Part shown: piece by piece, positions 1 through 64,000 of the stretch
Position numbering within the stretch: the first letter of the stretch is position 1
Layout of the letters: every line of letters begins with the position of its first letter
Source of the DNA: Chlorobaculum limnaeum
GTDB taxonomy: Bacteria > Bacteroidota > Chlorobiia > Chlorobiales > Chlorobiaceae
Reading direction: 5' to 3'
DNA: 64,000 bases
NCBI RefSeq assembly: GCF_001747405.1
Contig: NZ_CP017305.1
Coordinates: forward strand, 576,001-640,000
Made by a program: the position numbers and the translations under genes
The notes under the pieces: generated by a model
The model's database searches: none
The model's input: only the letters and a program-made list of their open reading frames with translations
What the model was told of the DNA's origin: nothing

Positions 1-93
1 TGGGGAGAAGATGGCCTGCTGGTCGCCGTCACCGAGAAGCGCACGAAAGAGGAACTTGACAGCTTCGTCAGCGAACTCGCGTCGCTCGGCTGA
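1..93 (+). CDS. gcvPA: Glycine dehydrogenase (decarboxylating) subunit 1, C-terminal end (partial)
   Basis: The window opens inside an open frame of 30 codons ending in TGA. Its last residues (LLVAVTEKRTKEELDSF, then ELASLG) match what I recall of the tail of the alpha subunit of the glycine cleavage P-protein, where an LVAVTE..T.E.ID segment precedes a short final helix. The P-protein decarboxylates glycine using PLP. Only the last 30 residues are visible, so the assignment rests on this motif alone. A strong intrinsic terminator follows within 25 bp. Confidence 0.55.
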   Translation, partial: WGEDGLLVAVTEKRTKEELDSFVSELASLG

Positions 94-112
94 AAAGCCT
101 CGCGAAGCGCAT

Positions 113-144
113 AAAAAAAGGCCGCCCAAAAAGGCGGCTTTTTT
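113..144. terminator. Intrinsic terminator after gcvPA
   Basis: The stem GCCGCC/GGCGGC (121-126 with 133-138) is preceded by seven A and followed by six T, so it can work in both directions. It lies between the end of gcvPA and the convergent dapA. Confidence 0.85.
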
Positions 145-245
145 GTTCTCAAGAGTGGGACGAATGGGACTTGTGGGACGATTGGGAGGAAGAGCTTCAG
201 ACGATTCTGCGCGGTTTTTTTTCTCAAGTCCTACGGGTCATTGGC

Positions 246-1136
246 TCAAATCAGCCCGAGCTGCTCCAGCTCCGCTCGCAGAATCGCCTTGTTCGACTCG
301 GCCATAGGCACGAGCGGGAGGCGGTACACCTCTTCGACCATGCCCATCAGCGAGAGCGCGTACTTGACCGGTACGGGGTTGCTCTCGATGAAGTTCAGGC
401 GGAAAAGCTTGCGGTATTTGCGGTTGATCGCGCGGGCCTCGTCGAGGTTGCCCGCCTTCATGGCGTCGATCAGCCCCTTGACCACTTTCGGCACCTGGTT
501 GGCCGCCACCGAAATCACGCCGTCGCCGCCGAGCGCCATGAAGGGCAGCATCAGCCCGTCCTCGCCGGTCATCACCGAGAAGTTCTCCGGGCGCTCGTCG
601 ATGAGCGTCATGATCTGCTCGAAGTTGTCCGACGCCTCCTTGACGGCGAGCACGTTTTCGAAATCGCGAGCCAACCGCAAAATCGTCGCGGCGCTCACGT
701 TGCTGCCGGTGCGCCCCGGCACATTGTAGATGATCACCGGAATCGAGACCGCTTCGGCCACGCGGCGGAAGTGCTGGTAGTACCCCTCCTGCGAAGGCTT
801 GTTGTAATATGGCGCGACGGAGAGGATGGCCTGTGCCCCGGCCTTTTCGGCGTTGCGCGCCAGCTCGACCGCGTGCCGGGTGTCATTGTTGCCCGCGCCG
901 GCGGCCACCATCATCGACTCGCCAGCCTCCTCGCAGACGACGCGGATGATCTCCGCCTCTTCGTCGTTCGTGAGGGTGGGCGACTCGCCGGTGGTGCCGC
1001 AGGGAAGCACGATGTCGGTTCCTGCATCGCGATGGAACCGCACCAGCCGCCGAAGGGCTTCGAAATCTATCGATCCGTCCTCGTGGAACGGCGTGACAAG
1101 GGCTACGGCTGAACCTGAAATAAGACGATTGGACAT
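246..1136 (-). CDS. dapA: 4-hydroxy-tetrahydrodipicolinate synthase
   Basis: This 296-aa protein has the full length of the DapA aldolase family. The enzyme condenses pyruvate with aspartate-semialdehyde in the cytoplasm, the first committed step of lysine and diaminopimelate (cell wall) synthesis. The sequence shows the GTTGESPTL phosphate-binding loop near residue 47, YNVPGRTG with the catalytic tyrosine, and LAVKEASDN with the Schiff-base lysine. The N-terminus ([11 protein letters not shown]) is complete. The gene converges with gcvPA and shares the terminator at 113-144. It is divergent from the helicase gene at 1386, with 249 bp between them. Confidence 0.95.
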
Positions 1137-1208
1137 GAGAACTGCTTGATTCTAAAGTGGTTAAAGGCTGTCAGCGTTCCGGGGACGCCGGGTCGGGAGC
1201 GCGGTTGT

Positions 1209-1273
1209 TTCAGCCTTCATGATGAATTGAATGTAGCCAATGCGATGGATTTATAAAAAAACGTAAATCGAAC
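1209..1273. repeat. 65-bp conserved upstream element, copy A
   Basis: This stretch aligns without gaps to 7206-7270 at about 48 of 65 positions. The best conserved blocks are TTCAGCCT, AGCCAATG, ATTTATAAAAAA and CGTAAAT, all at fixed spacing. It lies about 110 bp before the helicase start and 70 bp before the divergent dapA start. The ATTTATAAAAAA block could hold a -10 hexamer, with TTGAAT 19 bp upstream in this copy. Whether it is a promoter, an operator or a relic of a mobile element is not settled by the sequence. Confidence 0.6.
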
Positions 1274-1385
1274 GGCGAAGCAGAGTTTCCAAAAATCTCT
1301 CCGCCAGGCAGACAGGCGCGAGGAACAATCTGTTCTGACCAGGCCAGAGAGGTTGCTGTCATTTCATTATTTTCAGGATATTTGA

Positions 1386-4300
1386 ATGACCGGCCTCAAC
1401 GATGAAACGGAAACGATAATGGATGTAAACCCGCGCGATCTGCTCACCCGTCTGCTTGACTATATCGAGGAACAGGCCAGGGAGATCGACCCCCGCGCTT
1501 TCAGACTGTCGAATACCAGAGGATTTCTCAAGCTTCGAACCGATCTCGCCGGTCTGCCGGGCGTTGAATTTGACATCAGCGTCGAGGGCGACCACTTCTG
1601 GTTGCGCGTCCATCGACTCGAAGCGCACAAGCCTCCGGTGCCCGACGAGCGATATAACGCGCTCATCCGCTTCAGCGACGATCCGGCGGGAGCAGAACCA
1701 TCCATCGACGAACTGGCGTTCAAAGCGCATCTCCTGCCCGCCGCTGAAGACAGAAAGGCAGAGGAGATCGAGGCGCTGGAGAGGCAACATCGCGAGCCGC
1801 TCGAAGAGGCGCTCGCCCGCTATGCAGCGCTCTGGCGCGCATGGTCGGAGGGCGAAAAGCCGCGCCGCGAGACAATCGATCTTTACGGAGCGTTGTTCGC
1901 CATCAAGCACCAGCTCGAAGCCGAAGAGACGGCAAGGCCCACCGAACTTGTCTGGGGCATTGGAATCGCGAGCTGGCAGTTGACGTGGCAGGAGTCGCAG
2001 AGCAAGGTTTCCCGGGTCGATTTCGAGTATCCGCTGTTGACGCAGCAGATGGAGGTCGGCATCGACGAGGCGACGATGGCGCTCTGTTTGCGTCCGCGAG
2101 CCACCGATACCCGCTACGAGGGCGATGCATTTGCAAGCTGCATGGGGCGAGTAGCCGTCGAGGTCGAGCGGGCGGCGCGTCAGCAGATCGAACTGAATCA
2201 GGAGCGCCCCGTCACGCCGTTCGATCCCGGCTCTTTTACGGATATTCTGAAGCTCGTCGCCACCAACATGGACAGCTCCGGCGCGTACCGGCCTTTGCCG
2301 GAAGGATATGGAACCGCGCCGCCGCCGGGCGAGCATCTCGTCGTTACCGATTCGTGGGCGCTGTTCACGCGGCCCCGCTCGAACAACTATCTTTTGGACG
2401 ATTTGCAAAGCCTCAGGACGCGCCTCGCGGAGGGGTGTGACATTCCGAACGGTCCGGCCGCATTCGTCACGCTGCCATCGGACGAGCCGGTGCCGTTCGG
2501 GAACATCAGCTTCCGGGGGCTGTCGGGGTATGTCCCGGGTCATGGCAATGGCGAGACTCGGGAGCTGTTCTTCCCGCTGCCGTACAACCAGGAGCAGGTC
2601 ACCATCGTCAAGCAGCTCGAACAGGCCGAGGGCGTCGCGGTGCAGGGGCCGCCCGGCACCGGCAAGACGCATACCATCGCCAATATCATCTGCCACTACC
2701 TCGCCACCGGCAGGCGCGTGCTCGTGACCTCGAAGGGCGAACCGGCGCTCGCGGTTCTGCAAGGCAAGATTCCCGAAGAGGTGCAACCGCTGACCGTGGC
2801 GATGCTTACCGGTGACCGTGAAAGCCTGCGGCAATTCGAGAACTCGATCAACGCGATTCAGGCGCGTGTCTCGCAGCTCAATCCGGAGCTCACGCGCGAG
2901 GAGATCGAGCGTTGCACGAGCCGCATCGACCGGGCGCACGCCGAACTCGTGAGCATCGACAGCCGCATCGACGACATCGCCGGAACGCAACTTGCCGAGG
3001 TGCAGGTCGAAGGCCAGCCGATGCGCGCCCAGGAGCTCGCCGAACTGGTCATCGGCGGCCAGGCAGAACATGGCTGGTTCGACGACGAAATCTCGCTTGC
3101 GCCGGAATTCGCGCCGCCGCTCACGGATGAGGAGGCTGGACGGCTTCGCCAGGCGCGGCGCAAGCTCGGCAGCGATCTCGTGTATGTCAATGCCAGCTTG
3201 CCGTCGGCGGACGACCTGCCGCAACCGGACGATATTTCGCAGTTGCACGCCGTGCTGGTGCGGATGCACGAAATCGGGCGGCTGGTCGATGAAGGCGCGT
3301 TGCCTGCCCTGAAAGCGGCGACGCCCGAAGTGCTCGACGAGGAGCGGCAGCTTCTGGGCGCTATCGATGCGGTGCATTCGATCCTGAAAGAGATCGACGA
3401 ACTCGGCGAGAGCTGGGCGCACCAGGTGCGGCAGCGATGCAGGCAACAAACATTCCAGGCCGAACGCCAGGCGCTCGAAGCGCTGTTCGACGAGATCGCG
3501 GCCCTGACGGAGGCTCGCGCGGCATTTCTGCAACGCCCGGTCGAGATTCCGCCGGAAGCGCTCGGCTCGCCGAAGGTGAGCGAGGCGGTAGAGCGCGGGG
3601 CGGATACCGGAAAGCCGTTCGGGTTTATCGCTTTTGGCAATCACGAGGTCAAGGCGGTGGTGTCGAAAGTCAGGGTGGCGGGCTTGCCGCCGTCGAGCGC
3701 CGAAGCGTGGCAACATGTCAAAAGCTTCATGGCGCTGCATTTGCGCGTCGTCTCGTTCCTGACGCGCTGGAACCAGTTCGCGCCAGCGCTCTCCGCTCCG
3801 GTGCTGGAGGGCGGCGTCGGCGACCTGCGCCGCATCGAGATTGTCGCCTCGACGGCCCGCAAAGCGCACCAGCTCGCCACGCAGCATGATGTCACGCTCG
3901 TGCGCCGCGCGGAGGCTGTGTTCGCGCAGCCCCCGGTGAAGCTGCTGCACGGAACATCGGAAGAGATCGCCAGGGTCAGGGAGCACCTGACGGTTCATCT
4001 GAGCCGCGCGGATCTGGCGAAGGCGGCGACGCAGTTGTCAACCCTGAAGGCCAAACTGGCAGGCACTTCCGGTCCCGTTTCGGAAAAGCTCGCTGCTCTC
4101 GTCGATGGCGAACTCGGAAACGACGCGCTTGCTGCGGAACGAGTAGCCGCAGAATACGCGACGCTGCTCGGCGAGCTTCGGCGCATCAGGGCGCTGAGTC
4201 CGGAGCTTGCATTCGTGCACGAAGCCGCAGGCAGATTCGCCCAGGCGGGAGCGCCGAAGTTCGCTGCCCGCGTGCGTTCGGTGCCGGTGGCGCAAACCGG

Positions 4301-5948
4301 CGAAGAGACGGCGCTTCCGGTCAACTGGCGCATGGCCTGGAGCTGGGCGCGGGTCAAATGCCACCTCGAACGGATCGAGTCGCGCGATGAACTGGTGAAG
4401 CTGTCGGCTCGCCGCCGCGACCTGGAAGAGGGGCTTTCGAAGCTCTACCGCGAGATGGTCGCTTTGGCGGCGTGGATGGAAACAAAGCGCAACGCATCGC
4501 CGCGCGTGCTTCAGGCGCTGCAGGGCTACGCGACCGCGATCAGGCGCATTGGCCGCGGCACAGGCCCCAATGCGACACGCCATCGCCGGGATGCGCGGCA
4601 CCACATGACCAGCGCCGCTGGCGCGATTCCGTGCTGGATCATGAGCCACGCCAAGGTGTCGGAGTCGATGCCCGCCGATATTGGAGCCTTCGACCTCGTC
4701 ATCGTGGACGAGGCGAGCCAGTCGGACATCTGGGCGCTGCCCGCGATTCTGCGCGGCAAGACGATCCTGGTGGTCGGCGACGACAAGCAGGTCTCGCCCG
4801 ACGCAGGCTTCGTCTCCGCCGAGCGCGTTCAGGAGCTGCGCGACCGCTTCCTCGCGGAACAGCCATTCAGGGAGGCGATGACGCCCGGCAGCTCGCTCTA
4901 CGACCTGGCGGCGCGGGTTTTCGCGGCGCGGCAGGTGATGCTGCGCGAGCACTTCCGGTGCGTGCCGCCGATCATTGCCTACTCCAACCGGACGTTTTAC
5001 AAGGGCGCGATCCAGCCGCTGCGGATTCCGAAAGGGAGCGAACGGATCGAACCGCCACTGGTGGATGTGCATATCGAAAATGGCGTCCGAAATCTCGACG
5101 GATGCAACCGCGAAGAGGCGAGCTTCATCGCTGACGAAATCGCGGCCCTGCTCGCAAGCGAGCGCTTCGAGGGCCGCACTATCGGCGTGGTGTCGCTGCT
5201 CGGTATGGAGCAGGCAAAATATATCGATACGCTCGTGCGCAACCGGTGCAACACCGCCGAACTGTTCCGGCGCAAGTTCGAGTGCGGCGATGCGCGAACG
5301 TTTCAGGGCAGCGAGCGCGACATCATGTTCCTCTCGATGGTGGTCGATCCCGCAAACTGCAAAGCGTTGTCGGGCAACATGTTCGAGCAACGCTTCAACG
5401 TCGCCGCCAGCCGCGCGCGCGACCGGATGTACCTCGTGCGCTCCGTCACGGCGTCGCATCTCTCCGACAAGGATTTGCGGGTTTCGCTGCTTCAGCACTT
5501 CGACAAGCCGCTCGTCGCCGACAAGGAGGAGGCGGAAGTGCTCATCGACCGGTGCGAATCGGGCTTCGAGCGGGAGGTGTACACCGCGCTGGTGGAGCGC
5601 GGCTATCGCGTGATTCCGCAGGTGAAGACGGGGGCATACCGCATCGACATGGTTGTCGAAGGCGCGGGCGACATGCGCCTCGCCATCGAGTGCGACGGCG
5701 ACGAGTTCCACGGCCCCGACCGCTGGCCGCACGATCTCGCCCGCCAGCGGGTTCTGGAGCGCGCGGGCTGGACATTCTGGCGCTGCTTCGCCTCCACGTG
5801 GCGGCTGCACCAAGACGAAGTGCTCGGCGAACTCACCGAACGCCTGTCAGCAATGGGCATCGAGCCGCTCGGCTCGATAACGAGAGCGCCGAAGCTCGTC
5901 GAAAAACGGTCGCTGATCGTCTCGGTGTATGAAGAATCGCCTCGCTGA
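1386..5948 (+). CDS. Large superfamily 1 helicase with C-terminal Vsr/DUF559-like nuclease domain
   Basis: The protein has 1520 residues. Motif I, GPPGTGKT, lies at 421-428, followed by RRVLVTSKGEPAL. A long helical insertion (roughly 480-1080) precedes motif II, VIVDEASQSD (acidic pair D1108-E1109). Motif VI appears as NVAASRARDRMYLV near 1337, so this is an SF1 (UPF1/DNA2-like) helicase. The last 100 residues hold a PD-(D/E)XK/Vsr-like fold: a RGYRVIPQV strand, then AIECDGDEFHG with E1435 and D1437, then QRVLERAGWTFWRC. This order matches single-protein helicase-nucleases found in defence islands. An AGGA sits 8 nt before the ATG; MDVNPRD at 1420 is an alternative start. Antiphage function is inferred. 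Confidence 0.85.
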   Translation: MTGLNDETETIMDVNPRDLLTRLLDYIEEQAREIDPRAFRLSNTRGFLKLRTDLAGLPGVEFDISVEGDHFWLRVHRLEAHKPPVPDERYNALIRFSDDPAGAEPSIDELAFKAHLLPAAEDRKAEEIEALERQHREPLEEALARYAALWRAWSEGEKPRRETIDLYGALFAIKHQLEAEETARPTELVWGIGIASWQLTWQESQSKVSRVDFEYPLLTQQMEVGIDEATMALCLRPRATDTRYEGDAFASCMGRVAVEVERAARQQIELNQERPVTPFDPGSFTDILKLVATNMDSSGAYRPLPEGYGTAPPPGEHLVVTDSWALFTRPRSNNYLLDDLQSLRTRLAEGCDIPNGPAAFVTLPSDEPVPFGNISFRGLSGYVPGHGNGETRELFFPLPYNQEQVTIVKQLEQAEGVAVQGPPGTGKTHTIANIICHYLATGRRVLVTSKGEPALAVLQGKIPEEVQPLTVAMLTGDRESLRQFENSINAIQARVSQLNPELTREEIERCTSRIDRAHAELVSIDSRIDDIAGTQLAEVQVEGQPMRAQELAELVIGGQAEHGWFDDEISLAPEFAPPLTDEEAGRLRQARRKLGSDLVYVNASLPSADDLPQPDDISQLHAVLVRMHEIGRLVDEGALPALKAATPEVLDEERQLLGAIDAVHSILKEIDELGESWAHQVRQRCRQQTFQAERQALEALFDEIAALTEARAAFLQRPVEIPPEALGSPKVSEAVERGADTGKPFGFIAFGNHEVKAVVSKVRVAGLPPSSAEAWQHVKSFMALHLRVVSFLTRWNQFAPALSAPVLEGGVGDLRRIEIVASTARKAHQLATQHDVTLVRRAEAVFAQPPVKLLHGTSEEIARVREHLTVHLSRADLAKAATQLSTLKAKLAGTSGPVSEKLAALVDGELGNDALAAERVAAEYATLLGELRRIRALSPELAFVHEAAGRFAQAGAPKFAARVRSVPVAQTGEETALPVNWRMAWSWARVKCHLERIESRDELVKLSARRRDLEEGLSKLYREMVALAAWMETKRNASPRVLQALQGYATAIRRIGRGTGPNATRHRRDARHHMTSAAGAIPCWIMSHAKVSESMPADIGAFDLVIVDEASQSDIWALPAILRGKTILVVGDDKQVSPDAGFVSAERVQELRDRFLAEQPFREAMTPGSSLYDLAARVFAARQVMLREHFRCVPPIIAYSNRTFYKGAIQPLRIPKGSERIEPPLVDVHIENGVRNLDGCNREEASFIADEIAALLASERFEGRTIGVVSLLGMEQAKYIDTLVRNRCNTAELFRRKFECGDARTFQGSERDIMFLSMVVDPANCKALSGNMFEQRFNVAASRARDRMYLVRSVTASHLSDKDLRVSLLQHFDKPLVADKEEAEVLIDRCESGFEREVYTALVERGYRVIPQVKTGAYRIDMVVEGAGDMRLAIECDGDEFHGPDRWPHDLARQRVLERAGWTFWRCFASTWRLHQDEVLGELTERLSAMGIEPLGSITRAPKLVEKRSLIVSVYEESPR

Positions 5949-6197
5949 AGAGCGTCGCCAAAAACTTGTTGCGCCTCCTGATCGCGGCGTCGTTTGACGC
6001 TCGAAACGTTTCCGGTTTATGGAGAAAACGCTGCTCGATTGCCGCCTAATCGTGGTGATCCCGAAACGCTCAATGACGTTATTTTTCTGGTTGTCAATAT
6101 GTTTTTTGGGTGTTTTTTCGCTAAATTTTGGGGCGCGCATTTGGTGCCGAGAGGCGTTGCGCGCCGTTTTATCGTTATTTAACCATAAGTTACCTTC

Positions 6198-6944
6198 ATG
6201 AAAAACTTTGCAAGCCGTACGGCAGGTGTCGCCCTTCTCTCCATGATGACCGTAATATCCGGCTGTTCAAAATCGGATAACCCGGTATCCGAGGCGGTCT
6301 CTTCACTTTCAGGAGAATCGCTCCCGAAGCGTTATGAGGTCAAATCGGGAGTCGTGCATTATGAGCCGCAGAACCTCATGGGCATGGGAACGACTACCCA
6401 AACGCTTTATTTTGAAGATTATGGCAGAAAAGAGGCTGTGGAAACGGTGACGGAATCGAACGTCATGGGGATCAGGACGCATGAGCACTCGATGCGTATC
6501 ACCGATGGTTATACCAGTATTTCCTACGAAATAAAGAAAACCGTCAACGGCAAGGATGAAACCAGCAAGGTGGCGACAAAGAGCGACATCCGGGAGCTTC
6601 AGGAGATGGCGCAGATGATGGCCATGTCGCTGGATGTCAACGAGCTAAAGAAAAACATGGATTACCGCGAGGAGGGTACGGAATCGATTGCGGGAGTGAC
6701 CGGCAAGAAGTACTCGGTAGCGATGAACAAGGAACAGCCTGATGCGCGTGTTTATGGCGTGATGTACAAGAATATCGTGCTGAAAAGCGAAATGGGCAGC
6801 ATCTCCATGAAAGCGGCGAGCATCGAGGAAAACGTCGCCATTCCGGCGTCGAAATTCGCGATTCCGGCGGGCTACACCGTTCAGGAGGTCAACGTCGCCG
6901 AGGAGATGGAGAAAGCCGCCGCCATGGGTGAATCCAAAGAGTAA
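6198..6944 (+). CDS. Predicted lipoprotein of unknown function
   Basis: This 248-aa protein begins with a lipoprotein signal peptide: basic MKNFASR, a hydrophobic stretch, then the lipobox VISGC with the lipidated cysteine near residue 23. The mature part is polar with repeated beta-type segments (TQTLYFEDYGRKEAVETV, then YTSISYEIKK). That pattern resembles periplasmic LolA/LppX-like or outer-membrane-anchored proteins, but I recognise no family. It lies 249 bp after the helicase gene, is GC-rich like the core genes, and ends at its own terminator, so it is probably a separate unit. Confidence 0.75.
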   Translation: MKNFASRTAGVALLSMMTVISGCSKSDNPVSEAVSSLSGESLPKRYEVKSGVVHYEPQNLMGMGTTTQTLYFEDYGRKEAVETVTESNVMGIRTHEHSMRITDGYTSISYEIKKTVNGKDETSKVATKSDIRELQEMAQMMAMSLDVNELKKNMDYREEGTESIAGVTGKKYSVAMNKEQPDARVYGVMYKNIVLKSEMGSISMKAASIEENVAIPASKFAIPAGYTVQEVNVAEEMEKAAAMGESKE

Positions 6945-6966
6945 AGACTTGCGTTACAGCGCAAAG

Positions 6967-6996
6967 AAAAAGGCGGTGCTTGTGCCGCCTTTTTTT
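6967..6996 (+). terminator. Intrinsic terminator after the lipoprotein gene
   Basis: The stem AAAAAGGCGG/CCGCCTTTTT is closed by a short loop and followed by a run of seven T. It lies 22 bp after the lipoprotein stop codon. The following 330 bp, up to the AAA ATPase gene, hold no gene: only a GAACCCG/CGGGTTC inverted pair around 7036-7083 and copy B of the upstream element. Confidence 0.85.
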
Positions 6997-7205
6997 ATGA
7001 ATTATTTCAGGGACACCCGATCCATTGCTCAACCCCGAGAACCCGGATTCGCATCGCGACAAGGTTGTCGGGTGGTCGGGTTCGACGCGAGACGCGAGCT
7101 GATTACGAAATATCGTGACTGGATTTACAACGGCCTGATCTGAATCCTGTGGATTTCTCGGCTGATAATCATGCAAAGGGCACGGAATCGGGTTCCCATG
7201 ATGTT

Positions 7206-7270
7206 TTCAGCCTGCACGCCGTTATGGATACAGCCAATGAGCAGCATTTATAAAAAAGCGTAAATTAAAC
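7206..7270. repeat. 65-bp conserved upstream element, copy B
   Basis: This is the partner of 1209-1273, with the same block order (TTCAGCCT, AGCCAATG, ATTTATAAAAAA, CGTAAAT) and no gaps. It ends 58 bp before the start codon of the AAA ATPase gene and probably contains or overlaps its promoter. Confidence 0.6.
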
Positions 7271-7328
7271 AACAGCGCGAATTCATGAAGACTTCGCCGC
7301 AGAGACTCTCAATCAGAAGCGTAAAATC

Positions 7329-8657
7329 ATGGCCGATCTGAAATCGATTTACAAAAAACTCTCTCCAAAGCCGCTCGATGGTACGGAATTAGAGCGATGG
7401 TACGTCGATGCCGTTGCCGGACGGGGCGATGATCCGGTCTGGAAGCTCACGCGGCGTTTGCAGGATGAGCCAGGCGGACATCTCCAGATTCTCTTTTCGG
7501 GGTATCGTGGTTGTGGCAAGAGCACCGAGCTGAACAAGATGACACGAGAAATCGAAGGCGACATGCTGGTGCTGAACTACTCCGTGCTCAAGGAACTCGA
7601 TCCGGTGACGCTGAATTACGTCGAGCTTTTCGTGATTACGATGGAGAAGCTTTTCGAGCTTTCCGGGAAGCATCATCTTGCCATCAGTCCCGATCTTCTT
7701 CGTAGCGTCCATGAGTGGATTCAGAGTGTGGAAATCGAGAGAACTCGTGAAATGGGCGCTGATGTTGGCGTCGAAACGGGCGTAGAAGCTGAAGTCAGCG
7801 TTCCCTTCCTGAGCAGGATTTTCGGGAAAATGAGAGCTTCCGCCAATGCGAGTTACAGAAACAAGAAAACCATTGTCGAAACGATCGAACCACGGCTTTC
7901 CGATCTGATCGTCTATTGTAACCTTCTCATTCGCGAGGTCAAATTGCGACTGCCGGGTATCGGTAAAAACGGGCTGCTTGTAATCATAGAAGATCTCGAC
8001 AAGCTCAGTGTCGAAAAAGCAGAGGAGCTTTTTTTCAAAAACAGTTTCATTCTGACCCGCCTTCAGGCACATGTGATTTTCACGTTTCCCATATCGCTTC
8101 GTCATCATCGAAATGCCAAACTGATTCGGGCTAATTTCGATGAGGATTTCGAATTGCCGATGGTCAAGGTGCATGAAAAAGACGGGATGCCGTTTGAGGC
8201 GGGCATCAATAAATTGCGGGAAATTGTAGAACGCCGCATTGACAAAGAGTGCTTTGAAACTCCGCAATTGCTTGAACGGATTGTCAAAGACAGTGGTGGT
8301 TGCTTGTGGGATTTGTTCAAGATGATTCGCGATGCGTCAGATAATGCCTTGCTTCGGAAAGGCGATTCGATCAATGAGGATGATTATCTGAGAAGTTTCC
8401 GGATGCTTCGGCGGGATTACGAAAATTCTATTGCTGAAAAAAGAGTCGATCATCAGGTGGTGATTTCCGTGGATGACTACTATCGTGTGCTCGAAGAGCT
8501 TGCAAAGAGCAAGACAAAGAGAATCGACAATAACGATGCGGCGCTCGATCTGCGGCAAAGTCTTTGCATTCTTGGCTATAACGGTGATTGGTGGTGCGAT
8601 GTTCACCCCATTGTGCGCACCATTCTCGATGAGCGAAAACAAGAACTGACGAAATGA
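7329..8657 (+). CDS. P-loop AAA/KAP-like ATPase, partner of the TPR protein
   Basis: This 442-aa protein has a Walker A motif, GYRGCGKST, at residues 58-66 and a Walker B strand, LLVIIEDLDKL, near 215-222. An FILTRLQAHVIFTFP strand resembling sensor 1 follows. The C-terminal third looks like a winged-helix region (ALDLRQSLCILGYNGDWWCDVHP). This layout is typical of stand-alone STAND/KAP-type ATPases that work with repeat proteins. Its stop overlaps the start of the next gene (ATGA), which implies translational coupling. It has no signal peptide or clear membrane segment, so it is probably cytoplasmic. Function unknown; a role in defence is inferred from context only. Confidence 0.75.
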   Translation: MADLKSIYKKLSPKPLDGTELERWYVDAVAGRGDDPVWKLTRRLQDEPGGHLQILFSGYRGCGKSTELNKMTREIEGDMLVLNYSVLKELDPVTLNYVELFVITMEKLFELSGKHHLAISPDLLRSVHEWIQSVEIERTREMGADVGVETGVEAEVSVPFLSRIFGKMRASANASYRNKKTIVETIEPRLSDLIVYCNLLIREVKLRLPGIGKNGLLVIIEDLDKLSVEKAEELFFKNSFILTRLQAHVIFTFPISLRHHRNAKLIRANFDEDFELPMVKVHEKDGMPFEAGINKLREIVERRIDKECFETPQLLERIVKDSGGCLWDLFKMIRDASDNALLRKGDSINEDDYLRSFRMLRRDYENSIAEKRVDHQVVISVDDYYRVLEELAKSKTKRIDNNDAALDLRQSLCILGYNGDWWCDVHPIVRTILDERKQELTK

Positions 8658-10336
8658 CGCAGTCACAGAATTCTGATCGCACCTGGGCGGAGAGTCTCGA
8701 AAGCGCGGCGCGCTATTTTACGCATACGGTGGGCGGCGCGTTCCGGTTTGCGGTGACCAGTGACGAGTTGGTGCAGCGGCGGTTCAATGCGGAGCTTCAG
8801 CAGGTTTTGCGTGGCAAGGAGACGCCGGTGCAGATTCACGACTGGTCGAAGGCCTCACCACCCGATATGTATCCTGCCGAGCAGCTCCGGCGCTTGAAGG
8901 CGGCCCGTCCCGATACGAAGGGGATTATTTGCATCGGCCTCGAACGCGCCATGCGCGAGAGTCCGGAGATGCTGACGTTGCTTAACTTTGCGCGGGAGGC
9001 GCTGTCCGATGTTGGTGTGCCGATTCTCTTCTGGATTTCATTCCGCACCCTGCCGCTCATGAGCCGCTTCGCCATCGACCTCTACAACCAGCGGATCGGC
9101 GCGAATCTCTACTTCGAGCACGACGCCGAAAGCGCCGACGCCGACGGCTCCGCCATGCGCTTCATCGCCCACGAAACCGTTGCTGCAAACCAGGACCTTC
9201 GCCCGCTCGAAGCCCGCCTGAAACTGCTGGAAAAGCAGTTCGACGAGCTGAAGAAGATTCAATCGCCCGAAAAAATGGCCAACGATATTGTGCTTGAGCT
9301 GTTGAAGGTGTATGTGCAGATTCCGGGGATGAGCAGGATGGTTCAATCGCTGATGGATGAGTATGGAATGTTGATTGATCTTGAGAAGCCTGGCCGATGC
9401 TTTGATATGGCTACGATTTACGAATATCTCGGTGATGTTCAAAAAGCTGAACAGCACTATCATCAGGCATTGAAACAGTATCGTATTCTTGTCGAGCAGA
9501 ATCCGCAGGCTTGGTTGCGGGATTTGGCACTGACACTAAACAATTTGGCAAATCTGCAATGGAATCAAAACGACTATGATTCAGCGGAAAAGGGGTACCG
9601 AGAAGCGCTTGATATCAGGCGAGATTTGGCCGCAAGCAATTCGCAGAAGTGCCTGCCAGATGTGGCTGCGACGCTGAACAATCTTGCGAAATTGCAATGG
9701 AGTCGAAACGATTATGATTCAGCAGAAAAGGGGTACCGGGAAGCCCTGGATATCAGGCAAAAACTAGCTGCAAGCAATCCGCAGAAGTACCTGCCAGATG
9801 TGGCTACGACGCTGAACAATCTTGCTGTGCTGCAATGGAGCCAAAACAACTATGACTTAGCGGAAAATGGGTACTTAGAAGCGTTAGGAGTTTATAAGGC
9901 ACTGGCTGCAAGTAATCCGCAGATTTACCTGCCGGAGGTTGCCATGACGCTGAATAATCTTGCTGCGTTACAACAGACACGAAAGGGCTACGATTTGGCA
10001 GAAAAAGGATACAATGAAGCGTTGTGTCTCTATAGGGAACTTGCTGAAAGTAATTCGCAGACCTATCTACCGGATGTAGCTTTGACGCTCAGCAACATGG
10101 GATTGTTGTATCAAACCGGGTTGCCCGACAGGGAGAAGTCATTAGCCTGTGCTCAGGAGGCGTTGTCTATTCTTTTGCCTTTGAAAGAGCGTCTTCCGAA
10201 AACTCGAGAGTCTTTTGAACGGGCAAAGCAAGTCGTCGAAAACTGGGGTCTTGATCCCGATGAATTCATTGCCAACCTGAACATTTCCCAGCCAGAAACT
10301 CCTGCCAACGGTACCTCTTCTGCTGAACACGAATAA
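8654..10336 (+). CDS. TPR-repeat protein with N-terminal alpha/beta domain
   Basis: This 560-aa protein starts inside the stop of the ATPase gene (4-bp overlap). The first 170 residues form a predicted alpha/beta domain with hydrophobic strands GIICIGL and VPILFWISF and no P-loop. A linker to about 240 is followed by at least five kinesin-light-chain-type TPRs between about 249 and 490. Each repeats near 48 residues with the pattern LTLNNLA.LQ....YD.AEKGY.EAL. Two repeats are close to identical at DNA level (from about 9577 and 9721), which suggests recent expansion. The TPR array probably binds a partner or a trigger protein. Confidence 0.8.
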   Translation: MTQSQNSDRTWAESLESAARYFTHTVGGAFRFAVTSDELVQRRFNAELQQVLRGKETPVQIHDWSKASPPDMYPAEQLRRLKAARPDTKGIICIGLERAMRESPEMLTLLNFAREALSDVGVPILFWISFRTLPLMSRFAIDLYNQRIGANLYFEHDAESADADGSAMRFIAHETVAANQDLRPLEARLKLLEKQFDELKKIQSPEKMANDIVLELLKVYVQIPGMSRMVQSLMDEYGMLIDLEKPGRCFDMATIYEYLGDVQKAEQHYHQALKQYRILVEQNPQAWLRDLALTLNNLANLQWNQNDYDSAEKGYREALDIRRDLAASNSQKCLPDVAATLNNLAKLQWSRNDYDSAEKGYREALDIRQKLAASNPQKYLPDVATTLNNLAVLQWSQNNYDLAENGYLEALGVYKALAASNPQIYLPEVAMTLNNLAALQQTRKGYDLAEKGYNEALCLYRELAESNSQTYLPDVALTLSNMGLLYQTGLPDREKSLACAQEALSILLPLKERLPKTRESFERAKQVVENWGLDPDEFIANLNISQPETPANGTSSAEHE

Positions 10337-10357
10337 ATTCCATCTTCGCCTGGGGAC

Positions 10358-10475
10358 GCCAAGCTCCAGCTTGGCATCTTTCTGCTGTTTCCATGGCATA
10401 TTTTCATCACTATGACGTTGTTTTGCGAGTCGGAAAATGTTTCGATACTTGCATTGTGTGGAGCCTTCGGCTCCA
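10358..10475. repeat. Intergenic hairpins (GCCAAGCT...AGCTTGGC type)
   Basis: Two short perfect hairpins occur here: GCCAAGCT/AGCTTGGC at 10358-10375 and TGGAGCC/GGCTCCA at 10459-10475. Related words recur near 10478 and 12490 (ATGGCGCTCCCAGGTTGCTT). They look like dispersed intergenic repeats. The first could act as a weak terminator for the TPR gene but has no T-run. Confidence 0.5.
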
Positions 10476-10489
10476 TTGCCAAGCTGGAG

Positions 10490-10573
10490 CATGGCGCTCC
10501 CAGGTTGCTTCAGGGTTGCTCCCAGGTTTCACGCCGACCGGCCTGCTTCGATCAGCTCTTCGGCAAACTGGAG
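10490..10573 (-). pseudogene. Duplicated 3' end of recN (remnant)
   Basis: On the minus strand this reads LQFAEELIEAGRSA then stop, which aligns with the true RecN tail LQLATELIEAGKTA. The homology continues past the stop into the shared downstream words AAGCAACCTGGGAGCGCCAT. It matches 12493-12560 with several substitutions, so it is either an old copy or one acquired from a relative. Only the last 14 codons remain. The two copies bracket the nucleotidyltransferase remnant and the TIR gene. Confidence 0.7.
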
Positions 10574-10783
10574 TGGCATCACAAAACGATCAAGGCCGAA
10601 TCACCGCTCGACTGGAAACTGCTCGCCGAAATCAAGGAAACATTTCAGGAATCCGAATTGCGGTTCAGAGTGGATGTTCTGGATTGGAATGATATAACAG
10701 AATGATTTCGCAAGGCGATAGAAATATCCGGTTTTAAGATATTGTCGAGAATATTGATAGCTTGTTTCGGTCCCTATATCTAA
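10574..10783 (+). pseudogene. Broken MNT-type nucleotidyltransferase, C-terminal fragment
   Basis: The plus strand reads SPLDWKLLAEIKETFQ, then LRFRVDVLDWNDITE, an in-frame TGA at 10703-10705, then FRKAIEISGFKIL. This matches the usual end of small MNT-domain nucleotidyltransferases (minimal NTase of HEPN-MNT toxin-antitoxin pairs), where DWKLLAEIKE..., PFRVDVVDW and SF...IE occur in that order. The catalytic N-terminal half is missing and its place is taken by the recN remnant. The internal stop confirms decay. The assignment is by motif recall only. Confidence 0.6.
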
Positions 10784-10907
10784 CGGTGTGCGTTACCTGC
10801 GCTGGGGCGGGGACGGTGAAGCCGTCTAACCAGAAAAATGCCGAGGCGTAGAAAAATGCTTGAAAACGGCGCAGAATCCCTAGCGTCAGGTGCACGCTTT
10901 GTTAGCC
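10778..10907 (-). other. Candidate attC (integron cassette recombination site), 130 bp
   Basis: The outer plus-strand ends are ATCTAAC (10778-10784, perfect RYYYAAC) and GTTAGCC (10901-10907, close to GTTRRRY). The inner arms GTGCGTTACCTGCGC (from 10788) and GCGTCAGGTGCACGC (to 10897) pair with bulged bases, including one extra A, as in folded attC sites. The size is like long VCR-type sites. The site lies directly 3' of the TIR gene, as a cassette requires. The cassette start at 12078-12084 (minus strand GTTAGCC) pairs exactly with GGCTAAC of this site, as expected for an integrated cassette. Confidence 0.65.
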
Positions 10908-10925
10908 AGTTTCTTTTTAACCAGA

Positions 10926-12029
10926 CTATATCGCTTTCATAGAGGGTTGTAACCTTTGTTTTGACTCTGCCCGAATACATAGAGAACGCATAAGACGCTC
11001 AAAACCATTTTGCTGAGATAGATTAACCCAATGCCATCTACTTAGTGCTTCCGGAACATCACATTCTTCAAGCCGAATTGGAATTATGTAAATTTCATCT
11101 TCAGGCTGTTCGGATGCAACATCCAACGCATATTTTATTTCCTTCTGTATATATCCTGCCTTGTTGGTTGATTTGTTACTCAAACAGACTAACACAACAT
11201 CTGATGATTTAACGGCTTTGGGTATTTCAAGCCGCCAGTCTTGACCAGGTAATAAATCTTCTTCGTCAAGCCAGGGGTCTATGCCATATTCTGTTAACTG
11301 ATTATATAAGTCACGCACAGCGGGTTTGTCTCCAGAAGCATGACACAAGAAGGCTTTCAATTTCGTCTTATTTGTCGGAGTTCGTTTTGATGTTTTCTCA
11401 AAAAATATTTTTTCTGATACATCTTTTGTTTCGGCAAACTCATTTAAGAACGCTTCAATTGCGATAATAATTTGTGGCTCTATATTTGCTTCAAGTAATT
11501 TTGATTTGCACTCTGAATCAAGTTGAGGCTTTTTTATCTTGAATACCTTGTCTGGCTTGTATGCTGTAAGGTCAAAAATACAACCTTTAGTTTCAAGGTG
11601 AAAAAGGTCAAGATAATCGGTTGTGTGCTTATGTGATTTATATATTGTCCAAAGTATATGGGGAAGCAAGGAGATAACAATATATTCTTCAACTGTCCTA
11701 TTTGCTAACGTGTAAATCTCCTTTGTCTGGAACAAAGTCAAGGCAATACAGTTTGAGCCAACCGAGCGCACAAAGAAATTATCTTCAAGTGGTGCTTGAG
11801 TAATACCAACTCGAATCACTGTTTTAAAAATATCTATTGGTTGAGTAGAAAGAATGCCATGAACGTATGAATCGCTAAAATACTTCGATGTAGAGTAATC
11901 TATAATCAAAGACTTATCGTGCGAAACGGCATTCAAAACGCTGTTGTCAATACTGTTGATTAGTGAAGTTATCTTTTGAAAATTGACAAAATCTAAATCG
12001 CCAAGTTTGAAGAAGTGGATTTCCAGCAT
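10926..12029 (-). CDS. TIR-domain protein, probable integron cassette gene
   Basis: The protein has 367 residues. The last 135 form a TIR domain: KAFLCHASGDK (box 1), GIDPWLDEEDLLPGQDW (BB loop), SSDVVLVCLS, then GYIQKEIKYAL with the likely catalytic glutamate, and YIIPIRLE. TIR domains of this kind hydrolyse NAD or act as signalling scaffolds in bacterial immunity. The first 230 residues form an unrecognised domain with LETKGCIFDL followed by a lysine-rich segment and another cysteine. The gene is markedly AT-rich compared with its neighbours. It starts about 50 bp inside a cassette boundary and ends 18 bp before the attC-like site, so lateral acquisition is likely. Confidence 0.8.
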   Translation of the reverse strand: MLEIHFFKLGDLDFVNFQKITSLINSIDNSVLNAVSHDKSLIIDYSTSKYFSDSYVHGILSTQPIDIFKTVIRVGITQAPLEDNFFVRSVGSNCIALTLFQTKEIYTLANRTVEEYIVISLLPHILWTIYKSHKHTTDYLDLFHLETKGCIFDLTAYKPDKVFKIKKPQLDSECKSKLLEANIEPQIIIAIEAFLNEFAETKDVSEKIFFEKTSKRTPTNKTKLKAFLCHASGDKPAVRDLYNQLTEYGIDPWLDEEDLLPGQDWRLEIPKAVKSSDVVLVCLSNKSTNKAGYIQKEIKYALDVASEQPEDEIYIIPIRLEECDVPEALSRWHWVNLSQQNGFERLMRSLCIRAESKQRLQPSMKAI

Positions 12030-12517
12030 TGCTACTTTCTTTGTTTTGATATGTGCGTAAATGTGTTTACAAACTGGCTAACAATGTTTAGACTGATCTG
12101 CCTAATCCAGAAAAGGCAGAAAGCTTTTTTCTGTATAAGACAACCCCATAACCATACTCACAGACCAGCCAATTGATTATTTTTTATACGGTTTAACCAC
12201 ATTAACAATTATTGAATCTTGCCGGTTTATACAGATCAGTCTAACCCGGCAAAGTTCAGGTCTCACTCAAAGAACGCTTCACGCAAATTCAGCAGTAACC
12301 GCAGAATCAAAGCACCTGCCAGCATTTCCGTCGCTCGTGTAACATCAGATCAGTTTTTCTCATTCGGAAAGCCGTCTCGTGAGGGGTACTGCATAAACCC
12401 GACGGCGAGGCTTACGGCTTATATTTACGAAGATTACGAGATTATCACAAGCATAAACTGAATGAAAGAGCCGATCCCGAAAGCTTTCGGGATGGCGCTC
12501 CCAGGTTGCTTCCAGGC
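12030..12517. repeat. Non-coding stretch with 13-bp inverted repeat
   Basis: This gap between recN and the TIR gene holds no convincing gene. TTAGACTGATCTG (12088-12100) is exactly inverted as CAGATCAGTCTAA (12232-12244). The cassette boundary GGCTAAC lies at 12078-12084. AAACTGGCTAACAA (12071-12084) is also found inverted at 10900-10913, so this 14-bp pair brackets the TIR gene. The 80-codon ORF at 12219-12461 has no recognisable features. Confidence 0.6.
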
Positions 12518-14224
12518 TTACGCCGTCTTCCCCGCTTCGATCAGCTCCGTGGCGAGCTGGAGGGAGGCGGCGGTGATGTCAGCTCCGCTGAAGAGGCGGG
12601 CGACCTCTTCGATGCGCCGGGTTTCGTCGAGCGGGGCGACGCCGGTGAGGGTGCGGTCGGCTTCGATGCGTTTCTTGACGGCGAGGTGCAGGTCACCCAT
12701 CGCGGCGATTTGCGGGAGGTGGGTGATGGCCATGATCTGGTGCATCCGCGAGAGGCGCTTGAGGCTGAAGCCGACCGACTGGGCCACCTTGCCGCTGATG
12801 CCGGTGTCGATTTCGTCGAACACGAGAATCGGCAGCTCTGCCGAACGGGCGAGCGCGCTCTTCATGGCGAGCATGACGCGCGAGATTTCGCCGCCGGAGG
12901 CGACCTTTGCCAGCGGCTTTGGTGACTCGCCGAGGTTGGTCGAAATCATGAACTCGACGCGGTCGCAGCCGTTGTCGAACGCCTTGTAGCGCGTGCCGTC
13001 GATCTCGATATCGCCGTCCGGCGAGGCTTCGCGGGTGAAGCGCACCTCGAAGGCGCTGTGCGGGATGCCGAGCGTCGAGAGGCCTGCCATGATCTCCCGC
13101 TCCAGCCGCCCGGCGGCTTCGCGCCGATGCTCCGACAGGCTGTTCGCCGAGGCCGAGAGCGCCGTGCGGGCGTTGCGGATGTCGGCCTCGATGGCCGCAA
13201 GTTCGCCCGCCACATTCTCTTCGAGTGACAGCTCTTCGGCAAGACGGTCGCGCAGGGCAATCAGTTCGTCGATGCTTTTTCCGTGTTTTTTGGCGAGCCT
13301 TTGCAGCAGCAACTGTCGCTCGCGCAGCTCTTCGAGTCGGTCGCGGTTGAACTCGATGCTGCCGGTGTAGCGCCCCACGTGGCGGTTCAGCTCCTCCACC
13401 GTGGCGGTCGCGCCGCGCAGCTCTTCGAGGTACGGTTCGAAGCGCTGGTCGATCGAGGTGAGCTTTTCGAGTAAATGTACTGCCGACGAGAGCGCCGTGT
13501 AGGCCGAACTTTCCGATTCGTAAAGGTTTTCGCCCAGCTCCGTACCGAGGCTGAAGAGCGTCTCGGCGTTTTCGAGCAGGTTGATCTCCTCGTCAATCGA
13601 GCGCTCCTCGCCTTCGACGAGCGCCGCCGCTTCAAGCTCCCTGTACTGATAATCGATGAAATCGCGCTTCTCGCGGAGCGCGTCGGCGCGTTCGGTGAGG
13701 CATTGCAGCTCGCGGCGGAGCTTGCGGTACTCTTCGAGCGTGTTGCGGTACTGCGCGGTTTCGGCGTGCAGGAGGCCGAATCCGTCAAGCATTCCGGCGT
13801 GCGTTTCGGCGTGCAAGAGAAGCTGGTGGTCGTGCTGGCCGTGCAGATCGACGAGCTGCTGTCCCACTCGCTTGAGCAGCGAGACCGTGCAGGGGGTGTC
13901 ATTGATGAAGCAGCGCGACTGGCCCGTCGCCGAAATGTCGCGCCGCAGAATCAGTTCCGGCGTACGCTCGATCTGTTCTTCGTCGAGCATTTCGCCGATG
14001 CTTTCGTAGTGTTCGCCGCCGAAGACCGCCTCGATCACCGCCTTGGACGCGCCTCCGCGAACCATCTCGGCGCTTGCCCGCTCGCCGAGCACCATGTTGA
14101 GCGCCCCCATCAGGATCGACTTGCCCGCGCCGGTCTCGCCGGTGATGATGGTCAGTCCGGGTGCGAAGCTGACCGAAAGTTCGTCGATGAGCGCGAAATC
14201 CCTGACATAAAGGCTTTTGAGCAT
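12518..14224 (-). CDS. recN: DNA repair protein RecN
   Basis: This 568-aa protein is a full-length SMC-like ATPase used in recombinational repair of double-strand breaks. It shows LKSLYVRDFALIDEL at the N-terminus, Walker A GETGAGKS near residue 30, and QHDHQLLL. A central coiled coil (about 150-370) is followed by the signature ASGGEISRVMLAMK and Walker B PILVFDEIDTGISG. It acts in the cytoplasm on chromosomal DNA. The 3' end is duplicated as a remnant at 10490-10573, so this gene end marks the border of the accessory region. Confidence 0.95.
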   Translation of the reverse strand: MLKSLYVRDFALIDELSVSFAPGLTIITGETGAGKSILMGALNMVLGERASAEMVRGGASKAVIEAVFGGEHYESIGEMLDEEQIERTPELILRRDISATGQSRCFINDTPCTVSLLKRVGQQLVDLHGQHDHQLLLHAETHAGMLDGFGLLHAETAQYRNTLEEYRKLRRELQCLTERADALREKRDFIDYQYRELEAAALVEGEERSIDEEINLLENAETLFSLGTELGENLYESESSAYTALSSAVHLLEKLTSIDQRFEPYLEELRGATATVEELNRHVGRYTGSIEFNRDRLEELRERQLLLQRLAKKHGKSIDELIALRDRLAEELSLEENVAGELAAIEADIRNARTALSASANSLSEHRREAAGRLEREIMAGLSTLGIPHSAFEVRFTREASPDGDIEIDGTRYKAFDNGCDRVEFMISTNLGESPKPLAKVASGGEISRVMLAMKSALARSAELPILVFDEIDTGISGKVAQSVGFSLKRLSRMHQIMAITHLPQIAAMGDLHLAVKKRIEADRTLTGVAPLDETRRIEEVARLFSGADITAASLQLATELIEAGKTA

Positions 14225-14661
14225 GAGACGGACTGGGAAGAGTGGTTCGGGTAAATCCGGCGGCCAAACGCCTGTAAGATAACGCTAAAAGAGCGTGTTG
14301 AAAAGCGTTCGCGCTCTTTACCTCGCCAGAGTCACCGTGCGCGTATCGCTAATCCCGATGGTGCGCGGCGTCAACGCGTTACGGCAGTTGCCCGCCGGAG
14401 TCGTCGCTGCCATTACTCGTGATGCTCCAGCCGGTAAAAGCAGGAGATGGAGATAAAAGCGTATCGCCTCTCGCTATCTGGCTATGGTTGATCGAAAGGT
14501 AAGTTCCAGACCCGGGTGGCGAGTCTGGTAACTTAGAATTTTCAGTCGCTTGTGATGAATTTTGCGTGACCGGCAATCCTGAAGAGGAGATGGTAATGCA
14601 AGGGGTATTGTTGCCGGACAGGTATCGCGTCAATCAAAAAAGGTAAAGCAAGTCCTCAGAC
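14225..14661. other. Non-coding gap between tatA and recN
   Basis: There are 437 bp without a supported gene. The only ORF of note (minus strand, 14379-14633, 84 codons) is rich in Ser, Pro, Thr and Gly and shows no family motif. It may be a fragment of a surface protein or chance. No tRNA or clear terminator was seen. Confidence 0.5.
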
Positions 14662-14856
14662 TCAGGCTTTTTTCTCCTTTTTCGATGGCTCTTCCATCGT
14701 TTTGTTGAACTCGTCCTCTATCTCATTCTGGGCTTTTTTGAACTCCTTGATGCCTTTGCCGAGTCCTTTGGCCAGTTCGGGCAGCTTCTGCGCGCCGAAC
14801 AGGAGAAGGATGATGAGGAGGATGAGTATGAGTTCCTGGCCGCCTAAACCAAACAT
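14662..14856 (-). CDS. tatA: Twin-arginine translocase subunit TatA
   Basis: This 64-aa protein has the classic TatA/E layout: a short N-terminal transmembrane helix ([13 protein letters not shown]), the [23 protein letters not shown] hinge and amphipathic helix, and a charged tail ending in KKEKKA. TatA forms the pore for export of folded proteins across the inner membrane with TatC. No tatC lies in the window. The gene is preceded by a good promoter at 14906-14934 and is probably monocistronic. Confidence 0.95.
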
Positions 14857-14905
14857 TGAGTTTCTCCTTACTGGATAAAATGTCTACAACATATTCCTTA
14901 CCAGT

Positions 14906-14934
14906 TATATACTCAAAGCTTTTTGTCAAATCAA
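14906..14934 (-). promoter_or_regulatory. Candidate sigma-70 promoter of tatA
   Basis: On the minus strand TTGATT (14934-14929) and TATATA (14911-14906) are separated by exactly 17 bp. The -10 box lies 50 bp upstream of the tatA start codon. Confidence 0.5.
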
Positions 14935-14952
14935 GTTTTTTGTCCAAAAAAG

Positions 14953-15594
14953 CTATGCTTCGCCGAGAACCGTTTCGCCCGCTGTCGTGTTCATTCCCTC
15001 CGCGACCGTGACCCGCACGGAGGCCGGAAGCGCGATATCGACCCGCGACCCGAGCTTGATCATGCCGAAGCGGCTGCCGCGCGTCACCTCCTCCCCGGCT
15101 TCGAGTTTGCAAACGATCCTGCGGGCCACGAATCCCGACACTTGCGAGAACCAGACCGGCCCGGCGGCGGTGTCGAGCGTGATCTCCATGCGCTCGTTGT
15201 CCGACATGCTGCGGTGGTCGAAGGCCATGAGAAATTTACCCTCGTGGTATTGACAGCCGCGCACCCTGCCATCGACCGGAATCCGGTTTACGTGGACGTT
15301 GAATGGCGACATGAAGATGCTGACGAGTGTCGAACCCGGCCCGGTGATGGGGTGATCCACCGTTTGCTTCAGCACGATCTTGCCGTCGGCGGGCGCGATG
15401 ACGAGGCCCGGCCCGGCGGGCGTGGCGCGTTCGGGATCGCGATAGAAATAGAGCGTGAAGAGGAGAAACAGGAGCGAGACGGAAGCAAGGACTGCGCCTC
15501 CGGGCTGAGGTAAAAACAGGCCCGCGATGAAGATGACGATGCAGAAAATGGCAGTTTTGAGGACGCTGCCGGTTCCGTATGGTGTGATACGCAT
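14953..15594 (-). CDS. psd: Phosphatidylserine decarboxylase proenzyme, short form
   Basis: This 213-aa protein has the size of the short (about 215-aa) Psd class. The enzyme makes phosphatidylethanolamine from phosphatidylserine at the inner membrane. Hydrophobic segments fill the first 45 residues (AIFCIVIFIAGLFL and VLASVSLLFLLFTLYFY), then VIAPADGKIV, NVHVNRIPV and DHRSMSDNERM follow. The KLGSRVD motif contains the Gly-Ser pair where the chain self-cleaves to form the pyruvoyl group. It lies next to tatA in the same direction, about 97 bp apart. Confidence 0.93.
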   Translation of the reverse strand: MRITPYGTGSVLKTAIFCIVIFIAGLFLPQPGGAVLASVSLLFLLFTLYFYRDPERATPAGPGLVIAPADGKIVLKQTVDHPITGPGSTLVSIFMSPFNVHVNRIPVDGRVRGCQYHEGKFLMAFDHRSMSDNERMEITLDTAAGPVWFSQVSGFVARRIVCKLEAGEEVTRGSRFGMIKLGSRVDIALPASVRVTVAEGMNTTAGETVLGEA

Positions 15595-15746
15595 GAGCTG
15601 ATGATCCAGATTTGGGGCTAATGATAGCCAAATTTGTCATATTTACCATCATGGCGTGATTGACAGACCGCCCCGGACTGATTGCAAAAAAGGCGGGGAA
15701 GGCGATAGTGTGAACCTTCGCGTCGAACAATCGGACAAACGAGTCA

Positions 15747-16742
15747 GTGAACAGAACCGAGAAAAAATTTCTTGAAAATATCCGGCGGCAGCAGCTTGTC
15801 TCGCACGGCGACGCGGTGCTCCTCGCGGTTTCCGGCGGCCCGGATTCGATGGCGCTGTTGCATCTTTTCGCGGCGGTGGTGCCGGTGCTGCGCTGCCGAC
15901 TCGGCGTGGCGCACTGCAACTTCACGCTGCGGGGCGAAGAGAGCGATGGCGACGAAGCGTTCGTCCGCGATGCGTGCGCCGAGCTTGGCCTCGAATGCCA
16001 CGTTCGGCGCTTCGACACAACGGCGGTTTCGGCGGCATGGAAAAAGTCGACAGAGGAGACCGCCCGTTTGCTGCGCTACGAGTTCTTCGACGAGTTGTGC
16101 CGCGAATCAGCTTTTACGCGAATCGCGACCGGGCATCACAGCGGCGACAACGCCGAGACGGTGCTTTTCAATCTCTTTCGCGGCGCGGCGGCGTCTGGTC
16201 TGCACGGAATCCGCTCGAAGCATGGCAAGATCATCAGGCCGCTCTTGCCTTTCACGCGGCGGGAGATCGTGGCGTACCTCGAAGAGAAGGGGAGTGGCTG
16301 GAGAGTCGATTACACCAACGAAGGTGTTGAGCATGACCGTAATTTCATTCGCAACCGGGTGATTCCGGTGATCGAGGAGCGTTTCGCCCTCAAGTTCACG
16401 CCATCGATGCAACGCATTTCGGAGCAGGCGGGCGAGCTCGAAGCGTTCATCGAGCAGCACATCTCGCGCCTGCTCAAAGCCAATCCGGGCCTCGATCTCG
16501 CGGCAGGCAAGCTGCACGTCGGCGCGATGCGGCAGCTCTCGATCTTCGAGCAAAAAGAGATTCTGAAGCGGGCGTTGAAGCTGCGCGGGCTTCCGGTTGA
16601 CAGCCAGGCACTTGGCCGGATCGCCGGGCTGCTCGACCGGCAGGCGGGCAGGAGCGTTCCGGCGGGCGCGGGGGTCGAGGTGGTGAAACAGGATGGATTC
16701 CTGCGCTTCCGTCAAACCGGTGATCCGTCGAATCACCGGTAA
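15747..16742 (+). CDS. tilS: tRNA(Ile)-lysidine synthase
   Basis: This 331-aa enzyme attaches lysine to C34 of the CAU-anticodon tRNA-Ile, using ATP, so that it reads AUA codons. The PP-loop motif SGGPDS is at residues 29-34. RLGVAHCNFTLRGEESDGDE and ATGHHSGDNAETVLFN follow, with IIRPLL and RVDYTNEG as further family marks. The C-terminal region (after about 220) is short compared with the 430-aa E. coli enzyme. It is divergent from psd. The GTG at the start of the hydrophilic MNRTEKKF sequence is the chosen start. Confidence 0.93.
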   Translation: MNRTEKKFLENIRRQQLVSHGDAVLLAVSGGPDSMALLHLFAAVVPVLRCRLGVAHCNFTLRGEESDGDEAFVRDACAELGLECHVRRFDTTAVSAAWKKSTEETARLLRYEFFDELCRESAFTRIATGHHSGDNAETVLFNLFRGAAASGLHGIRSKHGKIIRPLLPFTRREIVAYLEEKGSGWRVDYTNEGVEHDRNFIRNRVIPVIEERFALKFTPSMQRISEQAGELEAFIEQHISRLLKANPGLDLAAGKLHVGAMRQLSIFEQKEILKRALKLRGLPVDSQALGRIAGLLDRQAGRSVPAGAGVEVVKQDGFLRFRQTGDPSNHR

Positions 16743-16747
16743 GGCGC

Positions 16748-17788
16748 TCACTCCTTTTTGCCGCTCTTCTTGAAGATGGTCTGCGGAAGGTCAGCCGTGA
16801 CGATGACCGATTCGAGGTTCTGACTCACCTTGAGATGCCTGAGCAGCTCTTTGGACGACTCCGATGTTCTCGAACCGGAGATGCTCGACAGCTCGATGGC
16901 CCCCCACAGGAAGGTCGAGGCGAAAAAGGCAGCCTGACGATCCTTGTAGACCCACTCGGACTGCCCCTTGAGGCCGCTGTCGTCGAACTTCACCGACATG
17001 GTGATCTGCTGCAAGCGGTTCAGGTTGCCGACCGATTTCACTTCGCTGTTCTTCGAGGTGAGGCTTTGCAGCGCGCCCGCCGTCCACTGTGGCGAGGCGA
17101 GGGCGAACCAGACGTGCGATTTGTAGGGTGTTTTTCCGATCAGCGAGGCGGTGGTCGAATCGCGTTCGAACAGACGGCCGGAAGGTTTGAAGAACTTTTC
17201 GAGGTTGTCGCTGCTGCTGGCGATGGCGAGCCGGTTCGCGCTCATCGGACTGACCCAGAGCGTGCTGTCGAGCTGATAAGCCTGTCGCCCGGCAACCTCG
17301 GCGGTCTGGAGGCTCGCGGATTTGAGGAACGGGGCGGAAGCCTTCCGTGCTACAGGGCCGCACGCCATGCCGATGTAGTTCTGCTGCTTCCTGCCAGAGC
17401 GCTGGAAGCTGACGAGCAGCGTGTCGAGATCGCTGTTGAGATCGATGCCGCCCGTTTTCATCAGGCTGTCGGTGCGCTTGCCAAGGCTGAGGAGCGGGCT
17501 GTTCCTGATCGAATCCGGCACGGCCTCTTTCCAGAATTTGCTCTCGCGAATATCCTTCATGCCGACGTAGATCATGGCGTCAGAGGTGCCCGGCATGTTC
17601 TGGATGATCGCCGTCAGCTCTGGCGAGAGCGCTTCGGGCGCAAGGCGCGGTTTCTTCCAGTTGATCCAGAGATAGCCAGTCAGCACGACGACGAGGCCCA
17701 GAACAAAAAGCGTGGCCATGACTTTCGGACCTTTCTTTTTGGGGACCTGCAACCCGGGCGTCGCGGGCATTGACTCGTTGCCGCTCAT
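16748..17788 (-). CDS. Membrane-anchored hypothetical protein
   Basis: The protein has about 346 residues from the start at 17788 (MSGNESMPATP). An upstream start at 17824 would overlap rnhA and is less likely. After a short proline and lysine-rich cytoplasmic tail (VPKKKGPK), a single hydrophobic helix (ATLFVLGLVVVLTGYLWI) anchors it. The rest should lie in the periplasm. It has features of DUF3352-type proteins: YVGMKDI, a middle segment on DTLLVSF, and LAIASSSDNLEKFF. No catalytic motif is visible. It ends 5 bp from the convergent tilS. Confidence 0.65.
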   Translation of the reverse strand: MSGNESMPATPGLQVPKKKGPKVMATLFVLGLVVVLTGYLWINWKKPRLAPEALSPELTAIIQNMPGTSDAMIYVGMKDIRESKFWKEAVPDSIRNSPLLSLGKRTDSLMKTGGIDLNSDLDTLLVSFQRSGRKQQNYIGMACGPVARKASAPFLKSASLQTAEVAGRQAYQLDSTLWVSPMSANRLAIASSSDNLEKFFKPSGRLFERDSTTASLIGKTPYKSHVWFALASPQWTAGALQSLTSKNSEVKSVGNLNRLQQITMSVKFDDSGLKGQSEWVYKDRQAAFFASTFLWGAIELSSISGSRTSESSKELLRHLKVSQNLESVIVTADLPQTIFKKSGKKE

Positions 17789-17801
17789 AAGGGAGAAAAA
17801 G

Positions 17802-18242
17802 TTAGGAATTATCCTTGATGGCAAGCCGGGCCAGCTCGTCGCAACGGTTGTTGTACGGATTGTCGCTGTGGCCCTTGACTTTGTGAAAGGTGACGGTGTG
17901 TAATGTAGTCAACTTGAGGATTTCCTGCCAGAGGTCGATGTTTTCCACCGGCTTTTTCGCAGCGGTTTTCCAGCTGTTCTTAACCCAGCGTTTGAGCCAC
18001 CCCTCGTTCATGGCGTTGACAAGATACGCTGAATCGCTGTAAATCTGTACGCGGCACGGCTCCCTGAGCGCTTCGAGCCCCCTGATGGCCGCCATCAGCT
18101 CCATGCGGTTGTTGGTCGTGGCGGGGTCGTAGCCCGAAATCTCCTTGCGGGTGTCGCCGTACATGAGCAGCGCCCCCCAGCCACCTTTGCCGGGATTGCC
18201 GCTGCACGCGCCGTCGGTGTAAAGAATAACCGTTTTTTCCAT
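17802..18242 (-). CDS. rnhA: Ribonuclease HI
   Basis: This 146-aa enzyme cleaves RNA in RNA-DNA hybrids and helps remove primers and R-loops. The core motifs are present: YTDGACSGNPGKGGW (first aspartate), NNRMELMAAIRGLEAL (glutamate), IYSDSAYLVNAM (second aspartate), and the basic-protrusion segment ending in VKGHSDNPYNNRCDELAR (third aspartate). I chose MEKTVIL at 18242 over an upstream ATG at 18260 because the upstream start lies inside the rpmB terminator hairpin. Confidence 0.95.
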   Translation of the reverse strand: MEKTVILYTDGACSGNPGKGGWGALLMYGDTRKEISGYDPATTNNRMELMAAIRGLEALREPCRVQIYSDSAYLVNAMNEGWLKRWVKNSWKTAAKKPVENIDLWQEILKLTTLHTVTFHKVKGHSDNPYNNRCDELARLAIKDNS

Positions 18243-18246
18243 GGAT

Positions 18247-18276
18247 AAAAAAAGGCTCAACCTGTGGATGAGCCTT
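18247..18276 (-). terminator. Intrinsic terminator after rpmB
   Basis: On the minus strand the stem AAGGCTCA/TGAGCCTT (18276-18252) is followed by a T-run of seven. It lies 32 bp beyond the rpmB stop and ends just before the rnhA start codon, so rnhA needs read-through or a promoter inside this short gap. Confidence 0.8.
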
Positions 18277-18307
18277 GTCTAAATGGGATTTTTCGCCTTT
18301 GCGGAGC

Positions 18308-18526
18308 TTACTTCAGAAGCTTTGCCAGTTCGGCGGTGCCGGTTTTGGACATGATCTTCATCGCCTTGGCGGTCAGGCGAACCTTGACCCAGCGCTTCTC
18401 TTCCTCGATCCAGATTCTCTTGGTATGCAGGTTCGGCTCGAAACGGGTGCGGGTGTGGTTATTGGCATGGGAGACGTTGTTGCCGTATATCGGCCTTTTT
18501 CCGGTCAGTATGCAAACTTTGGACAT
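18308..18526 (-). CDS. rpmB: 50S ribosomal protein L28
   Basis: This 72-aa protein starts at [20 protein letters not shown], the standard L28 N-terminus. The upstream ATG at 18571 would add 15 residues not found in the family. [12 protein letters not shown] and [13 protein letters not shown] complete the fold. The CxxC zinc motif of some L28 forms is absent, as only one cysteine is seen. It is followed by its own terminator. Confidence 0.96.
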
Positions 18527-18610
18527 GGTTGGATCGATTGGCGTTAAAAAATTGAACCGGAAGATACTCAATAGTTCGTAAAAACGAAACTGTTTTCGTG
18601 TAGCTCCGAA

Positions 18611-18645
18611 GAATAGGACTTATAAGACCTATACATCCTATAGGG
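18611..18645. repeat. Dispersed AT-rich repeat (ATAGGACTTATAAGACCTAT family)
   Basis: The words ATAGGACTTATAAGACCTAT and CCTATAGG form overlapping inverted and direct repeats between rpmB and the chlorophyll synthase gene. The same words recur at 28871-28931, so this is a dispersed intergenic repeat of the genome. Confidence 0.6.
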
Positions 18646-18662
18646 CAAAGAGATCGGGCATG

Positions 18663-19655
18663 CTAAGGCCTTATGCCCACGGCGCAGACCATCATGGAGA
18701 GCACATAGAGCAGCGTGCCGAAAGCGTTGTACCAGACCGCTTTTTCGGCGGGGTGGTCGATCAGGATTTTCTGCATCGGGAGCTGCATGACCAGCAGCGT
18801 CACGGCGATGGCGGTCGGGATCATCGAGCCTTTGGCGACAAGAATCGCGATGGCTGCGACCTGTGCGGCGTCCATCACCACCGAAGCGAGGATTGCAGCT
18901 TTCTTTTCGCCGAGCTGTACCGGAATGGAGGCAACCTTGCGGATTTTGTCGCCCACGACCGACTTGAAGTCGTTGAGCGTCATGATGCCGTGCGCGCCGA
19001 GCGAGAAAATGATGGCCAGCGCGATCGACTCGGTCGATGGCACGCCCTGCGTGATCGAGAAGCTGCCGGTCAGCCAGGCGACCCCTTCGTAGGCGAGGCC
19101 GACGATCAGGTTGCCGTACCAGCCGTTGCGCTTGGCCCGGATCGGCGGGCCGGAGTAGGCGTGAGACATCAGAACGCCGACGAAGGCGATGGCCACCACG
19201 TATGGGTGGATCGACAGGGCGACGAGGAATCCCGACAGAATCAGGCCGAAGGTGATGAGCCAGCTCGCCTGTTTCGAGATTTTTCCCGCTGGAATCGGGC
19301 GCTCAGGTTCGTTGATGGCATCGACCTCGCGGTCGAAGTAATCGTTCATTGTCTGCGACATGGCGCACATCAGGGGCCCGGCGAGGATGACGCCCCTGAC
19401 GAGAATGGAGATGTTCTGCGAAACGCTTTCACCGGTCGAAACCACGCCGCAGGCAAAGGCCCACATTGGCGGAAACCAGGTCACGGGCTTCATGAGCGGA
19501 AGAATCGCCGAAGGCTCGATACGGAATCCGGGCCGGTTCACATTTTCGAGAGCTTGCTGGATGATTTTCTGTCTGGACTGACTGATGCCGGACTGATCCA
19601 GTTTCTCGTCGATGTTCAGGTGCAGTTCTGGATTGAGCGTATCGCTTCCGTTCAT
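18663..19655 (-). CDS. bchG: (Bacterio)chlorophyll synthase, UbiA prenyltransferase family
   Basis: This 330-aa multi-pass membrane enzyme attaches the isoprenoid alcohol to the (bacterio)chlorophyllide propionate. The first UbiA motif, NDYFDREVDAINEPERPIP, carries the Mg-diphosphate aspartates. The second, DFKSVVGDKIR, follows a run of hydrophobic helices. KPVTWFPPMWAFACG near residue 55 is characteristic of the ChlG/BchG branch. BchK of green sulfur bacteria is the main alternative; length and motifs fit BchG better. It is the clearest marker that the host is phototrophic. It stands alone between rpmB and trpD. Confidence 0.88.
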   Translation of the reverse strand: MNGSDTLNPELHLNIDEKLDQSGISQSRQKIIQQALENVNRPGFRIEPSAILPLMKPVTWFPPMWAFACGVVSTGESVSQNISILVRGVILAGPLMCAMSQTMNDYFDREVDAINEPERPIPAGKISKQASWLITFGLILSGFLVALSIHPYVVAIAFVGVLMSHAYSGPPIRAKRNGWYGNLIVGLAYEGVAWLTGSFSITQGVPSTESIALAIIFSLGAHGIMTLNDFKSVVGDKIRKVASIPVQLGEKKAAILASVVMDAAQVAAIAILVAKGSMIPTAIAVTLLVMQLPMQKILIDHPAEKAVWYNAFGTLLYVLSMMVCAVGIRP

Positions 19656-19741
19656 GATTTACAGATTCTTGCTTCGGCTGGAAACAGACAGCAAACAAAA
19701 TACATGTTTTCCGGCAAATTGTAAGGGCATTTAGAAAACCG

Positions 19742-20797
19742 TCAGTTTGATGCCGGGTCGCATTTCATGGCGAACTGCCGGTTGATTTCGATGATCCGGT
19801 TCATTTTGTCGAGCGCCTCGCAGGTTTCGAGGCTCTCTTTAGACATGCTCATCCCTTCGTCGATGCAGGAAGCCATGCCCGAAACGTAGCAGGTGATGGC
19901 CGAGGCGAAGAGCGCGGCATCGATTTTTGCCTGTGATGCCGAGCCGTCAAGCACCTCCCGGATGATCTGCGCATTGGCGCGGCTGTCGCCTCCGGCGAGG
20001 TCGCCGATCTCCCATCTGCCGAGGCCGAACTCCTCCGGCTCGACGGTGTGGCGGATGATTTGCCCTTCATGCAGTTCGATCATCGAGGTCGACCCGCAGA
20101 CGCTCGGTTCGTCGAAGCCCCCGCCGTTGCCCGTGCTACCGTGGACAAGCATGACGTGGTCGCATCCGGAGAGCGTGAGCACCTCGGCATAAATATCCAT
20201 CACCGTAGGATCGAACACGCCGATGAGCTGTCGCCGCACCCGCGCCGGATTGATGACCGGGCCGAGCATGTTGAAGATCGTCCTGATGCCAAGCTCCTTG
20301 CGGACAGCCGCCACGGCCTTCATCGAAGGGTGGTAGAGCGGGGCGAAGAGGAAGGCAAAGCCGGTTTCGCGGAACAGCTTCTCGGTGGCGGCGGGCGGAA
20401 GATCGACCCGGTAGCCGAGCGCTTCGAGCACGTCGGCGCTGCCGCACTTGCTGGTGATCGAGCGATTGCCGTGCTTGGCAATCGGGACGCCAGCGCCGGA
20501 GGCGATGAAGGCTGCGGCGGTCGAAATGTTGAACGTGCCCGTGTGGTCGCCGCCCGTGCCGCAGGTATCGACCGCCTGGGGATCGAGCCTGACCGGCGTG
20601 GCCATCGACACGATGCTTTCACATGCGCCGATAGCCTCGTCGGGAGTGATTCCCTTTTTCTGCAACAGCGCCAGAATAGCTCCGGTTCCGGCATCGGTGA
20701 ACCGGTTTTCCATGATCGCGTTCATGCACGTTTCCATCTCATGCCGGGAAAGGTCGTTGCCCTCCAGCAGCTTCTGAAGAATCTCCTGTTGACGCAT
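19742..20797 (-). CDS. trpD: Anthranilate phosphoribosyltransferase
   Basis: This enzyme of about 351 aa joins anthranilate to PRPP in tryptophan synthesis. [17 protein letters not shown] is the diphosphate loop, then [20 protein letters not shown], and [12 protein letters not shown] with [10 protein letters not shown] for anthranilate binding. [10 protein letters not shown] follows. MRQQEIL at 20797 is the most likely start; an ATG four codons upstream is possible. No other trp genes are adjacent. Confidence 0.95.
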
Positions 20798-20928
20798 AGT
20801 GTGATGCAAAGCGGGGTCGAGATGAAGAAAATATTACTGTACATTATACTAACTGTCCGCCCTTTTGCAAAAAGCCGATAAGCGTTGCAGGGCGGTCGAC
20901 GCGATTTTTTCACTCTGTATTCTGATTC

Positions 20929-22023
20929 ATGTCGCACGATATACTTCATACCTACCGTAGTACCCTGCGTACCAAAATATTCAGAAAGATGACCGCCGCC
21001 GGGGTGGACTCGCTGCTGGTGACCGATCTGGCGACCATTCGATGGCTTACCGGCTTCAGTGGCTCGAATGCCAGGCTGCTCTTCGCCGGAGATGCGACCT
21101 CCGTGCTCTTCACCGATTTCCGCTATCAGGAGCAGGTTCGGCAGGAGACCAGCGGCATCGCAACAGTGATTCTCAAAGACTCGCTGCCCGTCGAGCTGGC
21201 GTCGGGTTCGTTCCGGCTTGGCGACAAGATGGCGTTGCAGGCCGACCACATCACCTGGCACGAGATGCAGCGGCTTTCGGAGAAGCTCGGCCACCTGGAG
21301 TTCGCGCCGGTTTCGGCCTTTTTCGACGAGTTCCGCGAGATCAACCACATCGAGGAACTCGACCGGATGCGCCGCGCCGTCGCTCTCAGCGAAACGGTGC
21401 TCGAAGCGGTGATCGGCATGATCGCCCCCGGGGTGACCGAAATCGACATCGCCGCCGAAATCACCTACCGCCACCGCAAGCTCGGCGCGGAGAAGGACTC
21501 GTTCGATCCCATCGTGGCCGGAGGCGCTCACGGCGCGATGCCGCACGCCAAGCCGACTGCCGCCGCTTTCGAGCCGGGTACGCTCATTGTCATCGACATG
21601 GGGTGCATCGTCGATGGCTACGCCTCCGACCAGACCCGCACGGTCGCCTTCGGCAGGATTTCCGACGAGCAGCGCAACGTCTACCGCATCGTGCAAGAGG
21701 CGCAGCAGCTCGGCATCGATGCGGCCAGAGCGGGCATGGCCGCCCGCGATCTCGACGCCGAGGTGCGCAACTTCATCGCCGCCGCAGGCTACGGCGAAGC
21801 CTTCGGCCACGGCCTCGGCCACGGCGTGGGCGTCGAAGTGCACGAATCCCCGCGCGTCGGTACCGCCTCGACCGGCATCCTCCGCGAAGGCACGCTTTTC
21901 ACCGTCGAACCGGGCATCTACATCCCGGGCCGCTTCGGCGTCCGCATCGAAGACATGGTAGCCCTCGGCCCCGACGGCGCGGAACCGTTGCAGCGGTTTA
22001 CGAAGGATTTGATTGAACTTTAA
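20929..22023 (+). CDS. Xaa-Pro aminopeptidase/dipeptidase, M24 metallopeptidase
   Basis: This 364-aa cytoplasmic peptidase has a creatinase-like N-terminal domain (LLVTDLATIRWLTGFSGSNARLLF, 1-130) and a pita-bread catalytic domain. The metal ligands are visible in order: DMGCIVDGYASDQTRT, then GHGLGHGVGVEVHESPRVG, then FTVEPGIYIPG and a final VRIEDMV. It cleaves the bond before proline in peptides. The start codon follows a short leader after the divergent trpD. It is followed 14 bp later by cutA, probably as one operon. Confidence 0.92.
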   Translation: MSHDILHTYRSTLRTKIFRKMTAAGVDSLLVTDLATIRWLTGFSGSNARLLFAGDATSVLFTDFRYQEQVRQETSGIATVILKDSLPVELASGSFRLGDKMALQADHITWHEMQRLSEKLGHLEFAPVSAFFDEFREINHIEELDRMRRAVALSETVLEAVIGMIAPGVTEIDIAAEITYRHRKLGAEKDSFDPIVAGGAHGAMPHAKPTAAAFEPGTLIVIDMGCIVDGYASDQTRTVAFGRISDEQRNVYRIVQEAQQLGIDAARAGMAARDLDAEVRNFIAAAGYGEAFGHGLGHGVGVEVHESPRVGTASTGILREGTLFTVEPGIYIPGRFGVRIEDMVALGPDGAEPLQRFTKDLIEL

Positions 22024-22037
22024 TTGCGTGATGAAGT

Positions 22038-22373
22038 ATGAGTGAATCGAAATCCAGCGGCTACTGCATGGTCATCACAACGGTTCCCGACCGGGAGGAG
22101 GCTGAAAAACTGGCGCAGGGCATTCTCGAAAACCGCCTCGCTGCCTGCGTTCATGTATCGGATATTCACGGCTTCTTTTTCTGGGATGGCGAGATACAGA
22201 ACGACGACGAAGTCTCGCTTTTCATTAAAACCACGAAGAAACGATACGACGCCCTCGAAAGCTACATTCAGGAATACCATCCCTACGATGTTCCGGAGAT
22301 TATCCAGCTGCCGATAACTGGCGGATCACCTGAATATCTGGCGTGGCTGGATGCTACGACGGGGGAGAAATAA
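22038..22373 (+). CDS. cutA: Divalent cation tolerance protein CutA
   Basis: This 111-aa protein has the CutA1 marks MVITTVPDREEAEKLAQGILENRLAACVHV, FFFWDGEIQNDDEVSLFIKT and YHPYDVPEII. The last part carries the tyrosine and acidic residues of the trimer interface. CutA1 proteins are trimeric copper-binding proteins of uncertain cellular role. The gene follows the M24 peptidase gene closely. The next gene (22386) is very AT-rich and of different origin. Confidence 0.93.
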   Translation: MSESKSSGYCMVITTVPDREEAEKLAQGILENRLAACVHVSDIHGFFFWDGEIQNDDEVSLFIKTTKKRYDALESYIQEYHPYDVPEIIQLPITGGSPEYLAWLDATTGEK

Positions 22374-22385
22374 ATGGAGCAATGA

Positions 22386-23207
22386 ATGAATAATACCCCT
22401 CAAATTCTTTACAAATATGTTAGCTGCGATATTGCAAAAATTATTTTAGAAACTAATGCAATTAGGGCTACCCCACCAATTGATTTTAATGATCCGTTTG
22501 AAGTTTTGCCACAATCGATGGAGGTGACAGAGGCTTTAGGTAGAGAACTGATTAATAGGTTTGAGAGTAAGGCTTTTTACGATGTGGCGGTAAAAAATAA
22601 AGATATAACTTATCAGCAATATCTTCTGTTTTTAAAAACGTATCCCGATAAGGCGATTCAAATTTTAAAAGATACGTTTATGTCTGATGATAAGTTTGTT
22701 ATGAAGGTTTTAAAAGGTAACGTTGAAAAATACTCGGAACTTTTTGGTTTACTCTGTCTTAGTGCCAAAAGAGATAATATTTTGATGTGGAGTCATTATG
22801 CGGATAATCATAGAGGTGTGGTGATTGGTTTTGATTCGAAAAAATTATTTCGACATGGATATTTTAAAGTTAGGTATTCAGAAGAAAGATGTTTTTATAA
22901 CGTTAAAGATGAAAGAGATATTAATGGCCTCATGGAGTTATTTGCTACAAAAGCAAGGATGTGGGAGTATGAAGATGAGTATAGGGCGCTGATTAATTTT
23001 CATGATTGTATAAAAAGTAGTGCGGGAATTTATTTGTACGGTTTTAATAGAGAAGCAATTAAAGAGTTGATTTTTGGAATAAGAATTTTAGAAAGCGAAA
23101 AAGTAGATATTTTGCGGCTGATCAGTGATTGTCGTAATGTGAGTGTTATGCAAGCAAATTTACATGATAAAATGTTTAAAATTGAATTCGATGATCATGC
23201 GTTATGA
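22386..23207 (+). CDS. DUF2971 family protein, AT-rich single-gene insertion
   Basis: This 273-aa protein matches the DUF2971 pattern: LYKYVSCDIAKIIL at the start, RATPPIDFNDPFE, LCLSAKRDNILMWSHYADNHRGVVIGFD in the middle and KARMWEYEDEYRA later. The family's biochemical role is not established; it occurs often among accessory and defence genes. Base composition and codon use (AAA, TTT, ATT) differ sharply from cutA and holB on both sides, which points to recent acquisition. Its start lies 12 bp after the cutA stop. Confidence 0.8.
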   Translation: MNNTPQILYKYVSCDIAKIILETNAIRATPPIDFNDPFEVLPQSMEVTEALGRELINRFESKAFYDVAVKNKDITYQQYLLFLKTYPDKAIQILKDTFMSDDKFVMKVLKGNVEKYSELFGLLCLSAKRDNILMWSHYADNHRGVVIGFDSKKLFRHGYFKVRYSEERCFYNVKDERDINGLMELFATKARMWEYEDEYRALINFHDCIKSSAGIYLYGFNREAIKELIFGIRILESEKVDILRLISDCRNVSVMQANLHDKMFKIEFDDHAL

Positions 23208-23259
23208 GCTAAGAATGAAATATTTTTCTTCCATTCCTTTCAGACTCTGAAGTCCTTTT

Positions 23260-24429
23260 TTACCTCCCCTGCAAAATCCCCCGCAACTCCGCTGTTAAAC
23301 CGGCCATCACCAGAATCACGCTGGCGTTGCGTTCGATGGAGCGCATGGCCTCTTCGATCATGCTTGAGGCGCGGTAGAGGTCGCGGTTGGGGAAGGCTTT
23401 GACGAAGCGGTTGGTGTTTTCCGCGATGTCGGGGTTGTTGAGTTCCGGGAAGGTGGGGTCGATGGCGCGGCGGGTGACATCCTGGAAGAAAAGCAGGAGT
23501 GCGTCGAGAAAGATGAGCTGTTCGGTGCGCGTGGAGCTTTTGGCGAGTTCTTCGCACGTGCCGATGGCTTCGTGGAATTTGGCGGGCACGAGGATGTTGC
23601 GGAGGTAGTCGATGGCTTTGTTGCGGATACCGACTACCGCCGGAACTGCTCCTTCGCCCGTTTCGGCTTCGATGAGTTCCAGCGCGCTCGCCAGGTTGCC
23701 GCGCGCGAGGCTCACGATGAAGCGCCGCTCGGATTCGTCCAATTGCGGGGCGCGGCGGGCGATCCACGCTTCGATCTCCACCGGTTTCGGGCGGGCGAAG
23801 GTGAGCGTCTGGCAGCGCGAGCGGATGGTGGGCAGCACCGATTCCGGGCGCGACGAGACCAGCACGAACACCACGTGCGCCGGCGGTTCTTCGAGCAATT
23901 TCAGCAGCTTGTTGGCCGCCGTCGGGTGCAAGCGTTCCGCCTGCGAGATGATGAACACCTTCTTGCCGCCGTCGCGCGGGGCGAGCGAGGCCTTTTGCTG
24001 CAACATCACCACCTGCTCGGTCAGAATGCCCATCGAACGCTCCATGGCGGGCGTGAAGAAGGGGTTGCGCAGCTTCTCCTCGATCAGCGCCTCGTAGCGC
24101 TCCTTCACCTCGGCAAGTTTCTTGTTCTCTTTTTTCGACGGATCGGAGGGTTCGAGCAGCGCCGCTTCGACTGGGAAGAGGTACTCGATGTTGGGGTGCA
24201 TCAAGCGGTCGGCCTGGCGGCAGCTTTCGCATTCGCCGCACGAGCCTTCGCCTGGCAAGTCACCGGAATTGCGGCAGTTGAGGATTTTGGCGAGTTCAAA
24301 CGCTACGCTCTCCTTGCCCGAACCTTCAGGCCCGGCAAAGAGATAGGCATGAGCCAGACGGTCGGCTCCGAGCGCCGTTTTGAGCACCCGGAGCTGGGGT
24401 TCGTGGCCGACTATCGAATTCCAGCTCAT
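23260..24429 (-). CDS. holB: DNA polymerase III subunit delta'
   Basis: This 389-aa clamp-loader AAA+ protein shows HAYLFAGPEGSGKES (Walker A region, near residue 30), the zinc module CGECESCRQ, and KVFIISQAERLHPTAANKLLKLLEEPP (Walker B and partner helix). The RSRCQTLTF arginine-finger motif follows. Delta' helps open and load the beta clamp during replication. An insertion between the zinc module and Walker B (VEAALLEPSDPSKKENKK) makes it longer than E. coli HolB. The gene lies 10 bp downstream of ilvE in the same direction. Confidence 0.93.
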   Translation of the reverse strand: MSWNSIVGHEPQLRVLKTALGADRLAHAYLFAGPEGSGKESVAFELAKILNCRNSGDLPGEGSCGECESCRQADRLMHPNIEYLFPVEAALLEPSDPSKKENKKLAEVKERYEALIEEKLRNPFFTPAMERSMGILTEQVVMLQQKASLAPRDGGKKVFIISQAERLHPTAANKLLKLLEEPPAHVVFVLVSSRPESVLPTIRSRCQTLTFARPKPVEIEAWIARRAPQLDESERRFIVSLARGNLASALELIEAETGEGAVPAVVGIRNKAIDYLRNILVPAKFHEAIGTCEELAKSSTRTEQLIFLDALLLFFQDVTRRAIDPTFPELNNPDIAENTNRFVKAFPNRDLYRASSMIEEAMRSIERNASVILVMAGLTAELRGILQGR

Positions 24430-24439
24430 GCCTTTCCGC

Positions 24440-25351
24440 TCAGATAAAGGTCAGCCAGTTGTATGGATCCTCTCCGCTGTGGACGATTTTGAGGTACTCG
24501 TGCTGCAAGGCTTCGGTGACCGGGCCGCGTTTTTCGTTGCCGATCGGAATCCTGTCAACGCTTCTGACAGGCGTGATCTCCGCCGCCGTGCCGGTTAGGA
24601 AAATCTCGTCAGCGATGTAGAGCGCTTCGCGCGGGATGAGCGTTTCGCGAACCTCGTAACCAAGCTCCTTGGCGATGTGCATCACCGCGTGACGGGTGAA
24701 GCCCGGCAGGATCGACTGTGCGGCCAGCGGGGTGTAAATGATGTTGTGCCTGACGACAAAGATGTTTTCGCCGCTGCCCTCGGCAACGTAGCCGTTGTGG
24801 TCGAGCGCCAGTCCTTCGGCGTAACCGTCCGACAGCGCCTCCATCTTGATGAGCTGCGAGTTCATGTAGTTGCCGCCAGCTTTGGCCCACGAGGGCAGGG
24901 TGTTCGGCGCGAGGCGGTGCCACGAGGAGACCTTGACATCCACGCCGTTTTCGAGCACGTCCTCGCCGAGGTAGGTGCCCCACTCCCAGGTCGCGATGGC
25001 GACTTCGATGGAGGCGCGGTGCGGATTGACGCCAAGCGCGCCCTGCCCACGGAACACCAGCGGACGGACATAGCAGGCCTTGTGGTTGTTAGCCTTGATG
25101 GTCGAGATAATGGCGTCCTTGATCTCTGTTTCCGAATAGGGAATCTCTATGCGGTAGATTTTCGAAGACTCCCAGAGGCGACGGACATGTTCGTCGAGGA
25201 AGAGCAGCGCCGAGCCTTTGGCGGTATCGTAGCAGCGGATGCCCTCGAAGGTTGACGAACCATAGTGGGCGACGTGGGACATGACGTGGATTTTGGCGTC
25301 ACTCCAGCCGACCAGTTCGCCGTTCATCCATATTTTAAGCGAGTTATACAT
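24440..25351 (-). CDS. ilvE: Branched-chain amino acid aminotransferase
   Basis: This 303-aa PLP-dependent enzyme of fold type IV makes or degrades valine, leucine and isoleucine. AHYGSSTFEGIRCYDTAKG starts the family fold. The PLP lysine is in WAKAGGNYMNSQL, followed by DHNGYVAEGSGENIFVV and FLTGTAAEITPVRSVD. It is complete at both ends. The 174-bp gap upstream holds the hairpin at 25476-25517. Confidence 0.94.
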   Translation of the reverse strand: MYNSLKIWMNGELVGWSDAKIHVMSHVAHYGSSTFEGIRCYDTAKGSALLFLDEHVRRLWESSKIYRIEIPYSETEIKDAIISTIKANNHKACYVRPLVFRGQGALGVNPHRASIEVAIATWEWGTYLGEDVLENGVDVKVSSWHRLAPNTLPSWAKAGGNYMNSQLIKMEALSDGYAEGLALDHNGYVAEGSGENIFVVRHNIIYTPLAAQSILPGFTRHAVMHIAKELGYEVRETLIPREALYIADEIFLTGTAAEITPVRSVDRIPIGNEKRGPVTEALQHEYLKIVHSGEDPYNWLTFI

Positions 25352-25475
25352 GAACCGATGAAATTGAGTGAAAAAAACGGTAAAGAATTTTTCTTCTAAG
25401 ATAGTCTGTTTTGGATTTTTTGAAAGCGGTGAGGAGCTAATTTGAGCGCGGGCGATAGAGTGGAACTGGCTTGAT

Positions 25476-25517
25476 GGCCTGAGTGAACGCTGTTAGTCCG
25501 CAGCGCCCACTCAGGCC
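25476..25517. terminator. Strong hairpin between pfp and ilvE
   Basis: GGCCTGAGTG (25476-25485) pairs with CACTCAGGCC (25508-25517), with an inner GCTG/CAGC stem. It lies 9 bp beyond the pfp stop codon. It lacks a T-run, so it may be a weak terminator, a processing site or an mRNA stabiliser. Confidence 0.55.
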
Positions 25518-25525
25518 GTTTGCAC

Positions 25526-26731
25526 TTAGTAAATCCTTTCGTACACGCCGTCAACCTCTCGCAGGATCGGCTCGTAGGCTACCGGAGCCCTGCCAAAGCA
25601 GGTGCCGAGCGATTCGTACATGGCGACCTGGTCGAGATCGACATAGCGCTGTTCGATCGCCTTGGAGGCTTCGATGTACTCGACCTTGCGTCCCTTGACC
25701 TTGGAGATGGTCACGCCGGTTTTGCCTTCGAGCAGCAGCAGCACTGCCGCCGCACCGGCCTCGAAGCCGAAGTTGATGTCGTAGGCCGAGGAGTGTCCGG
25801 CGCGTACCAGGTGGCCCGGATGGACTTCGCGCACCTCCGGAATTTCGTAGATGCCCTCGACGAACATGCCGGTATCCTTCATGAACTGCGGCATCCGGGA
25901 GTCGGCCTTGAAGCGTTTCTTGATCTCCTGGCAGACGTACTTGCCCGCGCCAGCCAGCTTTTTGTGACCGAAAGCATCGATGCCCGCCGACTCATCGACG
26001 ATGTCCGTGCCGTCGGCGTTTTTCATCCCCTCGGCGACCACGATAGTGTAGGTGCCGCTGTGCACGTCGCTCTGGCGGATGCGGCGGGTAAAGCGCTCGA
26101 CGACATGCTCGTACACGACGTCCCAGTCAACCGGAATCTCCGGAATCAGGATGCAGTCCGCCTCGGCAGCCACGCCGCTGCGGAAGGCGGTGTGACCGGC
26201 GTAACGCCCGAACACCTCCGTGACCAGCACGCGGTTGTGGGTGCGTCCCGTCGTTTTCAGATCCTCGACGAACTGGGCGATGCGGTTGATGGTCGAGTCG
26301 CCGCCGACCGAGTAAGTCTGGAGGTCGAGGTCCATCGTCTTCGGGCAGTGGATGCACTGGATGCCGTTGTGGTTCAGGTCGATCATGACGCTGCCGGAGT
26401 CGTCGCCACCGCTGATGATGAGGGCGTCGAGGTCGAACTTTTTCATGCCGACCTTGATGCGGTTGTACTTGTCGGGGTTGCTGATCGCCTTGATCTTCAC
26501 CCGCGAATGGCCCGCTTCCGAACCGGCGAAGCTGGCCTGGAACTGGTCGAGACGGGCTTCGTCGAACCTGACCAGGCGTTCCTGGTTCAGAAGGTTGTAC
26601 AATCCTGCGTAGCCGTTGGGGATCACATAGAGTTCAAGTCCCTTGTTCAGGGCCATGAGCGCGGCTCCCTTGATGACGGCGTTCAGGCCGCCGCAGTCGC
26701 CGCCGCTGGTAAGAATTCCGATTTTTTTCAC
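25526..26731 (-). CDS. pfp: 6-phosphofructokinase, probably pyrophosphate-dependent
   Basis: This 401-aa enzyme phosphorylates fructose 6-phosphate. ILTSGGDCGGLNAVIKG is the N-terminal loop. The phosphoryl donor site reads GGDDSG rather than GGDGS, and PKTMDLD rather than PGTIDND. Asp and Lys at these places mark PPi-using members, whose reaction is reversible, so the gene may serve both glycolysis and gluconeogenesis. VTEVFGRYAGHTA and IPEIPVD follow. It is divergent from the ABC permease gene. The cofactor is inferred from these residues. Confidence 0.85.
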   Translation of the reverse strand: MKKIGILTSGGDCGGLNAVIKGAALMALNKGLELYVIPNGYAGLYNLLNQERLVRFDEARLDQFQASFAGSEAGHSRVKIKAISNPDKYNRIKVGMKKFDLDALIISGGDDSGSVMIDLNHNGIQCIHCPKTMDLDLQTYSVGGDSTINRIAQFVEDLKTTGRTHNRVLVTEVFGRYAGHTAFRSGVAAEADCILIPEIPVDWDVVYEHVVERFTRRIRQSDVHSGTYTIVVAEGMKNADGTDIVDESAGIDAFGHKKLAGAGKYVCQEIKKRFKADSRMPQFMKDTGMFVEGIYEIPEVREVHPGHLVRAGHSSAYDINFGFEAGAAAVLLLLEGKTGVTISKVKGRKVEYIEASKAIEQRYVDLDQVAMYESLGTCFGRAPVAYEPILREVDGVYERIY

Positions 26732-26897
26732 GCTGCTTCCTCCTCGTCGCTGAAGTTAGTTTTTAACAGCTTAATTTGATTAATTGCACCATAGTCACAT
26801 GGTGTACGGTATGCAATCAAGATAGAGTATTTGGCTGATATTTCATTGCTGCAAGATGAAATACGGCGCGTTGAATTTTCCCTGAACCAGTTCTGAT

Positions 26898-28169
26898 ATG
26901 ACCTTCCTCGACCTACTGCGTTTCGCCTGGGTGCACTTGCGGGAGCGGAAGCGCCAGACCTTTCTGACGGTGCTCGGCGTGGCGGTCGGCTCGGCGATGA
27001 TGATCACCACCATCGCGGTGGCGCGGGGTTCGTCGATGAGCGTATTCCTGCGGCTCATCGATGTCGCGCCGCACATTACTATCGGCGCGGACAGGATCGT
27101 GCCGGAGGTGCCCGACAACCTCGTCGGCATCATGCAGGGGCGGATCGCCTTCGTGCGCAAGAACGTGACCACCGACCGCAAGGTGGTGATCAAGAACTAC
27201 AGCCAGGTGATCGCGACGCTCACTCCTCTCCGGGAGGTGGTCGATATTTCCCCCTACGTCACCAGCAAACTGCTCGCTCGCAACAAGAACCGCTTCACGC
27301 CATGCTTCGCCAAAGGGGTGGTGCCGTCCCTCGAAGGCGAAATCGCCGGGCTGAAAAAGAACCTGCTTGACCCGGAGGCGCTCACCGAGTTGGGCTGGAC
27401 GCCGAACGGCATCATTCTCGGTTCGATGCTGGCCGACAAGCTCAAGGCCGGGTATCGCGACACGATCATGCTGGTGGACAAGGCGGGGAACGAGTATCCG
27501 GTGATGGTGGTGGGGCGCTTCAGGAGCGGCTTCAACACCAAGGACGACAAGGAGGCCTACGTCAACCTGGCGCTGGCGCAGCGGATGGAGTCGCTTCCGG
27601 CGAACAGCGTGACCGGCATCGGTCTGCGGATCGCCGACATCGCCGAGGCCGACGCGCTGGCGGCGAGGATCGAGACGCTGACCGGCTACGACACCAAGAG
27701 CTGGAGCGAAAGCAATAAAAACGTGATCGACTTCTACAACCGCAACGGCACGATCACGCTGGTGCTGGTGAGCTTCGTTTTCGTGGTGGCGGGGCTTGGC
27801 GTGTCGTCGGTCATGACGACCGTGGTGCTGCAAAAGGTGAAGGATATCGCCATCCTGCGCTCGATGGGTGTGCAGCGCAAGAGCATCACGCGCATCTTCA
27901 TGCTCGAAGGTCTTCTGATCGGCACCTTTGGCGTACTGGTCGGAAGTCCGGTCGGCCACCTGATCTGCGACCTCATCAGCCGGATCCGGTTCGCGCCGAC
28001 CAGCGCGGGGGTCATCAGCAGCGACCGCCTGCTCATCTCCGAAACTTCCGACGCGCACCTGATCGTGATCGGGTTCGGCATTCTGATTGCGGTTATTTCA
28101 TCGGTGGGGCCAGCTCGCCGCGCGACGAGCTATCTGCCGGTGCGGGTGCTGCGAGGCGAGGTGGGGTAG
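26898..28169 (+). CDS. ABC transporter permease, MacB/LolC-E (FtsX) type
   Basis: This 423-aa permease has an N-terminal membrane segment (FLTVLGVAVGSAMMITTIAVARG, about 20-42), a large periplasmic domain (about 45-285), and three C-terminal helices. The FtsX-like region shows LVSFVFVVAGLGVSSVMTTVVLQKVKDIAILRSMGVQRKSI. The partner ATPase is not adjacent in the window, so it is an orphan permease here. It probably moves lipoproteins, lipids or peptides. The gene starts from an ATG after an AT-rich leader divergent from pfp. Confidence 0.85.
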   Translation: MTFLDLLRFAWVHLRERKRQTFLTVLGVAVGSAMMITTIAVARGSSMSVFLRLIDVAPHITIGADRIVPEVPDNLVGIMQGRIAFVRKNVTTDRKVVIKNYSQVIATLTPLREVVDISPYVTSKLLARNKNRFTPCFAKGVVPSLEGEIAGLKKNLLDPEALTELGWTPNGIILGSMLADKLKAGYRDTIMLVDKAGNEYPVMVVGRFRSGFNTKDDKEAYVNLALAQRMESLPANSVTGIGLRIADIAEADALAARIETLTGYDTKSWSESNKNVIDFYNRNGTITLVLVSFVFVVAGLGVSSVMTTVVLQKVKDIAILRSMGVQRKSITRIFMLEGLLIGTFGVLVGSPVGHLICDLISRIRFAPTSAGVISSDRLLISETSDAHLIVIGFGILIAVISSVGPARRATSYLPVRVLRGEVG

Positions 28170-28185
28170 AAGAGAGTGGACTGAG

Positions 28186-28344
28186 TGGACGTTGTGGACC
28201 TTGTGGACCTTGTGGATGAAGAGGGCAAGCAGCGGAACTTCTTGCTTGCATTGGGGGCGTCCACTTTGTCAACCCCGGTCTGAAGACCGGGGCAACTGAA
28301 GAGAATGTAAGATGTTAAATGTCAGGAGGGTTAAAACCCTCCTG
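28186..28344. repeat. GTGGACCTT tandem tract and two hairpins
   Basis: A short tandem tract with 9-bp period (GTGGACCTT, 28186-28216) is followed by two perfect hairpins: CCCCGGTC/GACCGGGG (28273-28292) and CAGGAGGGTT/AACCCTCCTG (28323-28344). They lie between the convergent permease and ispF genes and may terminate either. No gene fits the 200-bp gap. Confidence 0.6.
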
Positions 28345-28369
28345 AATGAAGGATCGCGATTGCGGGTTT

Positions 28370-28843
28370 TCAGGTGTTCTCGATCAGACACACGGCATGG
28401 GCGCAGGCGCCTTCCTGGCGGCCTACGTAGCCGAGTTTTTCGTTGGTGGTGGCTTTGACCGAGACGGCGTTCAGCTCCAGGTCGAGGCAGCGGGCGATGT
28501 TGCGGCGCATCTCGTCGATGTAGGGAGCGATTTTCGGCTTTTCGAGCAGCAGCATGGCGTCGATGTTCACCGGCTTGTACCCTTCGCGGGCGAGCAGCTT
28601 GCCGACGTGCTTCAACAGAATCATGCTGTCGATGTCCTTGAACTCCGAGCTGGTGTCGGGGAAGTGCTTGCCGATGTCACCGAGAGCCGCCGCGCCAAGC
28701 AGGGCGTCGCTGATGGCGTGCAAGAGCACATCGGCATCGCTGTGGCCGAGAAGCCCGACGGGCGAGGGCACTTCAACCCCGCCGATAACGAGCCTTCTGT
28801 CTTCCGAAAACTGGTGAACGTCTATGCCTATTCCTATGCGCAT
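28370..28843 (-). CDS. ispF: 2-C-methyl-D-erythritol 2,4-cyclodiphosphate synthase
   Basis: This 157-aa enzyme makes the cyclic diphosphate of the MEP isoprenoid route, which feeds carotenoid and chlorophyll tails. It shows [11 protein letters not shown] (metal ligands D and H), [33 protein letters not shown] and [19 protein letters not shown]. It is complete and of family length. A dispersed repeat separates it from pyrD in the same orientation. Confidence 0.95.
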
Positions 28844-28870
28844 GGTGTTGGTGGTGTAAGAGAGTTAAAA

Positions 28871-28931
28871 AGAATAGGTCGAATAAGTCTTATAGGTCGT
28901 ATAGGACTTATTCAACCCATAAGACCTATAA
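28871..28931. repeat. Dispersed AT-rich repeat, second locus
   Basis: AATAGGTCGAATAAGTCTTA, TATAGGACTTATTCAACC and CATAAGACCTATAAAG form overlapping inverted words in the gap between ispF and pyrD. They share the core AAGACCTATA and TAGGACTTAT with 18611-18645. Confidence 0.6.
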
Positions 28932-28934
28932 AGC

Positions 28935-29879
28935 TTAAACTATCAAACTTCCGACATACTCGCTGAACTTTGGCGCGTCCGGCGCAGAGAAGAATTCGTC
29001 AATCGCCACGGCGATTTTTTCGCTGATGTCGGGGTAGACGAAGTTCATCGTGCCAATCTGGATGGCGCTCGCGCCGACGAGCAGGAACTCCATCGCGTCC
29101 GAAAACGAGGCGATGCCGCCCATGCCGACCACCGGAATCTTCACGGCCCGCGACACCTCCCACACCTTTGCGAGCGCTATCGGCTTGATCGCCGGGCCTG
29201 AGAGTCCGCCGGTTACATTCTTCAGCAGCGGCTTGCGCATGCGGTAGTCCACCGCCATGCCGACCACGGTGTTGATGAGCGATACCGAGTCCGCCCCGGC
29301 CTGTTCGGCGGCAAGCGCGATGGTGCTGATCGAGGTGACGTTTGGCGTGAGCTTGACCATCAGATGCCTGTCGGTCAGCTTGCGCAGGGTCGAGACGATC
29401 TCGCGGGTCGCGTCGGGGCTGACCCCCATGATCATGCACTCGCCCTTCACATTCGGGCACGAGAGGTTCAGCTCGTAGGCGGCGATCCCCTCGACCGTGT
29501 CGAGCCGTTCGACCACCTGGCAGTAGTCGTCAATCGACCGTCCGGCGATGTTGACGATCACCCGCGTGTCGAGCCTCTGCAAGAACGAAACCTTGTCCGA
29601 CACGAATTTGTCCAGCCCGACGTTGGCCAGGCCGATAGCGTTGATCATGCCGCACGAGGTCTCGGCGATGCGCTGTGGCGGATTGCCGGTGCGGGGTTCC
29701 GGTGAAATTGCCTTGGTGACCAGTCCGCCGATTTTCGAAAGGTCGCAAAGCTGCGACAGCTCCTCGCCGTACGAAACCGTGCCGGAGGCGAGCATGACCG
29801 GCGAACGGAGGTCGAGCCCCCTGCCGAGGCTCACGGCGGCAGGGGAGTTGATGGTCGTTGTTGTCGTTGGTAAACTCAT
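28935..29879 (-). CDS. pyrD: Dihydroorotate dehydrogenase, class 1B catalytic subunit
   Basis: This 314-aa flavoprotein oxidises dihydroorotate to orotate in pyrimidine synthesis. It shows VMLASGTVSYGEE, GNPPQRIAET with NAIGLANVGLD, and YELNLSCPNVKGE, with the catalytic cysteine of class 1B. LMVKLTPNVTSI, LINTVVGMAVD, GGLSGPAIKPIAL and GMGGIASFSDAMEFLLVGA (FMN site) follow. Class 1B enzymes pair with PyrK, which is not in the window. The stop is just past the repeat at 28871-28931. Confidence 0.94.
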   Translation of the reverse strand: MSLPTTTTTINSPAAVSLGRGLDLRSPVMLASGTVSYGEELSQLCDLSKIGGLVTKAISPEPRTGNPPQRIAETSCGMINAIGLANVGLDKFVSDKVSFLQRLDTRVIVNIAGRSIDDYCQVVERLDTVEGIAAYELNLSCPNVKGECMIMGVSPDATREIVSTLRKLTDRHLMVKLTPNVTSISTIALAAEQAGADSVSLINTVVGMAVDYRMRKPLLKNVTGGLSGPAIKPIALAKVWEVSRAVKIPVVGMGGIASFSDAMEFLLVGASAIQIGTMNFVYPDISEKIAVAIDEFFSAPDAPKFSEYVGSLIV

Positions 29880-29897
29880 GATGCTGATCGGATTGAC

Positions 29898-32021
29898 TCA
29901 GGGGCGCGGCTCCTTGAGATAGTAGCGCATGGTGTACTCCCTGACCATGCGATCGGTGTTGTACACCGGCGCGATGGTCGCGATGGCGTTGCGGATGTTC
30001 TTCAGCCACCTGACCGGAAGGTTGTGCTCGTTACGCTCGTAGAAGGTCGGGATGATCTGGTGTTCCAGCACCTCGTAGAGCTTGTTCGCATCGATACGGT
30101 ACTGTTCGTCGTAGTTTTCGTACTCTTCGCCGTGGCCGATAGACCAGCCGTTGGTGCCGTTGTACGCCTCGCACCACCAGCCGTCCATGATGCTCAGGTT
30201 CAGACCGCCGTGCAGTACCGTTTTCTGGCCGGAGGTACCGCTCGCCTCCATCGGCCTGACCGGGTTGTTGAGCCACACATCGACGCCAGATACGAGTCGT
30301 TTGGCTACGCCGATGTTGTAGTTTTCGAGGAAGATCACCTTTCCGAGGAACTGCGGGCGGCGCGAATGCTCCACGATCTGTCGGATGTACTCCTTGCCAG
30401 CGTCGTCGTGCGGGTGGGCCTTGCCCGCGAAAACGATCTGCACCGGCATGTTCGGATGGTTGACGATGGCGTTGAGGCGGTCGAGATCCTGAAAAATCAG
30501 CGGTGCGCGCTTGTAGGTGGCGAAGCGCCGGGCGAAACCGATGGTCAGCACGTCTGGCGAGAGCGCGCTTTTGGCTGACCTTGAAGAATCGCACGGCTTG
30601 AACGTGGTGGTGAACTGGTGCTGATGATAGAGCTGGTTCGACAGGTACTTCGAAATATAATCCATGAGATTGCGCTTCAGGTGGTAGCGCAGGCACCACA
30701 GTTCGCTGTCGGAAACTCTTGCCAGCACCGCTTCTGCGGACTCCCGCGACGCGAACAGCTCTTCGAGGTCTCCGGCATGGTTTTTCCAGAAACGCTCGGT
30801 GAAGCCGCTGCTCCAGCTCCTGGTGTGGATGCCGTTGGTAATATGGCCGATCGGCGCTTCTTTCGGGTCGTTCGTCGAGTAGAGGTGCTTCCACATGTCG
30901 CGCGAAACCTCGCCGTGCAGCTTCGAAACGCCGTTGGCGCAGCGGGAGAGCTTGAGGGCGAGCACGGTCATGGTGAACAGGCCCGAAGTGTCTGCCGGGT
31001 TTTCGGCTCCGAGCCTCATGACCTCCTCGAACTCCATGCCAGAGAGCGTCAGGTATTTCGAGAAGGTATAGGCCATCATGTCCCTCGAAAAACGGTCGTG
31101 GCCAGCGGGCACGGGGGTGTGCGTGGTGAAGACGCACTGCTCCTTGACCCTGGCTTTCGCCTCATCGAAGGCGTAACCCCTGGCGATCTCGCCGGAAAGC
31201 AGTTCGAGCGTCAGAAAGGCCGAGTGGCCTTCGTTCATGTGATAGACGGCAGGTTCGAGCTTCAGCGCTTTCAGCAGCTTGACGCCGCCGATGCCGAGCA
31301 GAATCTCCTGGTTGATGCGCATGTTCTGGTCGCCGCCGTAGACTCGCGAGCAGATATCCCGGTAATGCATTTCATTGGCCGGGATGTTGGTGTCGAGCAG
31401 GTAGAGCGTGGCGCGTCCGACCTTCAGGCTCCATGCCTGGGCGAAGACGGTGCTCTGCGCGATGGTGACTTCGATGATGAGATCCTTGCCATCAGCGGTG
31501 GTGACCTTCTCGATGGGCAGGCTCTCCGGGTATTGCAGCGGATAATCCTCGATCTGCCAGCCGTCGTGATTGAGGTACTGGCGGAAATAGCCCTCCTTGT
31601 AGAACAGGGAGATGCCGATGAAATTGAGGCCGAGGTCGCTGGCCGACTTGATGTGATCGCCGGAGAGAATGCCGAGACCGCCGGAGTAGATGCGAAGGCT
31701 TTCGTGGATGCCGAACTCGGCGCTGAAGTAGGCGACCGGGCTGGAAACGAGTTGGGGAGCGTGTTCAGCGGCCCAGGTGTTTTTTGCAGCCATGTAATCC
31801 TCGAAACGCTTGCTCACCTGGTCGATATTGATGCCGAACTCGCACGAGCAGCGAGCTTCGAGTTCATCGGTCGAAATGTGCCTGAGCAGTTCTACCGGAT
31901 TGTGATTGACCCGCTCCCAGAGAAGCGGCGAAAGGTTTCTGAAAAGAGATTTTGCTTCGGTATCCCATGACCACCAGAGGTTGCGGGAGAGTTTTTTTAC
32001 TGCGGAGATGTTTTTCGACAT
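29898..32021 (-). CDS. glgP: Alpha-glucan (glycogen) phosphorylase, GT35
   Basis: This 707-aa enzyme releases glucose 1-phosphate from glycogen. The N-terminal DUF3417 domain (LSRNLWWSWDTEAKSLFRNLSP) and the short total length place it in the bacterial/archaeal maltodextrin phosphorylase branch. YFSAEFGIHESLRIYSGGLGILSGDH, HMNEGHSAFLTLEL and FTTHTPVPAGHDRF follow. The PLP site is EASGTSGQKTVLHGGLNLSIMDGWW. It lies 18 bp upstream of pyrD in the same direction, so they may be co-transcribed. Confidence 0.95.
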   Translation of the reverse strand: MSKNISAVKKLSRNLWWSWDTEAKSLFRNLSPLLWERVNHNPVELLRHISTDELEARCSCEFGINIDQVSKRFEDYMAAKNTWAAEHAPQLVSSPVAYFSAEFGIHESLRIYSGGLGILSGDHIKSASDLGLNFIGISLFYKEGYFRQYLNHDGWQIEDYPLQYPESLPIEKVTTADGKDLIIEVTIAQSTVFAQAWSLKVGRATLYLLDTNIPANEMHYRDICSRVYGGDQNMRINQEILLGIGGVKLLKALKLEPAVYHMNEGHSAFLTLELLSGEIARGYAFDEAKARVKEQCVFTTHTPVPAGHDRFSRDMMAYTFSKYLTLSGMEFEEVMRLGAENPADTSGLFTMTVLALKLSRCANGVSKLHGEVSRDMWKHLYSTNDPKEAPIGHITNGIHTRSWSSGFTERFWKNHAGDLEELFASRESAEAVLARVSDSELWCLRYHLKRNLMDYISKYLSNQLYHQHQFTTTFKPCDSSRSAKSALSPDVLTIGFARRFATYKRAPLIFQDLDRLNAIVNHPNMPVQIVFAGKAHPHDDAGKEYIRQIVEHSRRPQFLGKVIFLENYNIGVAKRLVSGVDVWLNNPVRPMEASGTSGQKTVLHGGLNLSIMDGWWCEAYNGTNGWSIGHGEEYENYDEQYRIDANKLYEVLEHQIIPTFYERNEHNLPVRWLKNIRNAIATIAPVYNTDRMVREYTMRYYLKEPRP

Positions 32022-32217
32022 GTTGTATTTGTGGATTTTGCTTCGTCCCCCAGGTGGCGCAGGTCAGGAAAACGGAGTATCTTAAGGAATGCATCCCTGA
32101 GGGGGGGTGCGGGGATGAACAGGAGGAATCGGGAAGCCCAGAGGCGCCGATCCGGCCAGATTCATTCGTTACTTTGCTGAATTTAAGTCTTTCAATCCGT
32201 AAATCAACATTGCAACG

Positions 32218-33096
32218 GTGTCCTTTGATAAGAAAGTAACTATCGCTCATCTTTCCGATCTGCACTTTGCAAGCAGGAACGATCGTTACCTGACAGATCG
32301 GCTCGACATCATGCTCTCTGAATTCGTCCGCCGGAAATACGATCATCTCGTGCTGACCGGTGACCTGATCGACACGGCTTCACCGGCACTCTGGACGATC
32401 ATACGGGATGCTCTCGTGCGGCACGGTCTGTTCGACTGGGGCAAAACCACGGTGATACCGGGCAACCACGACCTGATCGACCTCGAAGAGGAGATGCGCT
32501 TCTACAACGCCCTCAACCCCTATGACCAGAGCCGCCAGCGTCGGCTTGACGAACGGCTGCGGCAGTTCAACGCTCTGTTCCGTCCGCTCATCAGCGGTGA
32601 CGGTGGCGACGCTGCGGGCGTGCCTTTCGTCAAGGTGATGCGCTTTGGCGAGATAGCCCTCTCGTTCGTGGCGGTCAATACGGTTGCGCCGTGGTCGGGG
32701 CTGGACAATCCGGTCGGCGCCCGGGGCAGCGTTTCGCGCGAAACGCTCGGAGCTCTCCGGCAGCCTGAGGTACGGCAGGCGCTCGACGATACCTTCGTTA
32801 TCGGCCTCTGCCATCACGCCTACAAGATTTACGGTACCGGCGCGCTGGTCGATCAGGCGTTCGACTGGACGATGGAGTTCAAGAACCGCGACGAATATCT
32901 CAAGTCGATGACGAGTCTCGGCGCGAAGCTGGTGCTGCACGGCCATTTCCACCGTTTCCAGGTCTATCAGGCTGGCGGCGTACACTTCATCAACGGCGGC
33001 AGTTTCCGCTACTCTCCCGAACGGTACGGCGAGCTGACGATTGGCCCCGAAGGGAGGTGGGCGCACCGCTTCGTCAACCTCGCGCTCAAAAGGTAG
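32218..33096 (+). CDS. Calcineurin-like metallophosphoesterase
   Basis: This 292-aa protein starts at a GTG. The metal-binding motifs appear in order: AHLSDLHFA, VLTGDLIDTA, VIPGNHDLID, GLCHHAYKI and LHGHFHRFQV. This is the complete set of the dinuclear phosphoesterase fold. The substrate is unknown (nucleotides, cyclic nucleotides or a lipid headgroup are possible). It is divergent from glgP and convergent with the ferritin gene. Confidence 0.88.
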   Translation: MSFDKKVTIAHLSDLHFASRNDRYLTDRLDIMLSEFVRRKYDHLVLTGDLIDTASPALWTIIRDALVRHGLFDWGKTTVIPGNHDLIDLEEEMRFYNALNPYDQSRQRRLDERLRQFNALFRPLISGDGGDAAGVPFVKVMRFGEIALSFVAVNTVAPWSGLDNPVGARGSVSRETLGALRQPEVRQALDDTFVIGLCHHAYKIYGTGALVDQAFDWTMEFKNRDEYLKSMTSLGAKLVLHGHFHRFQVYQAGGVHFINGGSFRYSPERYGELTIGPEGRWAHRFVNLALKR

Positions 33097-33122
33097 CCGT
33101 GCGGCTCTGTCGCTGAATCCGG

Positions 33123-33154
33123 AAAAAAAAGAACCCTGACTGATGCCAGGGTTC
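33123..33154 (-). terminator. Intrinsic terminator after the ferritin gene
   Basis: On the minus strand GAACCCTG/CAGGGTTC (33154-33131) is followed by a run of eight T. It lies 38 bp downstream of the ferritin stop codon. Confidence 0.85.
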
Positions 33155-33192
33155 GCAAGTTTGTCGCGGAGACGCCAATGTCCGGGTGCAGA

Positions 33193-33696
33193 TCAGTTCA
33201 TGCCGCGCCGGGCGAGCTGGCGATCCATCATGATCAGCGCATGGCCCTTCTCTCCGGCCATTCTGATGGTTTCGAGAATTTCGCTGGCGGCAGCCTCCTC
33301 TTCGACCTGCTCCTCGATGAACCAGTGCAAGTGCACTTGGGCGGCGTAATCCTTCTGTTCGACGGCGGCTTCGTAGAGCTTGTTGATCAGAGCGGTGATT
33401 TTCCGTTCGTGTTTCAGCACCTCCTCGAACAGGTGCGCCGGTGACTTGAAGTCCGATGCCGGCTGGGCGATCGGGAGCAGTTCGACTTTACCGCCGCGTT
33501 CGTTGACGAATTTATAGAGCTTCATGGCGTGGCCCTGCTCCTCCTTGTACTGGAGTTCGAGCCAGTGCGCGAAGCCGGGAAGATTCATCGAATGGGCGTA
33601 TGCCGCCATCGAAAGGTAGAGGTAGGCCGAAGCCATCTCGTGGTTAATCTGTTCGTTGAACGCGTGCTGAAGTTTTTCACTGAACATGGGCGTCAC
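33193..33696 (-). CDS. ftnA: Bacterial non-heme ferritin
   Basis: This 167-aa ferritin stores iron in a 24-mer shell after oxidising Fe(II). The ferroxidase ligands are visible: [20 protein letters not shown] (first Glu), [20 protein letters not shown] (Glu...ExxH) and [17 protein letters not shown] (Glu and Gln). The five-helix layout and length are typical. A second ferritin-like gene follows upstream at 33791 in the same direction, which suggests a shared role in iron or peroxide handling. Confidence 0.95.
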
Positions 33697-33790
33697 TCCT
33701 CAGGTTGATGATGTTTGACAATGCAATAGTTGAAGTTATCTGATGCATCTCAACCGTGCAGGGCGGCAGATCGTTTCAGTCTCCCGTCGT

Positions 33791-34282
33791 TCAGGAGAGC
33801 TTTTCCTCCCGGATGCCCTGCTCCTTCATGTACTCGCGAATGCGCTGGGCGTGGTTCTGGTCTTCGCTGGCGAGCTGCTTGAAGAGGTCGGCGGTCAGCG
33901 AACCGGTTTCGCTCTCCATGAACTCCTGGAAGTGCGCCTCTCCGGCGGACATCTCGATATGCAGGGCGAGGCTCAGCGCCTTCTCCCTCGAAAAGGGCGA
34001 GGCCGCGAAGCGTTCGGTTTCGGCGACGATGCGGGCGTTGTTCGACTTCAGGGCGTCGAGGTCTCTGGAGAGCAGGTTCTCCGGGAAAAACTGCAAAGGC
34101 TGCGGCTGTTTTTTCTCCTGCTGGAGCAGGGCCGCATGGCTGCGCTCCTCCATCGAGAGCTGCCACCAGAACTCCTCGTCCTCCTCGAACTGGTCGTTGA
34201 AAAGGGTGTAGAGTTTGGCGAGATTGAGTTCGAGCTGTATCGATTCGTCGAGCAGAGCGGCGATGGTCGGTGAGGTGGACAT
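33791..34282 (-). CDS. Ferritin-like/rubrerythrin-type diiron protein
   Basis: From MSTSPTIAALLDES at 34282 the protein has 163 residues. Starting at 34357 would add a hydrophobic leader not expected in the family. Four helices carry diiron ligands: LYTLFNDQFEEDEEFWWQLSMEERSHAALL (Glu...ExxH), then HIEMSAGEAHFQEFME, then ASEDQNHAQRIREYMKEQG. It lacks a rubredoxin domain. It could be a peroxide-reducing erythrin or an iron sensor. It sits upstream of ftnA. Confidence 0.8.
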   Translation of the reverse strand: MSTSPTIAALLDESIQLELNLAKLYTLFNDQFEEDEEFWWQLSMEERSHAALLQQEKKQPQPLQFFPENLLSRDLDALKSNNARIVAETERFAASPFSREKALSLALHIEMSAGEAHFQEFMESETGSLTADLFKQLASEDQNHAQRIREYMKEQGIREEKLS

Positions 34283-34820
34283 GAATATTATGTCAATGAT
34301 GAGTGAACGGAACAATACAGAGGCAAGATAATGAACGGCGGTGATAATGAGGAGCATTCCCGGAAGATCGGGTTATGCGGCGGCCTGTCGATGATCGTTT
34401 CGGGCGGGCAGACTGGCGTGGATCGCGGTGCGCTCGATGCGGCTATCGCCGCCGGTCTCGCGCACGGCGGCTGGTGCCCGAAAGGCCGGAGAGCGGAAGA
34501 TGGCATGATTCCCGAAAAGTACATGCTTGCCGAAACGCCATTCTTTCGGTATGCCGTCAGAACCGCATGGAACGTCCGCGACTCTGGCGGAACCCTCGTG
34601 CTGGCTTCAGGCCCGCTCGCGGGCGGCACGAAGCTCACGGCGCTATGCGCGTGGCGTTACGGGCGACCTTGCATGATCGTTGATCTGGACGTAAGAGCGG
34701 ACGCCGGGACGGTGGCTGGGTGGATACGGGCAAATGGAATCGGCGTACTGAATGTTGCCGGGCCGAGGGCGAGCGACGCGCCGGGCATCGGTGAAAATGC
34801 CCGGCGCTTTGTCGCGGAAA

Positions 34821-36677
<1,857 letters not shown>

Positions 36678-36900
36678 GCAGCGTCGTATTGGAAAATCAT
36701 GATTGGAAGACCGTCACGGAAGGTAACAATTCAGGGCCGTACTTTACAACCGCCGGAGTATAATAAAAAGGCTTTCGAACTCAAAGTTCCCCGGCGGGCG
36801 TTCTGGCTCCGGTTCAAAAAGTTTTTTGTACTATTCCTGTTATATTCTTCTCTTTTCGTGTAATTTCTGACCGGTAAGTAAACCAAGCTTCAGTATTGTG

Positions 36901-38181
36901 ATGAGCGACAAACAGTTTGACTCCATAGCATCGGCTCTCGAAGACATCCGGAACGGCAAGATGATCATCGTCGTCGATGACGAAGATCGCGAGGACGAAG
37001 GCGATCTGATCGCCGCCGCCGAATACGCCACGCCCGAGATGGTGAACTTCATCACCAAAGAGGCGCGAGGTCTGCTTTGCGTGGCCATTCCCATGCAGCG
37101 CGCCCGCGAGTTGCAGCTCGAACCGATGGTGCAGCGCAACACCTCGCAGCACGAAACCAATTTCACGGTCTCCATCGATGCTATCGCCGAAGGAGTCACC
37201 ACGGGCATTTCGGCCTACGATCGCTCCATGACCCTCAAGATGATCGCCGATTCCTCGTGCACGGCGGACGACTTTTCGCGCCCCGGCCACATCTTCCCGC
37301 TTCGCGCGATGGATGGCGGAGTGCTGCGCAGAGTCGGCCACACCGAGGCCGCCGTCGATCTCTGCCGCCTGGCCGGTTGCCAGCCCGCCGGTCTGCTCTG
37401 CGAAATCCTGCACGATGACGGCAGCATGGCTCGCCTTCCCGAGCTCTTGAAGCTCAAGGAGAAGCTCGGCATGAAGCTCATCACCATCAAGGACCTCGTG
37501 GCCTACCGGATGCAGCAGAGCAAGCTCGTGCAGCGCGCCGTGGAGTCGAAGCTTCCGACCGCGCACGGCGAGTTCAAGCTCATCGCTTACGAAACCATCG
37601 TTGATCAGCAGAACCACATGGCTTTCGTCAAGGGCGACGTCGCCGACGGAGAGCCGGTGCTGGTTCGGGTGCACTCGCAGTGCGCCACGGGCGACACCTT
37701 CGGCTCGCTTCGCTGCGACTGCGGCCACCAGCTCGAAACCGCCCTGCGCATGATCGAAAAGGAGGGGCGCGGCGTGCTGATCTATCTCATGCAGGAGGGG
37801 CGCGGCATCGGTCTCATCAACAAGCTCAAGGCGTACAATTTGCAGGACGAGGGTTTCGACACGGTCGAGGCCAACGAGAAGCTCGGCTTCAAGGCCGACC
37901 TGCGCGACTACGGCATCGGCGCGCAGATTCTGCAGGACCTTGGCGTCCGCAAGATGCGCCTGCTCACCAATAATCCGAAAAAGATCGTGGGCCTCGAAGG
38001 CTACGGCCTCGAAATCGTCGAGCGCCTGCCGCTGGAGATCGAGCCGAACGATGTGAACCGCTACTATCTCGAAACCAAGCGCGACAAACTTGGCCATATG
38101 ATCGAAATGGCATCCGGCAACGAACGCATTCTCTTCGAGCGTCTTGCCGACGAGCAGTTGAAACAGCACAAGAAACCATAA
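36901..38181 (+). CDS. ribBA: Bifunctional DHBP synthase / GTP cyclohydrolase II
   Basis: This 426-aa protein joins the two entry reactions of riboflavin synthesis. The N-terminal DHBP synthase shows [36 protein letters not shown] and [15 protein letters not shown]. The C-terminal GTP cyclohydrolase II has the zinc site [18 protein letters not shown] and the loop [19 protein letters not shown] chose the ATG at 36901 over a GTG one codon upstream. It lies 24 bp before glyA and may be co-transcribed with it. Confidence 0.95.
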
Positions 38182-38205
38182 ACTCCACCGGAAGAAGGAA
38201 CAACG

Positions 38206-39528
38206 ATGGACAACGATATTCTGAAACGGCTCGACCCCGAGATTTTCGAGGCGATCGCCAATGAAACGAAACGACAGACCGAGACGCTCGAACTGATCGC
38301 TTCGGAGAACTTCACCAGCAAGGCGGTCATGGAGGCCTGCGGTTCGGTGATGACCAACAAGTATGCCGAGGGCTACCCCGGCAAGCGCTACTACGGCGGC
38401 TGCGAGTTCGTCGATGTGGCCGAGAACCTCGCCCGCGACCGCGCCAAAGAGCTCTTCGGCTGCGACTACGTGAACGTGCAGCCGCACTCCGGTTCCAGCG
38501 CCAACATGGCGGTGCTCTTCGCCGTGCTCAAGCCGGGCGACGCCATCATGGGCCTCGACCTCTCCCACGGCGGCCACCTCACCCACGGCAGCAAGGTGAA
38601 CTTCTCCGGCCAGTTCTTCGACGCCCACTCCTACGGCGTCGATAAAGAGACCGGCATCATCGACATGAACAAGGTCGAAGAGATGGCCATGCAGGTCAAG
38701 CCGAAGCTCATCATCACCGGCGCGAGCGCCTACTCGCAGGGCTTCGACTTCAAGGCGTTCCGCGAGGTCGCCGACAAGGTCGGCGCGCTGCTCATGGCCG
38801 ACATCGCCCACCCGGCGGGCCTGGTCGCCGCGGGACTCTCCGCTGACCCGATGCCGCACTGCCACTTCGTCACCACCACCACCCACAAGACCCTGCGCGG
38901 CCCGCGCGGTGGCATGATCATGATGGACAAGGATTTCGAGAATCCGCTCGGCCTGACCATCAACACCAAGAACGGCCCGCGCGTCAAGATGATGTCCGAG
39001 GTGATGGACGCCGAGGTGATGCCCGGCATCCAGGGCGGCCCGCTCATGCACATCATCGCCGGCAAGGCAGTCGCCTTTGGCGAAGCGCTCCAGCCGGAGT
39101 TCAAGGCATACGCGCAGCAGATTAAAGACAACGCCGCCGCCATGGCCGCCAAATTCCTCGCTGCCGGATACCACATCGTCAGCGGCGGCACGAAGAACCA
39201 CCTCATGCTGCTCGACCTGCGCAACAAGAACGTTACCGGCAAGGTAGCCGAGAACCTCTTGCACGAAGCGGGCATCACGGTCAACAAGAACATGGTGCCC
39301 TTCGACGACAAGTCACCGTTCGTCACCAGCGGCATCCGCGTCGGCACGCCTGCCATGACCACGCGCGGCATGAAGGTCGCCGAAGCCGAAAAGATCGTCG
39401 AATTCATCGACCGCGTCATCAGCGCCGCCAACGACGCCAACATCGCCGAGGTCTGCAAAGCCGTCCGCTCGGACGTTCGCGACCTGTGCCTCGGTTTCCC
39501 GCTCAACGACTACGGTTCGCTCGTCTGA
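38206..39528 (+). CDS. glyA: Serine hydroxymethyltransferase
   Basis: This 440-aa PLP enzyme interconverts serine and glycine and charges tetrahydrofolate with a one-carbon unit. It shows [43 protein letters not shown], split by the usual short helices, then HPAGLVAAG and the PLP lysine in [31 protein letters not shown] near the end is intact. An SD-like GAAGAAGGA lies just upstream. A strong terminator follows. Confidence 0.97.
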
Positions 39529-39551
39529 CCCACAAGCGACAAAGCATTGCT

Positions 39552-39589
39552 AAAGGCCGGCGCCCCACAAGGGTGACCGGCCTTTTTTT
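39552..39589 (+). terminator. Intrinsic terminator after glyA
   Basis: AAAGGCCGG (39552-39560) pairs with CCGGCCTTT (39577-39585) and a T-run follows. It lies 23 bp past the glyA stop. Confidence 0.88.
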
Positions 39590-39604
39590 GTCCGCTGAAT
39601 CCAT

Positions 39605-40147
39605 TCAGTCCATATTGCCCCTGTGCGTTTGGCGAGAGCGTCGATTTGCCGGTCGGAGCGGGCTACCAGCGAGATTGATCAATGTGATGGCGGCATTGGC
39701 GATGATTTCGGGAAGGGAAGAGGCGGATGAAGGCTGCCTGGTTGCCTGGCGTTTGTGCTCTTGCAGAACCCAGAGCACGACTTCGTCAACGGCGGAGCAT
39801 TTTCGGCTTATCAGTGATTTGCGCCGTCGGTCATCGCTTGGCCAAACTTGCAGGTTGTTTTGTCGCAGAAAATTCTCGTAATCGAGCCGAAGCTCAATCA
39901 GACTCGTTCGCGCAGCGCTGTTCAGACTGAGTTCGGTTGTCTTCGAGGTGGCGCCCGCCTGGCTTCCTTTCACGATGTTCTGCACGCCGGATCGTGCAGC
40001 CTGAACCATCCGGAAGTGTATCCGACCGTTATTTTCAATGTAGCGGTTGCAGAATCGCACCGTCAGGTCATAGACCAGCCGCGCGACCTGAAAGCTTTTC
40101 AGCTCTCTGTATCCGCCATGCTCGGGGAGCTGGGATTCCGGGTTCAT
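39605..40147 (-). CDS. Four-helix bundle suffix-domain protein (S23/avd-like)
   Basis: This 180-aa protein resembles the four-helix-bundle family: YRELKSFQVARLVYDLTVRFC, then FRMVQAARSGVQNIVKGSQAG and ELSLNSAARTSLIELRLDYENFL. These match the helices of S23-type bundle proteins and avd of retroelements, and the layout is that of the suffix-domain group. The function is unknown; relatives occur in rRNA intervening sequences and next to diversity-generating retroelements, but neither is present here. It converges with glyA. Confidence 0.75.
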   Translation of the reverse strand: MNPESQLPEHGGYRELKSFQVARLVYDLTVRFCNRYIENNGRIHFRMVQAARSGVQNIVKGSQAGATSKTTELSLNSAARTSLIELRLDYENFLRQNNLQVWPSDDRRRKSLISRKCSAVDEVVLWVLQEHKRQATRQPSSASSLPEIIANAAITLINLAGSPLRPANRRSRQTHRGNMD

Positions 40148-40360
40148 TTTTTTTGCTGCGAGGAGTTAGGGGTAACGCAACAGGTTGTTTTTATAGTGAA
40201 ATATAATGGAAAAAAGCAGCGAAAAAATGATTCGTTGAGCACCTTTCTGTCTATCGCGTCCACTCTGTACATTCCATCTACACCCGGACATTCCGCTGTG
40301 TGACCACAGCTTCGATGTGGCTATATTGGGCGGTAACAGTAGAATATTAGAAGGAAAACC

Positions 40361-40501
40361 ATGCCGTTAAACCTTGTTCTGATTGCCGTTATCGTCCCCG
40401 CCGCGGTCATCGCCGTGGTGCTGCTCCGCCCGGTCGCAAGCTGGCTTGTCAGCGAGTGGCACGCCGCAAAGTGCCGGAATTACCCGAATCGTTTGCAGTG
40501 A
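40361..40501 (+). CDS. Small single-pass membrane protein (46 aa)
   Basis: A short frame starts with ATG 10 bp after an AGAAGGAAA box. It encodes a hydrophobic helix (NLVLIAVIVPAAVIAVVLL) and a polar tail (SEWHAAKCRNYPNRLQ). A good SD and one clear helix favour a real gene. I recognise no family. It is isolated between two longer genes. Confidence 0.5.
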   Translation: MPLNLVLIAVIVPAAVIAVVLLRPVASWLVSEWHAAKCRNYPNRLQ

Positions 40502-40719
40502 GATTATTGTTTGCCGCCGGGAAGCGCCGCGCGGACGCGGTGAAGCTGTTCGGTGAGTTCAGGGATGGTGGAATGAATGGACTTTGCGGACGGCGTGGAC
40601 GGGTGTTGCCTGGTTCAGGGGTAAAATCGCAACTGCTTAATTTGGCGAAAATGGTACGGTATGAATCCTCGTCCACAGTGTCCACGCCGTCCACCAAGTC
40701 CACAGCGCTTTTCGCCCTT
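40502..40719. repeat. Gap with inverted GGACGGCGTGGAC repeat
   Basis: GGACGGCGTGGAC (40588-40600) is inverted as GTCCACGCCGTCC (40680-40692), and further GTCCAC words follow (CACCAAGTCCACAG). No gene is supported here. The same GTGGAC words occur at 28180-28216. Confidence 0.55.
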
Positions 40720-42621
40720 TCACTCTCCCAATATCCCCCTGATCGACTCGTCAACCTCCTGCTCCATCGCGCGGGTGTGCTTGATGTGTTCGAGCAGCGC
40801 TCTCGATAACCGCTCCTGTTCGTGCGCGGCGGTGGCGCACTGGAGTTGTGCGTTGATGCTCTCTTTCTCTTTCTGCAACGGTTCCAGCACGAGCGTCTTG
40901 ACCGCGACGAGGAAGTGGGAGAGGCAGCGGCGGGCGTGTTGTTCGATTTCAGCTGGGGTCGGGCGCGTGGTTTCGTTGACAGGCAGGCGGAAGAGGATGT
41001 CGAAGGCGAGGTTGCCCGCCTCCTCCATGCCGATGGAGCTGATCTCCGAGGTGATGTCGATGTGGCCGTCGCGGTCGCTCATCTCGCGGAAGCGCGTGAC
41101 CAGATGGCCGAAGATCGCTTGCGCGGCGGGGTTTTCGAGGTGGAACATCGACTCGTGCGAGGCGGCGAAGGCGAGCACTTCGTTGCCGTAGAAGGTGCTT
41201 TCGAGCAGCGCTTCGAGGAAGGTGCGCTCCGTCACGGAGAGCGGCGCTTGCCGCGCAGGCGGCTGCGGGGCCGGTTCGTCGCGGCGCTGGCGCGGCTCTC
41301 GGGTGCCGCGCCCGGTGTCGCTCGTAGCCATCACCTCGCGGAGCGTCTGGCGACCGAGGTCGAGCTTTTTTGCCAGCTCGTCGAGATACAGCTCCTTTTG
41401 CACCGGATCGGCGATGAGCGCGATGCTCCGCGTCATGGCGGAGATCGCTTTCGACGCCGTGTCGGGGCTCTCCATCCACCCGGCCTCCTGGTAGCAGCGG
41501 AGCTGGAAATCCTGAAACGAGCTTTTTTCGCTCTCCAGCTCGCCGAGAAACGCCTCCTTGCCGTAGTTGCGGATGAAGCTGTCGGGGTCTTCCGCGCCGG
41601 GAAGCATCACCACCCACGGCGTCAGCCCCTCGGCGAGCAGGATGTCGATTCCCGCGAGCATCGATTTCTTGCCCGCGTTGTCGCCATCGTAGAGGAAGAG
41701 CACGCGCGAGGTGTAGCGCTTCAGGATTTTGGCCTGGTAGCGGGTGAGCGCTGTGCCGCAGGAGGCGACCGTGTTCGGGAAGCCCGCCTGGTGCATGGCG
41801 ATCACATCCATGTATCCCTCGACGAGAATCGCCGTCTCCCGACGCCGGATTTCGTTCTTGGCGGCGTGCATTCCGTAGAGCAGTTTGGACTTCTCGAAGC
41901 TCGCGCTCTCCGGCGAGTTGATGTACTTCGGCGTCTCGGCGTCGCTGGCGAGCGTCCGCCCGCCGAAGCCCGCCACCTGGCCGCCGACGGTGAAAATCGG
42001 AAAGATGACGCGGTTGCGGAAGGTGTCGTAGAGCGTGTTGCGTTTCGGGTGGCGCGTCAGGAGGCCGAGGCTGACGAGCTGCTCGATTGGCGCTCGGTCA
42101 CGCTCTGCCGCGTGGAGCAGGTAGTCCCACGACTCGGGCGCGAAGCCGAGGCCGAAGCGGCGGATCGTGCCGGGTTCGAGGCCGCGCTTGCCGGTGAGGT
42201 AGGCGAGCGCCGCGCCTCCGGCCTCGCTTTCGAGCGTGCTGTGGAACAGTCGCGCGGCCCAGCGGAGCGTGTCGAACTGAGCGCTTTCCCGCTTCTCATC
42301 CTGCCGTGGTCGCTCCGTCCGGTACTTGCCGGTGTCGATCCCCGCGCGTTTGGCGAGCATCTCGACCGCTTCGGGGAAGGTCACCTTCTCCATCTCCATG
42401 ACGAAGGTGAAGACGTTGCCCCCCTTGCCGCTCGAAAAGCACTTGTACATCTGCCTGTCGGGCGAGACGATGAACGACGGGGTCTTCTCCTGCGTGAAGG
42501 GCGAGAGCGCCTTGAAGCGCTGACCCGAGGGTTGCAGCCGGACATAGTCCGACACGACGTCAACAATGTCCGTGCTCTGACGGATTTCGTCGATCATGCG
42601 TTCCGGTATCATGCCTGCCAT
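40720..42621 (-). CDS. dnaG: DNA primase
   Basis: This 633-aa primase makes RNA primers for replication. The N-terminal zinc module is degenerate: where most bacteria have CPFH...CFGCG, this protein has SPFT...CFSSG, so three of four ligands are gone. EKTPSF and GKGGNVFTFVME are kept. The TOPRIM core is intact: ILVEGYMDVIAMHQAG, ASCGTAL and VLFLYDGDNAGKKS. A C-terminal helicase-binding region follows a proline and arginine-rich linker (EPRQRRDEPAPQPPARQ, about 450-470). MIPERMI at 42612 is an alternative start. Confidence 0.94.
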   Translation of the reverse strand: MAGMIPERMIDEIRQSTDIVDVVSDYVRLQPSGQRFKALSPFTQEKTPSFIVSPDRQMYKCFSSGKGGNVFTFVMEMEKVTFPEAVEMLAKRAGIDTGKYRTERPRQDEKRESAQFDTLRWAARLFHSTLESEAGGAALAYLTGKRGLEPGTIRRFGLGFAPESWDYLLHAAERDRAPIEQLVSLGLLTRHPKRNTLYDTFRNRVIFPIFTVGGQVAGFGGRTLASDAETPKYINSPESASFEKSKLLYGMHAAKNEIRRRETAILVEGYMDVIAMHQAGFPNTVASCGTALTRYQAKILKRYTSRVLFLYDGDNAGKKSMLAGIDILLAEGLTPWVVMLPGAEDPDSFIRNYGKEAFLGELESEKSSFQDFQLRCYQEAGWMESPDTASKAISAMTRSIALIADPVQKELYLDELAKKLDLGRQTLREVMATSDTGRGTREPRQRRDEPAPQPPARQAPLSVTERTFLEALLESTFYGNEVLAFAASHESMFHLENPAAQAIFGHLVTRFREMSDRDGHIDITSEISSIGMEEAGNLAFDILFRLPVNETTRPTPAEIEQHARRCLSHFLVAVKTLVLEPLQKEKESINAQLQCATAAHEQERLSRALLEHIKHTRAMEQEVDESIRGILGE

Positions 42622-42998
42622 GCGTCTGTCCTTTTCTTGTTCTGTTCGATGCTATGATAATCCGAAAAAAATGAAAACGCAACGCTTTGCGATTCCCGTT
42701 CGCCAAGGCCTGTCGGCCCCGCTTTTTCAGAAAAAAATCGCTTTTCGATGCGATTTCCGACGGAGTTCCTTGCCTGACGGGTTGGCGAGTCTGTGCTTTA
42801 TTACTACATTATCACAGTGATAGCCTCTTTGTTCCGAATGGTTTATGAATTATCGACGTTGCCGCCTCATGAAGGATCCTTCCCGAAACGCCTGCCACGG
42901 CGGCAGGCTTGCAAACGACCTTCCTGATGCGCCTGATTTTACTTGCGAGAGTGCTTGAACATGGATTCCGTTACTTCCAACATCTCAATACCAACCAT
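42622..42998. other. Leader region between dnaG and exbB
   Basis: There are 377 bp between divergent dnaG and exbB with no supported gene. An in-frame extension from an ATG at 42909 exists but lacks the features of ExbB N-termini. The region probably holds the promoters of both genes. Confidence 0.5.
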
Positions 42999-43742
42999 AT
43001 GAAACAGGGATTTTTTACGGCGATACTGATTGTGGTGACCTACGCGGTATCCCTCGGTTTTTATGTCTGGATGGGCACGACGCCACCTGAATCCATGTTC
43101 CATGCCGTCTGGAAAGGCGGGCCGATTGTCTCGGTGCTGATGGCGCTCATCCTGATGGTGATCGCCTACATCGTCGAGCGCATCGTCGCCCTGAACAAGG
43201 CTTCCGGCAAAGGCTCGATCACCGAGTTCGTGCAGAGCCTCAAGCAGGATGTCGATTCCGGCTCCATCGACCAGGCGATCTCCCGCTGCGACGACCACCA
43301 GAGTTCCCTCTCCGCCGTGCTCCGCGCGGTGCTCGACCGCTACAAGATGCTCGCCGTGCACAACGTTACCGACCGCGAGAAGCGCATCAGCGAGATGCAG
43401 AAGGCGGTCGAGGAGGCGACGCTCATGGAGATGCCGCTGCTCGAAAAGAACCTCGTCGCCATCTCGACCATCGCCTCCATTTCGACGATGGTCGGCCTGC
43501 TTGGCACCACGCTCGGCATGATCCGCGCCTTCGCGGCGATGGCCACCAGCGGCGCGCCCGACGCGGTGCAGCTCTCGCTCGGCATCTCCGAGGCGCTCTT
43601 CAACACGGCGCTCGGCATTCTCGGAGGCATCATGGGCATCGTCACCTACAACGTCTTCACCAACAAGGTTGACCGCTTCAGCTACCAGATCGACGAAGCG
43701 GCGTTCTACATTATCCAGACTCTCGGCAGCAGTAAATCCTGA
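42999..43742 (+). CDS. exbB: ExbB/TolQ-family proton channel protein
   Basis: This 247-aa protein has an N-terminal helix (AILIVVTYAVSLGFYVWM), a second (IVSVLMALILMVIAYIVERIVAL), a long cytoplasmic loop, and two C-terminal helices. The last contain STMVGLLGTTLGMIRAFAAMA and ISEALFNTALGILGGIMGIVTYN, the MotA/TolQ/ExbB proton-channel signature. With ExbD and TonB it uses the proton motive force to drive outer membrane transport. I chose MKQGFFT (42999). It heads a four-gene operon. Confidence 0.92.
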   Translation: MKQGFFTAILIVVTYAVSLGFYVWMGTTPPESMFHAVWKGGPIVSVLMALILMVIAYIVERIVALNKASGKGSITEFVQSLKQDVDSGSIDQAISRCDDHQSSLSAVLRAVLDRYKMLAVHNVTDREKRISEMQKAVEEATLMEMPLLEKNLVAISTIASISTMVGLLGTTLGMIRAFAAMATSGAPDAVQLSLGISEALFNTALGILGGIMGIVTYNVFTNKVDRFSYQIDEAAFYIIQTLGSSKS

Positions 43743-43751
43743 TCTCGAACC

Positions 43752-44285
43752 ATGTCCAAAATCAAGGCAAAAAGGGTAGGGTTCCGGCTCGACATGACGC
43801 CGATGGTCGATGTGGCGTTCCTCTTGCTCACCTTCTTCATGCTGACCACCAAGTTCCGTCCGCCGGAAGCGGTGACGATCGACCTGCCGTCATCCCACTC
43901 GAACATGAAGCTGCCGGAGTCCGACGTGCTGACCGTGACCGTCGCGAAGGATAATTCGCTCTACATGGGGGTCTCGTCGCAGCGCACCAGGGAGCGGCTC
44001 TTCGACACGGTCGTGAGGCCGAAGCTCGAAAATGCGGGGCTCTCCAAAGCGGCGGTGGCCGATTCGCTCAGGAAGTTCAGGTTCGACGACAGCTTTAAAA
44101 TCGAGAAGGAGGAGCTTGCCCGCTACATCATGATGTCGCGCCTTGCCGACCAGCGGCTCAGGCCGGTGATCCGGGCGGACAACAAGGCCGATTACGAGGC
44201 GGTCAACTACGTCATTAAAGTGTACAAGAAGATGAACCTTCTCAACTTCAACCTCGTGACCGTTCTTGAAAGGGAGGTGCGCTGA
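43752..44285 (+). CDS. exbD: ExbD/TolR-family biopolymer transport protein (1)
   Basis: This 177-aa protein has a single N-terminal helix with [24 protein letters not shown], the ExbD/TolR motif with the conserved Asp that carries protons. A periplasmic domain follows. It lies 9 bp after exbB and its stop overlaps the start of the second exbD (TGATG). An insertion in the periplasmic part (residues 95-130) makes it longer than usual. Confidence 0.93.
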
Positions 44286-44815
44286 TGGGCATGGTCGATT
44301 CCCCCAACGAGCGGCGCGGCTCGAAGCGAAGCGCGCGCCAGCGCAAACGGCTCGGTTTCAAGCTCGACATGACGCCGATGGTGGACGTGGCGTTCCTTTT
44401 GCTCACCTTTTTCATGCTGACGACGACCTTCGCCAAGTCGAACACGATGGAGATCAACATTCCGCCGGAGACCGGCGAGGTTGCCGTGGCCGAGCTGAAC
44501 GTGATGACGCTCCGCGTGCCCGGCGACGGCTTCGCCTACTGGTCGCTCGGCGAGGCGGCTCCACGGCGCGTGCCGCTCTACGACAGCGCCGATGCCCATG
44601 CGTCGCTTGGCAGTGAGCTTCGTCAGGTGCTGCGGCAGGAGACCGGGAAAAACAGGAAGATGGTGATCGTCGTCAGGATCAGCGACAAGGCCAAGTACAA
44701 AGCGCTGGTTGACATTATCGACGAGTTCAACCTGATGAAGATCGACCGCTTCAGCCTCGACGAGTTCACTCCAGAGGACGAAGCTGCAACCCAGAGGGCC
44801 GTGGCCATGCGCTGA
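44285..44815 (+). CDS. exbD: ExbD/TolR-family biopolymer transport protein (2)
   Basis: This 176-aa paralogue has a basic leader ([16 protein letters not shown]) followed by [24 protein letters not shown]. Its periplasmic part ends in [18 protein letters not shown]. Start and stop are clear, and it overlaps the previous gene by 1 bp. Two ExbD proteins are common in Bacteroidota and Chlorobiota Ton systems and may form mixed dimers. Confidence 0.93.
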
Positions 44816-44854
44816 TGGCGCGGTTCGTGAACCAGAAAACAGGAGTACGGAAAG

Positions 44855-45655
44855 GTGTCGTCAAAGTTCAAACAAGTACACGAAGATGCCGCGCGGAAGG
44901 CGCAGGGCTGGACTTTCCGCGAGCAGTTCCTCGATACTGACCGGCTGAGGCGGATCAGCTACGGCAATCTCGTTCTCCGGCGGGAGGCTCATCTGTTCCT
45001 GACTCACGGCGTGGTGGTGGCCGTGCTCTTTTTGCTGCTCTTCTGGCTGGTCAGCGCCAACTGGAATCGCGTCATGGCGATGTTCGGCGGCGAGTCGAGC
45101 AAGCAGACGGCGGTCGAGTGCTACGAAGTGGTCACCAACGTGACGCAGTTGCCTCCGCCTCCGCCAATGGCCCCTGAGCCGCCGAAGGCGCGCGCCGCTG
45201 CGCCGCTGGATGCGCCGAAGGTGGGCAAGATCAAGAAGGTGGCCGAAGCACCGCCGGATCAGACTTTCGCCACGCAGAAGGAGATCAAGCAGGCGATCAC
45301 GCAAGGCCCGGCCTCACAGGATGGCGGCGGCTCGTCGGCCTCCTGTGAAACTATCGTGGAGTTCGTCAACTGCCAGAACCCGCCGACGGTGGTCAGCACG
45401 CCGAGGCTCATCTACCCCGAAATGGCGAGGATCGCAGGTTTGGAAGGCCGCGTTTTCGTGCGCGTGCTTATCAGCGAGGAGGGCCGCCCGATGAAAGCCG
45501 AGGTCGTCAAGCGCATCCCCGCCGACCAGACCGTGTTCGACAAGGAAGCGACGCGCATTGCGATGGAGACGAAGTACACAGCAGGAGTGCAGAACGGCAG
45601 GAGAGTGCGGGTCTGGATGACCATCCCCGTGCGCTTCACGTTGCATGAAGGATGA
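44855..45655 (+). CDS. tonB: TonB family protein
   Basis: This 266-aa protein starts at GTG. One helix (GVVVAVLFLLLFWLVSANW, about 50-68) anchors it. A proline-rich linker (QLPPPPPMAPEPPK) spans the periplasm. The C-terminal TonB fold shows PRLIYPEMARIAGLEGRVFVRVLISEEG and TKYTAGVQNGRRVRVWMTIPVRF. It passes energy from ExbB/ExbD to outer membrane receptors. It closes the exbB-exbD-exbD-tonB operon, 39 bp after the second exbD. Confidence 0.93.
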   Translation: MSSKFKQVHEDAARKAQGWTFREQFLDTDRLRRISYGNLVLRREAHLFLTHGVVVAVLFLLLFWLVSANWNRVMAMFGGESSKQTAVECYEVVTNVTQLPPPPPMAPEPPKARAAAPLDAPKVGKIKKVAEAPPDQTFATQKEIKQAITQGPASQDGGGSSASCETIVEFVNCQNPPTVVSTPRLIYPEMARIAGLEGRVFVRVLISEEGRPMKAEVVKRIPADQTVFDKEATRIAMETKYTAGVQNGRRVRVWMTIPVRFTLHEG

Positions 45656-45658
45656 AGC

Positions 45659-45813
45659 GAATGATGAATTATGAGTTATGAATGATGAATTGAAGAGAGT
45701 GGATTGATTTGTAGGGGCGGCTCTTGTGGCCGCCCTTGAACAGGCGAGAACTTCCATTCATGATAAATAGAGCCTGTATTTGACTGTCATTCTGAGCGAA
45801 GCGAAGAATCCAG
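45659..45813. repeat. Intergenic repeats: GAATGATGAATTATGA tract, GGGCGGC hairpin, TGTCATTCTGAGC element
   Basis: Three words typical of dispersed repeats follow tonB: an AT-rich near-tandem tract (ATGATGAATTATGAGTTATG), the hairpin GGGCGGC/GCCGCCC (about 45715-45735), and TGTCATTCTGAGCGAAGCG ending in GAATCCAG (45785-45813). The last is related to the palindromic element at 56314-56454. Confidence 0.6.
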
Positions 45814-45851
45814 TTTTTTGCTGGTTTGGTGAGAATCTTTTCGTTCAACTC

Positions 45852-45908
45852 TCGAACGATAACGCCGCTTAAACTTCACGTCTTGCCTTCTACGCGATAT
45901 TTCAAATT
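45852..45908. repeat. 57-bp imperfect direct repeat, copy 1
   Basis: This stretch aligns to 46328-46384 at about 72 percent, with cores GCTTAAACT, CACG and ACGCGATA. The two copies bracket the winged-helix ORF and may mark edges of the AT-rich island or remnants of a gene copied twice. Confidence 0.5.
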
Positions 45909-46186
45909 CATTGTTCAATAATTTTCCAATAGCCGGTCTTGTCGCTTCCTGTACGTTCTACTATTCCTTTGTCTTTGAGTGCTTTCATTCTACGTTTTGC
46001 AGTGCTTAAACTTATATTCAATCGCTCACTGATTTCGGCGGCAGTTATTTTATGGTTTTGTTTTATCAAAGAAAATACAGTGTCATTTACAGTGTCATTC
46101 TGCGTTTTTACAGTGTCATGTGCTGGTGGAATGTAATGAACATGCATTTCACGGTTTTTCAGCGAATGATGTTCTTGATGAATCAA
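45908..46186 (-). CDS. Winged-helix DNA-binding fragment
   Basis: This 92-aa frame carries a winged helix at its C-terminus: ITAAEISERLNISLSTAKRRMKALKDKGIVERTGSDKTGYW, with the final wing strand. The same ending is usual for the C-terminal domain of larger AlbA_2/RecG-like or Fic proteins, and the N-terminal 40 residues have no fold. So it is most likely a truncated remnant, though a free-standing small regulator is possible. It is AT-rich relative to tonB. Confidence 0.5.
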   Translation of the reverse strand: MIHQEHHSLKNREMHVHYIPPAHDTVKTQNDTVNDTVFSLIKQNHKITAAEISERLNISLSTAKRRMKALKDKGIVERTGSDKTGYWKIIEQ

Positions 46187-46798
46187 GTTTGAAAGAAAAC
46201 TGACAAGTTATTTATCGGTTTTGTGAATGCCTTTTGATTCAACTATGATTTACTTTTCAATTTTTGCCTGTCGTTTCTGTTTTCTACACTTTAAGATAAC
46301 AAATGGCGGCAAGAAATCGTTTTGCATCTCGTCCGACAACGCTGCTTAAACTCCACGACCTGCTCGCCACGCGATACCCCAAAACCAGCAGAATGGCTTG
46401 AATCGTCGATTGAATATCTATGGGTACATTCCCAGAAGCTTTACTTCGGGAAAGAATCGGCACAAAATTATCTCATACCCCGTACCACTGCCGCAGGGTA
46501 ATTCATTGTCGGTCGCGAGTAGCGCGTATTGTTGGATTGATGAGCAAGTTTGTTGAACACAACACGATGAGTTTAGAAAGCTGTTGTCAGATTCGGGCCT
46601 TAACAACCTGAACTGTAACCTGTGATGTTGCGTGCAGGGCAAAAACAAGGTTTACAACGTGTTTCTATGAAGATGAATTTAAGGTTAAGAAATTGTCACG
46701 CATTTCAAGGCACAAATAGAAAGCCGTTAAGGTATTAATAATTAAATGATGTGTTGTTCAAGTTATTTTCATCCCGTGCAATGTTTTTATTGCTTGGG
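46187..46798. other. Non-coding AT-rich stretch with second 57-bp repeat copy
   Basis: There are 612 bp without a supported gene. Copy 2 of the 57-bp repeat is at 46328-46384. The minus-strand ORF at 46418-46648 and plus-strand ORF at 46420-46611 overlap and have no recognisable motif. This is probably decayed island sequence downstream of the TIR gene. Confidence 0.5.
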
Positions 46799-47760
46799 TT
46801 ATTCTTTGATATACTTTATAAGGCTCATGTATTCCTCTTTATTTGAATAATCGGCTCTCTTTTTATCATATAGCAAGTAAGGTATATCTTCATCTGGGCA
46901 GTTATCCAATTTTAAAGGAATTACCTTTTTATCGTTATTACCGCCATATTCTTTATTCAATATAGGGCCATATTCAGCTCTACACCAATTAGACTTTCCT
47001 AAATTTTTACTTAATGTTACGATGATAAATTTTGAGTTTTTAAGCCCGTATTCTATTTTATTTGTAATGTTGTCTCCGAAATTAATTTGTTCGTGGTCAA
47101 CCCATACTTTAATTCCTTCTTTTTTAAAATCAGAAACAATCTTTTCTATTGCAGACTTATCTGCACTAGAATGACTTAAAAAGACATCAAACTCTCTTAA
47201 ATTCATGGTGTTTTTTGATTTATTCTTCCAATTATAAACTTCAATATTTATATCTCTAACTGTTAATTTTGCTCTAAAAAATCGAACAATTCCTACATGT
47301 CCTTTGAAGGGGATGTTTGGTATGCAATGTTTTATAGTAAAACTATTATTTGAGTTTGAAACTGTGCCTTCAATCTCGCCTGAAAAAAATTTAATTTAAA
47401 TATATTATATCCAGAATCAAGCTGTATTTCTTTTTTAATGAAACTAAAGGATGAAAAAGGTATTCATTAACAAAACTTAATCTTAAAATGGTTTTGTCTT
47501 TTGATGTTTCTGATGGTGAAGTATGAAAGCAGATAAACGTGCCGTATTCATTTGCTCTACAAATTAAACCTGCACCAACATTTGACCAATCGCAAATTTT
47601 TCATTTTTGCGGAGATGGAACCGTTAAGAAATTGTCCCTGTGACTTGTTTATAGCATATGATATTAAATATTTCCCCGTTCCACTACCAGTGCCTGTTAT
47701 GAATTTGTCAGACAAAAACCAATGACCTCCCTGAGCTTTATTAGCATCCCAGTCTTTCAT
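46799..47760 (-). pseudogene. Lectin-like beta-sandwich plus TIR protein, with three frameshifts
   Basis: The intact end (46799-47206, 135 aa) is a TIR domain: REFDVFLSHSSADK, KEGIKVWVDHEQINFGD, SKFIIVTLSKNLGKSNWCRAEYGP (likely catalytic Glu) and KVIPLKLD. The same frame runs upstream through GHVGIVRFFRAKLTVRDI and SGEIEGTVSN to a T7 run. Other frames continue it: GYNIFKLNFF, CDWSNVGAGLICRANEYG and, from ATG 47760, MKDWDANKAQGGHWFLSDKF. Joined, they give about 320 aa with a concanavalin/LamG-like N-terminal domain. The shifts lie at A5 (47597-47601), T6 (47431-47436) and A7 (47383-47389). If real, the gene is dead or yields only a short TIR protein from 47206. Confidence 0.65.
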
Positions 47761-47813
47761 CTATTTCTTTTTTTAATGTTTCTAATTCGGAATCGTTAGG
47801 ATTATCTTCCATT

Positions 47814-47821
47814 AAATTTTC
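47814..47821. repeat. 8-bp target site duplication, left copy (AAATTTTC)
   Basis: AAATTTTC directly precedes the IS end at 47822 and recurs directly after the other end at 49180-49187. Confidence 0.9.
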
Positions 47822-49179
47822 GGTTCATCGTAAGATTTAATGGTAACGCTCGTCAGCAATTACGTCAACCGGTAATAGCCATGTTGAGCTTTCCACAGTA
47901 AAACAAAATCCTTATGCGGTAGCTGTGAAAGCTGTGGAACCCACGGGCCGATGCTTTGTACAACTGGATCTTGCTGTTCAGACCTTCGGAAACTGCGTTG
48001 GTCATTTCGTGCTCGAAATAGTTCAGGATGTTGTCGAGATGCCGCTTCAGCAGCTCTTTGACCTTGATCATGGGTTTCAACGCTAACTGGTCGACGCGTT
48101 CAGACCAGTAATCGAAAAAGAAGCTTGCACTCTCTCGACAACCCAGCCGCCAGAACTCCCGAAACATGTTTTTCATCGACCAGGCTTTTCCGGTTTTCAG
48201 CTCACAGGCCATCAATTGATCAAAGCTTGTCCGCTGGCTTTCCGTCATGTTCTCCGGATTGCGCAGCCAGGTGAATTTCGAGCCAATCAGAGTCCTGTCC
48301 CCGGCATGATGAAGTTGACGGGACTCTTGGCGACGAACCGTGTCGACCGCCTCGTTCAGATATTTGCTGATATGGAAACGGTCATGCACAATATCGGCCT
48401 GCGGCAGATGCTTTTTGGCAGCAATCGCGAAGGGCTTCCACATATCCATCGAGATCGATTTCACACCCTGGCGTTGCGATGCTTCAAAGCTGAGGAGTAG
48501 CGCTTCTGCTCCATCGGTCGTTCGGCTCTGGACCACCTCAAGTACCCGGCCACCTTTCAGGTCGTTCAGGATCGTCACATACTGATGGCCTGCCCGGAAG
48601 CTCTTTTCATCAAGACCAAGATGAGCAATCGCCTCCTTATTCCGGCGGCTCAGGCCTCGCTTAACCGCACGGTTCATGATCTCGTTGGTTGCATGCCAGT
48701 TCAATCGCAAGAGCCTCGATGCCGACTGAATGCTTGAACACTCCTGAAGCAACTCGACAGCAAGCGCTTCAAACTTCAGGGTGTAGCGCGAAGAGCGCGT
48801 TGCCCACGGAACTTTAATTGTCTTGATCCTGTGCTCTTTGCACTCACACCGAGGCACCCTGGCTATCAGATGCGTCTCGTACTCCATGGTATCCAGATGC
48901 CGCCACCGTTGTTCTGGCGCCAGGTCATAAATTCGTCCGGCCTTGCCGCATTCAGGGCATTCGACTTTGGGTCCGATATACTCCAGATGGATTTCTATCC
49001 GGGGGCCGGACATCGACAGCCGGACATCCGACACCTTCCATGTTTCTGGTAATCCTAATAACTGCTGGTAATGGGTAATGAGGCTCGGCATACGTTGGGG
49101 TTAGTGTTTTGGCGTTCTTGGATAAATTACACCAAGCCACTCATTTTTACTACCAGACCATTAAATTCTGCGAAGAGCC
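47822..49179 (-). mobile_element. ISL3-family insertion sequence, copy 1 (1358 bp)
   Basis: The ends are imperfect inverted repeats: GGTTCATCGTAAGATTTAAT on the left, and GGCTCTTCGCAGAATTTAAT when the right end is read on the minus strand. GG..TC.TCG and ATTTAATGG are shared. The 8-bp duplication AAATTTTC flanks it, as expected for ISL3. It carries one transposase gene. It interrupts the vWA gene near its 3' end. Copy 2 (61715-63072) has the same length. Confidence 0.93.
47865..49091 (-). CDS. ISL3-family transposase (copy 1)
   Basis: This 408-aa transposase has the ISL3 layout: an N-terminal zinc finger (CPECGKAGRIYD, then CECKEH), a helix-turn-helix (SIQSASRLLRLNWHATNEIMNRAVKRG), and the DDE core. 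In the core, LGLDEKSFRAGHQYVTI holds the first Asp, SMDMWKPF and DIVHDRFHISKYLNEAVD the second, and ISL3 transposases end with NAVSEGLNSKIQLYK carrying the Glu. It is complete. It differs from copy 2 by a handful of residues (M/T near 27, K/Q and S/Y near 90-100). Confidence 0.95.
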   Translation of the reverse strand: MPSLITHYQQLLGLPETWKVSDVRLSMSGPRIEIHLEYIGPKVECPECGKAGRIYDLAPEQRWRHLDTMEYETHLIARVPRCECKEHRIKTIKVPWATRSSRYTLKFEALAVELLQECSSIQSASRLLRLNWHATNEIMNRAVKRGLSRRNKEAIAHLGLDEKSFRAGHQYVTILNDLKGGRVLEVVQSRTTDGAEALLLSFEASQRQGVKSISMDMWKPFAIAAKKHLPQADIVHDRFHISKYLNEAVDTVRRQESRQLHHAGDRTLIGSKFTWLRNPENMTESQRTSFDQLMACELKTGKAWSMKNMFREFWRLGCRESASFFFDYWSERVDQLALKPMIKVKELLKRHLDNILNYFEHEMTNAVSEGLNSKIQLYKASARGFHSFHSYRIRILFYCGKLNMAITG

Positions 49180-50534
49180 AAATTTTCTAAAATAACAGAG
49201 AGTCTTTCTAATAAATCAATTTGCATAAAATCACAATTATGATGTCGCATATAACCATTGTTATGTCTATGCATCTGATATGTAAGCGATTTATTGCAAT
49301 GGTTGATTAAAGCTTGAAATTCATTTCTGTATTTAGGGTTACTTAAATTGTTAATCTTGATTAGTACATCAGCGGCATAAGACATATTTTCTAAATCTTG
49401 TTGATCTTTTCTATAGTATTCTCTTTTTTTCTCATCCTCAAAAGCAGCTACAACTTTTTTCATTCCCGCAACTTCTTTGATAATCATATTTTTCATAAAA
49501 TCAAAATCACCCTCTTCAATTTTTGAAATAAGTTCTTCCTCTGTTTTGCTTTTTTCAAATTTTTGAACTATTGCAAGAACTTCTTGATTTATCGGGGCTT
49601 GTGCATAACTTTCAAAACTATCTAAATTTAGACTTAGATTTGCATCTAAAATGGTTTGGTTTCTGTTTAATAATTTTGCGGTAATTTGAGCCTCTTCACC
49701 AATCTCTTGAGGATTTAATTCAAGTCTAATCGCAAAACGATTCTCGTCGTTGTCAGTTATAGGTCTTATAGAATATTTATTTGAAGCTTTCCTTAGCATA
49801 TTTAGTTCTTTCGAAATCTTCACCCCTTTTCCAAGATTTAATTCTATTTTGGGATTATCAAGAATAATATTTAAGGTGCCAATAAACTCTTCTTCAATGA
49901 TTTCATTAATATTTGAGTGTTGAATATACCAAAATCTTCCTCCAGACTCATTTGAAATTATTTCTAATAATTCTTCATCAAAATCGTCACCAATTCCAAT
50001 GGTTGAGGTAATTATACTGTATTCTTCTCTGGATTTTGACGCCTGATTGCCTAGAATACTTTTCTTTGTCTCGCCAGTATTTGCCAATCCATCAGATAAT
50101 AGAATTAATTTATTTATTTTATCATTATCTAAATATGTTTGCAGTTCTAATAGACCTAAATACCACCCTAGAGAAAGATTAGTCATTCCTCTTGGTTCTA
50201 TATTTTTGATTTTTTCTATTATCTCACCTCGCTTCGTTTGAGGATTAACGATAACCTCAGCTTCATTATCATATACAATTACTGTAAGAAAGTCGTCTTG
50301 TTTTAAGCGCTTAAAAATTTCTATACAACTATTTTTTGCTATCTCCAATTTTTCACCACTCATACTTCCACTTCGATCAATAACTATAGCTAGGTTTAAA
50401 TTGTTTTTTGAGGATTCTACTTTTTTATACTCAGAAGTAGACGTGATTTCAATTACGATATCAATCTCAGAGATATTATCATTTCTAATAATAGTTCTTT
50501 CAGGAATAATCTGAAGATTTACATTATTATCCAT
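49161..50534 (-). CDS. von Willebrand factor A (MIDAS) protein, 3' end cut by ISL3 element
   Basis: This 457-aa protein has a beta-rich N-terminus (to about 45), then a vWA domain with the metal site DRSGSMSGEKLE, LSLGWYLGL for the conserved Thr/Ser region and LILLSDGLANTGETKK. Helical and coiled segments follow. The last six codons and the stop come from the IS inverted repeat (ENL then ALRRI). Deleting the IS and one AAATTTTC restores ENLMEDNPNDSELETLKK...ERLGC and a stop at 47741-47743, which overlaps the next gene by 20 bp. The protein has lost about 20 residues. It is AT-rich. Confidence 0.85.
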   Translation of the reverse strand: MDNNVNLQIIPERTIIRNDNISEIDIVIEITSTSEYKKVESSKNNLNLAIVIDRSGSMSGEKLEIAKNSCIEIFKRLKQDDFLTVIVYDNEAEVIVNPQTKRGEIIEKIKNIEPRGMTNLSLGWYLGLLELQTYLDNDKINKLILLSDGLANTGETKKSILGNQASKSREEYSIITSTIGIGDDFDEELLEIISNESGGRFWYIQHSNINEIIEEEFIGTLNIILDNPKIELNLGKGVKISKELNMLRKASNKYSIRPITDNDENRFAIRLELNPQEIGEEAQITAKLLNRNQTILDANLSLNLDSFESYAQAPINQEVLAIVQKFEKSKTEEELISKIEEGDFDFMKNMIIKEVAGMKKVVAAFEDEKKREYYRKDQQDLENMSYAADVLIKINNLSNPKYRNEFQALINHCNKSLTYQMHRHNNGYMRHHNCDFMQIDLLERLSVILENLALRRI

Positions 50535-50535
50535 T

Positions 50536-50835
50536 TTATAATATTTTAATGTATGTGGTTAGATACTTTCTGAGTGAGTTATACTTGCCAAACTGCGACT
50601 CACTTCCATTGTTTTTGGCGAATATGCGCAATAAATTTGTGCGTTTATTTTTATCTGTCAACTCGTAGTAGCGCTTAAGCTGAAGTCCCTGGGTGAGCAT
50701 CAGACCGATCAAACTATCAAAGTCCGCGATAAGCCAACGTATGCTGCTGCAGCCTTGGCGTGCGCCCGTTACTTGTGGCTTTTCGCCCCAGCATTCGAGG
50801 AGATTGACCCATATGATGGTGCTTGCGTGAGGCAT
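50536..50835 (-). CDS. Hypothetical ORF upstream of the vWA gene
   Basis: This 99-codon frame ends 1 bp before the vWA start codon. The first part is GC-rich and the last 40 residues (KNKRTNLLRIFAKNN, then SLRKYLTTYIKIL) are AT-rich, as in the vWA gene. No family is recognised. The junction may be the edge of the horizontally acquired island, and the frame may be chance read across it. Confidence 0.25.
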   Translation of the reverse strand: MPHASTIIWVNLLECWGEKPQVTGARQGCSSIRWLIADFDSLIGLMLTQGLQLKRYYELTDKNKRTNLLRIFAKNNGSESQFGKYNSLRKYLTTYIKIL

Positions 50836-50976
50836 TTGCTATTGGGAAAAGTGATTCTACCTTGAATCTTCAGCCAACACAATAAACCAAATGTAAATAA
50901 TTTGTACCGGATCGCAAGCACAAGTGCACGGTAATTGCCGTCACATCTCATTTTCTGTCCACTCCCTACAAACGCG

Positions 50977-51001
50977 AAAAGCCGGGGAGTTCCCGGCTTT
51001 T
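50977..51001. terminator. Intrinsic terminator after frr
   Basis: AAAAGCCGGG (50977-50986) pairs with CCCGGCTTTT (50992-51001). It serves frr on the minus strand (stop at 51032). Confidence 0.82.
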
Positions 51002-51031
51002 GCAATGGCGTCGATCTTGGAGAGAGCTTCG

Positions 51032-51592
51032 TCAGACCTCCATGATCTCCTTTTCTTTCTGGGCGATCAGTTCGGTGATCTGCTTTTCGTATTTGTGGAG
51101 CAGGTCATCCGCGTCCTTCTTGCCGCGTTTGAGCTCGTCCTCGCCGATCTGTTTCTCCTTTTCGAGCTTCTCGACTTCGTGGATCAGGTCGCGGCGGTGG
51201 TTGCGGAGCGAGACTTTGGAATCCTCGCCGAACTTCTTGGTCAGCTTCACGAACTCCTTGCGGCGCTCTTCGGTGAGCGGCGGAATGCTGATGCGGATGT
51301 TCTGGCCGTCGGCTGAAGGGTTCAGGCCGAGACCGGCGTCACGGATCGCGCGTTCGGTTGCGCCAACCATCGACTTGTCCCAAACCTGCACCGTGAGGGT
51401 GTGAACATCGAGCACGCCGACGTTGCCGACCTGCTTGAGCGGCATCTGCGATCCATAAGCCTCCACCTTGACCCTGTCGAGCAGCGCCGTGGTGGCCTTG
51501 CCGGTGCGGATCGAAGCGAGTTCGTGCTGGAATGCCTCGATGGTTTTCTTCATGCGAGGCTCGATTTTCTGGATAACGTCCCTTGCGGTCAT
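51032..51592 (-). CDS. frr: Ribosome recycling factor
   Basis: This 186-aa protein splits post-termination ribosomes with EF-G. It shows MKKTIEAFQHELASIRTGKATTALLDRVKVEAYG, PLKQVGNV, IPPLTEERRKEFVKL and a helical tail ending with ITELIAQKEKEIMEV. Start, length and both domains are typical. It lies directly downstream of rpmE in the same direction. Confidence 0.97.
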   Translation of the reverse strand: MTARDVIQKIEPRMKKTIEAFQHELASIRTGKATTALLDRVKVEAYGSQMPLKQVGNVGVLDVHTLTVQVWDKSMVGATERAIRDAGLGLNPSADGQNIRISIPPLTEERRKEFVKLTKKFGEDSKVSLRNHRRDLIHEVEKLEKEKQIGEDELKRGKKDADDLLHKYEKQITELIAQKEKEIMEV

Positions 51593-51625
51593 GGCTGTAT
51601 CGGATTGATTGATTCAGGCAATCGC

Positions 51626-51850
51626 TTAGTTCGCGGCAGCTTTGGGAGTGGCTTTCGCGAAGCGTTTGTTGAAGCGCTCGACGCGGCCGGCGGTATCGAC
51701 GAGAACCTGCTTGCCGGTGTAGAACGGGTGGCAGTTGCTGCAAATATCGACCTTGATGTTGTTGCGGGTGGAGCGGGTTTCGAAGGCGGTGCCGCAGTTC
51801 GCGCAGTTGACGGTAACTTTCGTATACTTTGGGTGAATCTCTGGTTTCAT
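51626..51850 (-). CDS. rpmE: 50S ribosomal protein L31
   Basis: This 74-aa protein is the zinc-binding (C+) form: [28 protein letters not shown], then [14 protein letters not shown], giving two CxxC pairs. [14 protein letters not shown] closes the fold. It is divergent from recG and upstream of frr. Confidence 0.96.
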
Positions 51851-51944
51851 GACCTTTGGGATTACGTTGCCTGGATGACAAGAAAAATTGATCAGGAATT
51901 AACTCTTTTTTCTGCTAATAAGCAAGCACGGACGCCAATTCGTC

Positions 51945-54065
51945 ATGCCACCGTTTTTACCGTTACAAGGGATCAAGGGGGTCGGCCCCAAGCGCGCGGC
52001 GATCCTCGCCGAGGCGGGCATCCGCTCGATTGCCGACCTGTACGACTGCTTCCCGCGCCGCTACCTCGACCGCACCACCATAAAAAAAATCGGCGCGTTG
52101 CGTGACGGCGAGACCGTGACGGTCGTCGGCAGCGTTACCGGCACGAAGCTCGAAGGGAGCGGCGGGCGCGGAGGCTCGCGCTTCAAGGCGCAGGTCAGCG
52201 ACGGCTCCGGCGTGCTCGAACTGACCTGGTTTCGAGGCGTACACTACTTCTCGAAAGCCATCCGCAGCGGCGACCTCGTCGCGGCGCACGGGCGCATCAC
52301 CTTTTTCGGACGCACGCCGGGAATGCAGCATCCCGACTTCGACAAGCTTGGCGGCGACGGCGAGCCGTCCGACGACGGAGCGCGGGACGACGAACTCTAC
52401 AAGACCGGCGCGATCATTCCGATCTACCCCACCACCGAGGCGATGAAGCAGGCGGGCCTCAACTCGGCGGCCCTGCGGCGCATCGTGCACCGCGCCTTCC
52501 GCGACCAGCCGCTGCGCATCACGGAGTATCTCAGCCGCGAGATCGTCGAATCCCTCGGCCTCTTGCCCATCGGCGAGGCGTACCGGCAGCTTCACTTTCC
52601 CGACTCCACGGAACTGCTCGAACGGGCGCGGTACCGCATGAAGTGGAGCGAGCTGTTTTTCGCGCAGCTCTTCTTCGCCCTGCGCCGCGCCGGGGAGCGT
52701 CGAAGCCTCGCCTCGGCGCGGTTCGAGCGCTCCGGCGAAAAGACGGCGAGCCTGCACGAGCGACTGCCCTTCACCATGACCGGCGCGCAGAAGCAGGCGG
52801 TGCGCGAGATTTATCACGACCTGAAGAGCGGGCGACAGATGAATCGCCTCTTGCAGGGCGACGTGGGGTCGGGCAAGACGCTCGTGGCGCAGTTCGCCAT
52901 GACGCTCGCCGTGGACAACGGTTTGCAGGCGGCCTTCATGGCGCCAACCGAAATTCTCGCCTTCCAGCACTACGCCGGTCTCAAAAACTCGCTCGAACCG
53001 CTCGGCATCCGCGTCGCGCTCATCACCGGCAAGCAGCCTGTGAAGCTGCGCCGGGAGGCGCTCGCCCGGCTCGAACAGGGGGAGATCGACATCGCCGTCG
53101 GCACCCACGCGATCATCGAGGCGGGGGTGCAGTTCCACCGCCTCGGGCTCGTTATCATCGACGAGCAGCACCGCTTCGGCGTGTTGCAGCGCAAGGCGTT
53201 GCAGGAGAAGTCGGAGAATCCGCACGTGCTGCTCATGACCGCCACGCCGATTCCGCGCACGCTCACGATGGGCATCTACGGCGACCTTGACGTCTCCGTC
53301 ATCGCTGAAATGCCCGCCGGGCGCAAGCCGATCCAGACGCGCCTCTGCCGCGAGGAACAGAAGCCGGAGCTGTATCGGCTGTTGCGCCAGCAGATCGCCG
53401 AGGGGCGGCAGGCGTACATCGTCTATCCGCTGGTCGAGGAGTCCGAAAAGATCGATCTCAAGGCGGCTACCGAGAGCTACGAGCAGCTCAAGCAGGAGGT
53501 GTTTCCGGAGCTGCGACTCGGGCTGATTCACGGGCAGCTTCCGGCGGCGGAGAAGGAGGCGGTGATGGCGGAGTTTCGCGGCGGGCGCCTCGACATTCTC
53601 GTCGGCACGACGGTGATCGAGGTGGGCGTCGATGTGCCCAACGCCACCATCATGGTGATCGAGCACGCCGAGCGCTTCGGCATTTCGCAGCTTCACCAGC
53701 TCCGGGGTCGCGTCGGGCGCGGCGAGCACGCATCGTCGTGCTTCCTTGTCTATACGAAGCTCGCCGGTGACGCCAAAGAGCGGTTGCAGGTGCTCGCTTC
53801 GACCGGCGACGGCTTCCGCCTCTCCGAGATCGACTTACAGATTCGCGGCGCGGGCAACATGCTGGGACGCGAGCAGTCCGGCGTGGCGAGCGGCCTCAGG
53901 ATCGCCGATCTGCTCACCGATGGCGAGATCATGCGCTCGGCGCGGGCGGCGGCGTTTGAGCTGATCCGCCGCGACGAAGCCCTCTCGCTTGCCGAAAACG
54001 CCCCGATTCGGGACTACTACGAGAATTATTTCAAGAAAAGAATTTCGCTGGCTGACGTCGGGTGA
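51945..54065 (+). CDS. recG: ATP-dependent DNA helicase RecG
   Basis: This 706-aa helicase reverses stalled forks and migrates Holliday junctions. The N-terminal wedge domain shows LQGIKGVGPKRAAIL and an OB fold (about 60-160). Walker A is GDVGSGKTLVA at 305-312, then IIDEQHRFGVLQRKAL (DEQH box), LLMTATPIPRTL, and helicase C motifs VGTTVIEVGVDVPNATIMVIE, QLHQLRGRVGRGEHAS. The TRG motif region with the final GNMLG is present. The ATG start is close to the divergent rpmE. Confidence 0.96.
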   Translation: MPPFLPLQGIKGVGPKRAAILAEAGIRSIADLYDCFPRRYLDRTTIKKIGALRDGETVTVVGSVTGTKLEGSGGRGGSRFKAQVSDGSGVLELTWFRGVHYFSKAIRSGDLVAAHGRITFFGRTPGMQHPDFDKLGGDGEPSDDGARDDELYKTGAIIPIYPTTEAMKQAGLNSAALRRIVHRAFRDQPLRITEYLSREIVESLGLLPIGEAYRQLHFPDSTELLERARYRMKWSELFFAQLFFALRRAGERRSLASARFERSGEKTASLHERLPFTMTGAQKQAVREIYHDLKSGRQMNRLLQGDVGSGKTLVAQFAMTLAVDNGLQAAFMAPTEILAFQHYAGLKNSLEPLGIRVALITGKQPVKLRREALARLEQGEIDIAVGTHAIIEAGVQFHRLGLVIIDEQHRFGVLQRKALQEKSENPHVLLMTATPIPRTLTMGIYGDLDVSVIAEMPAGRKPIQTRLCREEQKPELYRLLRQQIAEGRQAYIVYPLVEESEKIDLKAATESYEQLKQEVFPELRLGLIHGQLPAAEKEAVMAEFRGGRLDILVGTTVIEVGVDVPNATIMVIEHAERFGISQLHQLRGRVGRGEHASSCFLVYTKLAGDAKERLQVLASTGDGFRLSEIDLQIRGAGNMLGREQSGVASGLRIADLLTDGEIMRSARAAAFELIRRDEALSLAENAPIRDYYENYFKKRISLADVG

Positions 54066-54342
54066 GGGAGAGAAGGGGATTCTTCTCGGTCATTGAAACT
54101 GGTGACGTTGTAGAGGCGCCCCTCGCGGTTGCCCTTTTTCGGAAGCCTCGGAAATGCAGTGGTGCACCAGTGCAGGCGCGAGGCCTGCACCTACGACGGG
54201 GAAATGATAACAGTACTCGATTTCGACTACCGTGTCCCCTCCGCAATTTCATTGCTGCAGGGGCAATCCCTCCATGGTTGTCCGGTTACATGCGCATCGG
54301 AAAAATGTCGGCACACACGGGCGCATGCCGTGCGCCCGCTCG
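54066..54342. repeat. Gap after recG with GTGCAGG hairpin
   Basis: This gap of 277 bp between convergent recG and PAP2 genes holds no gene. GTGCAGG/CCTGCAC (54170-54190) is a short perfect hairpin of the dispersed-repeat kind. A weak terminator role is possible. Confidence 0.5.
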
Positions 54343-55059
54343 CTATCCGGGAAGATCGAAGTTTTTCCGGATGATTCTGACGAAGGTTACGACCAGGCTT
54401 CGCAGGCCGGGGAAGAGGTTGTAGGCTTCGGCGATGAAGAGCATCAGCATGGCGCTGACGATGTCGAGCCGCTTCTGTGACGATTCGAGCAGCGCTTCGA
54501 TTCTGCCTCGGATAAAGGCCGGGTTGTCGAAGAGCAGCACCACCGCAGGGGCGATGACCAGCGAACCGAGAATATCCGACGGGTAGTGCCATCCGAGTGC
54601 GACCCGGCATAGCCCCGCGCTGAGGAGCGACCAGAGGAAAACCGCGACGCCCACCCGCCGGTTCAGCAGAAAAATCGTCGTTGACAGCGCGAAGTAGAGC
54701 ATGGCCGTGTCGCTCGGGAACGAGCTGTCGTGATCCCATTGTTGCGTGGCCATTTGCAGGGTGAGGGTGGAGTCGAGCACCGGGCGAGTGTGCACGTGCA
54801 GCAGATACTGCGTCGCCACCGAGAGGCCGACAGCCGCGCAGGTCGCCAGAAGGCCGGTCAGAATCCGGCTGCGGCGTTCAGCGGAGGTGTTGCCGAACCA
54901 GAGTAGCAGCAAGGGGAAAAAGATCGGGATTCCTCTCAAGAGAGGGTTTTCACCAACGTTATAGACCAGCAGCCTGAAAAGCCTGCTTCCGGTGCCGTCT
55001 CCGGCAAGAAACTCGCTAAGCCCTGTGACGATGGCGGTGTCGAGAGCGCTGATGTTCAT
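54343..55059 (-). CDS. PAP2-family membrane phosphatase
   Basis: From MNISALDTAIV (55059) this is a 238-aa membrane protein with five to six helices. HVHTRPVLDS marks domain 1, SSFPSDTAMLYFALS domain 2, and RVALGWHYPSDILGS domain 3 of the PAP2 signature. In domain 2 the usual His (PSGH) is Thr here, while Arg, His and Asp of domain 3 are present. The loss may weaken activity or mark a distinct subgroup. The substrate is probably a lipid phosphate, such as undecaprenyl diphosphate. Confidence 0.8.
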   Translation of the reverse strand: MNISALDTAIVTGLSEFLAGDGTGSRLFRLLVYNVGENPLLRGIPIFFPLLLLWFGNTSAERRSRILTGLLATCAAVGLSVATQYLLHVHTRPVLDSTLTLQMATQQWDHDSSFPSDTAMLYFALSTTIFLLNRRVGVAVFLWSLLSAGLCRVALGWHYPSDILGSLVIAPAVVLLFDNPAFIRGRIEALLESSQKRLDIVSAMLMLFIAEAYNLFPGLRSLVVTFVRIIRKNFDLPG

Positions 55060-55303
55060 TGTGAGAGGGAGATGGTTGGGAGTTACTCGAAACGACATAA
55101 CGTAATATAGTGATGTTGCAGAATATATAACCACCAGATTTGTTCTCTGACCGTATCAGAAATCATTGGAGTTTGGCAGAGCGTCAGAGCTTCCGTAATG
55201 GTATCGAAAAAGCTTATATTCAACATTTTGCGCTCCTGCCCCGTTTTGTCCCGCCCAGGGTTGGTATGCCGGTAGCGGGAGATAATCAGCACATCCTTTT
55301 TGC

Positions 55304-56239
55304 ATGAACGAAACGCTTGCCGGAGTGGTGACGCGAGTCACCGGCGCATCATATATCGTCGAGACCGGCGAGGGGCTGAAGGTCAGGTGCCGAACCGTGC
55401 CGAGCACCGTGAGCGAAAACGAGGGATCGAATCTCGTTGCCGTTGGCGACAGGGTAGGGTTCAGGCTGAAAGCGTCGGAGACCGATATGGCGGAAGGGGT
55501 GATCAGTCGCGTCGAAGCGCGGCGCACGTCTCTGGTTCGGCGGCGCGAGGTGCGGCGCAACCGGAGCAAGGAGAAGGAGCAGGTGATCGTCGCCAACATC
55601 GACCAGCTCGTGCTCATCACCTCGTTCGACGATCCGCCCTTCAACAGCCGCCTGGTGGATCGCTACCTCGTTTTCGCCGAATCGGAGAAGTTGCCGCTCC
55701 TGATCGTGGTCAACAAGATTGATCTCGACGAGGATGGCATGGTTGAAGAGGATCTGGAGGTCTATCGCCAGCTCGACTGCGACATCTGCCTTGTCAGCGC
55801 CGAGGATGGCCGGGGAATCGAGGAGCTTCGCGAGCTGCTTCGCGACCGGGTGTCGGCCTTCAGCGGCCACTCGGGCGTGGGCAAATCGACGATCATCAAC
55901 CTGCTCGTCGGGCGAGAGGAGCTGCGGACTGCCGAGACGAGCTGCAAGACCGGCAAGGGGGTGCACACCACCACCAGCTCGGCGATGTTTCCGTTGCCGG
56001 GCGGCGGCTACGTGATCGACACGCCGGGCATCCGCGAGTTCAACCTCTCCGGCATCACCCGCGAGAACCTGCGTTTCTACTATACGGAGTTCCTCCGCTA
56101 CATGCCGGAGTGCAGCTTTTCGTCGTGCTCGCACACCGTCGAGCCGGGGTGCGCCGTGATCGCGGCGGTCGAGTCGGGCTCCATTGCCCCTGAACGCTAC
56201 GAGAGCTACCTCGCCCTGCTCGACTCGCTCGACGAGTGA
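55304..56239 (+). CDS. rsgA: Ribosome small subunit-dependent GTPase A
   Basis: This 311-aa circularly permuted GTPase helps mature the 30S subunit. An N-terminal OB fold (to about 85) precedes G4 (VNKIDLDE), G5, then G1 (GHSGVGKST at 188-196), and G3 (DTPGIREF). The zinc site CSFSSCSHTVEPGC is near residue 270. Order G4-G5-G1-G3 is diagnostic. It stands alone between PAP2 and the aldehyde dehydrogenase gene. Confidence 0.96.
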   Translation: MNETLAGVVTRVTGASYIVETGEGLKVRCRTVPSTVSENEGSNLVAVGDRVGFRLKASETDMAEGVISRVEARRTSLVRRREVRRNRSKEKEQVIVANIDQLVLITSFDDPPFNSRLVDRYLVFAESEKLPLLIVVNKIDLDEDGMVEEDLEVYRQLDCDICLVSAEDGRGIEELRELLRDRVSAFSGHSGVGKSTIINLLVGREELRTAETSCKTGKGVHTTTSSAMFPLPGGGYVIDTPGIREFNLSGITRENLRFYYTEFLRYMPECSFSSCSHTVEPGCAVIAAVESGSIAPERYESYLALLDSLDE

Positions 56240-56313
56240 GGTGTCGGAGAGGGTATCGGAAAAGAATGGCACTTCGGCGATAATTATTTGCCAGGAAATC
56301 TGGAGAAGAGTCC

Positions 56314-56454
56314 TGTCATTCTGAGTCTGTCCCGACGATTCGGGGCGGGCGAAGAATCCAGAAATTTGCGTAAGATACTCTGAATTAATGGGTTATCTGA
56401 TTGATTCTGAAAAGGCTGGATTCTTCACTTTGCTTTGCTCCGTTCAGAATGACA
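56314..56454. repeat. Palindromic repeat element (TGTCATTCTGAG...GAATCCAG)
   Basis: TGTCATTCTGAG (56314-56325) and GAAGAATCCAG (about 56351-56361) are inverted as CTGGATTCTTC (from 56416) and CAGAATGACA (to 56454). The element lies directly before the aldehyde dehydrogenase gene. A partial relative occurs at 45785-45813. Confidence 0.65.
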
Positions 56455-56493
56455 AGAGTAATTCATAATCCGAACAATAAAGAACTCACAGAT

Positions 56494-57870
56494 ATGATCG
56501 TTACCATAAATCCAGCGACCGGCGAGCAGCTCGCCGAATATCCGGTGATGATTGCCGGGCAACTCGATGCCGTGCTTCGTCAGGCCGAGGCCGATTTTCG
56601 CCGCTGGCGCTCGACCGGCTTCGGGGAGCGCAGCACCTGCATGAAGCGGCTGGCGGAGCTCTTGCGCGAACGCGCCGCCGAACACGGGCGGCTCATCACG
56701 CTCGAAATGGGCAAGCCGCTCGGCCAGGCGGTGGCCGAGGTGAACAAGTGCGCCTGGGTGTGCGACTACTTCGCCGACCACGCCGAAGAGTTCCTGCGGC
56801 CCGAGGAGAGCGAAATCGATGGGTCGCGAGGCTTGGTGCGCTTCGAGCCGCTTGGCGTGATTCTCGGCGTCATGCCTTGGAACTTCCCGTACTGGCAGGT
56901 GATCCGCTTCGCCGCGCCCGCCATGATGGCTGGCAACGGCATCGTGGTCAAGCACGCGCCGAACGTCACCGGCTGCTCCATCGCCATCGAGCAGCTCTTC
57001 CGCGACGCCGGTTTTCCGGAGCACCTCTACCGCGCGGTGCACATCGACCTCGACGAGGTTGACCGGCTCACCGGCTTCATGATCGATCATCCGGTCATCA
57101 AGGCGGTCTCCGTCACCGGCAGCACCGGCGCGGGCCGCGCGGTGGCGACCAAGGCTGGCCGGGCGCTGAAGCGCAGCGTGCTGGAGCTGGGCGGCAGTGA
57201 TCCCTACATCGTGCTCGACGACGCCGATCTTCGCCAGGCGGTCGATGCGTGCGTCGCCGGACGCCTGCTCAACGCGGGGCAGAGCTGCATCGCCGCCAAG
57301 CGCTTTATCGTGCAGTCGGGCGTGATCGGGGAGTTCACGCGGATGATCGTCGAAAAGATGCAGCGGGCGGTGATGGGCGATCCGTTCCGCGAAGGCACGG
57401 AGGTCGGCCCCATCGCCCGCGCCGACCTGCGCGATCTCGTCCATTCGCAGGTGCAGCGGAGCGTCGAGGCGGGCGCGGCGCTGCTCTGCGGCGGCCATGT
57501 GCCAAACGCGCCGGGGTGCTACTATCCGCCGACCGTGTTGGCGGGCGTCAAAAAGGGAATGGCTGCCTACGAGGAGGAGATCTTCGGGCCGGTGGCGACC
57601 ATCATCGAGGTGGCCGACGACGACGAGGCGGTCGCGGTGGCGAACGACAGCGATTACGGCCTCGGCTCCGCCGTATTTTCGGGCAGCGCGGAGCGGGCGC
57701 TCGCCATCGCCGAACAGCTCGAAACGGGCAACTGTTTCGTCAACGCGATGGTCAAGTCCGATCCGCGTCTCCCGTTTGGCGGCGTCAAGCACTCCGGCTA
57801 CGGGCGCGAGCTGTCGCACCATGGCATTCGTGAGTTCGTCAACATCAAGGCCCTCTTGCTGCCAGGCTGA
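56494..57870 (+). CDS. gabD: NAD(P)-dependent aldehyde dehydrogenase, succinate-semialdehyde type
   Basis: I chose MIVTINPATGEQ (56494), giving 458 residues; the earlier ATG at 56401 is inside the repeat. It shows LGVMPWNFPYWQVIRFAAPAMMAGN, VSVTGSTGAGRAV, VLELGGSDPYIVLDDAD and LNAGQSCIAAKRFIV, which contains the catalytic Cys. IFGPVATII and LPFGGVKHSGYGREL follow. The length and lack of an extension suit the short GabD1-like group, which feeds succinate to the TCA cycle. The substrate is inferred. The next gene starts 13 bp later. Confidence 0.88.
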   Translation: MIVTINPATGEQLAEYPVMIAGQLDAVLRQAEADFRRWRSTGFGERSTCMKRLAELLRERAAEHGRLITLEMGKPLGQAVAEVNKCAWVCDYFADHAEEFLRPEESEIDGSRGLVRFEPLGVILGVMPWNFPYWQVIRFAAPAMMAGNGIVVKHAPNVTGCSIAIEQLFRDAGFPEHLYRAVHIDLDEVDRLTGFMIDHPVIKAVSVTGSTGAGRAVATKAGRALKRSVLELGGSDPYIVLDDADLRQAVDACVAGRLLNAGQSCIAAKRFIVQSGVIGEFTRMIVEKMQRAVMGDPFREGTEVGPIARADLRDLVHSQVQRSVEAGAALLCGGHVPNAPGCYYPPTVLAGVKKGMAAYEEEIFGPVATIIEVADDDEAVAVANDSDYGLGSAVFSGSAERALAIAEQLETGNCFVNAMVKSDPRLPFGGVKHSGYGRELSHHGIREFVNIKALLLPG

Positions 57871-57882
57871 ACGGGCGCGACG

Positions 57883-58818
57883 ATGGCGTTCCGGGGCTGG
57901 GAGCGGATTCCGTTGCGCATCGAGTCGGGCGAAACGGTCGAGGCGGTCGCGCCGGTGATCGTTTCAGCCAGCCGCGCCACTGACCTTCCGGCATTTCACG
58001 CCGAGCGGATGATGGCGCGGCTTCGCGCGGGTTTCGCGCCGTGGCGTAATCCGTTCAATCCTCGACAGACGCAATACGTCTCGTTCCGTAAAACGCGAGC
58101 CGTGATTTTCTGGAGCAAAAACCCCGCGCCGCTTCTGCCGTATCTCTCCGAAATCGATGCCCTCGGCATCAACTATTATTTTCAGTTCACGCTGAACGAC
58201 TACGAAGCTGAAGGTCTCGAACCGGGCGTACCGCCGCTGGACGAACGGGTCGAGACATTCCGGCGTCTCGCCGAACGCATCGGCCCGGAGCGCGTCATCT
58301 GGCGCTTCGATCCGCTCCTGCTGACCGGCCAGCTTACCGCCGATGCGCTGCTTGCGCGGATCGAGCGGCTCGCCGGAGCGCTGCGCGGCTGCACCCGCAA
58401 GCTCGTCATCAGCTTCGCCGACATCGAGCGCTACCGGTCGGTCTCGCGGCGACTGTCGCGCCATTCCGCCGGAGCGCGTGAGTTCACGCCCGGCGAAATG
58501 ACGTCGTTCGCGGCGCGGCTTGTCGATCTCAGCGCTGAGTGGGGCGTTGAACTCGCGACTTGCGCCGAGGAGATCGAGCTGGCCGGCATCGCGCATAACC
58601 GCTGTATCGACGGCCGCCTGCTGGCGCAGTGCTTTGGCAACGATGCGGAGCTGATGGAGTTTCTTGGTGGCGGCGCTCTCTTTCCGGGCGGCGTGGCGAG
58701 CGGCTCCGCGCTGAAAGACCGGGGGCAGCGCAAGGCCTGCGGCTGCATCGTGAGCAAGGATATTGGCGCGTACGGAACTTGCGGACACGGCTGCCTCTAC
58801 TGCTATGCGTGCCGGTAG
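57883..58818 (+). CDS. DUF1848 family protein with C-terminal cysteine cluster
   Basis: This 311-aa protein matches DUF1848: VIVSASRATDLPAFHAERMMARLRAGF, NPFNPRQTQYVSFRKTRAVIFWSKNPAPLLPYL, RVIWRFDPLLL, then ELATCAEEIELAGIAHNRCIDGRL. The C-terminal ACGCIVSKDIGAYGTCGHGCLYCYACR holds six cysteines and probably binds an Fe-S cluster or zinc. DUF1848 members resemble radical SAM fold proteins but their reaction is not settled. It lies 13 bp after the aldehyde dehydrogenase gene in the same direction. Confidence 0.82.
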   Translation: MAFRGWERIPLRIESGETVEAVAPVIVSASRATDLPAFHAERMMARLRAGFAPWRNPFNPRQTQYVSFRKTRAVIFWSKNPAPLLPYLSEIDALGINYYFQFTLNDYEAEGLEPGVPPLDERVETFRRLAERIGPERVIWRFDPLLLTGQLTADALLARIERLAGALRGCTRKLVISFADIERYRSVSRRLSRHSAGAREFTPGEMTSFAARLVDLSAEWGVELATCAEEIELAGIAHNRCIDGRLLAQCFGNDAELMEFLGGGALFPGGVASGSALKDRGQRKACGCIVSKDIGAYGTCGHGCLYCYACR

Positions 58819-58846
58819 CGGTTGTCGTCGAAAATCAGGAGGACAA

Positions 58847-58877
58847 AAAAACCGGGGCGTTGTTGCGCCCCGGTTTT
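58847..58877. terminator. Bidirectional terminator between DUF1848 and regulator gene
   Basis: AAAACCGGGGCG (58847 on) pairs with CGCCCCGGTTTT (to 58877), with A and T runs on either side. It sits between convergent genes ending at 58818 and 58903, and can serve both. Confidence 0.9.
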
Positions 58878-58902
58878 CAGATCGTGCTGTGTCTGGCAAG
58901 TG

Positions 58903-60129
58903 TCAAATCATCTCCGAAGCGAGTTCGGACAGATAGGTCTTGATCGATTTGTGCTTGTCGAGATTGAGCTTGCGGTGCATGCGGTAACGGATGCTCTCCA
59001 TGCCTCTGGTCGAAATGCCGATCGAGCGGGCGATCTCGCGCGTGTCGTAGTTGAGCTTGACCATGAGGCTCGCCCGCAGTTCACGCTGATTCAGGTTCGG
59101 GTGCTTTTTCTGGAGTTTCGAGAGGAACTCGGAGTCGCCGACCGTCAGTTCGGTTTTCAGGCGTTTTTCGGTCAGCTCCGTCTCGATCATGTTGTGGCAC
59201 TGTTCGAGAATCTTCTGCTTGTTCGACGGCTCGATGTCGAGGTTCCTGATCTGGTCGCAAATCATGTGCAGGGTCGAGGCCTTTTCGCCGACGGCGGTGG
59301 AAATTCGCGTCAACTCCATCTCCTGCGCGGCGATACGCGATTTCAACGCAGCCTTTTCCTGCTCGAATCGCTGGATCTCTTTTTTGCCAAGTTCTACCTG
59401 GGCATTGAGCTGGATGATTTTCTGGCTCAGCTTCTGCTCGCTTTCCGTTTTGAGGTGCTGCAACTCCTTTTCATGATTTTCATCTCTCGCTCTCAGATCC
59501 TCCTGCATGTGATCGATAGCCTTGAAATAGGGATAAAAGGGATCTTCGGCGGGCGGAAGGAAAATTTTCTGGTTGAGCATGTTGAGCCACGAAATTCTGG
59601 CGATGGTCGCGAGGAACTCGTTTTTCATCGTGTCCTCCTCGTCGGCCTCCTGGCTGCCCTGAATCTCCGATACATTGCCCGACCGGTATTCGAGAAGGGT
59701 GGTCATCGCATCGCGATAGTCCTCCCTGAGCAGGACGGTCATCGTGTTGGGCGCCATTGCGGCGAAGGTTTCGATGATGGTTTTGCACGATTCGTCGATG
59801 TTGAAGAATACGACCACCTTGAAATCGAGGCCAGAACCGTAGACAATGTTGTTGATCCCCTGCTTGTACTGGTAGGAAATGTTCCCGATGTTGTTCATGT
59901 CCCAGAGGAGGTAGAGCGGAGCGTCCTTGATGCCGCTCTCTTCGAGTACCCTGTTGACCAGGTCGATGCTCATGGAGTTCAGCGTGATCGGATGGTCCGA
60001 TTCGACGTAGTGGTGAAAGATGTTGTCACCGATGAGATCAATGCGTTTGACGTAATCGGCTCCGGCGGGTACGGATTTCCAGTTGTGTTTCGAAGTAACC
60101 GGAAGATTTGATACTGGGCAGGTTTGCAT
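58903..60129 (-). CDS. LuxR-type HTH regulator with coiled coil (paralogue 1)
   Basis: This 408-aa protein starts at MQTCPVSNLPVTSKHNW (60129), which aligns with its paralogue's N-terminus. The first 220 residues form an alpha/beta domain. A long coiled coil (about 225-300, KLSQKIIQLNAQVELGKKEIQRFEQ) follows. The last 60 residues are a LuxR-like HTH: HPNLNQRELRASLMVKLNYDTREIARSIGISTRGMESIRYR. It has no receiver, kinase or membrane part. It is followed at its 3' side by a strong terminator. Confidence 0.8.
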   Translation of the reverse strand: MQTCPVSNLPVTSKHNWKSVPAGADYVKRIDLIGDNIFHHYVESDHPITLNSMSIDLVNRVLEESGIKDAPLYLLWDMNNIGNISYQYKQGINNIVYGSGLDFKVVVFFNIDESCKTIIETFAAMAPNTMTVLLREDYRDAMTTLLEYRSGNVSEIQGSQEADEEDTMKNEFLATIARISWLNMLNQKIFLPPAEDPFYPYFKAIDHMQEDLRARDENHEKELQHLKTESEQKLSQKIIQLNAQVELGKKEIQRFEQEKAALKSRIAAQEMELTRISTAVGEKASTLHMICDQIRNLDIEPSNKQKILEQCHNMIETELTEKRLKTELTVGDSEFLSKLQKKHPNLNQRELRASLMVKLNYDTREIARSIGISTRGMESIRYRMHRKLNLDKHKSIKTYLSELASEMI

Positions 60130-60404
60130 AGGTGCTTCAATTAATGCGTTATGAAAGGCACCTGTCATGAAGTATAATCATACTGTTATGATGCAGGTGT
60201 TACACACATTATACGACTTTTTCTTTGATTATTCCCAGTAATATATGTGATATTTTTTTGCTGAAGTACGGGGTAGAGTGGCGTATTGCTTTGGTAGGAT
60301 TCAGCGGTGAGCGAGATTCTGATTTTTACGGCGCTCACCGCCTGTATTCCTGCATCTCTCTGAGTCAGATCAGGTAAACCTGTCTATGCGCCTGGCTTTG
60401 GGGG
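60130..60404. other. Gap between the two regulator genes with a 10-bp-stem hairpin
   Basis: GCGGTGAGCG (60304-60313) pairs with CGCTCACCGC (60332-60341) and has no T-run. It lies downstream of the second regulator gene (60405) and upstream of the first. No gene fits. Confidence 0.6.
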
Positions 60405-61625
60405 TCAGAGCGATTCGGCGGCCAGGTTCGTGAGATAGGTTTTGAGGGAGTTGTGTTTATCGAGACCGATTTTCTTGTGCAGACGATAGCGTATGCTTTC
60501 GATGCCTCTGGTCGAAAGCCCGAGAGACCGGGCAATGTCGCGTGAGTGATAGTCCAGCTTGATCATCAGGCTGATTCGCAGCTCTCTCTGATTGAGATTC
60601 GGATGTTTTTTCTGGAGTCTGGAGAGGAAAACGGAGTCGGTTTCCGTCAGTTCCGTATTGACCAGGGCGGCTTTGTCGCTGGTTTCGAAAAGCGAGGCGC
60701 ATTGGGTCGAAACCTTTTCTCTCGATGCCGGATCGAGATCGAGTGTTTCGATCATCTCGCACAAACTGCGCAAGGCGGCGTTTTTTTCGGCATTCGCCGT
60801 CGAAATTCTCGTGGCTTCAATCTCCTGCGTGGCGATTCTGGAAAGCAATGCAGACTCCTCTTCCCTGAATCGCTGTTCGTTTTTCTTGCCCTGTTCAACC
60901 TGTTCGTCGAGTAAAGAGTTCTTGCTGGCCAGAAGCACCCGGAACTCTTGTTCTATCCTTTCGACATTCTGCTGGTGTTCGTCCTCCAACGCCTTCATGT
61001 CGTGGCGGATGAGATCGAGAATCTGGAAATAGGGGTATGAAGCGTGATTCTCAGGTGGAACCATTCCCTGTGTGTCGAACTGCCGGAGCATGATCATCCT
61101 TGAAACTTCGCCGAGAAACGCATTTCTGAAAGCCTGGTCTGTACCGGCGTCAGCTTTCGTTCCGGTAACGTTGCCCGATTTGAAGTCGAGAATCGCCTGA
61201 ACGCCCTCTTCGTATGATCCCGCGATTATGACCGGCAGCTTGTCGGTCGCCAGGCTCTGAAGCATTTCGAACTGAAGTCTCACGGATGGCTCGATATTGT
61301 AGAGAACGATCAGCCTGAGGGCGAACTCCTGGGCGGTGAGCAGGTTGGTGAACTCCCGCTTGTAGGAGAATTCGAGACCGGTTACAGGCGCGCAGTCCAT
61401 CAGAACAAATACCGGATTGCCGGTGAGATTTTCCTCGGCGACCAGTGAGCTGAAATCAGCGGCATACAGATGCTCCGGAGTGATGTCGTGGTCGGCAAGC
61501 TCCTGCACATGAATGATGTCATTGCCGATCAGGCTATATTTCCTGGTATAGTTACCCTGGCGATGCTCGAAGCTCCAATGATCTTTTTCGGTAACCGAAA
61601 GTCCTGAAACGGGGCATTGGGTCAT
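60405..61625 (-). CDS. LuxR-type HTH regulator with coiled coil (paralogue 2)
   Basis: This 406-aa protein starts at MTQCPVSGLSVTEKDHW and shares the whole plan of its neighbour: an N-terminal domain with CPVS.L.VT.K..W and LIG..I.H, a coiled coil near 225-300, and a LuxR-like HTH (NLNQRELRISLMIKLDYHSRDIARSLGLSTRGIESIRYRLHKKI). The paralogues diverge in the N-terminal domain but are close in the HTH, so they may bind similar DNA in response to different inputs. The IS copy 2 lies 89 bp upstream of its start codon. Confidence 0.8.
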   Translation of the reverse strand: MTQCPVSGLSVTEKDHWSFEHRQGNYTRKYSLIGNDIIHVQELADHDITPEHLYAADFSSLVAEENLTGNPVFVLMDCAPVTGLEFSYKREFTNLLTAQEFALRLIVLYNIEPSVRLQFEMLQSLATDKLPVIIAGSYEEGVQAILDFKSGNVTGTKADAGTDQAFRNAFLGEVSRMIMLRQFDTQGMVPPENHASYPYFQILDLIRHDMKALEDEHQQNVERIEQEFRVLLASKNSLLDEQVEQGKKNEQRFREEESALLSRIATQEIEATRISTANAEKNAALRSLCEMIETLDLDPASREKVSTQCASLFETSDKAALVNTELTETDSVFLSRLQKKHPNLNQRELRISLMIKLDYHSRDIARSLGLSTRGIESIRYRLHKKIGLDKHNSLKTYLTNLAAESL

Positions 61626-61706
61626 GGTGATGGACTTGAGGAATTGAGAAGATAAAAATAACCTGAAAGTATGGTAACTACTTAAATATCCGATATTGTC
61701 AGTATA

Positions 61707-61714
61707 AAAAAAAT
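61707..61714. repeat. 8-bp target site duplication of IS copy 2 (AAAAAAAT)
   Basis: AAAAAAAT directly precedes the IS at 61715 and recurs at 63073-63080 directly after it. Confidence 0.85.
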
Positions 61715-63072
61715 GGTTCTTCGTAAGATTTAATGGTAACGCTCGTCAGCAATTACGTCAACCGGTAATAGCCATGTTGAGCTTTCCACAGTAAAACAAA
61801 ATCCTTATGCGGTAGCTGTGAAAGCTGTGGAACCCACGGGCCGATGCTTTGTACAACTGGATCTTGCTGTTCAGACCTTCGGAAACTGCGTTGGTCATTT
61901 CGTGCTCGAAATAGTTCAGGATGTTGTCGAGATGCCGCTTCAGCAGCTCTTTGACCTTGATCATGGGTTTCAACGCTAACTGGTCAACGCGTTCAGACCA
62001 GTAATCGAAAAAGAAGCTTGCACTCTCTCGACAACCCAGCCGCCAGAACTCCCGAAACATGTTCTTCATCGACCAGGCTTTTCCGGTTTTCAGCTCACAG
62101 GCCATCAATTGATCAAAGCTTGTCCGCTGGCTTTCCGTCATGTTCTCCGGATTGCGCAGCCAGGTGAATTTCGAGCCAATCAGAGTCCTGTCCCCTGCAT
62201 GATGAAGTTGACGGGACTCTTGGCGACGAACCGTGTCGACCGCCTCGTTCAGATATTTGCTGATATGGAAACGGTCATGCACAATATCGGCCTGCGGCAG
62301 ATGCTTTTTGGCAGCAATCGCGAAGGGTTTCCACATATCCATCGAGATCGATTTCACACCCTGGCGTTGCGATGCTTCAAAGCTGAGGAGTAGCGCTTCT
62401 GCTCCATCGGTCGTTCGGCTCTGGACCACCTCAAGTACCCGGCCACCTTTCAGGTCGTTCAGGATCGTCACATACTGATGGCCTGCCCGGAAGCTCTTTT
62501 CATCAAGACCAAGATGAGCAATCGCCTCCTTATTCCGGCGGCTCAGGCCTCGCTTAACTGCACGGTTCATGATCTCGTTGGTTGCATGCCAGTTCAATCG
62601 CAAGAGCCTCGATGCCGACTGAATGCTTGAACACTCCTGAAGCAACTCGACAGCAAGCGCTTCAAACTTCAGGGTGTAGCGCGAATAGCGCGTTGCCCAC
62701 GGAACTTGAATTGTCTTGATCCTGTGCTCTTTGCACTCACACCGAGGCACCCTGGCTATCAGATGCGTCTCGTACTCCATGGTATCCAGATGCCGCCACC
62801 GTTGTTCTGGCGCCAGGTCATAAATTCGTCCGGCCTTGCCGCATTCAGGGCATTCGACTTTGGGTCCGATATACTCCAGATGGATTTCTATCCGGGGGCC
62901 GGACGTCGACAGCCGGACATCAGACACCTTCCATGTTTCTGGTAATCCTAATAACTGCTGGTAATGGGTAATGAGGCTCGGCATACGTTGGGGTTAGTGT
63001 TTTGGCGTTCTTGGATAAATTACACCAAGCCACTCATTTTTACTACCAGCCCATTAAATTCTGCGAAGAGCC
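61715..63072 (-). mobile_element. ISL3-family insertion sequence, copy 2 (1358 bp)
   Basis: Ends and length are as in copy 1: GGTTCTTCGTAAGATTTAAT on the left and GGCTCTTCGCAGAATTTAAT (read on the minus strand) on the right. Its own 8-bp duplication AAAAAAAT shows independent insertion, here between regulator 2 and the LMW phosphatase. A few substitutions separate the two copies (for example CCGGACGTCGACAGCC against CCGGACATCGACAGCC). Confidence 0.93.
61758..62984 (-). CDS. ISL3-family transposase (copy 2)
   Basis: This is a 408-aa transposase with the same zinc finger, HTH and DDE-core segments as copy 1. It differs at a few residues: VSDVRLSTSG, TIQVPW and TRYSRYTLK, against SMSG, TIKVPW and TRSSRYTLK. 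Both copies appear intact, so the element may still be active. Confidence 0.95.
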   Translation of the reverse strand: MPSLITHYQQLLGLPETWKVSDVRLSTSGPRIEIHLEYIGPKVECPECGKAGRIYDLAPEQRWRHLDTMEYETHLIARVPRCECKEHRIKTIQVPWATRYSRYTLKFEALAVELLQECSSIQSASRLLRLNWHATNEIMNRAVKRGLSRRNKEAIAHLGLDEKSFRAGHQYVTILNDLKGGRVLEVVQSRTTDGAEALLLSFEASQRQGVKSISMDMWKPFAIAAKKHLPQADIVHDRFHISKYLNEAVDTVRRQESRQLHHAGDRTLIGSKFTWLRNPENMTESQRTSFDQLMACELKTGKAWSMKNMFREFWRLGCRESASFFFDYWSERVDQLALKPMIKVKELLKRHLDNILNYFEHEMTNAVSEGLNSKIQLYKASARGFHSFHSYRIRILFYCGKLNMAITG

Positions 63073-63149
63073 AAAAAAATAATAACTATCATTTTTTTCT
63101 GCGTTATAACGTCAATATCATAAGTGATTATCGTGTTGTATCACTTTAA

Positions 63150-63695
63150 ATTATAAATCATGCGTTAAAAATACTGTTTGTCTGTTACGAGAATATCTGC
63201 CGTTCTCCCATGGCTGAGGGGGCTTTCGTGCATGCGGCCTCGCAGCTCGGAGCTGAGGGTTGTTTCGAGATCGAGTCCGCGGGGACGGTGTGCTACCAGT
63301 CCGGTTCCTCGCCGGACCATCGCGCCGTCCGGGCGGCGGAGCGCTATGGGATCGATATCTCTTCGATTCGCGCCCGCTGCATTCACGATCTCGATCTGGC
63401 GTGCTTCGACCGGATTTTCGTCATGGATGCCGAAAATCATCGCGATATGCTTGACGCTCTCGACGGTGTTTCGGTGCCGGTACACATGATGACCGATTTC
63501 GCCGATTCGGAAGCTGGCGCTGAAATCGAAGACCCTTATTATGGCAGCGCGGATGGTTTCGACCGGACGATGGAGCGTCTTCTTCGCAGCGCCAAGGGAA
63601 TTGTGTCGGCTTTTCGGGAGGCTTACGAACTGCCTGTCGCGGAAACTGGCGTCGAAATTATGGCTCAACGCTCGGGGCGCGGCGATGAGCGATAG
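63150..63695 (+). CDS. Low-molecular-weight protein tyrosine phosphatase, start damaged or unusual
   Basis: The frame KILFVCYENICRSPMAEGAF carries the catalytic loop CX5RS, and EIEDPYYGSADGFD the acid Asp loop, as in Wzb/PtpA-like phosphatases. No ATG, GTG or TTG lies in frame before the loop: a stop is at 63147-63149. The nearby ATG at 63160 is out of frame by one base (adding one T would give MRLKILFV). Starting at the in-frame ATG 63210 would remove the active site. A CTG (63174) or ATT start, a sequencing error at an A5 run, or a true frameshift are possible. The loop YE replaces the usual LG. Its end overlaps the next gene by 11 bp. Confidence 0.72.
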   Translation: MINHALKILFVCYENICRSPMAEGAFVHAASQLGAEGCFEIESAGTVCYQSGSSPDHRAVRAAERYGIDISSIRARCIHDLDLACFDRIFVMDAENHRDMLDALDGVSVPVHMMTDFADSEAGAEIEDPYYGSADGFDRTMERLLRSAKGIVSAFREAYELPVAETGVEIMAQRSGRGDER

Positions 63696-64000
63696 TTTTA
63701 CCTTCATTTTCAATCCGGCGGCCGACAAGGGGCGCGCTGCCGCGAAGGCGGGTCTGATTCAGCGCTCGCTCGCTCATTTCGAGATGGCGTCGCTCGAAAC
63801 GACTCGCTTCGCCGGTCACGCCGCCGACATCGCCCGTGTCGCCGCCCGAGATGGTGCGACGCTTATCGCCTGCGGCGGCGACGGCACGCTCAACGAGGTG
63901 GTCAACGCCGTCGTGGGCCGGCCGGTGAAGATTGGCGTCCTTCCCGTGGGATCGGCCAACGATTTTCTCAAAACCTTCGACCCCTCGGTAAAAGCGCACC
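63685..64000 (+). CDS. Diacylglycerol/lipid kinase family protein (partial)
   Basis: A frame starting at ATG 63685 reads FIFNPAADKGRAAAK, then TRFAGHAADIARVAARDGATLIACGGDGTLNEVVNAVVG and VLPVGSANDF. The GGDGTLNEVVNA motif is the ATP-binding signature of DAGK/YegS-type lipid kinases. The window ends inside the gene, about a third of the usual 300 residues. It overlaps the phosphatase stop, so the two are probably co-transcribed. Confidence 0.9.
   Translation, partial: MSDSFTFIFNPAADKGRAAAKAGLIQRSLAHFEMASLETTRFAGHAADIARVAARDGATLIACGGDGTLNEVVNAVVGRPVKIGVLPVGSANDFLKTFDPSVKAH

Follow-up and report, generated by a model that had tools for sequence, protein, structure and literature searches.

Within the window, i.e. 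the whole stretch of 64,000 nt analysed here (NZ_CP017305.1, positions 576,001-640,000, assembly GCF_001747405.1) from the green sulfur bacterium Chlorobaculum limnaeum, two overlapping genes encode an AAA+ ATPase and a partner protein that, on balance, can be regarded as a two-chain switch of the STAND type, related to NLR/Avs-type proteins and with a likely output against phages or other invaders (Table 1). The partner is modular: a conserved N-terminal domain (N-domain) is followed by a C-terminus that varies among relatives and consists mainly of tetratricopeptide repeats (TPRs) in the window.

Table 1. Features of the ATPase/partner locus and borders of the variable site; L073 is the locus found at the same site in the sister species
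Feature	Coordinates	Strand	Basis
AAA+ ATPase, 442 aa, Orc/Cdc6-STAND-like fold	7329..8657	+	ORF, AlphaFold2, fold matches, 39 aligned relatives
Partner, 560 aa (N-domain, then helical linker, TPR array and tail)	8654..10336	+	ORF, AlphaFold2 (pLDDT 87.6)
ATGA stop/start overlap of the ATPase and partner genes, 4 bp	8654..8657	+	ORF list
Walker A GYRGCGKS, ATPase aa 58-65	7500..7523	+	39/39 aligned ATPases
Walker B strand, LLVIIEDLDKL region, ATPase aa 215-225	7971..8003	+	Alignment; strand E215-221
ATPase aa 327, Trp at the near-invariant Arg site of the GGxxR motif	8307..8309	+	39-member alignment
Winged-helix-like C-terminal region, ATPase aa 376-442	8454..8654	+	Secondary structure; Orc/Cdc6 matches reaching residues 438-442
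Conserved alpha/beta core of the N-domain, partner aa 28-155	8735..9118	+	AlphaFold2; alignment
TPR region, partner aa 246-530	9389..10243	+	Pfam, AlphaFold2, comparison with L073
Four 46-aa TPR units, partner aa 290-473	9521..10072	+	TRF, unit identities, autocorrelation
Partner C-terminal tail and 3' flank	10253..10785	+	91.4% identity to L073
dapA, border of the variable site	246..1136	-	Ortholog L073:7918-8805 (PF00701)
recN, opposite border of the variable site	12518..14224	-	RecF/RecN/SMC Pfam; 91.2% nt identity to L073

The window ATPase carries intact Walker A and Walker B (IIEDLD) motifs. Walker A is present in every aligned ATPase, and D222 and D224 are found in 36/39 and 38/39 of them, respectively. 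The AlphaFold2 model (pLDDT 92.4) displays an alpha/beta ATPase core and, as the first-pass annotation had proposed, a winged-helix-like C-terminal region, which is reached by the Orc/Cdc6 matches. The PDB structures matched by this model include Orc1/Cdc6 (2qby_A; Z 16.4, rmsd 5.1, 287 residues aligned), an archaeal ATPase (2fna_A; Z 15.3, 314 residues) and CED-4 (2a5y_C; Z 14.6, rmsd 4.8, 288 residues aligned); as the Z scores of Orc/Cdc6, TnsC and STAND matches are close to each other, the fold does not fix the exact clade of the ATPase. With its two Walker motifs, its Orc/STAND-type fold and its winged-helix end, the modelled protein has the features expected of STAND / Orc-Cdc6 AAA+ ATPases. 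It does not qualify as a KAP NTPase: the window ATPase has no listed match to KAP_NTPase (PF07693) at E<=1 or at E<=10, and its only Pfam matches are AAA matches below threshold. Among the aligned relatives, 18/22 match KAP_NTPase at E<=10 (best 4.8e-9). Position 327, in a GGxxR motif that we take to be sensor-2-like, is occupied by R in 31/39 ATPases and otherwise by W (3), I (2), F (2) or L (1). As the window ATPase lacks this near-invariant arginine, its use of ATP may be altered.

The association between the ATPase and the N-domain extends far beyond the window. In the best 80 of at least 538 confirmed ATPase relatives, which belong to several bacterial phyla and to archaea, a protein carrying the N-domain is encoded immediately downstream of the ATPase in 67 loci, as expected from the coupling that the 4-bp overlap had suggested. 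Contig ends or deletions predominate among the 13 other loci: five are cut by a contig end (L074, L108, L110, L134 and L140), two are damaged and retain N-domain remnants (L075 and L102), and three have a partner that begins at the phosphoesterase and keeps remnant residues of the N-terminus or of the TPR end (L076, L082 and L083). Only three ATPases, all from Thermoflexus, lack any partner (L128, L129 and L136), and a partner devoid of ATPase was found in one of 13 genomes (G117). Neither gene is therefore commonly found alone and the repeat arrays vary, which leaves standing the coupled role proposed by the first-pass annotation. A profile built from the seed alone (the window partner and 11 others) matches 56/75 downstream ORFs at E<=1e-3, including 45 outside the seed. 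Seven more distant loci gave mixed results, the N-domain profile matching the partner in L029, L046, L048 and L049 but not in L030, L047 and L050, and one locus encodes a fusion (L028). Because some genomes are represented in both L031-L045 and L070-L117, these sets are not summed. The two ORFs usually overlap or abut, with an overlap in 50 of the 65 intact pairs, gap estimates being biased towards zero because start codons were taken nearest the stop; these pairs correspond to the 80 loci minus the 13 devoid of N-domain match and minus two with a frameshifted ATPase (L106 and L117), and include four loci cut by contig ends (L080, L100, L127 and L139). No conserved third gene was found, the largest flanking family, ABC-transporter-like by eye, being present in 6/75 loci.

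Strict coupling, gene overlap and a mobile, patchy distribution would also suit a toxin-antitoxin-like pair, in which one protein, harmful when alone, would be silenced by the fixed ratio resulting from the overlap. This reading is very improbable. Indeed, Pfam, NCBIfam and PADLOC revealed no toxin-like domain in the window proteins, the orphan partner of G117 and the orphan Thermoflexus ATPases persist, and the large size of both proteins, together with conserved ATPase motifs, is atypical of such pairs.

The N-terminal part of the partner (residues 1-245) has no Pfam assignment above cut-off, so that it remains the uncharacterised alpha/beta domain of the first-pass annotation. In the AlphaFold2 models, the order of strands and helices in its core resembles that of the ATPase core. 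Furthermore, the alignment of 38 partners shows a hhhh[G/N]L[D/E] motif at the place expected for Walker B, as well as R114 and D142 in all partners and N111 in 37/38. Walker A is found in none of these 38 partners, versus all 39 ATPases. Profile-profile comparison of the N-domain with the ATPase is not significant (P 0.038-0.084, probability about 1%); its score is 19.5, versus 16.7 for the reversed profile and a maximum of 14.4 among 10 shuffles, and the best alignment covers the Walker B and sensor-1 strands. When PDB sequences are compared with the partner, good matches are confined to the C-terminal TPR-like helices, those of the alpha/beta part having an E of 0.12 or worse. Likewise, structure matches of the partner model cover mainly residues 181-544, and none of those listed corresponds to a DAP3, RNA12 or MoxR fold. 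The N-domain would probably be a relative of the ATPase core that is dead for nucleotide binding and that docks on the ATPase.

The TPRs of the window partner, of kinesin-light-chain-like type, are certain by Pfam (TPR_12, 3.2e-25). The array has a period of 138 bp (TRF, 3.1 copies, score 462), and its best period at the protein level is 46 aa by autocorrelation. The repeat noticed in the first-pass annotation is therefore real, but its expansion is not recent: neighbouring full units are only 81, 74 and 72% identical in DNA, indicating that the array is not fresh. Among relatives, variation of the repeats, gauged by partner length and autocorrelation period, affects TPR content, unit length and even whole C-terminal domains, as the partners end with TPRs, WD40s or phosphoesterase-NACHT-lectin modules.

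The dapA-recN site is also occupied by the pair in L073, from the sister species, enabling a comparison at the same site. The flanks of the window and L073 share 88.7% and 91.2% nt identity and the N-domain sequences are 91.4% identical, whereas identity falls to only 66.9% for the ATPase gene and the TPR regions are unalignable, with units of 46 aa in the window and 40 aa in L073. Consistently, the tree path between the two loci is 0.074 for the N-domain versus 0.92 for the ATPase, and the two trees conflict, with different starred sister pairs. The change between the species thus appears, from these alignments, as a replacement of the array and not as an addition of copies. Repeat arrays are known to change by unequal recombination and residues of TPRs vary freely, so that the divergence from the sister species could instead reflect fast drift of a weakly constrained array. 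Drift is nevertheless unlikely, since it accounts poorly for the difference in unit length, for the segments at 91% identity that bound the changed region on both sides, and for an ATPase that is equally over-diverged and whose tree is in conflict.

Besides replacement, a second mode of diversification affects relatives of the partner. In Chlorobium, long-form partners harbour a phosphoesterase, a NACHT domain and a lectin/FGE end with the template and variable repeats of a diversity-generating retroelement (DGR). An adenine-specific DGR signature is present in the last ~35 codons of these phosphoesterase-NACHT-lectin partners, mismatches between template and variable repeats falling at template adenines in 21/24 (G252), 18/28 (G173) and 18/19 (G141) cases. 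In G252 and G173, this template is found immediately upstream of the ATPase gene. A reverse transcriptase (RT) is present in all eight genomes searched and adjoins the template and the target in L053. The paired repeats and their adenine-specific mismatches thus identify the long-form partners as DGR targets. The window protein was rejected as such a target: it is devoid of the lectin/FGE domain, and Chlorobium repeat motifs are not above chance in the window. The RTs and FGE proteins of the window's own genome are associated with no copy of the pair, nor with a Chlorobium-type lectin end. Globally, the replacement of TPRs at an orthologous locus and the DGR mutagenesis in long-form relatives suggest that the C-terminus is the fast-changing recognition part of the partner, in agreement with the sensor role put forward in the first-pass annotation. 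A conserved core associated with a sensing end that is repeatedly swapped or mutated is the usual evolution of immune-type detectors.

Two other genes of the dapA-recN site deserve mention. Upstream of the pair, a helicase-nuclease gene (1386-5948) encodes a protein that resembles antiphage proteins; downstream, a TIR gene is found (10926-12029). Both were considered as a third component and discarded: a homologue of the helicase (61%) adjoins the pair in L042 only, and the TIR gene is absent from the corresponding position in L073 and L077, other loci giving only weak TIR-domain matches.

There is no specific NCBIfam antiphage match for the ATPase or the partner, PADLOC matches are weak only, and Pfam recognises no effector domain in the window pair. 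Two queries of phage records gave no match to the pair, and none of 17 pattern matches in IMG/VR was confirmed. Plasmid matches are limited to eight records, all cyanobacterial and below 60% identity; on a Nostoc plasmid, a fused relative adjoins a MoxR gene.

A defence role, suggested by the neighbours and the diversification, has to be weighed against that of a non-immune signalling pair, which would regulate a cell process such as transcription or protein assembly and whose variable end would accommodate different clients. Several observations suit the latter: relatives reach archaea and Lachnospiraceae, the loci read outside Chlorobiaceae lie mostly among ordinary-looking genes without obvious defence islands (15 loci, by eye), the winged-helix region could bind DNA and kinesin-light-chain-type TPRs are general adaptors. 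Regulation of a cell process remains rather doubtful, as it fits poorly with the patchy occurrence of the pair in the family (21/86 genomes), with the frameshifted and remnant copies found among relatives, with the replacement of both the ATPase and the TPR array at the same site, and with the arms mutagenised by DGRs in relatives.

In the open-licence literature searched, including Roux 2021 (PMC8144416), we recognised no earlier description of the ATPase/N-domain pair. The nearest one is that of the nSTAND2 two-gene conflict system (Kaur et al. 2021). According to the accessible text of this work (PMC8195603), the nSTAND2 operon encodes an active STAND and an inactive one to which variable modules are fused, the most frequent being GT4 and HEPN, and shows affinity to CR-ATPase, Dap3 and RNA12. 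It is quite possible, although short of probable, that the pair is a member of this system. Indeed, the pair consists of two adjacent genes, one of which encodes an NTPase with active motifs, and shares the same plan: a mobile two-gene operon, an active and an apparently inactive NTPase-like core, and variable C-terminal modules. These modules are, however, TPR, WD40 or phosphoesterase-NACHT-lectin here versus mostly GT4/HEPN in nSTAND2. GT4 and HEPN are absent among the matches listed for the 23 partners scanned, as are DAP3 and RNA12 among the 25 of 52 Pfam families listed for 22 ATPases.

Other known systems resemble the pair in part. Avs/bNACHT proteins, in which a single chain comprises effector, NTPase and sensor (accessible text of PMC10907252), similarly combine a STAND-like ATPase with a variable repeat sensor, but the NTPase and the TPRs of the window are encoded by separate genes, with no effector domain listed. 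Long-form Chlorobium partners resemble the DGR-diversified NACHT-lectin sensors of Dore et al. 2024 (PMC10907252), from which the window form differs by the lack of lectin and of DGR repeats; the accessible text of that paper does not mention a coupling of such sensors to this ATPase and N-domain. Finally, the iSTAND MoxR-vWA ternary systems (Kaur et al. 2020, PMC7159879, accessible text) likewise associate an inactive STAND-like component, an AAA+ engine and variable modules. In contrast to these systems, no MoxR or vWA was found among the window neighbours scanned and the 75 loci share no conserved third gene.

In the two-chain switch favoured here, the two proteins would form a physical complex that senses a ligand and switches with nucleotide. 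The ATPase would be the nucleotide-driven engine and the partner C-terminus an exchangeable recognition arm. Binding of a ligand to the arm would lead the hetero-complex to swap ADP for ATP and to assemble or change shape, with defence against phages or other invaders as the most likely output; in the long Chlorobium forms, the phosphoesterase and NACHT domain may supply this output. A more specific and frankly speculative version is a split NLR-like receptor, in which the dead N-domain would complete the ATPase site in trans, its invariant Arg114 acting as the arginine finger, so that only a partner bearing a sensor would fire the engine. The location of engine and sensor on separate chains would then leave the arm free for swapping or hypermutation while the coupling domain stays fixed, and one core would be served by two routes of diversification, recombination for TPRs and DGR for lectins. 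If the proposed switch is right, the pair would constitute a widespread receptor encoded by two genes, with recognition and firing ensured by separate proteins joined through a fixed adaptor domain, and the exchange of sensors would be directly testable between the two Chlorobaculum alleles. Furthermore, DGR-hypermutated lectins and TPR sensors would be tied to a common ATPase core, bringing together two fields of research on bacterial self/non-self recognition.

The genes for protein 1 (the AAA+ ATPase) and protein 2 (its partner, an N-domain followed by a variable C-terminal arm) share the bases ATGA as their overlap, and the pair is present once in the host genome, a single contig of 2,797,276 bases that was searched. 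No promoter-like site near the pair exceeds chance, and sites like the terminator-like stem downstream occur in the region at chance level (5 versus 4.4 expected).

Features in the window; empty cells, nothing reported
Feature	Position	Strand	Size	Basis
Helicase with C-terminal MTES_1575-type nuclease domain	1386-5948		1520 aa	
ORF	6198-6944		248 aa	
ATPase ORF (protein 1)	7329-8657	+	442 aa	ORF reading
Partner ORF (protein 2)	8654-10336	+	560 aa	ORF reading
Terminator-like stem	10358-10375			
TIR-domain protein with unassigned N-terminus of ~215 aa, convergent with the pair	10926-12029	-		
tRNA-Ala(cgc) call	37642-37734		93 bases	
Low G+C stretch	46001-52000			

The pairing is conserved far beyond this genome. 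Of 296 genomes from the phylum, 20 gave a match to the ATPase query and 13 to the N-domain query, and 12 of these 13 also carry the ATPase; the exception, G117, was again ATPase-negative in a profile search of the family. This profile search found the ATPase, a patchy gene, in 21 of 86 family genomes. An alignment-based scan of species genomes retrieved at least 538 ATPase relatives, the best 80 of which span, by record title, Chlorobi, Bacteroidota, Desulfobacterota, Cyanobacteria, Lachnospiraceae, Chloroflexi, archaea and others. In 67 of these 80 loci, the ATPase gene is immediately followed on its own strand by one for an N-domain protein, according to a profile built partly from those same loci; a profile built from the seeds only (the window and 11 partners) matched 56 of 75 downstream ORFs, including 45 non-seed ones. 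The 13 loci devoid of a match comprise five contig ends, two damaged partners with remnants, three long forms lacking both N-domain and TPRs, and three Thermoflexus loci (L128, L129 and L136) in which the ATPase has no recognisable partner. Of 65 intact pairs, 50 have overlapping genes, and in 14 the overlap is precisely 4 bp; the start codon closest to the stop was picked each time, a choice that biases gaps towards zero. There is no conserved third gene, the largest flanking family occurring in at most 6 of 75 loci, and the pair looks self-contained. In three relatives (L102, L106 and L117), frameshifts or stops disrupt the ATPase gene, which fits a gene that cells can do without. On a Nostoc plasmid (L028, 4297-7221), the ATPase is fused behind a SAV_2336-related domain and adjoins a MoxR-family gene, a possible bridge to ternary systems.

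The Walker A and Walker B motifs of the ATPase are both intact (alignment of 39 members). Its predicted structure (pLDDT 92.4) best matches Orc1/Cdc6 (2qby_A, Z 16.4, 287 residues, rmsd 5.1), followed by Tn7 TnsC (7mbw_C, Z 15.5), archaeal ATPases (2qen and 2fna_A, Z 15.3) and CED-4 (2a5y_C, Z 14.6). These matches place protein 1 in the Orc/Cdc6-STAND neighbourhood, and they bear out the winged helix suspected in the first-pass annotation. The sequence itself is poorly covered: Pfam gives AAA matches below threshold only, an NCBIfam scan gives zero matches and PADLOC a single weak one (E 0.029). R303 is invariant (39/39), and the near-invariant arginine of the GGxxR motif (aa 327; R in 31/39) is missing from the window ATPase, which carries Trp, as well as from seven of the other 38 sequences in the alignment.

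The partner model (pLDDT 87.6, pTM 0.64) comprises an alpha/beta domain (strands 30-34, 59-63, 90-94 and 124-128), a helical stretch and a TPR solenoid near kinesin light chain and LGN structures. In the models, strands and helices follow one another in the N-domain as they do in the ATPase core, except that the large helical insert of the latter is missing. Walker A is absent from 38 of 38 N-domains, and a hydrophobic strand closing with [G/N]-L-[D/E] occupies the place equivalent to Walker B. Since the best profile alignment of N-domain and ATPase, on the Walker B and sensor-1 strands, is not significant (P 0.038-0.084), we infer, rather than conclude, that the N-domain is a dead NTPase domain.

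What follows the N-domain is modular: TPRs in most scanned partners, WD40 repeats in L124 and the plasmid-borne L029 and L030, an extra AAA segment plus TPRs in L087, and, in the Chlorobium-relative partner L031, TPRs, a calcineurin-like phosphoesterase, NACHT and FGE/lectin. Four partners (L032, L037, L042 and L044) resemble L031 in length and sequence, and three (L039, L043 and L052) are phosphoesterase-NACHT-FGE proteins devoid of the N-domain. Intact partners range from 231 to 1597 aa, not counting a 104-aa one that is truncated where its contig ends.

The arm also appears to be exchanged. The pair adjoins dapA in the window, in L073 (the orthologous locus of a sister species) and in L077; recN bounds the other side in the first two, and a locus of G063 bordered by dapA and recN retains a 37-aa ATPase remnant. 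Between window and L073, nucleotide identity reaches 88.7% in the dapA-side flank, 91.4% in the N-domain, 91.4% in the tail and 3' flank and 91.2% in recN, versus 66.9% in the ATPase, and the TPR region (units of 46 aa versus 40 aa in L073) is unalignable. As the N-domain is less conserved than the ATPase in the wider set (for instance, 50% versus 60% amino-acid identity between window and L071), the 93% for N-domain and 63% for ATPase between window and L073 are a reversal. The tree path between them is 0.074 for the N-domain versus 0.92 for the ATPase, and starred sister pairs conflict between the two trees. On these sequence comparisons, the simplest reading is that ATPase and TPR arm were replaced around a retained N-domain. 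The helicase, the 248-aa ORF and the TIR gene are absent from L073 and L077, the TIR gene not being found in orthologous loci, and seem to be independent cargo carried at this site.

The helicase resembles ProA/Hhe/PDC-S37 antiphage models, far below NCBIfam cut-offs, and a 61% homologue adjoins the pair in L042. Elsewhere in the window, G+C falls to 0.35-0.47 per 2-kb step in one stretch (mostly near 0.58-0.60 in the rest), and the unusually long tRNA-Ala call may be spurious. The same genome encodes a 745-aa RT-domain ORF (L156, 4815-7480) beside a small ORF that we take to be Cas2-like, probably a CRISPR RT fusion, and three ~1040-aa proteins (L153, L154 and L155) with FGE/lectin ends and similar, presumably DUF4062-like, N-termini.

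In relatives, the arm is diversified by diversity-generating retroelements (DGRs). Among long-form partners that share ~95% identity along most of the protein, NNC-type changes set the last ~35 codons apart; mismatches to template-like copies fall at template adenines in 21/24 (G252), 18/28 (G173) and 18/19 (G141) cases. Counted from ORF starts, the template lies about 150 bases upstream of the ATPase in G252 and about 80 in G173, where it comes after an ORF similar at its ends to the G141 reverse transcriptase (RT); this ORF has no Pfam match and, on visual inspection, was taken for a deleted RT. In G141 (L053, contig C79), target, HRDC-domain ORF, RT and template stand in this order, and behind them come an ATPase remnant of 25 aa and a gene for a phosphoesterase-NACHT protein. 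L039 carries an RT-like ORF (94-640) that seems to have lost an internal segment, then a template immediately before an intact ATPase gene, whose partner is of the phosphoesterase-NACHT-lectin type. No template stands beside the pair in G209 and G244 among the matches listed; RT genes are present in 8/8 genomes searched. NACHT-lectin sensors mutated by DGRs are already known (PMC10907252), and no link between them and this ATPase and N-domain was found in the parts of that paper covered.

Among described systems, the nSTAND2 two-gene system (PMC8195603, section 15) comes closest to the pair. Its layout agrees with that of the pair, but its reported GT4/HEPN modules were not seen among the domain matches listed for 23 partners; the pair, compared by layout and modules, is therefore not filed as an nSTAND2 member. 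A defence role would be consistent with the window neighbours (a helicase-nuclease close to ProA/Hhe models and a TIR gene) and with the patchy occurrence, decay and diversification of the pair. Against it, neighbours outside Chlorobiaceae are ordinary-looking (15 loci, by eye) and no described antiphage family fits the pair. Globally, the pair is most likely a two-chain STAND switch, in which the ATPase would be the engine, the partner C-terminus an exchangeable sensor arm and the N-domain the coupler between them. The data show that the genes are coupled and paired and that the partner is modular and diversifies; we infer that the two proteins interact and switch, that a ligand is involved and that the system may serve in defence.

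Follow-up and report, generated by a model that had tools for sequence, protein, structure and literature searches.

A TIR gene cassette docked at an attI site without an adjoining integrase gene in Chlorobaculum limnaeum, and dispersed copies of that site

The locus and its features

The analysed window comprises 64 kb (positions 576001-640000) of the closed 2.80-Mb genome of Chlorobaculum limnaeum. This genome encodes an FMO antenna protein (PF02327), the mark of a green sulfur bacterium (Chlorobiaceae). Downstream of the host gene recN lie a leader, an attI site, a single gene cassette with a TIR gene, the attC that closes the cassette, and a right flank (Table 1). An attI copy with no adjoining integrase gene (intI) is called solo here.

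Table 1. Features of the recN locus and other elements of the window (window coordinates)
Feature	Position	Strand	Length	Description
recN	12518..14224	-		Host gene; in several species of the genus the solo-integron locus comes after its 3' end
Leader	12253..12465	-	213 bp	Upstream of many attI copies without intI; from alignment
Solo attI, type 1	12078..12252	-	about 175 bp	Core TCTAAACATTGTTAG runs up to the G^TT crossover (12082/12081)
Inverted repeat around attI	12088..12113 / 12219..12244			TTAGACTGATCTG...CAGATCAGTCTAA, imperfect
Integron gene cassette	10784..12081	-	1298 bp	Between two G^TT crossover points; borders match those of relatives at the same locus
TIR gene	10926..12029	-	367 aa	N-terminal region 1-226; C-terminal TIR_2 227-346 (Pfam TIR_2 4.4e-28; PADLOC TIR models)
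attC	10778..10907	-	130 bp	R'' GGCTAAC 10907-10901, R' GTTAGAT 10784-10778; covariance model and arm pairing
Right flank	10589..10785	-	197 bp	Begins 1 bp ahead of the crossover G; also present at other solo attI loci
Partial second recN 3' end and downstream sequence	10340..10573			Beyond the right flank
TPR gene	8654..10336
tRNA-Ala call	37642..37734			Anticodon cgc; ARAGORN
Second TIR protein	46799..47206	-	135 aa

The TIR gene cassette and its attC site

The sequence downstream of the TIR gene had been put forward as a 130-bp attC-like element with ATCTAAC at 10778-10784 and GTTAGCC at 10901-10907, and both boxes lie exactly there. A covariance model trained on nine attCs from Chlorobiaceae relatives and other loci, with the window's own site left out, returned precisely this stretch on the minus strand as a real attC (26.5 bits; E 1.6e-4, a rough value owing to short calibration). 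It is the single convincing match in the 64 kb, the next best scoring 11.5 bits. With the filters off the search missed the site, a 130-nt match probably exceeding the model's length band. The R''/R' and L''/L' arms fold on the bottom strand. The arm-arm duplex has an energy of -17.7 kcal/mol, where shuffles average -7.1 (s.d. 2.1) and none of 2000 reached the observed value, and the bottom strand of the cassette folds into a more stable structure than the top (-24.4 against -19.2), which agrees with expectation for attC. An Rfam scan of the window gave no matches. Relatives of the site, sought in integron arrays, are a 130-bp attC at 75% identity that closes a different gene (L018, in G015) and one at 83% inside an array that carries intI (L053, in G093).

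The original prediction also held that the R'' box pairs with the cassette start, GTTAGCC, which it placed at 12084-12078. The motif lies 2 bp away, at 12082-12076, and all seven of its bases are complementary to R'', within a 14-nt perfect inverted match. Both borders fall at G^TT, homology to relatives stopping at the attI core and resuming at CGTTAGATATAG. The TIR gene is AT-rich, as had been noted, at 36.7% GC compared with 56.2% for the window and 63.8% for recN. No integron integrase was found within the window, again as predicted, and a TIGR02249 search of the rest of the genome returned XerC-like recombinases below the cut-off and one IntI C-terminal remnant, nothing intact; this remnant precedes the attI at 1722 kb (L090). 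An IntI-like match at 2.30 Mb (L001) is interrupted by a TAA, shows about 30% identity to Chlorobiaceae IntI, scores below the TIGR02249 cut-off and, by our reading, has no IntI-specific insert; it was taken as XerC-like and not as IntI. The covariance model, the integrase search, the related attCs and the comparison of flanks described below thus support the placement of the TIR gene in a genuine integron cassette with no integrase nearby.

A TIR domain, as in anti-phage TIR systems, is present in the cassette protein (Pfam TIR_2). No full-length match to a named defence system was obtained, PADLOC matches covering essentially the C-terminal TIR region only, and no full-length relatives were found, matches in related genomes and in one Methanoperedens MAG likewise covering essentially the TIR domain only. 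For the N-terminal region no known relative was found, a sequence search recovered no relative in the PDB, and the single-sequence AlphaFold model (mean pLDDT 38.5) was too poor to use. The motif GYIQKEIKYAL holds a glutamate that is presumably catalytic, as in TIR NADases. Most likely the protein would act as a single-gene anti-phage effector, its TIR enzymology degrading NAD+ once the N-terminal region senses infection. No promoter or terminator stood out upstream of the cassette, and in the first-cassette position the cargo would be expected to be expressed, from attI. Elsewhere in the window, the second TIR protein has no attI core found nearby and, judged by sequence, does not belong to the same system, and the tRNA-Ala call, inside long ORFs, is probably false.

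The attI site and its counterparts beside integrase genes

The attI segment is homologous to the stretch between the intI stop codon and the cassette junction in G006, G013 and G089, the comparison with G013 being partial because the contig ends there. The attI of a complete integron is therefore present at the locus and an adjoining intI is not, the only integrase remnant of the genome lying beside another attI copy. In these relatives intI lies upstream of attI, co-oriented and read toward it, and in Treponema integrons intI is likewise transcribed toward attI (PMC3607928). A second attI type adjoins intI in eight relatives (G026, G032, G035, G075, G078, G090, G093 and G096). The intI-bearing genome G006 carries further solo attI copies too. 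The imperfect inverted repeat that brackets attI is kept in most type-1 copies, those linked to intI included. In one intI-bearing array (L054, G090:C11) attI-like sequences follow one another at three positions (4893, 2622 and 421), which suggests attI copies within an array.

An attI-like match of either type (at least one) occurs in 62 of 73 family genomes and intI above the TIGR02249 cut-off in 13, both counts being drawn from the same 121 genomes. Numbers of attI copies are minima, since scoring covered the six or seven best candidates of each genome. Standard searches keyed to intI would consequently miss most of the system. Most genomes of the genus with a solo attI have no intI above the cut-off at present. 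The leader is genus-specific: 13 of the 21 genomes of the genus carry it, and it occurs in no other genus. None of the intI loci inspected within the genus has it alongside, so it does not merely represent the sequence 5' of intI.

Dispersed attI copies and their cargo

The genome holds at least nine scattered attI copies whose core can be recognised, at 360.7, 588.1 (the window), 706.6, 1103.6, 1722.6, 1944.5, 1960.4, 2144.8 and 2172.7 kb, the last with a variant core. The leader occurs without an intact attI at two further places (814.4 and 1954.5 kb). At seven of the nine copies the covariance model places an attC behind the cargo (the window, 1103, 1722, 1944, 1960, 2144 and 2172 kb), the score at 1722 kb being so by construction since that attC is one of the nine training sequences; none was detected in 84 kb of other control loci from the same genome. 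A weaker attC was seen by hand only at 706 kb, and at 360 kb none was found. The start heptamer is fully complementary to the cassette's own R'' box in 7 of 10 solo cassettes inspected (binomial p 4e-7).

The cargo differs from copy to copy. Besides the TIR gene of the window, the site at 1.10 Mb (1103 kb; L091:5724-7871) carries a TIR gene with a viperin-like radical SAM gene between attI and attC, and that at 2.14 Mb (2144 kb; L093:1980-5733) a complete Gabija pair, GajA and GajB, between the attI core and a covariance-model attC, in an unusually long cassette of about 3.7 kb. The remaining cargo comprises an HNH protein resembling CBASS effectors (1944 kb), a DUF1643 protein (1960 kb), a GNAT protein (360 kb), a zinc-finger-like protein interrupted by a transposase (706 kb) and, at the other two copies, proteins without an assigned identity. 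Solo attI sites of relatives hold a CD-NTase with a second gene and attC, and also TIR (both G009), REase-ARP (G015), a type III methyltransferase-like protein (G003), PDC-M36A (G007) and an OLD-like protein (G012). Defence genes seem frequent among this cargo; as a control, ten ordinary ORFs of the window were run under an equally lenient threshold and yielded two PADLOC matches.

The recN locus across the genus

All 21 genomes of the genus have recN. Downstream of it lie the leader and a type-1 attI in G000 (which carries the TIR gene described here), G009, G011, G015 and G016, and G013 has the same arrangement as far as its contig end. A divergent type-1 attI stands at this place in G001, and a type-2 attI on the same leader in G010 and G012; these different attI sites at one position point to homologous exchange between loci. 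In G002, G003 and G017 the backbone follows recN directly, with no solo-integron locus.

As the comparison of flanks brought out, the loci of relatives hold other cargo between the shared attI and the shared right flank, with exact crossover borders. This cargo comprises 368-aa and 217-aa proteins (G009), an FkbM methyltransferase (G010), a radical SAM protein with another gene (G011), a class-D beta-lactamase-like protein with a transpeptidase domain (G012, L150:10308-11096), a 156-aa protein with a GNAT protein (G015), three ORFs (G016) and a 379-aa protein (G001). Six recN orthologues share 94-99% identity over the final 90 bp of attI, compared with 86-92% for recN coding DNA and 81-91% for the leader, a degree of core conservation that hints at use or at gene conversion. 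Pairs that include G001 drop to 72-75% in attI, so attI itself was exchanged at least once. No intI remnant was found at the recN loci of any species, nor an empty attI fused to the right flank.

The right flank is 86-94% identical over all 197 bp in G009, G010, G011, G015, G016 and G001, and truncated in G012. Where the border is intact it opens with (C)GTTAGATATAG (GTTAGAAATAG in G016, GTCAAATATAG in G001), that is, at the crossover, and the bases that precede it differ among species. Several other solo attI sites have a similar sequence 1-4 kb downstream. We read the flank as holding the 3' end of an MNT-type nucleotidyltransferase-like gene on the plus strand, convergent with the cassettes; it may mark the edge of a larger mobile unit or be a resident gene that the loci share. 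The partial second recN end beyond it (43 nt at 77% and 21 nt at 100%) resembles the recN tails of G013 and G016, and this resemblance suggests that a further recombination event may have brought in the block together with the TPR gene.

Origin and use of the solo attI sites

The reading that we favour, with a probability of roughly 0.7, is that the solo attI sites are platforms filled and emptied by an integrase acting in trans. Scattered through the genome and kept across species, they would receive circular cassettes by attI x attC recombination, and lose them, at the standard G^TT crossover, the activity being supplied by an IntI from another locus, from a relative's integron, or from a past intI now lost. 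Such a distributed integron would have many docking sites, mostly with one or two cassettes each, and one shared, transient enzyme. The exact borders show that the junctions were made by IntI-type recombination. Given that most genus genomes with a solo attI now have no intI above the cut-off, this activity may be past, and whether it would continue today is part of the same conjecture. Later exchange of cargo by homologous recombination through shared flanks would be possible under this scheme.

Homologous recombination might instead account for the pattern by itself, the locus being a hotspot where the shared leader/attI and right flank let scattered elements or strains swap cargo, with no integrase. 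We regard this as rather unlikely. The left and right sequences are common to many loci, different attI alleles occupy the same recN position and a second recN-tail copy lies in the window, all of which would fit; yet such swapping does not explain why the cargo ends in an attC whose R'' matches the cassette start, and the cassettes must have been built by IntI at some stage.

A second possibility is that the sites are dead relics, several complete intI-attI integrons having lost intI, with the last cassette kept by inertia and the differences between species produced by differential loss from older arrays. The eroded IntI C-terminus just upstream of the solo attI at L090 in this genome, like remnants at L017, L069, L073, L084, L085, L109, L176, L178 and L179, and the absence of an intact intI from the genome all speak for decay of this kind, but as a full account it is unlikely. 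The recN loci carry no intI remnant in any species and still differ in cargo with exact crossover borders, so that precise events took place at a locus that lacked its own intI; IntI would be needed even for differential loss that leaves exact borders, and the conservation of the attI core argues against pure decay.

Lone attC cassettes are usually explained by insertion at a genomic site other than attI (attG); here this is highly improbable. Lone cassettes without intI are known, and attG and CALINs are discussed in PMC12444791, but the receiving site shares homology over about 175 bp with the attI beside intI in relatives, and the genome has nine copies of it. That the 130-bp segment is an unrelated repeat or terminator was considered and rejected as having next to no likelihood, since only the whole-site MFE, marginally below that of shuffles (p 0.04), hints at it, against the covariance model, the arm pairing, the R'' match, the homologous attC in an intI-bearing array and the exact shared border.

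Relation to known integrons

Solo attI platforms follow the same attI, attC and cassette logic as the sedentary chromosomal integrons of the Chlorobi and Treponema type, in which intI lies upstream and co-oriented (PMC3607928). Complete integrons are known in Chlorobi (PMC9024848), and in Treponema each integron has only one attI (PMC3607928); here attI occurs without intI, in many dispersed copies, mostly with one or two cassettes each. CALIN and single-attC loci likewise comprise cassettes with attC and no integrase nearby (PMC9024848). The original prediction labelled the TIR locus as lone or CALIN-type, which is right in that no integrase is near; the cassette, however, does not sit at a random secondary position but is docked at a full attI homologue. 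The definition of a CALIN rests on attC alone, whereas the loci here retain a conserved attI homologue. With one attC and no integrase, the window locus would not be reported by IntegronFinder 2.0 at its default of at least two attC sites, and the standard tool detects attI only for class 1 (PMC9024848).

Xanthomonas CALINs at conserved loci are also integrase-less cassettes at chromosomal positions that recur across species; the accessible part of that report describes no attI at those sites (PMC12444791), whereas the docking site here is identified and shared. Delta-attI-type cassettes of mobile class 1 and 2 integrons (PMC12901181) provide an extra, out-of-place attI that IntI1 can recombine, but there attI forms part of the cassette, while here whole chromosomal attI regions act as receivers. 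Insertions at attG similarly leave a cassette in the chromosome away from intI, although attG is neither attI nor attC and the receiving site here is an attI. Cassettes, attC, attI and CALINs are thus known already. No account of dispersed intI-less attI sites with cassette turnover was found in the literature searched, outside which most subscription journals lie, and as weak evidence of novelty this leaves such docking sites as seemingly new.

Significance

CALINs are common and their receiving sites seldom known, whereas here the receiving site is identified and its orthologue traceable across species. Differing cargo at a fixed attI position makes integrase action in trans directly testable. 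Multi-gene defence systems (Gabija, the TIR-viperin pair and the CD-NTase pair) are tied to integron cassettes outside Vibrio and Xanthomonas. A wider proposal, offered tentatively and at somewhat less than even odds, is that in green sulfur bacteria the intI-less attI sites would be maintained as dispersed docking sites, through which anti-phage systems (TIR, TIR-viperin, Gabija and CBASS-type) rotate across the genome, served in trans by an integrase that is gained and lost by horizontal transfer. In these bacteria, cassette docking sites appear to outlive, and to spread beyond, the enzyme that fills them.
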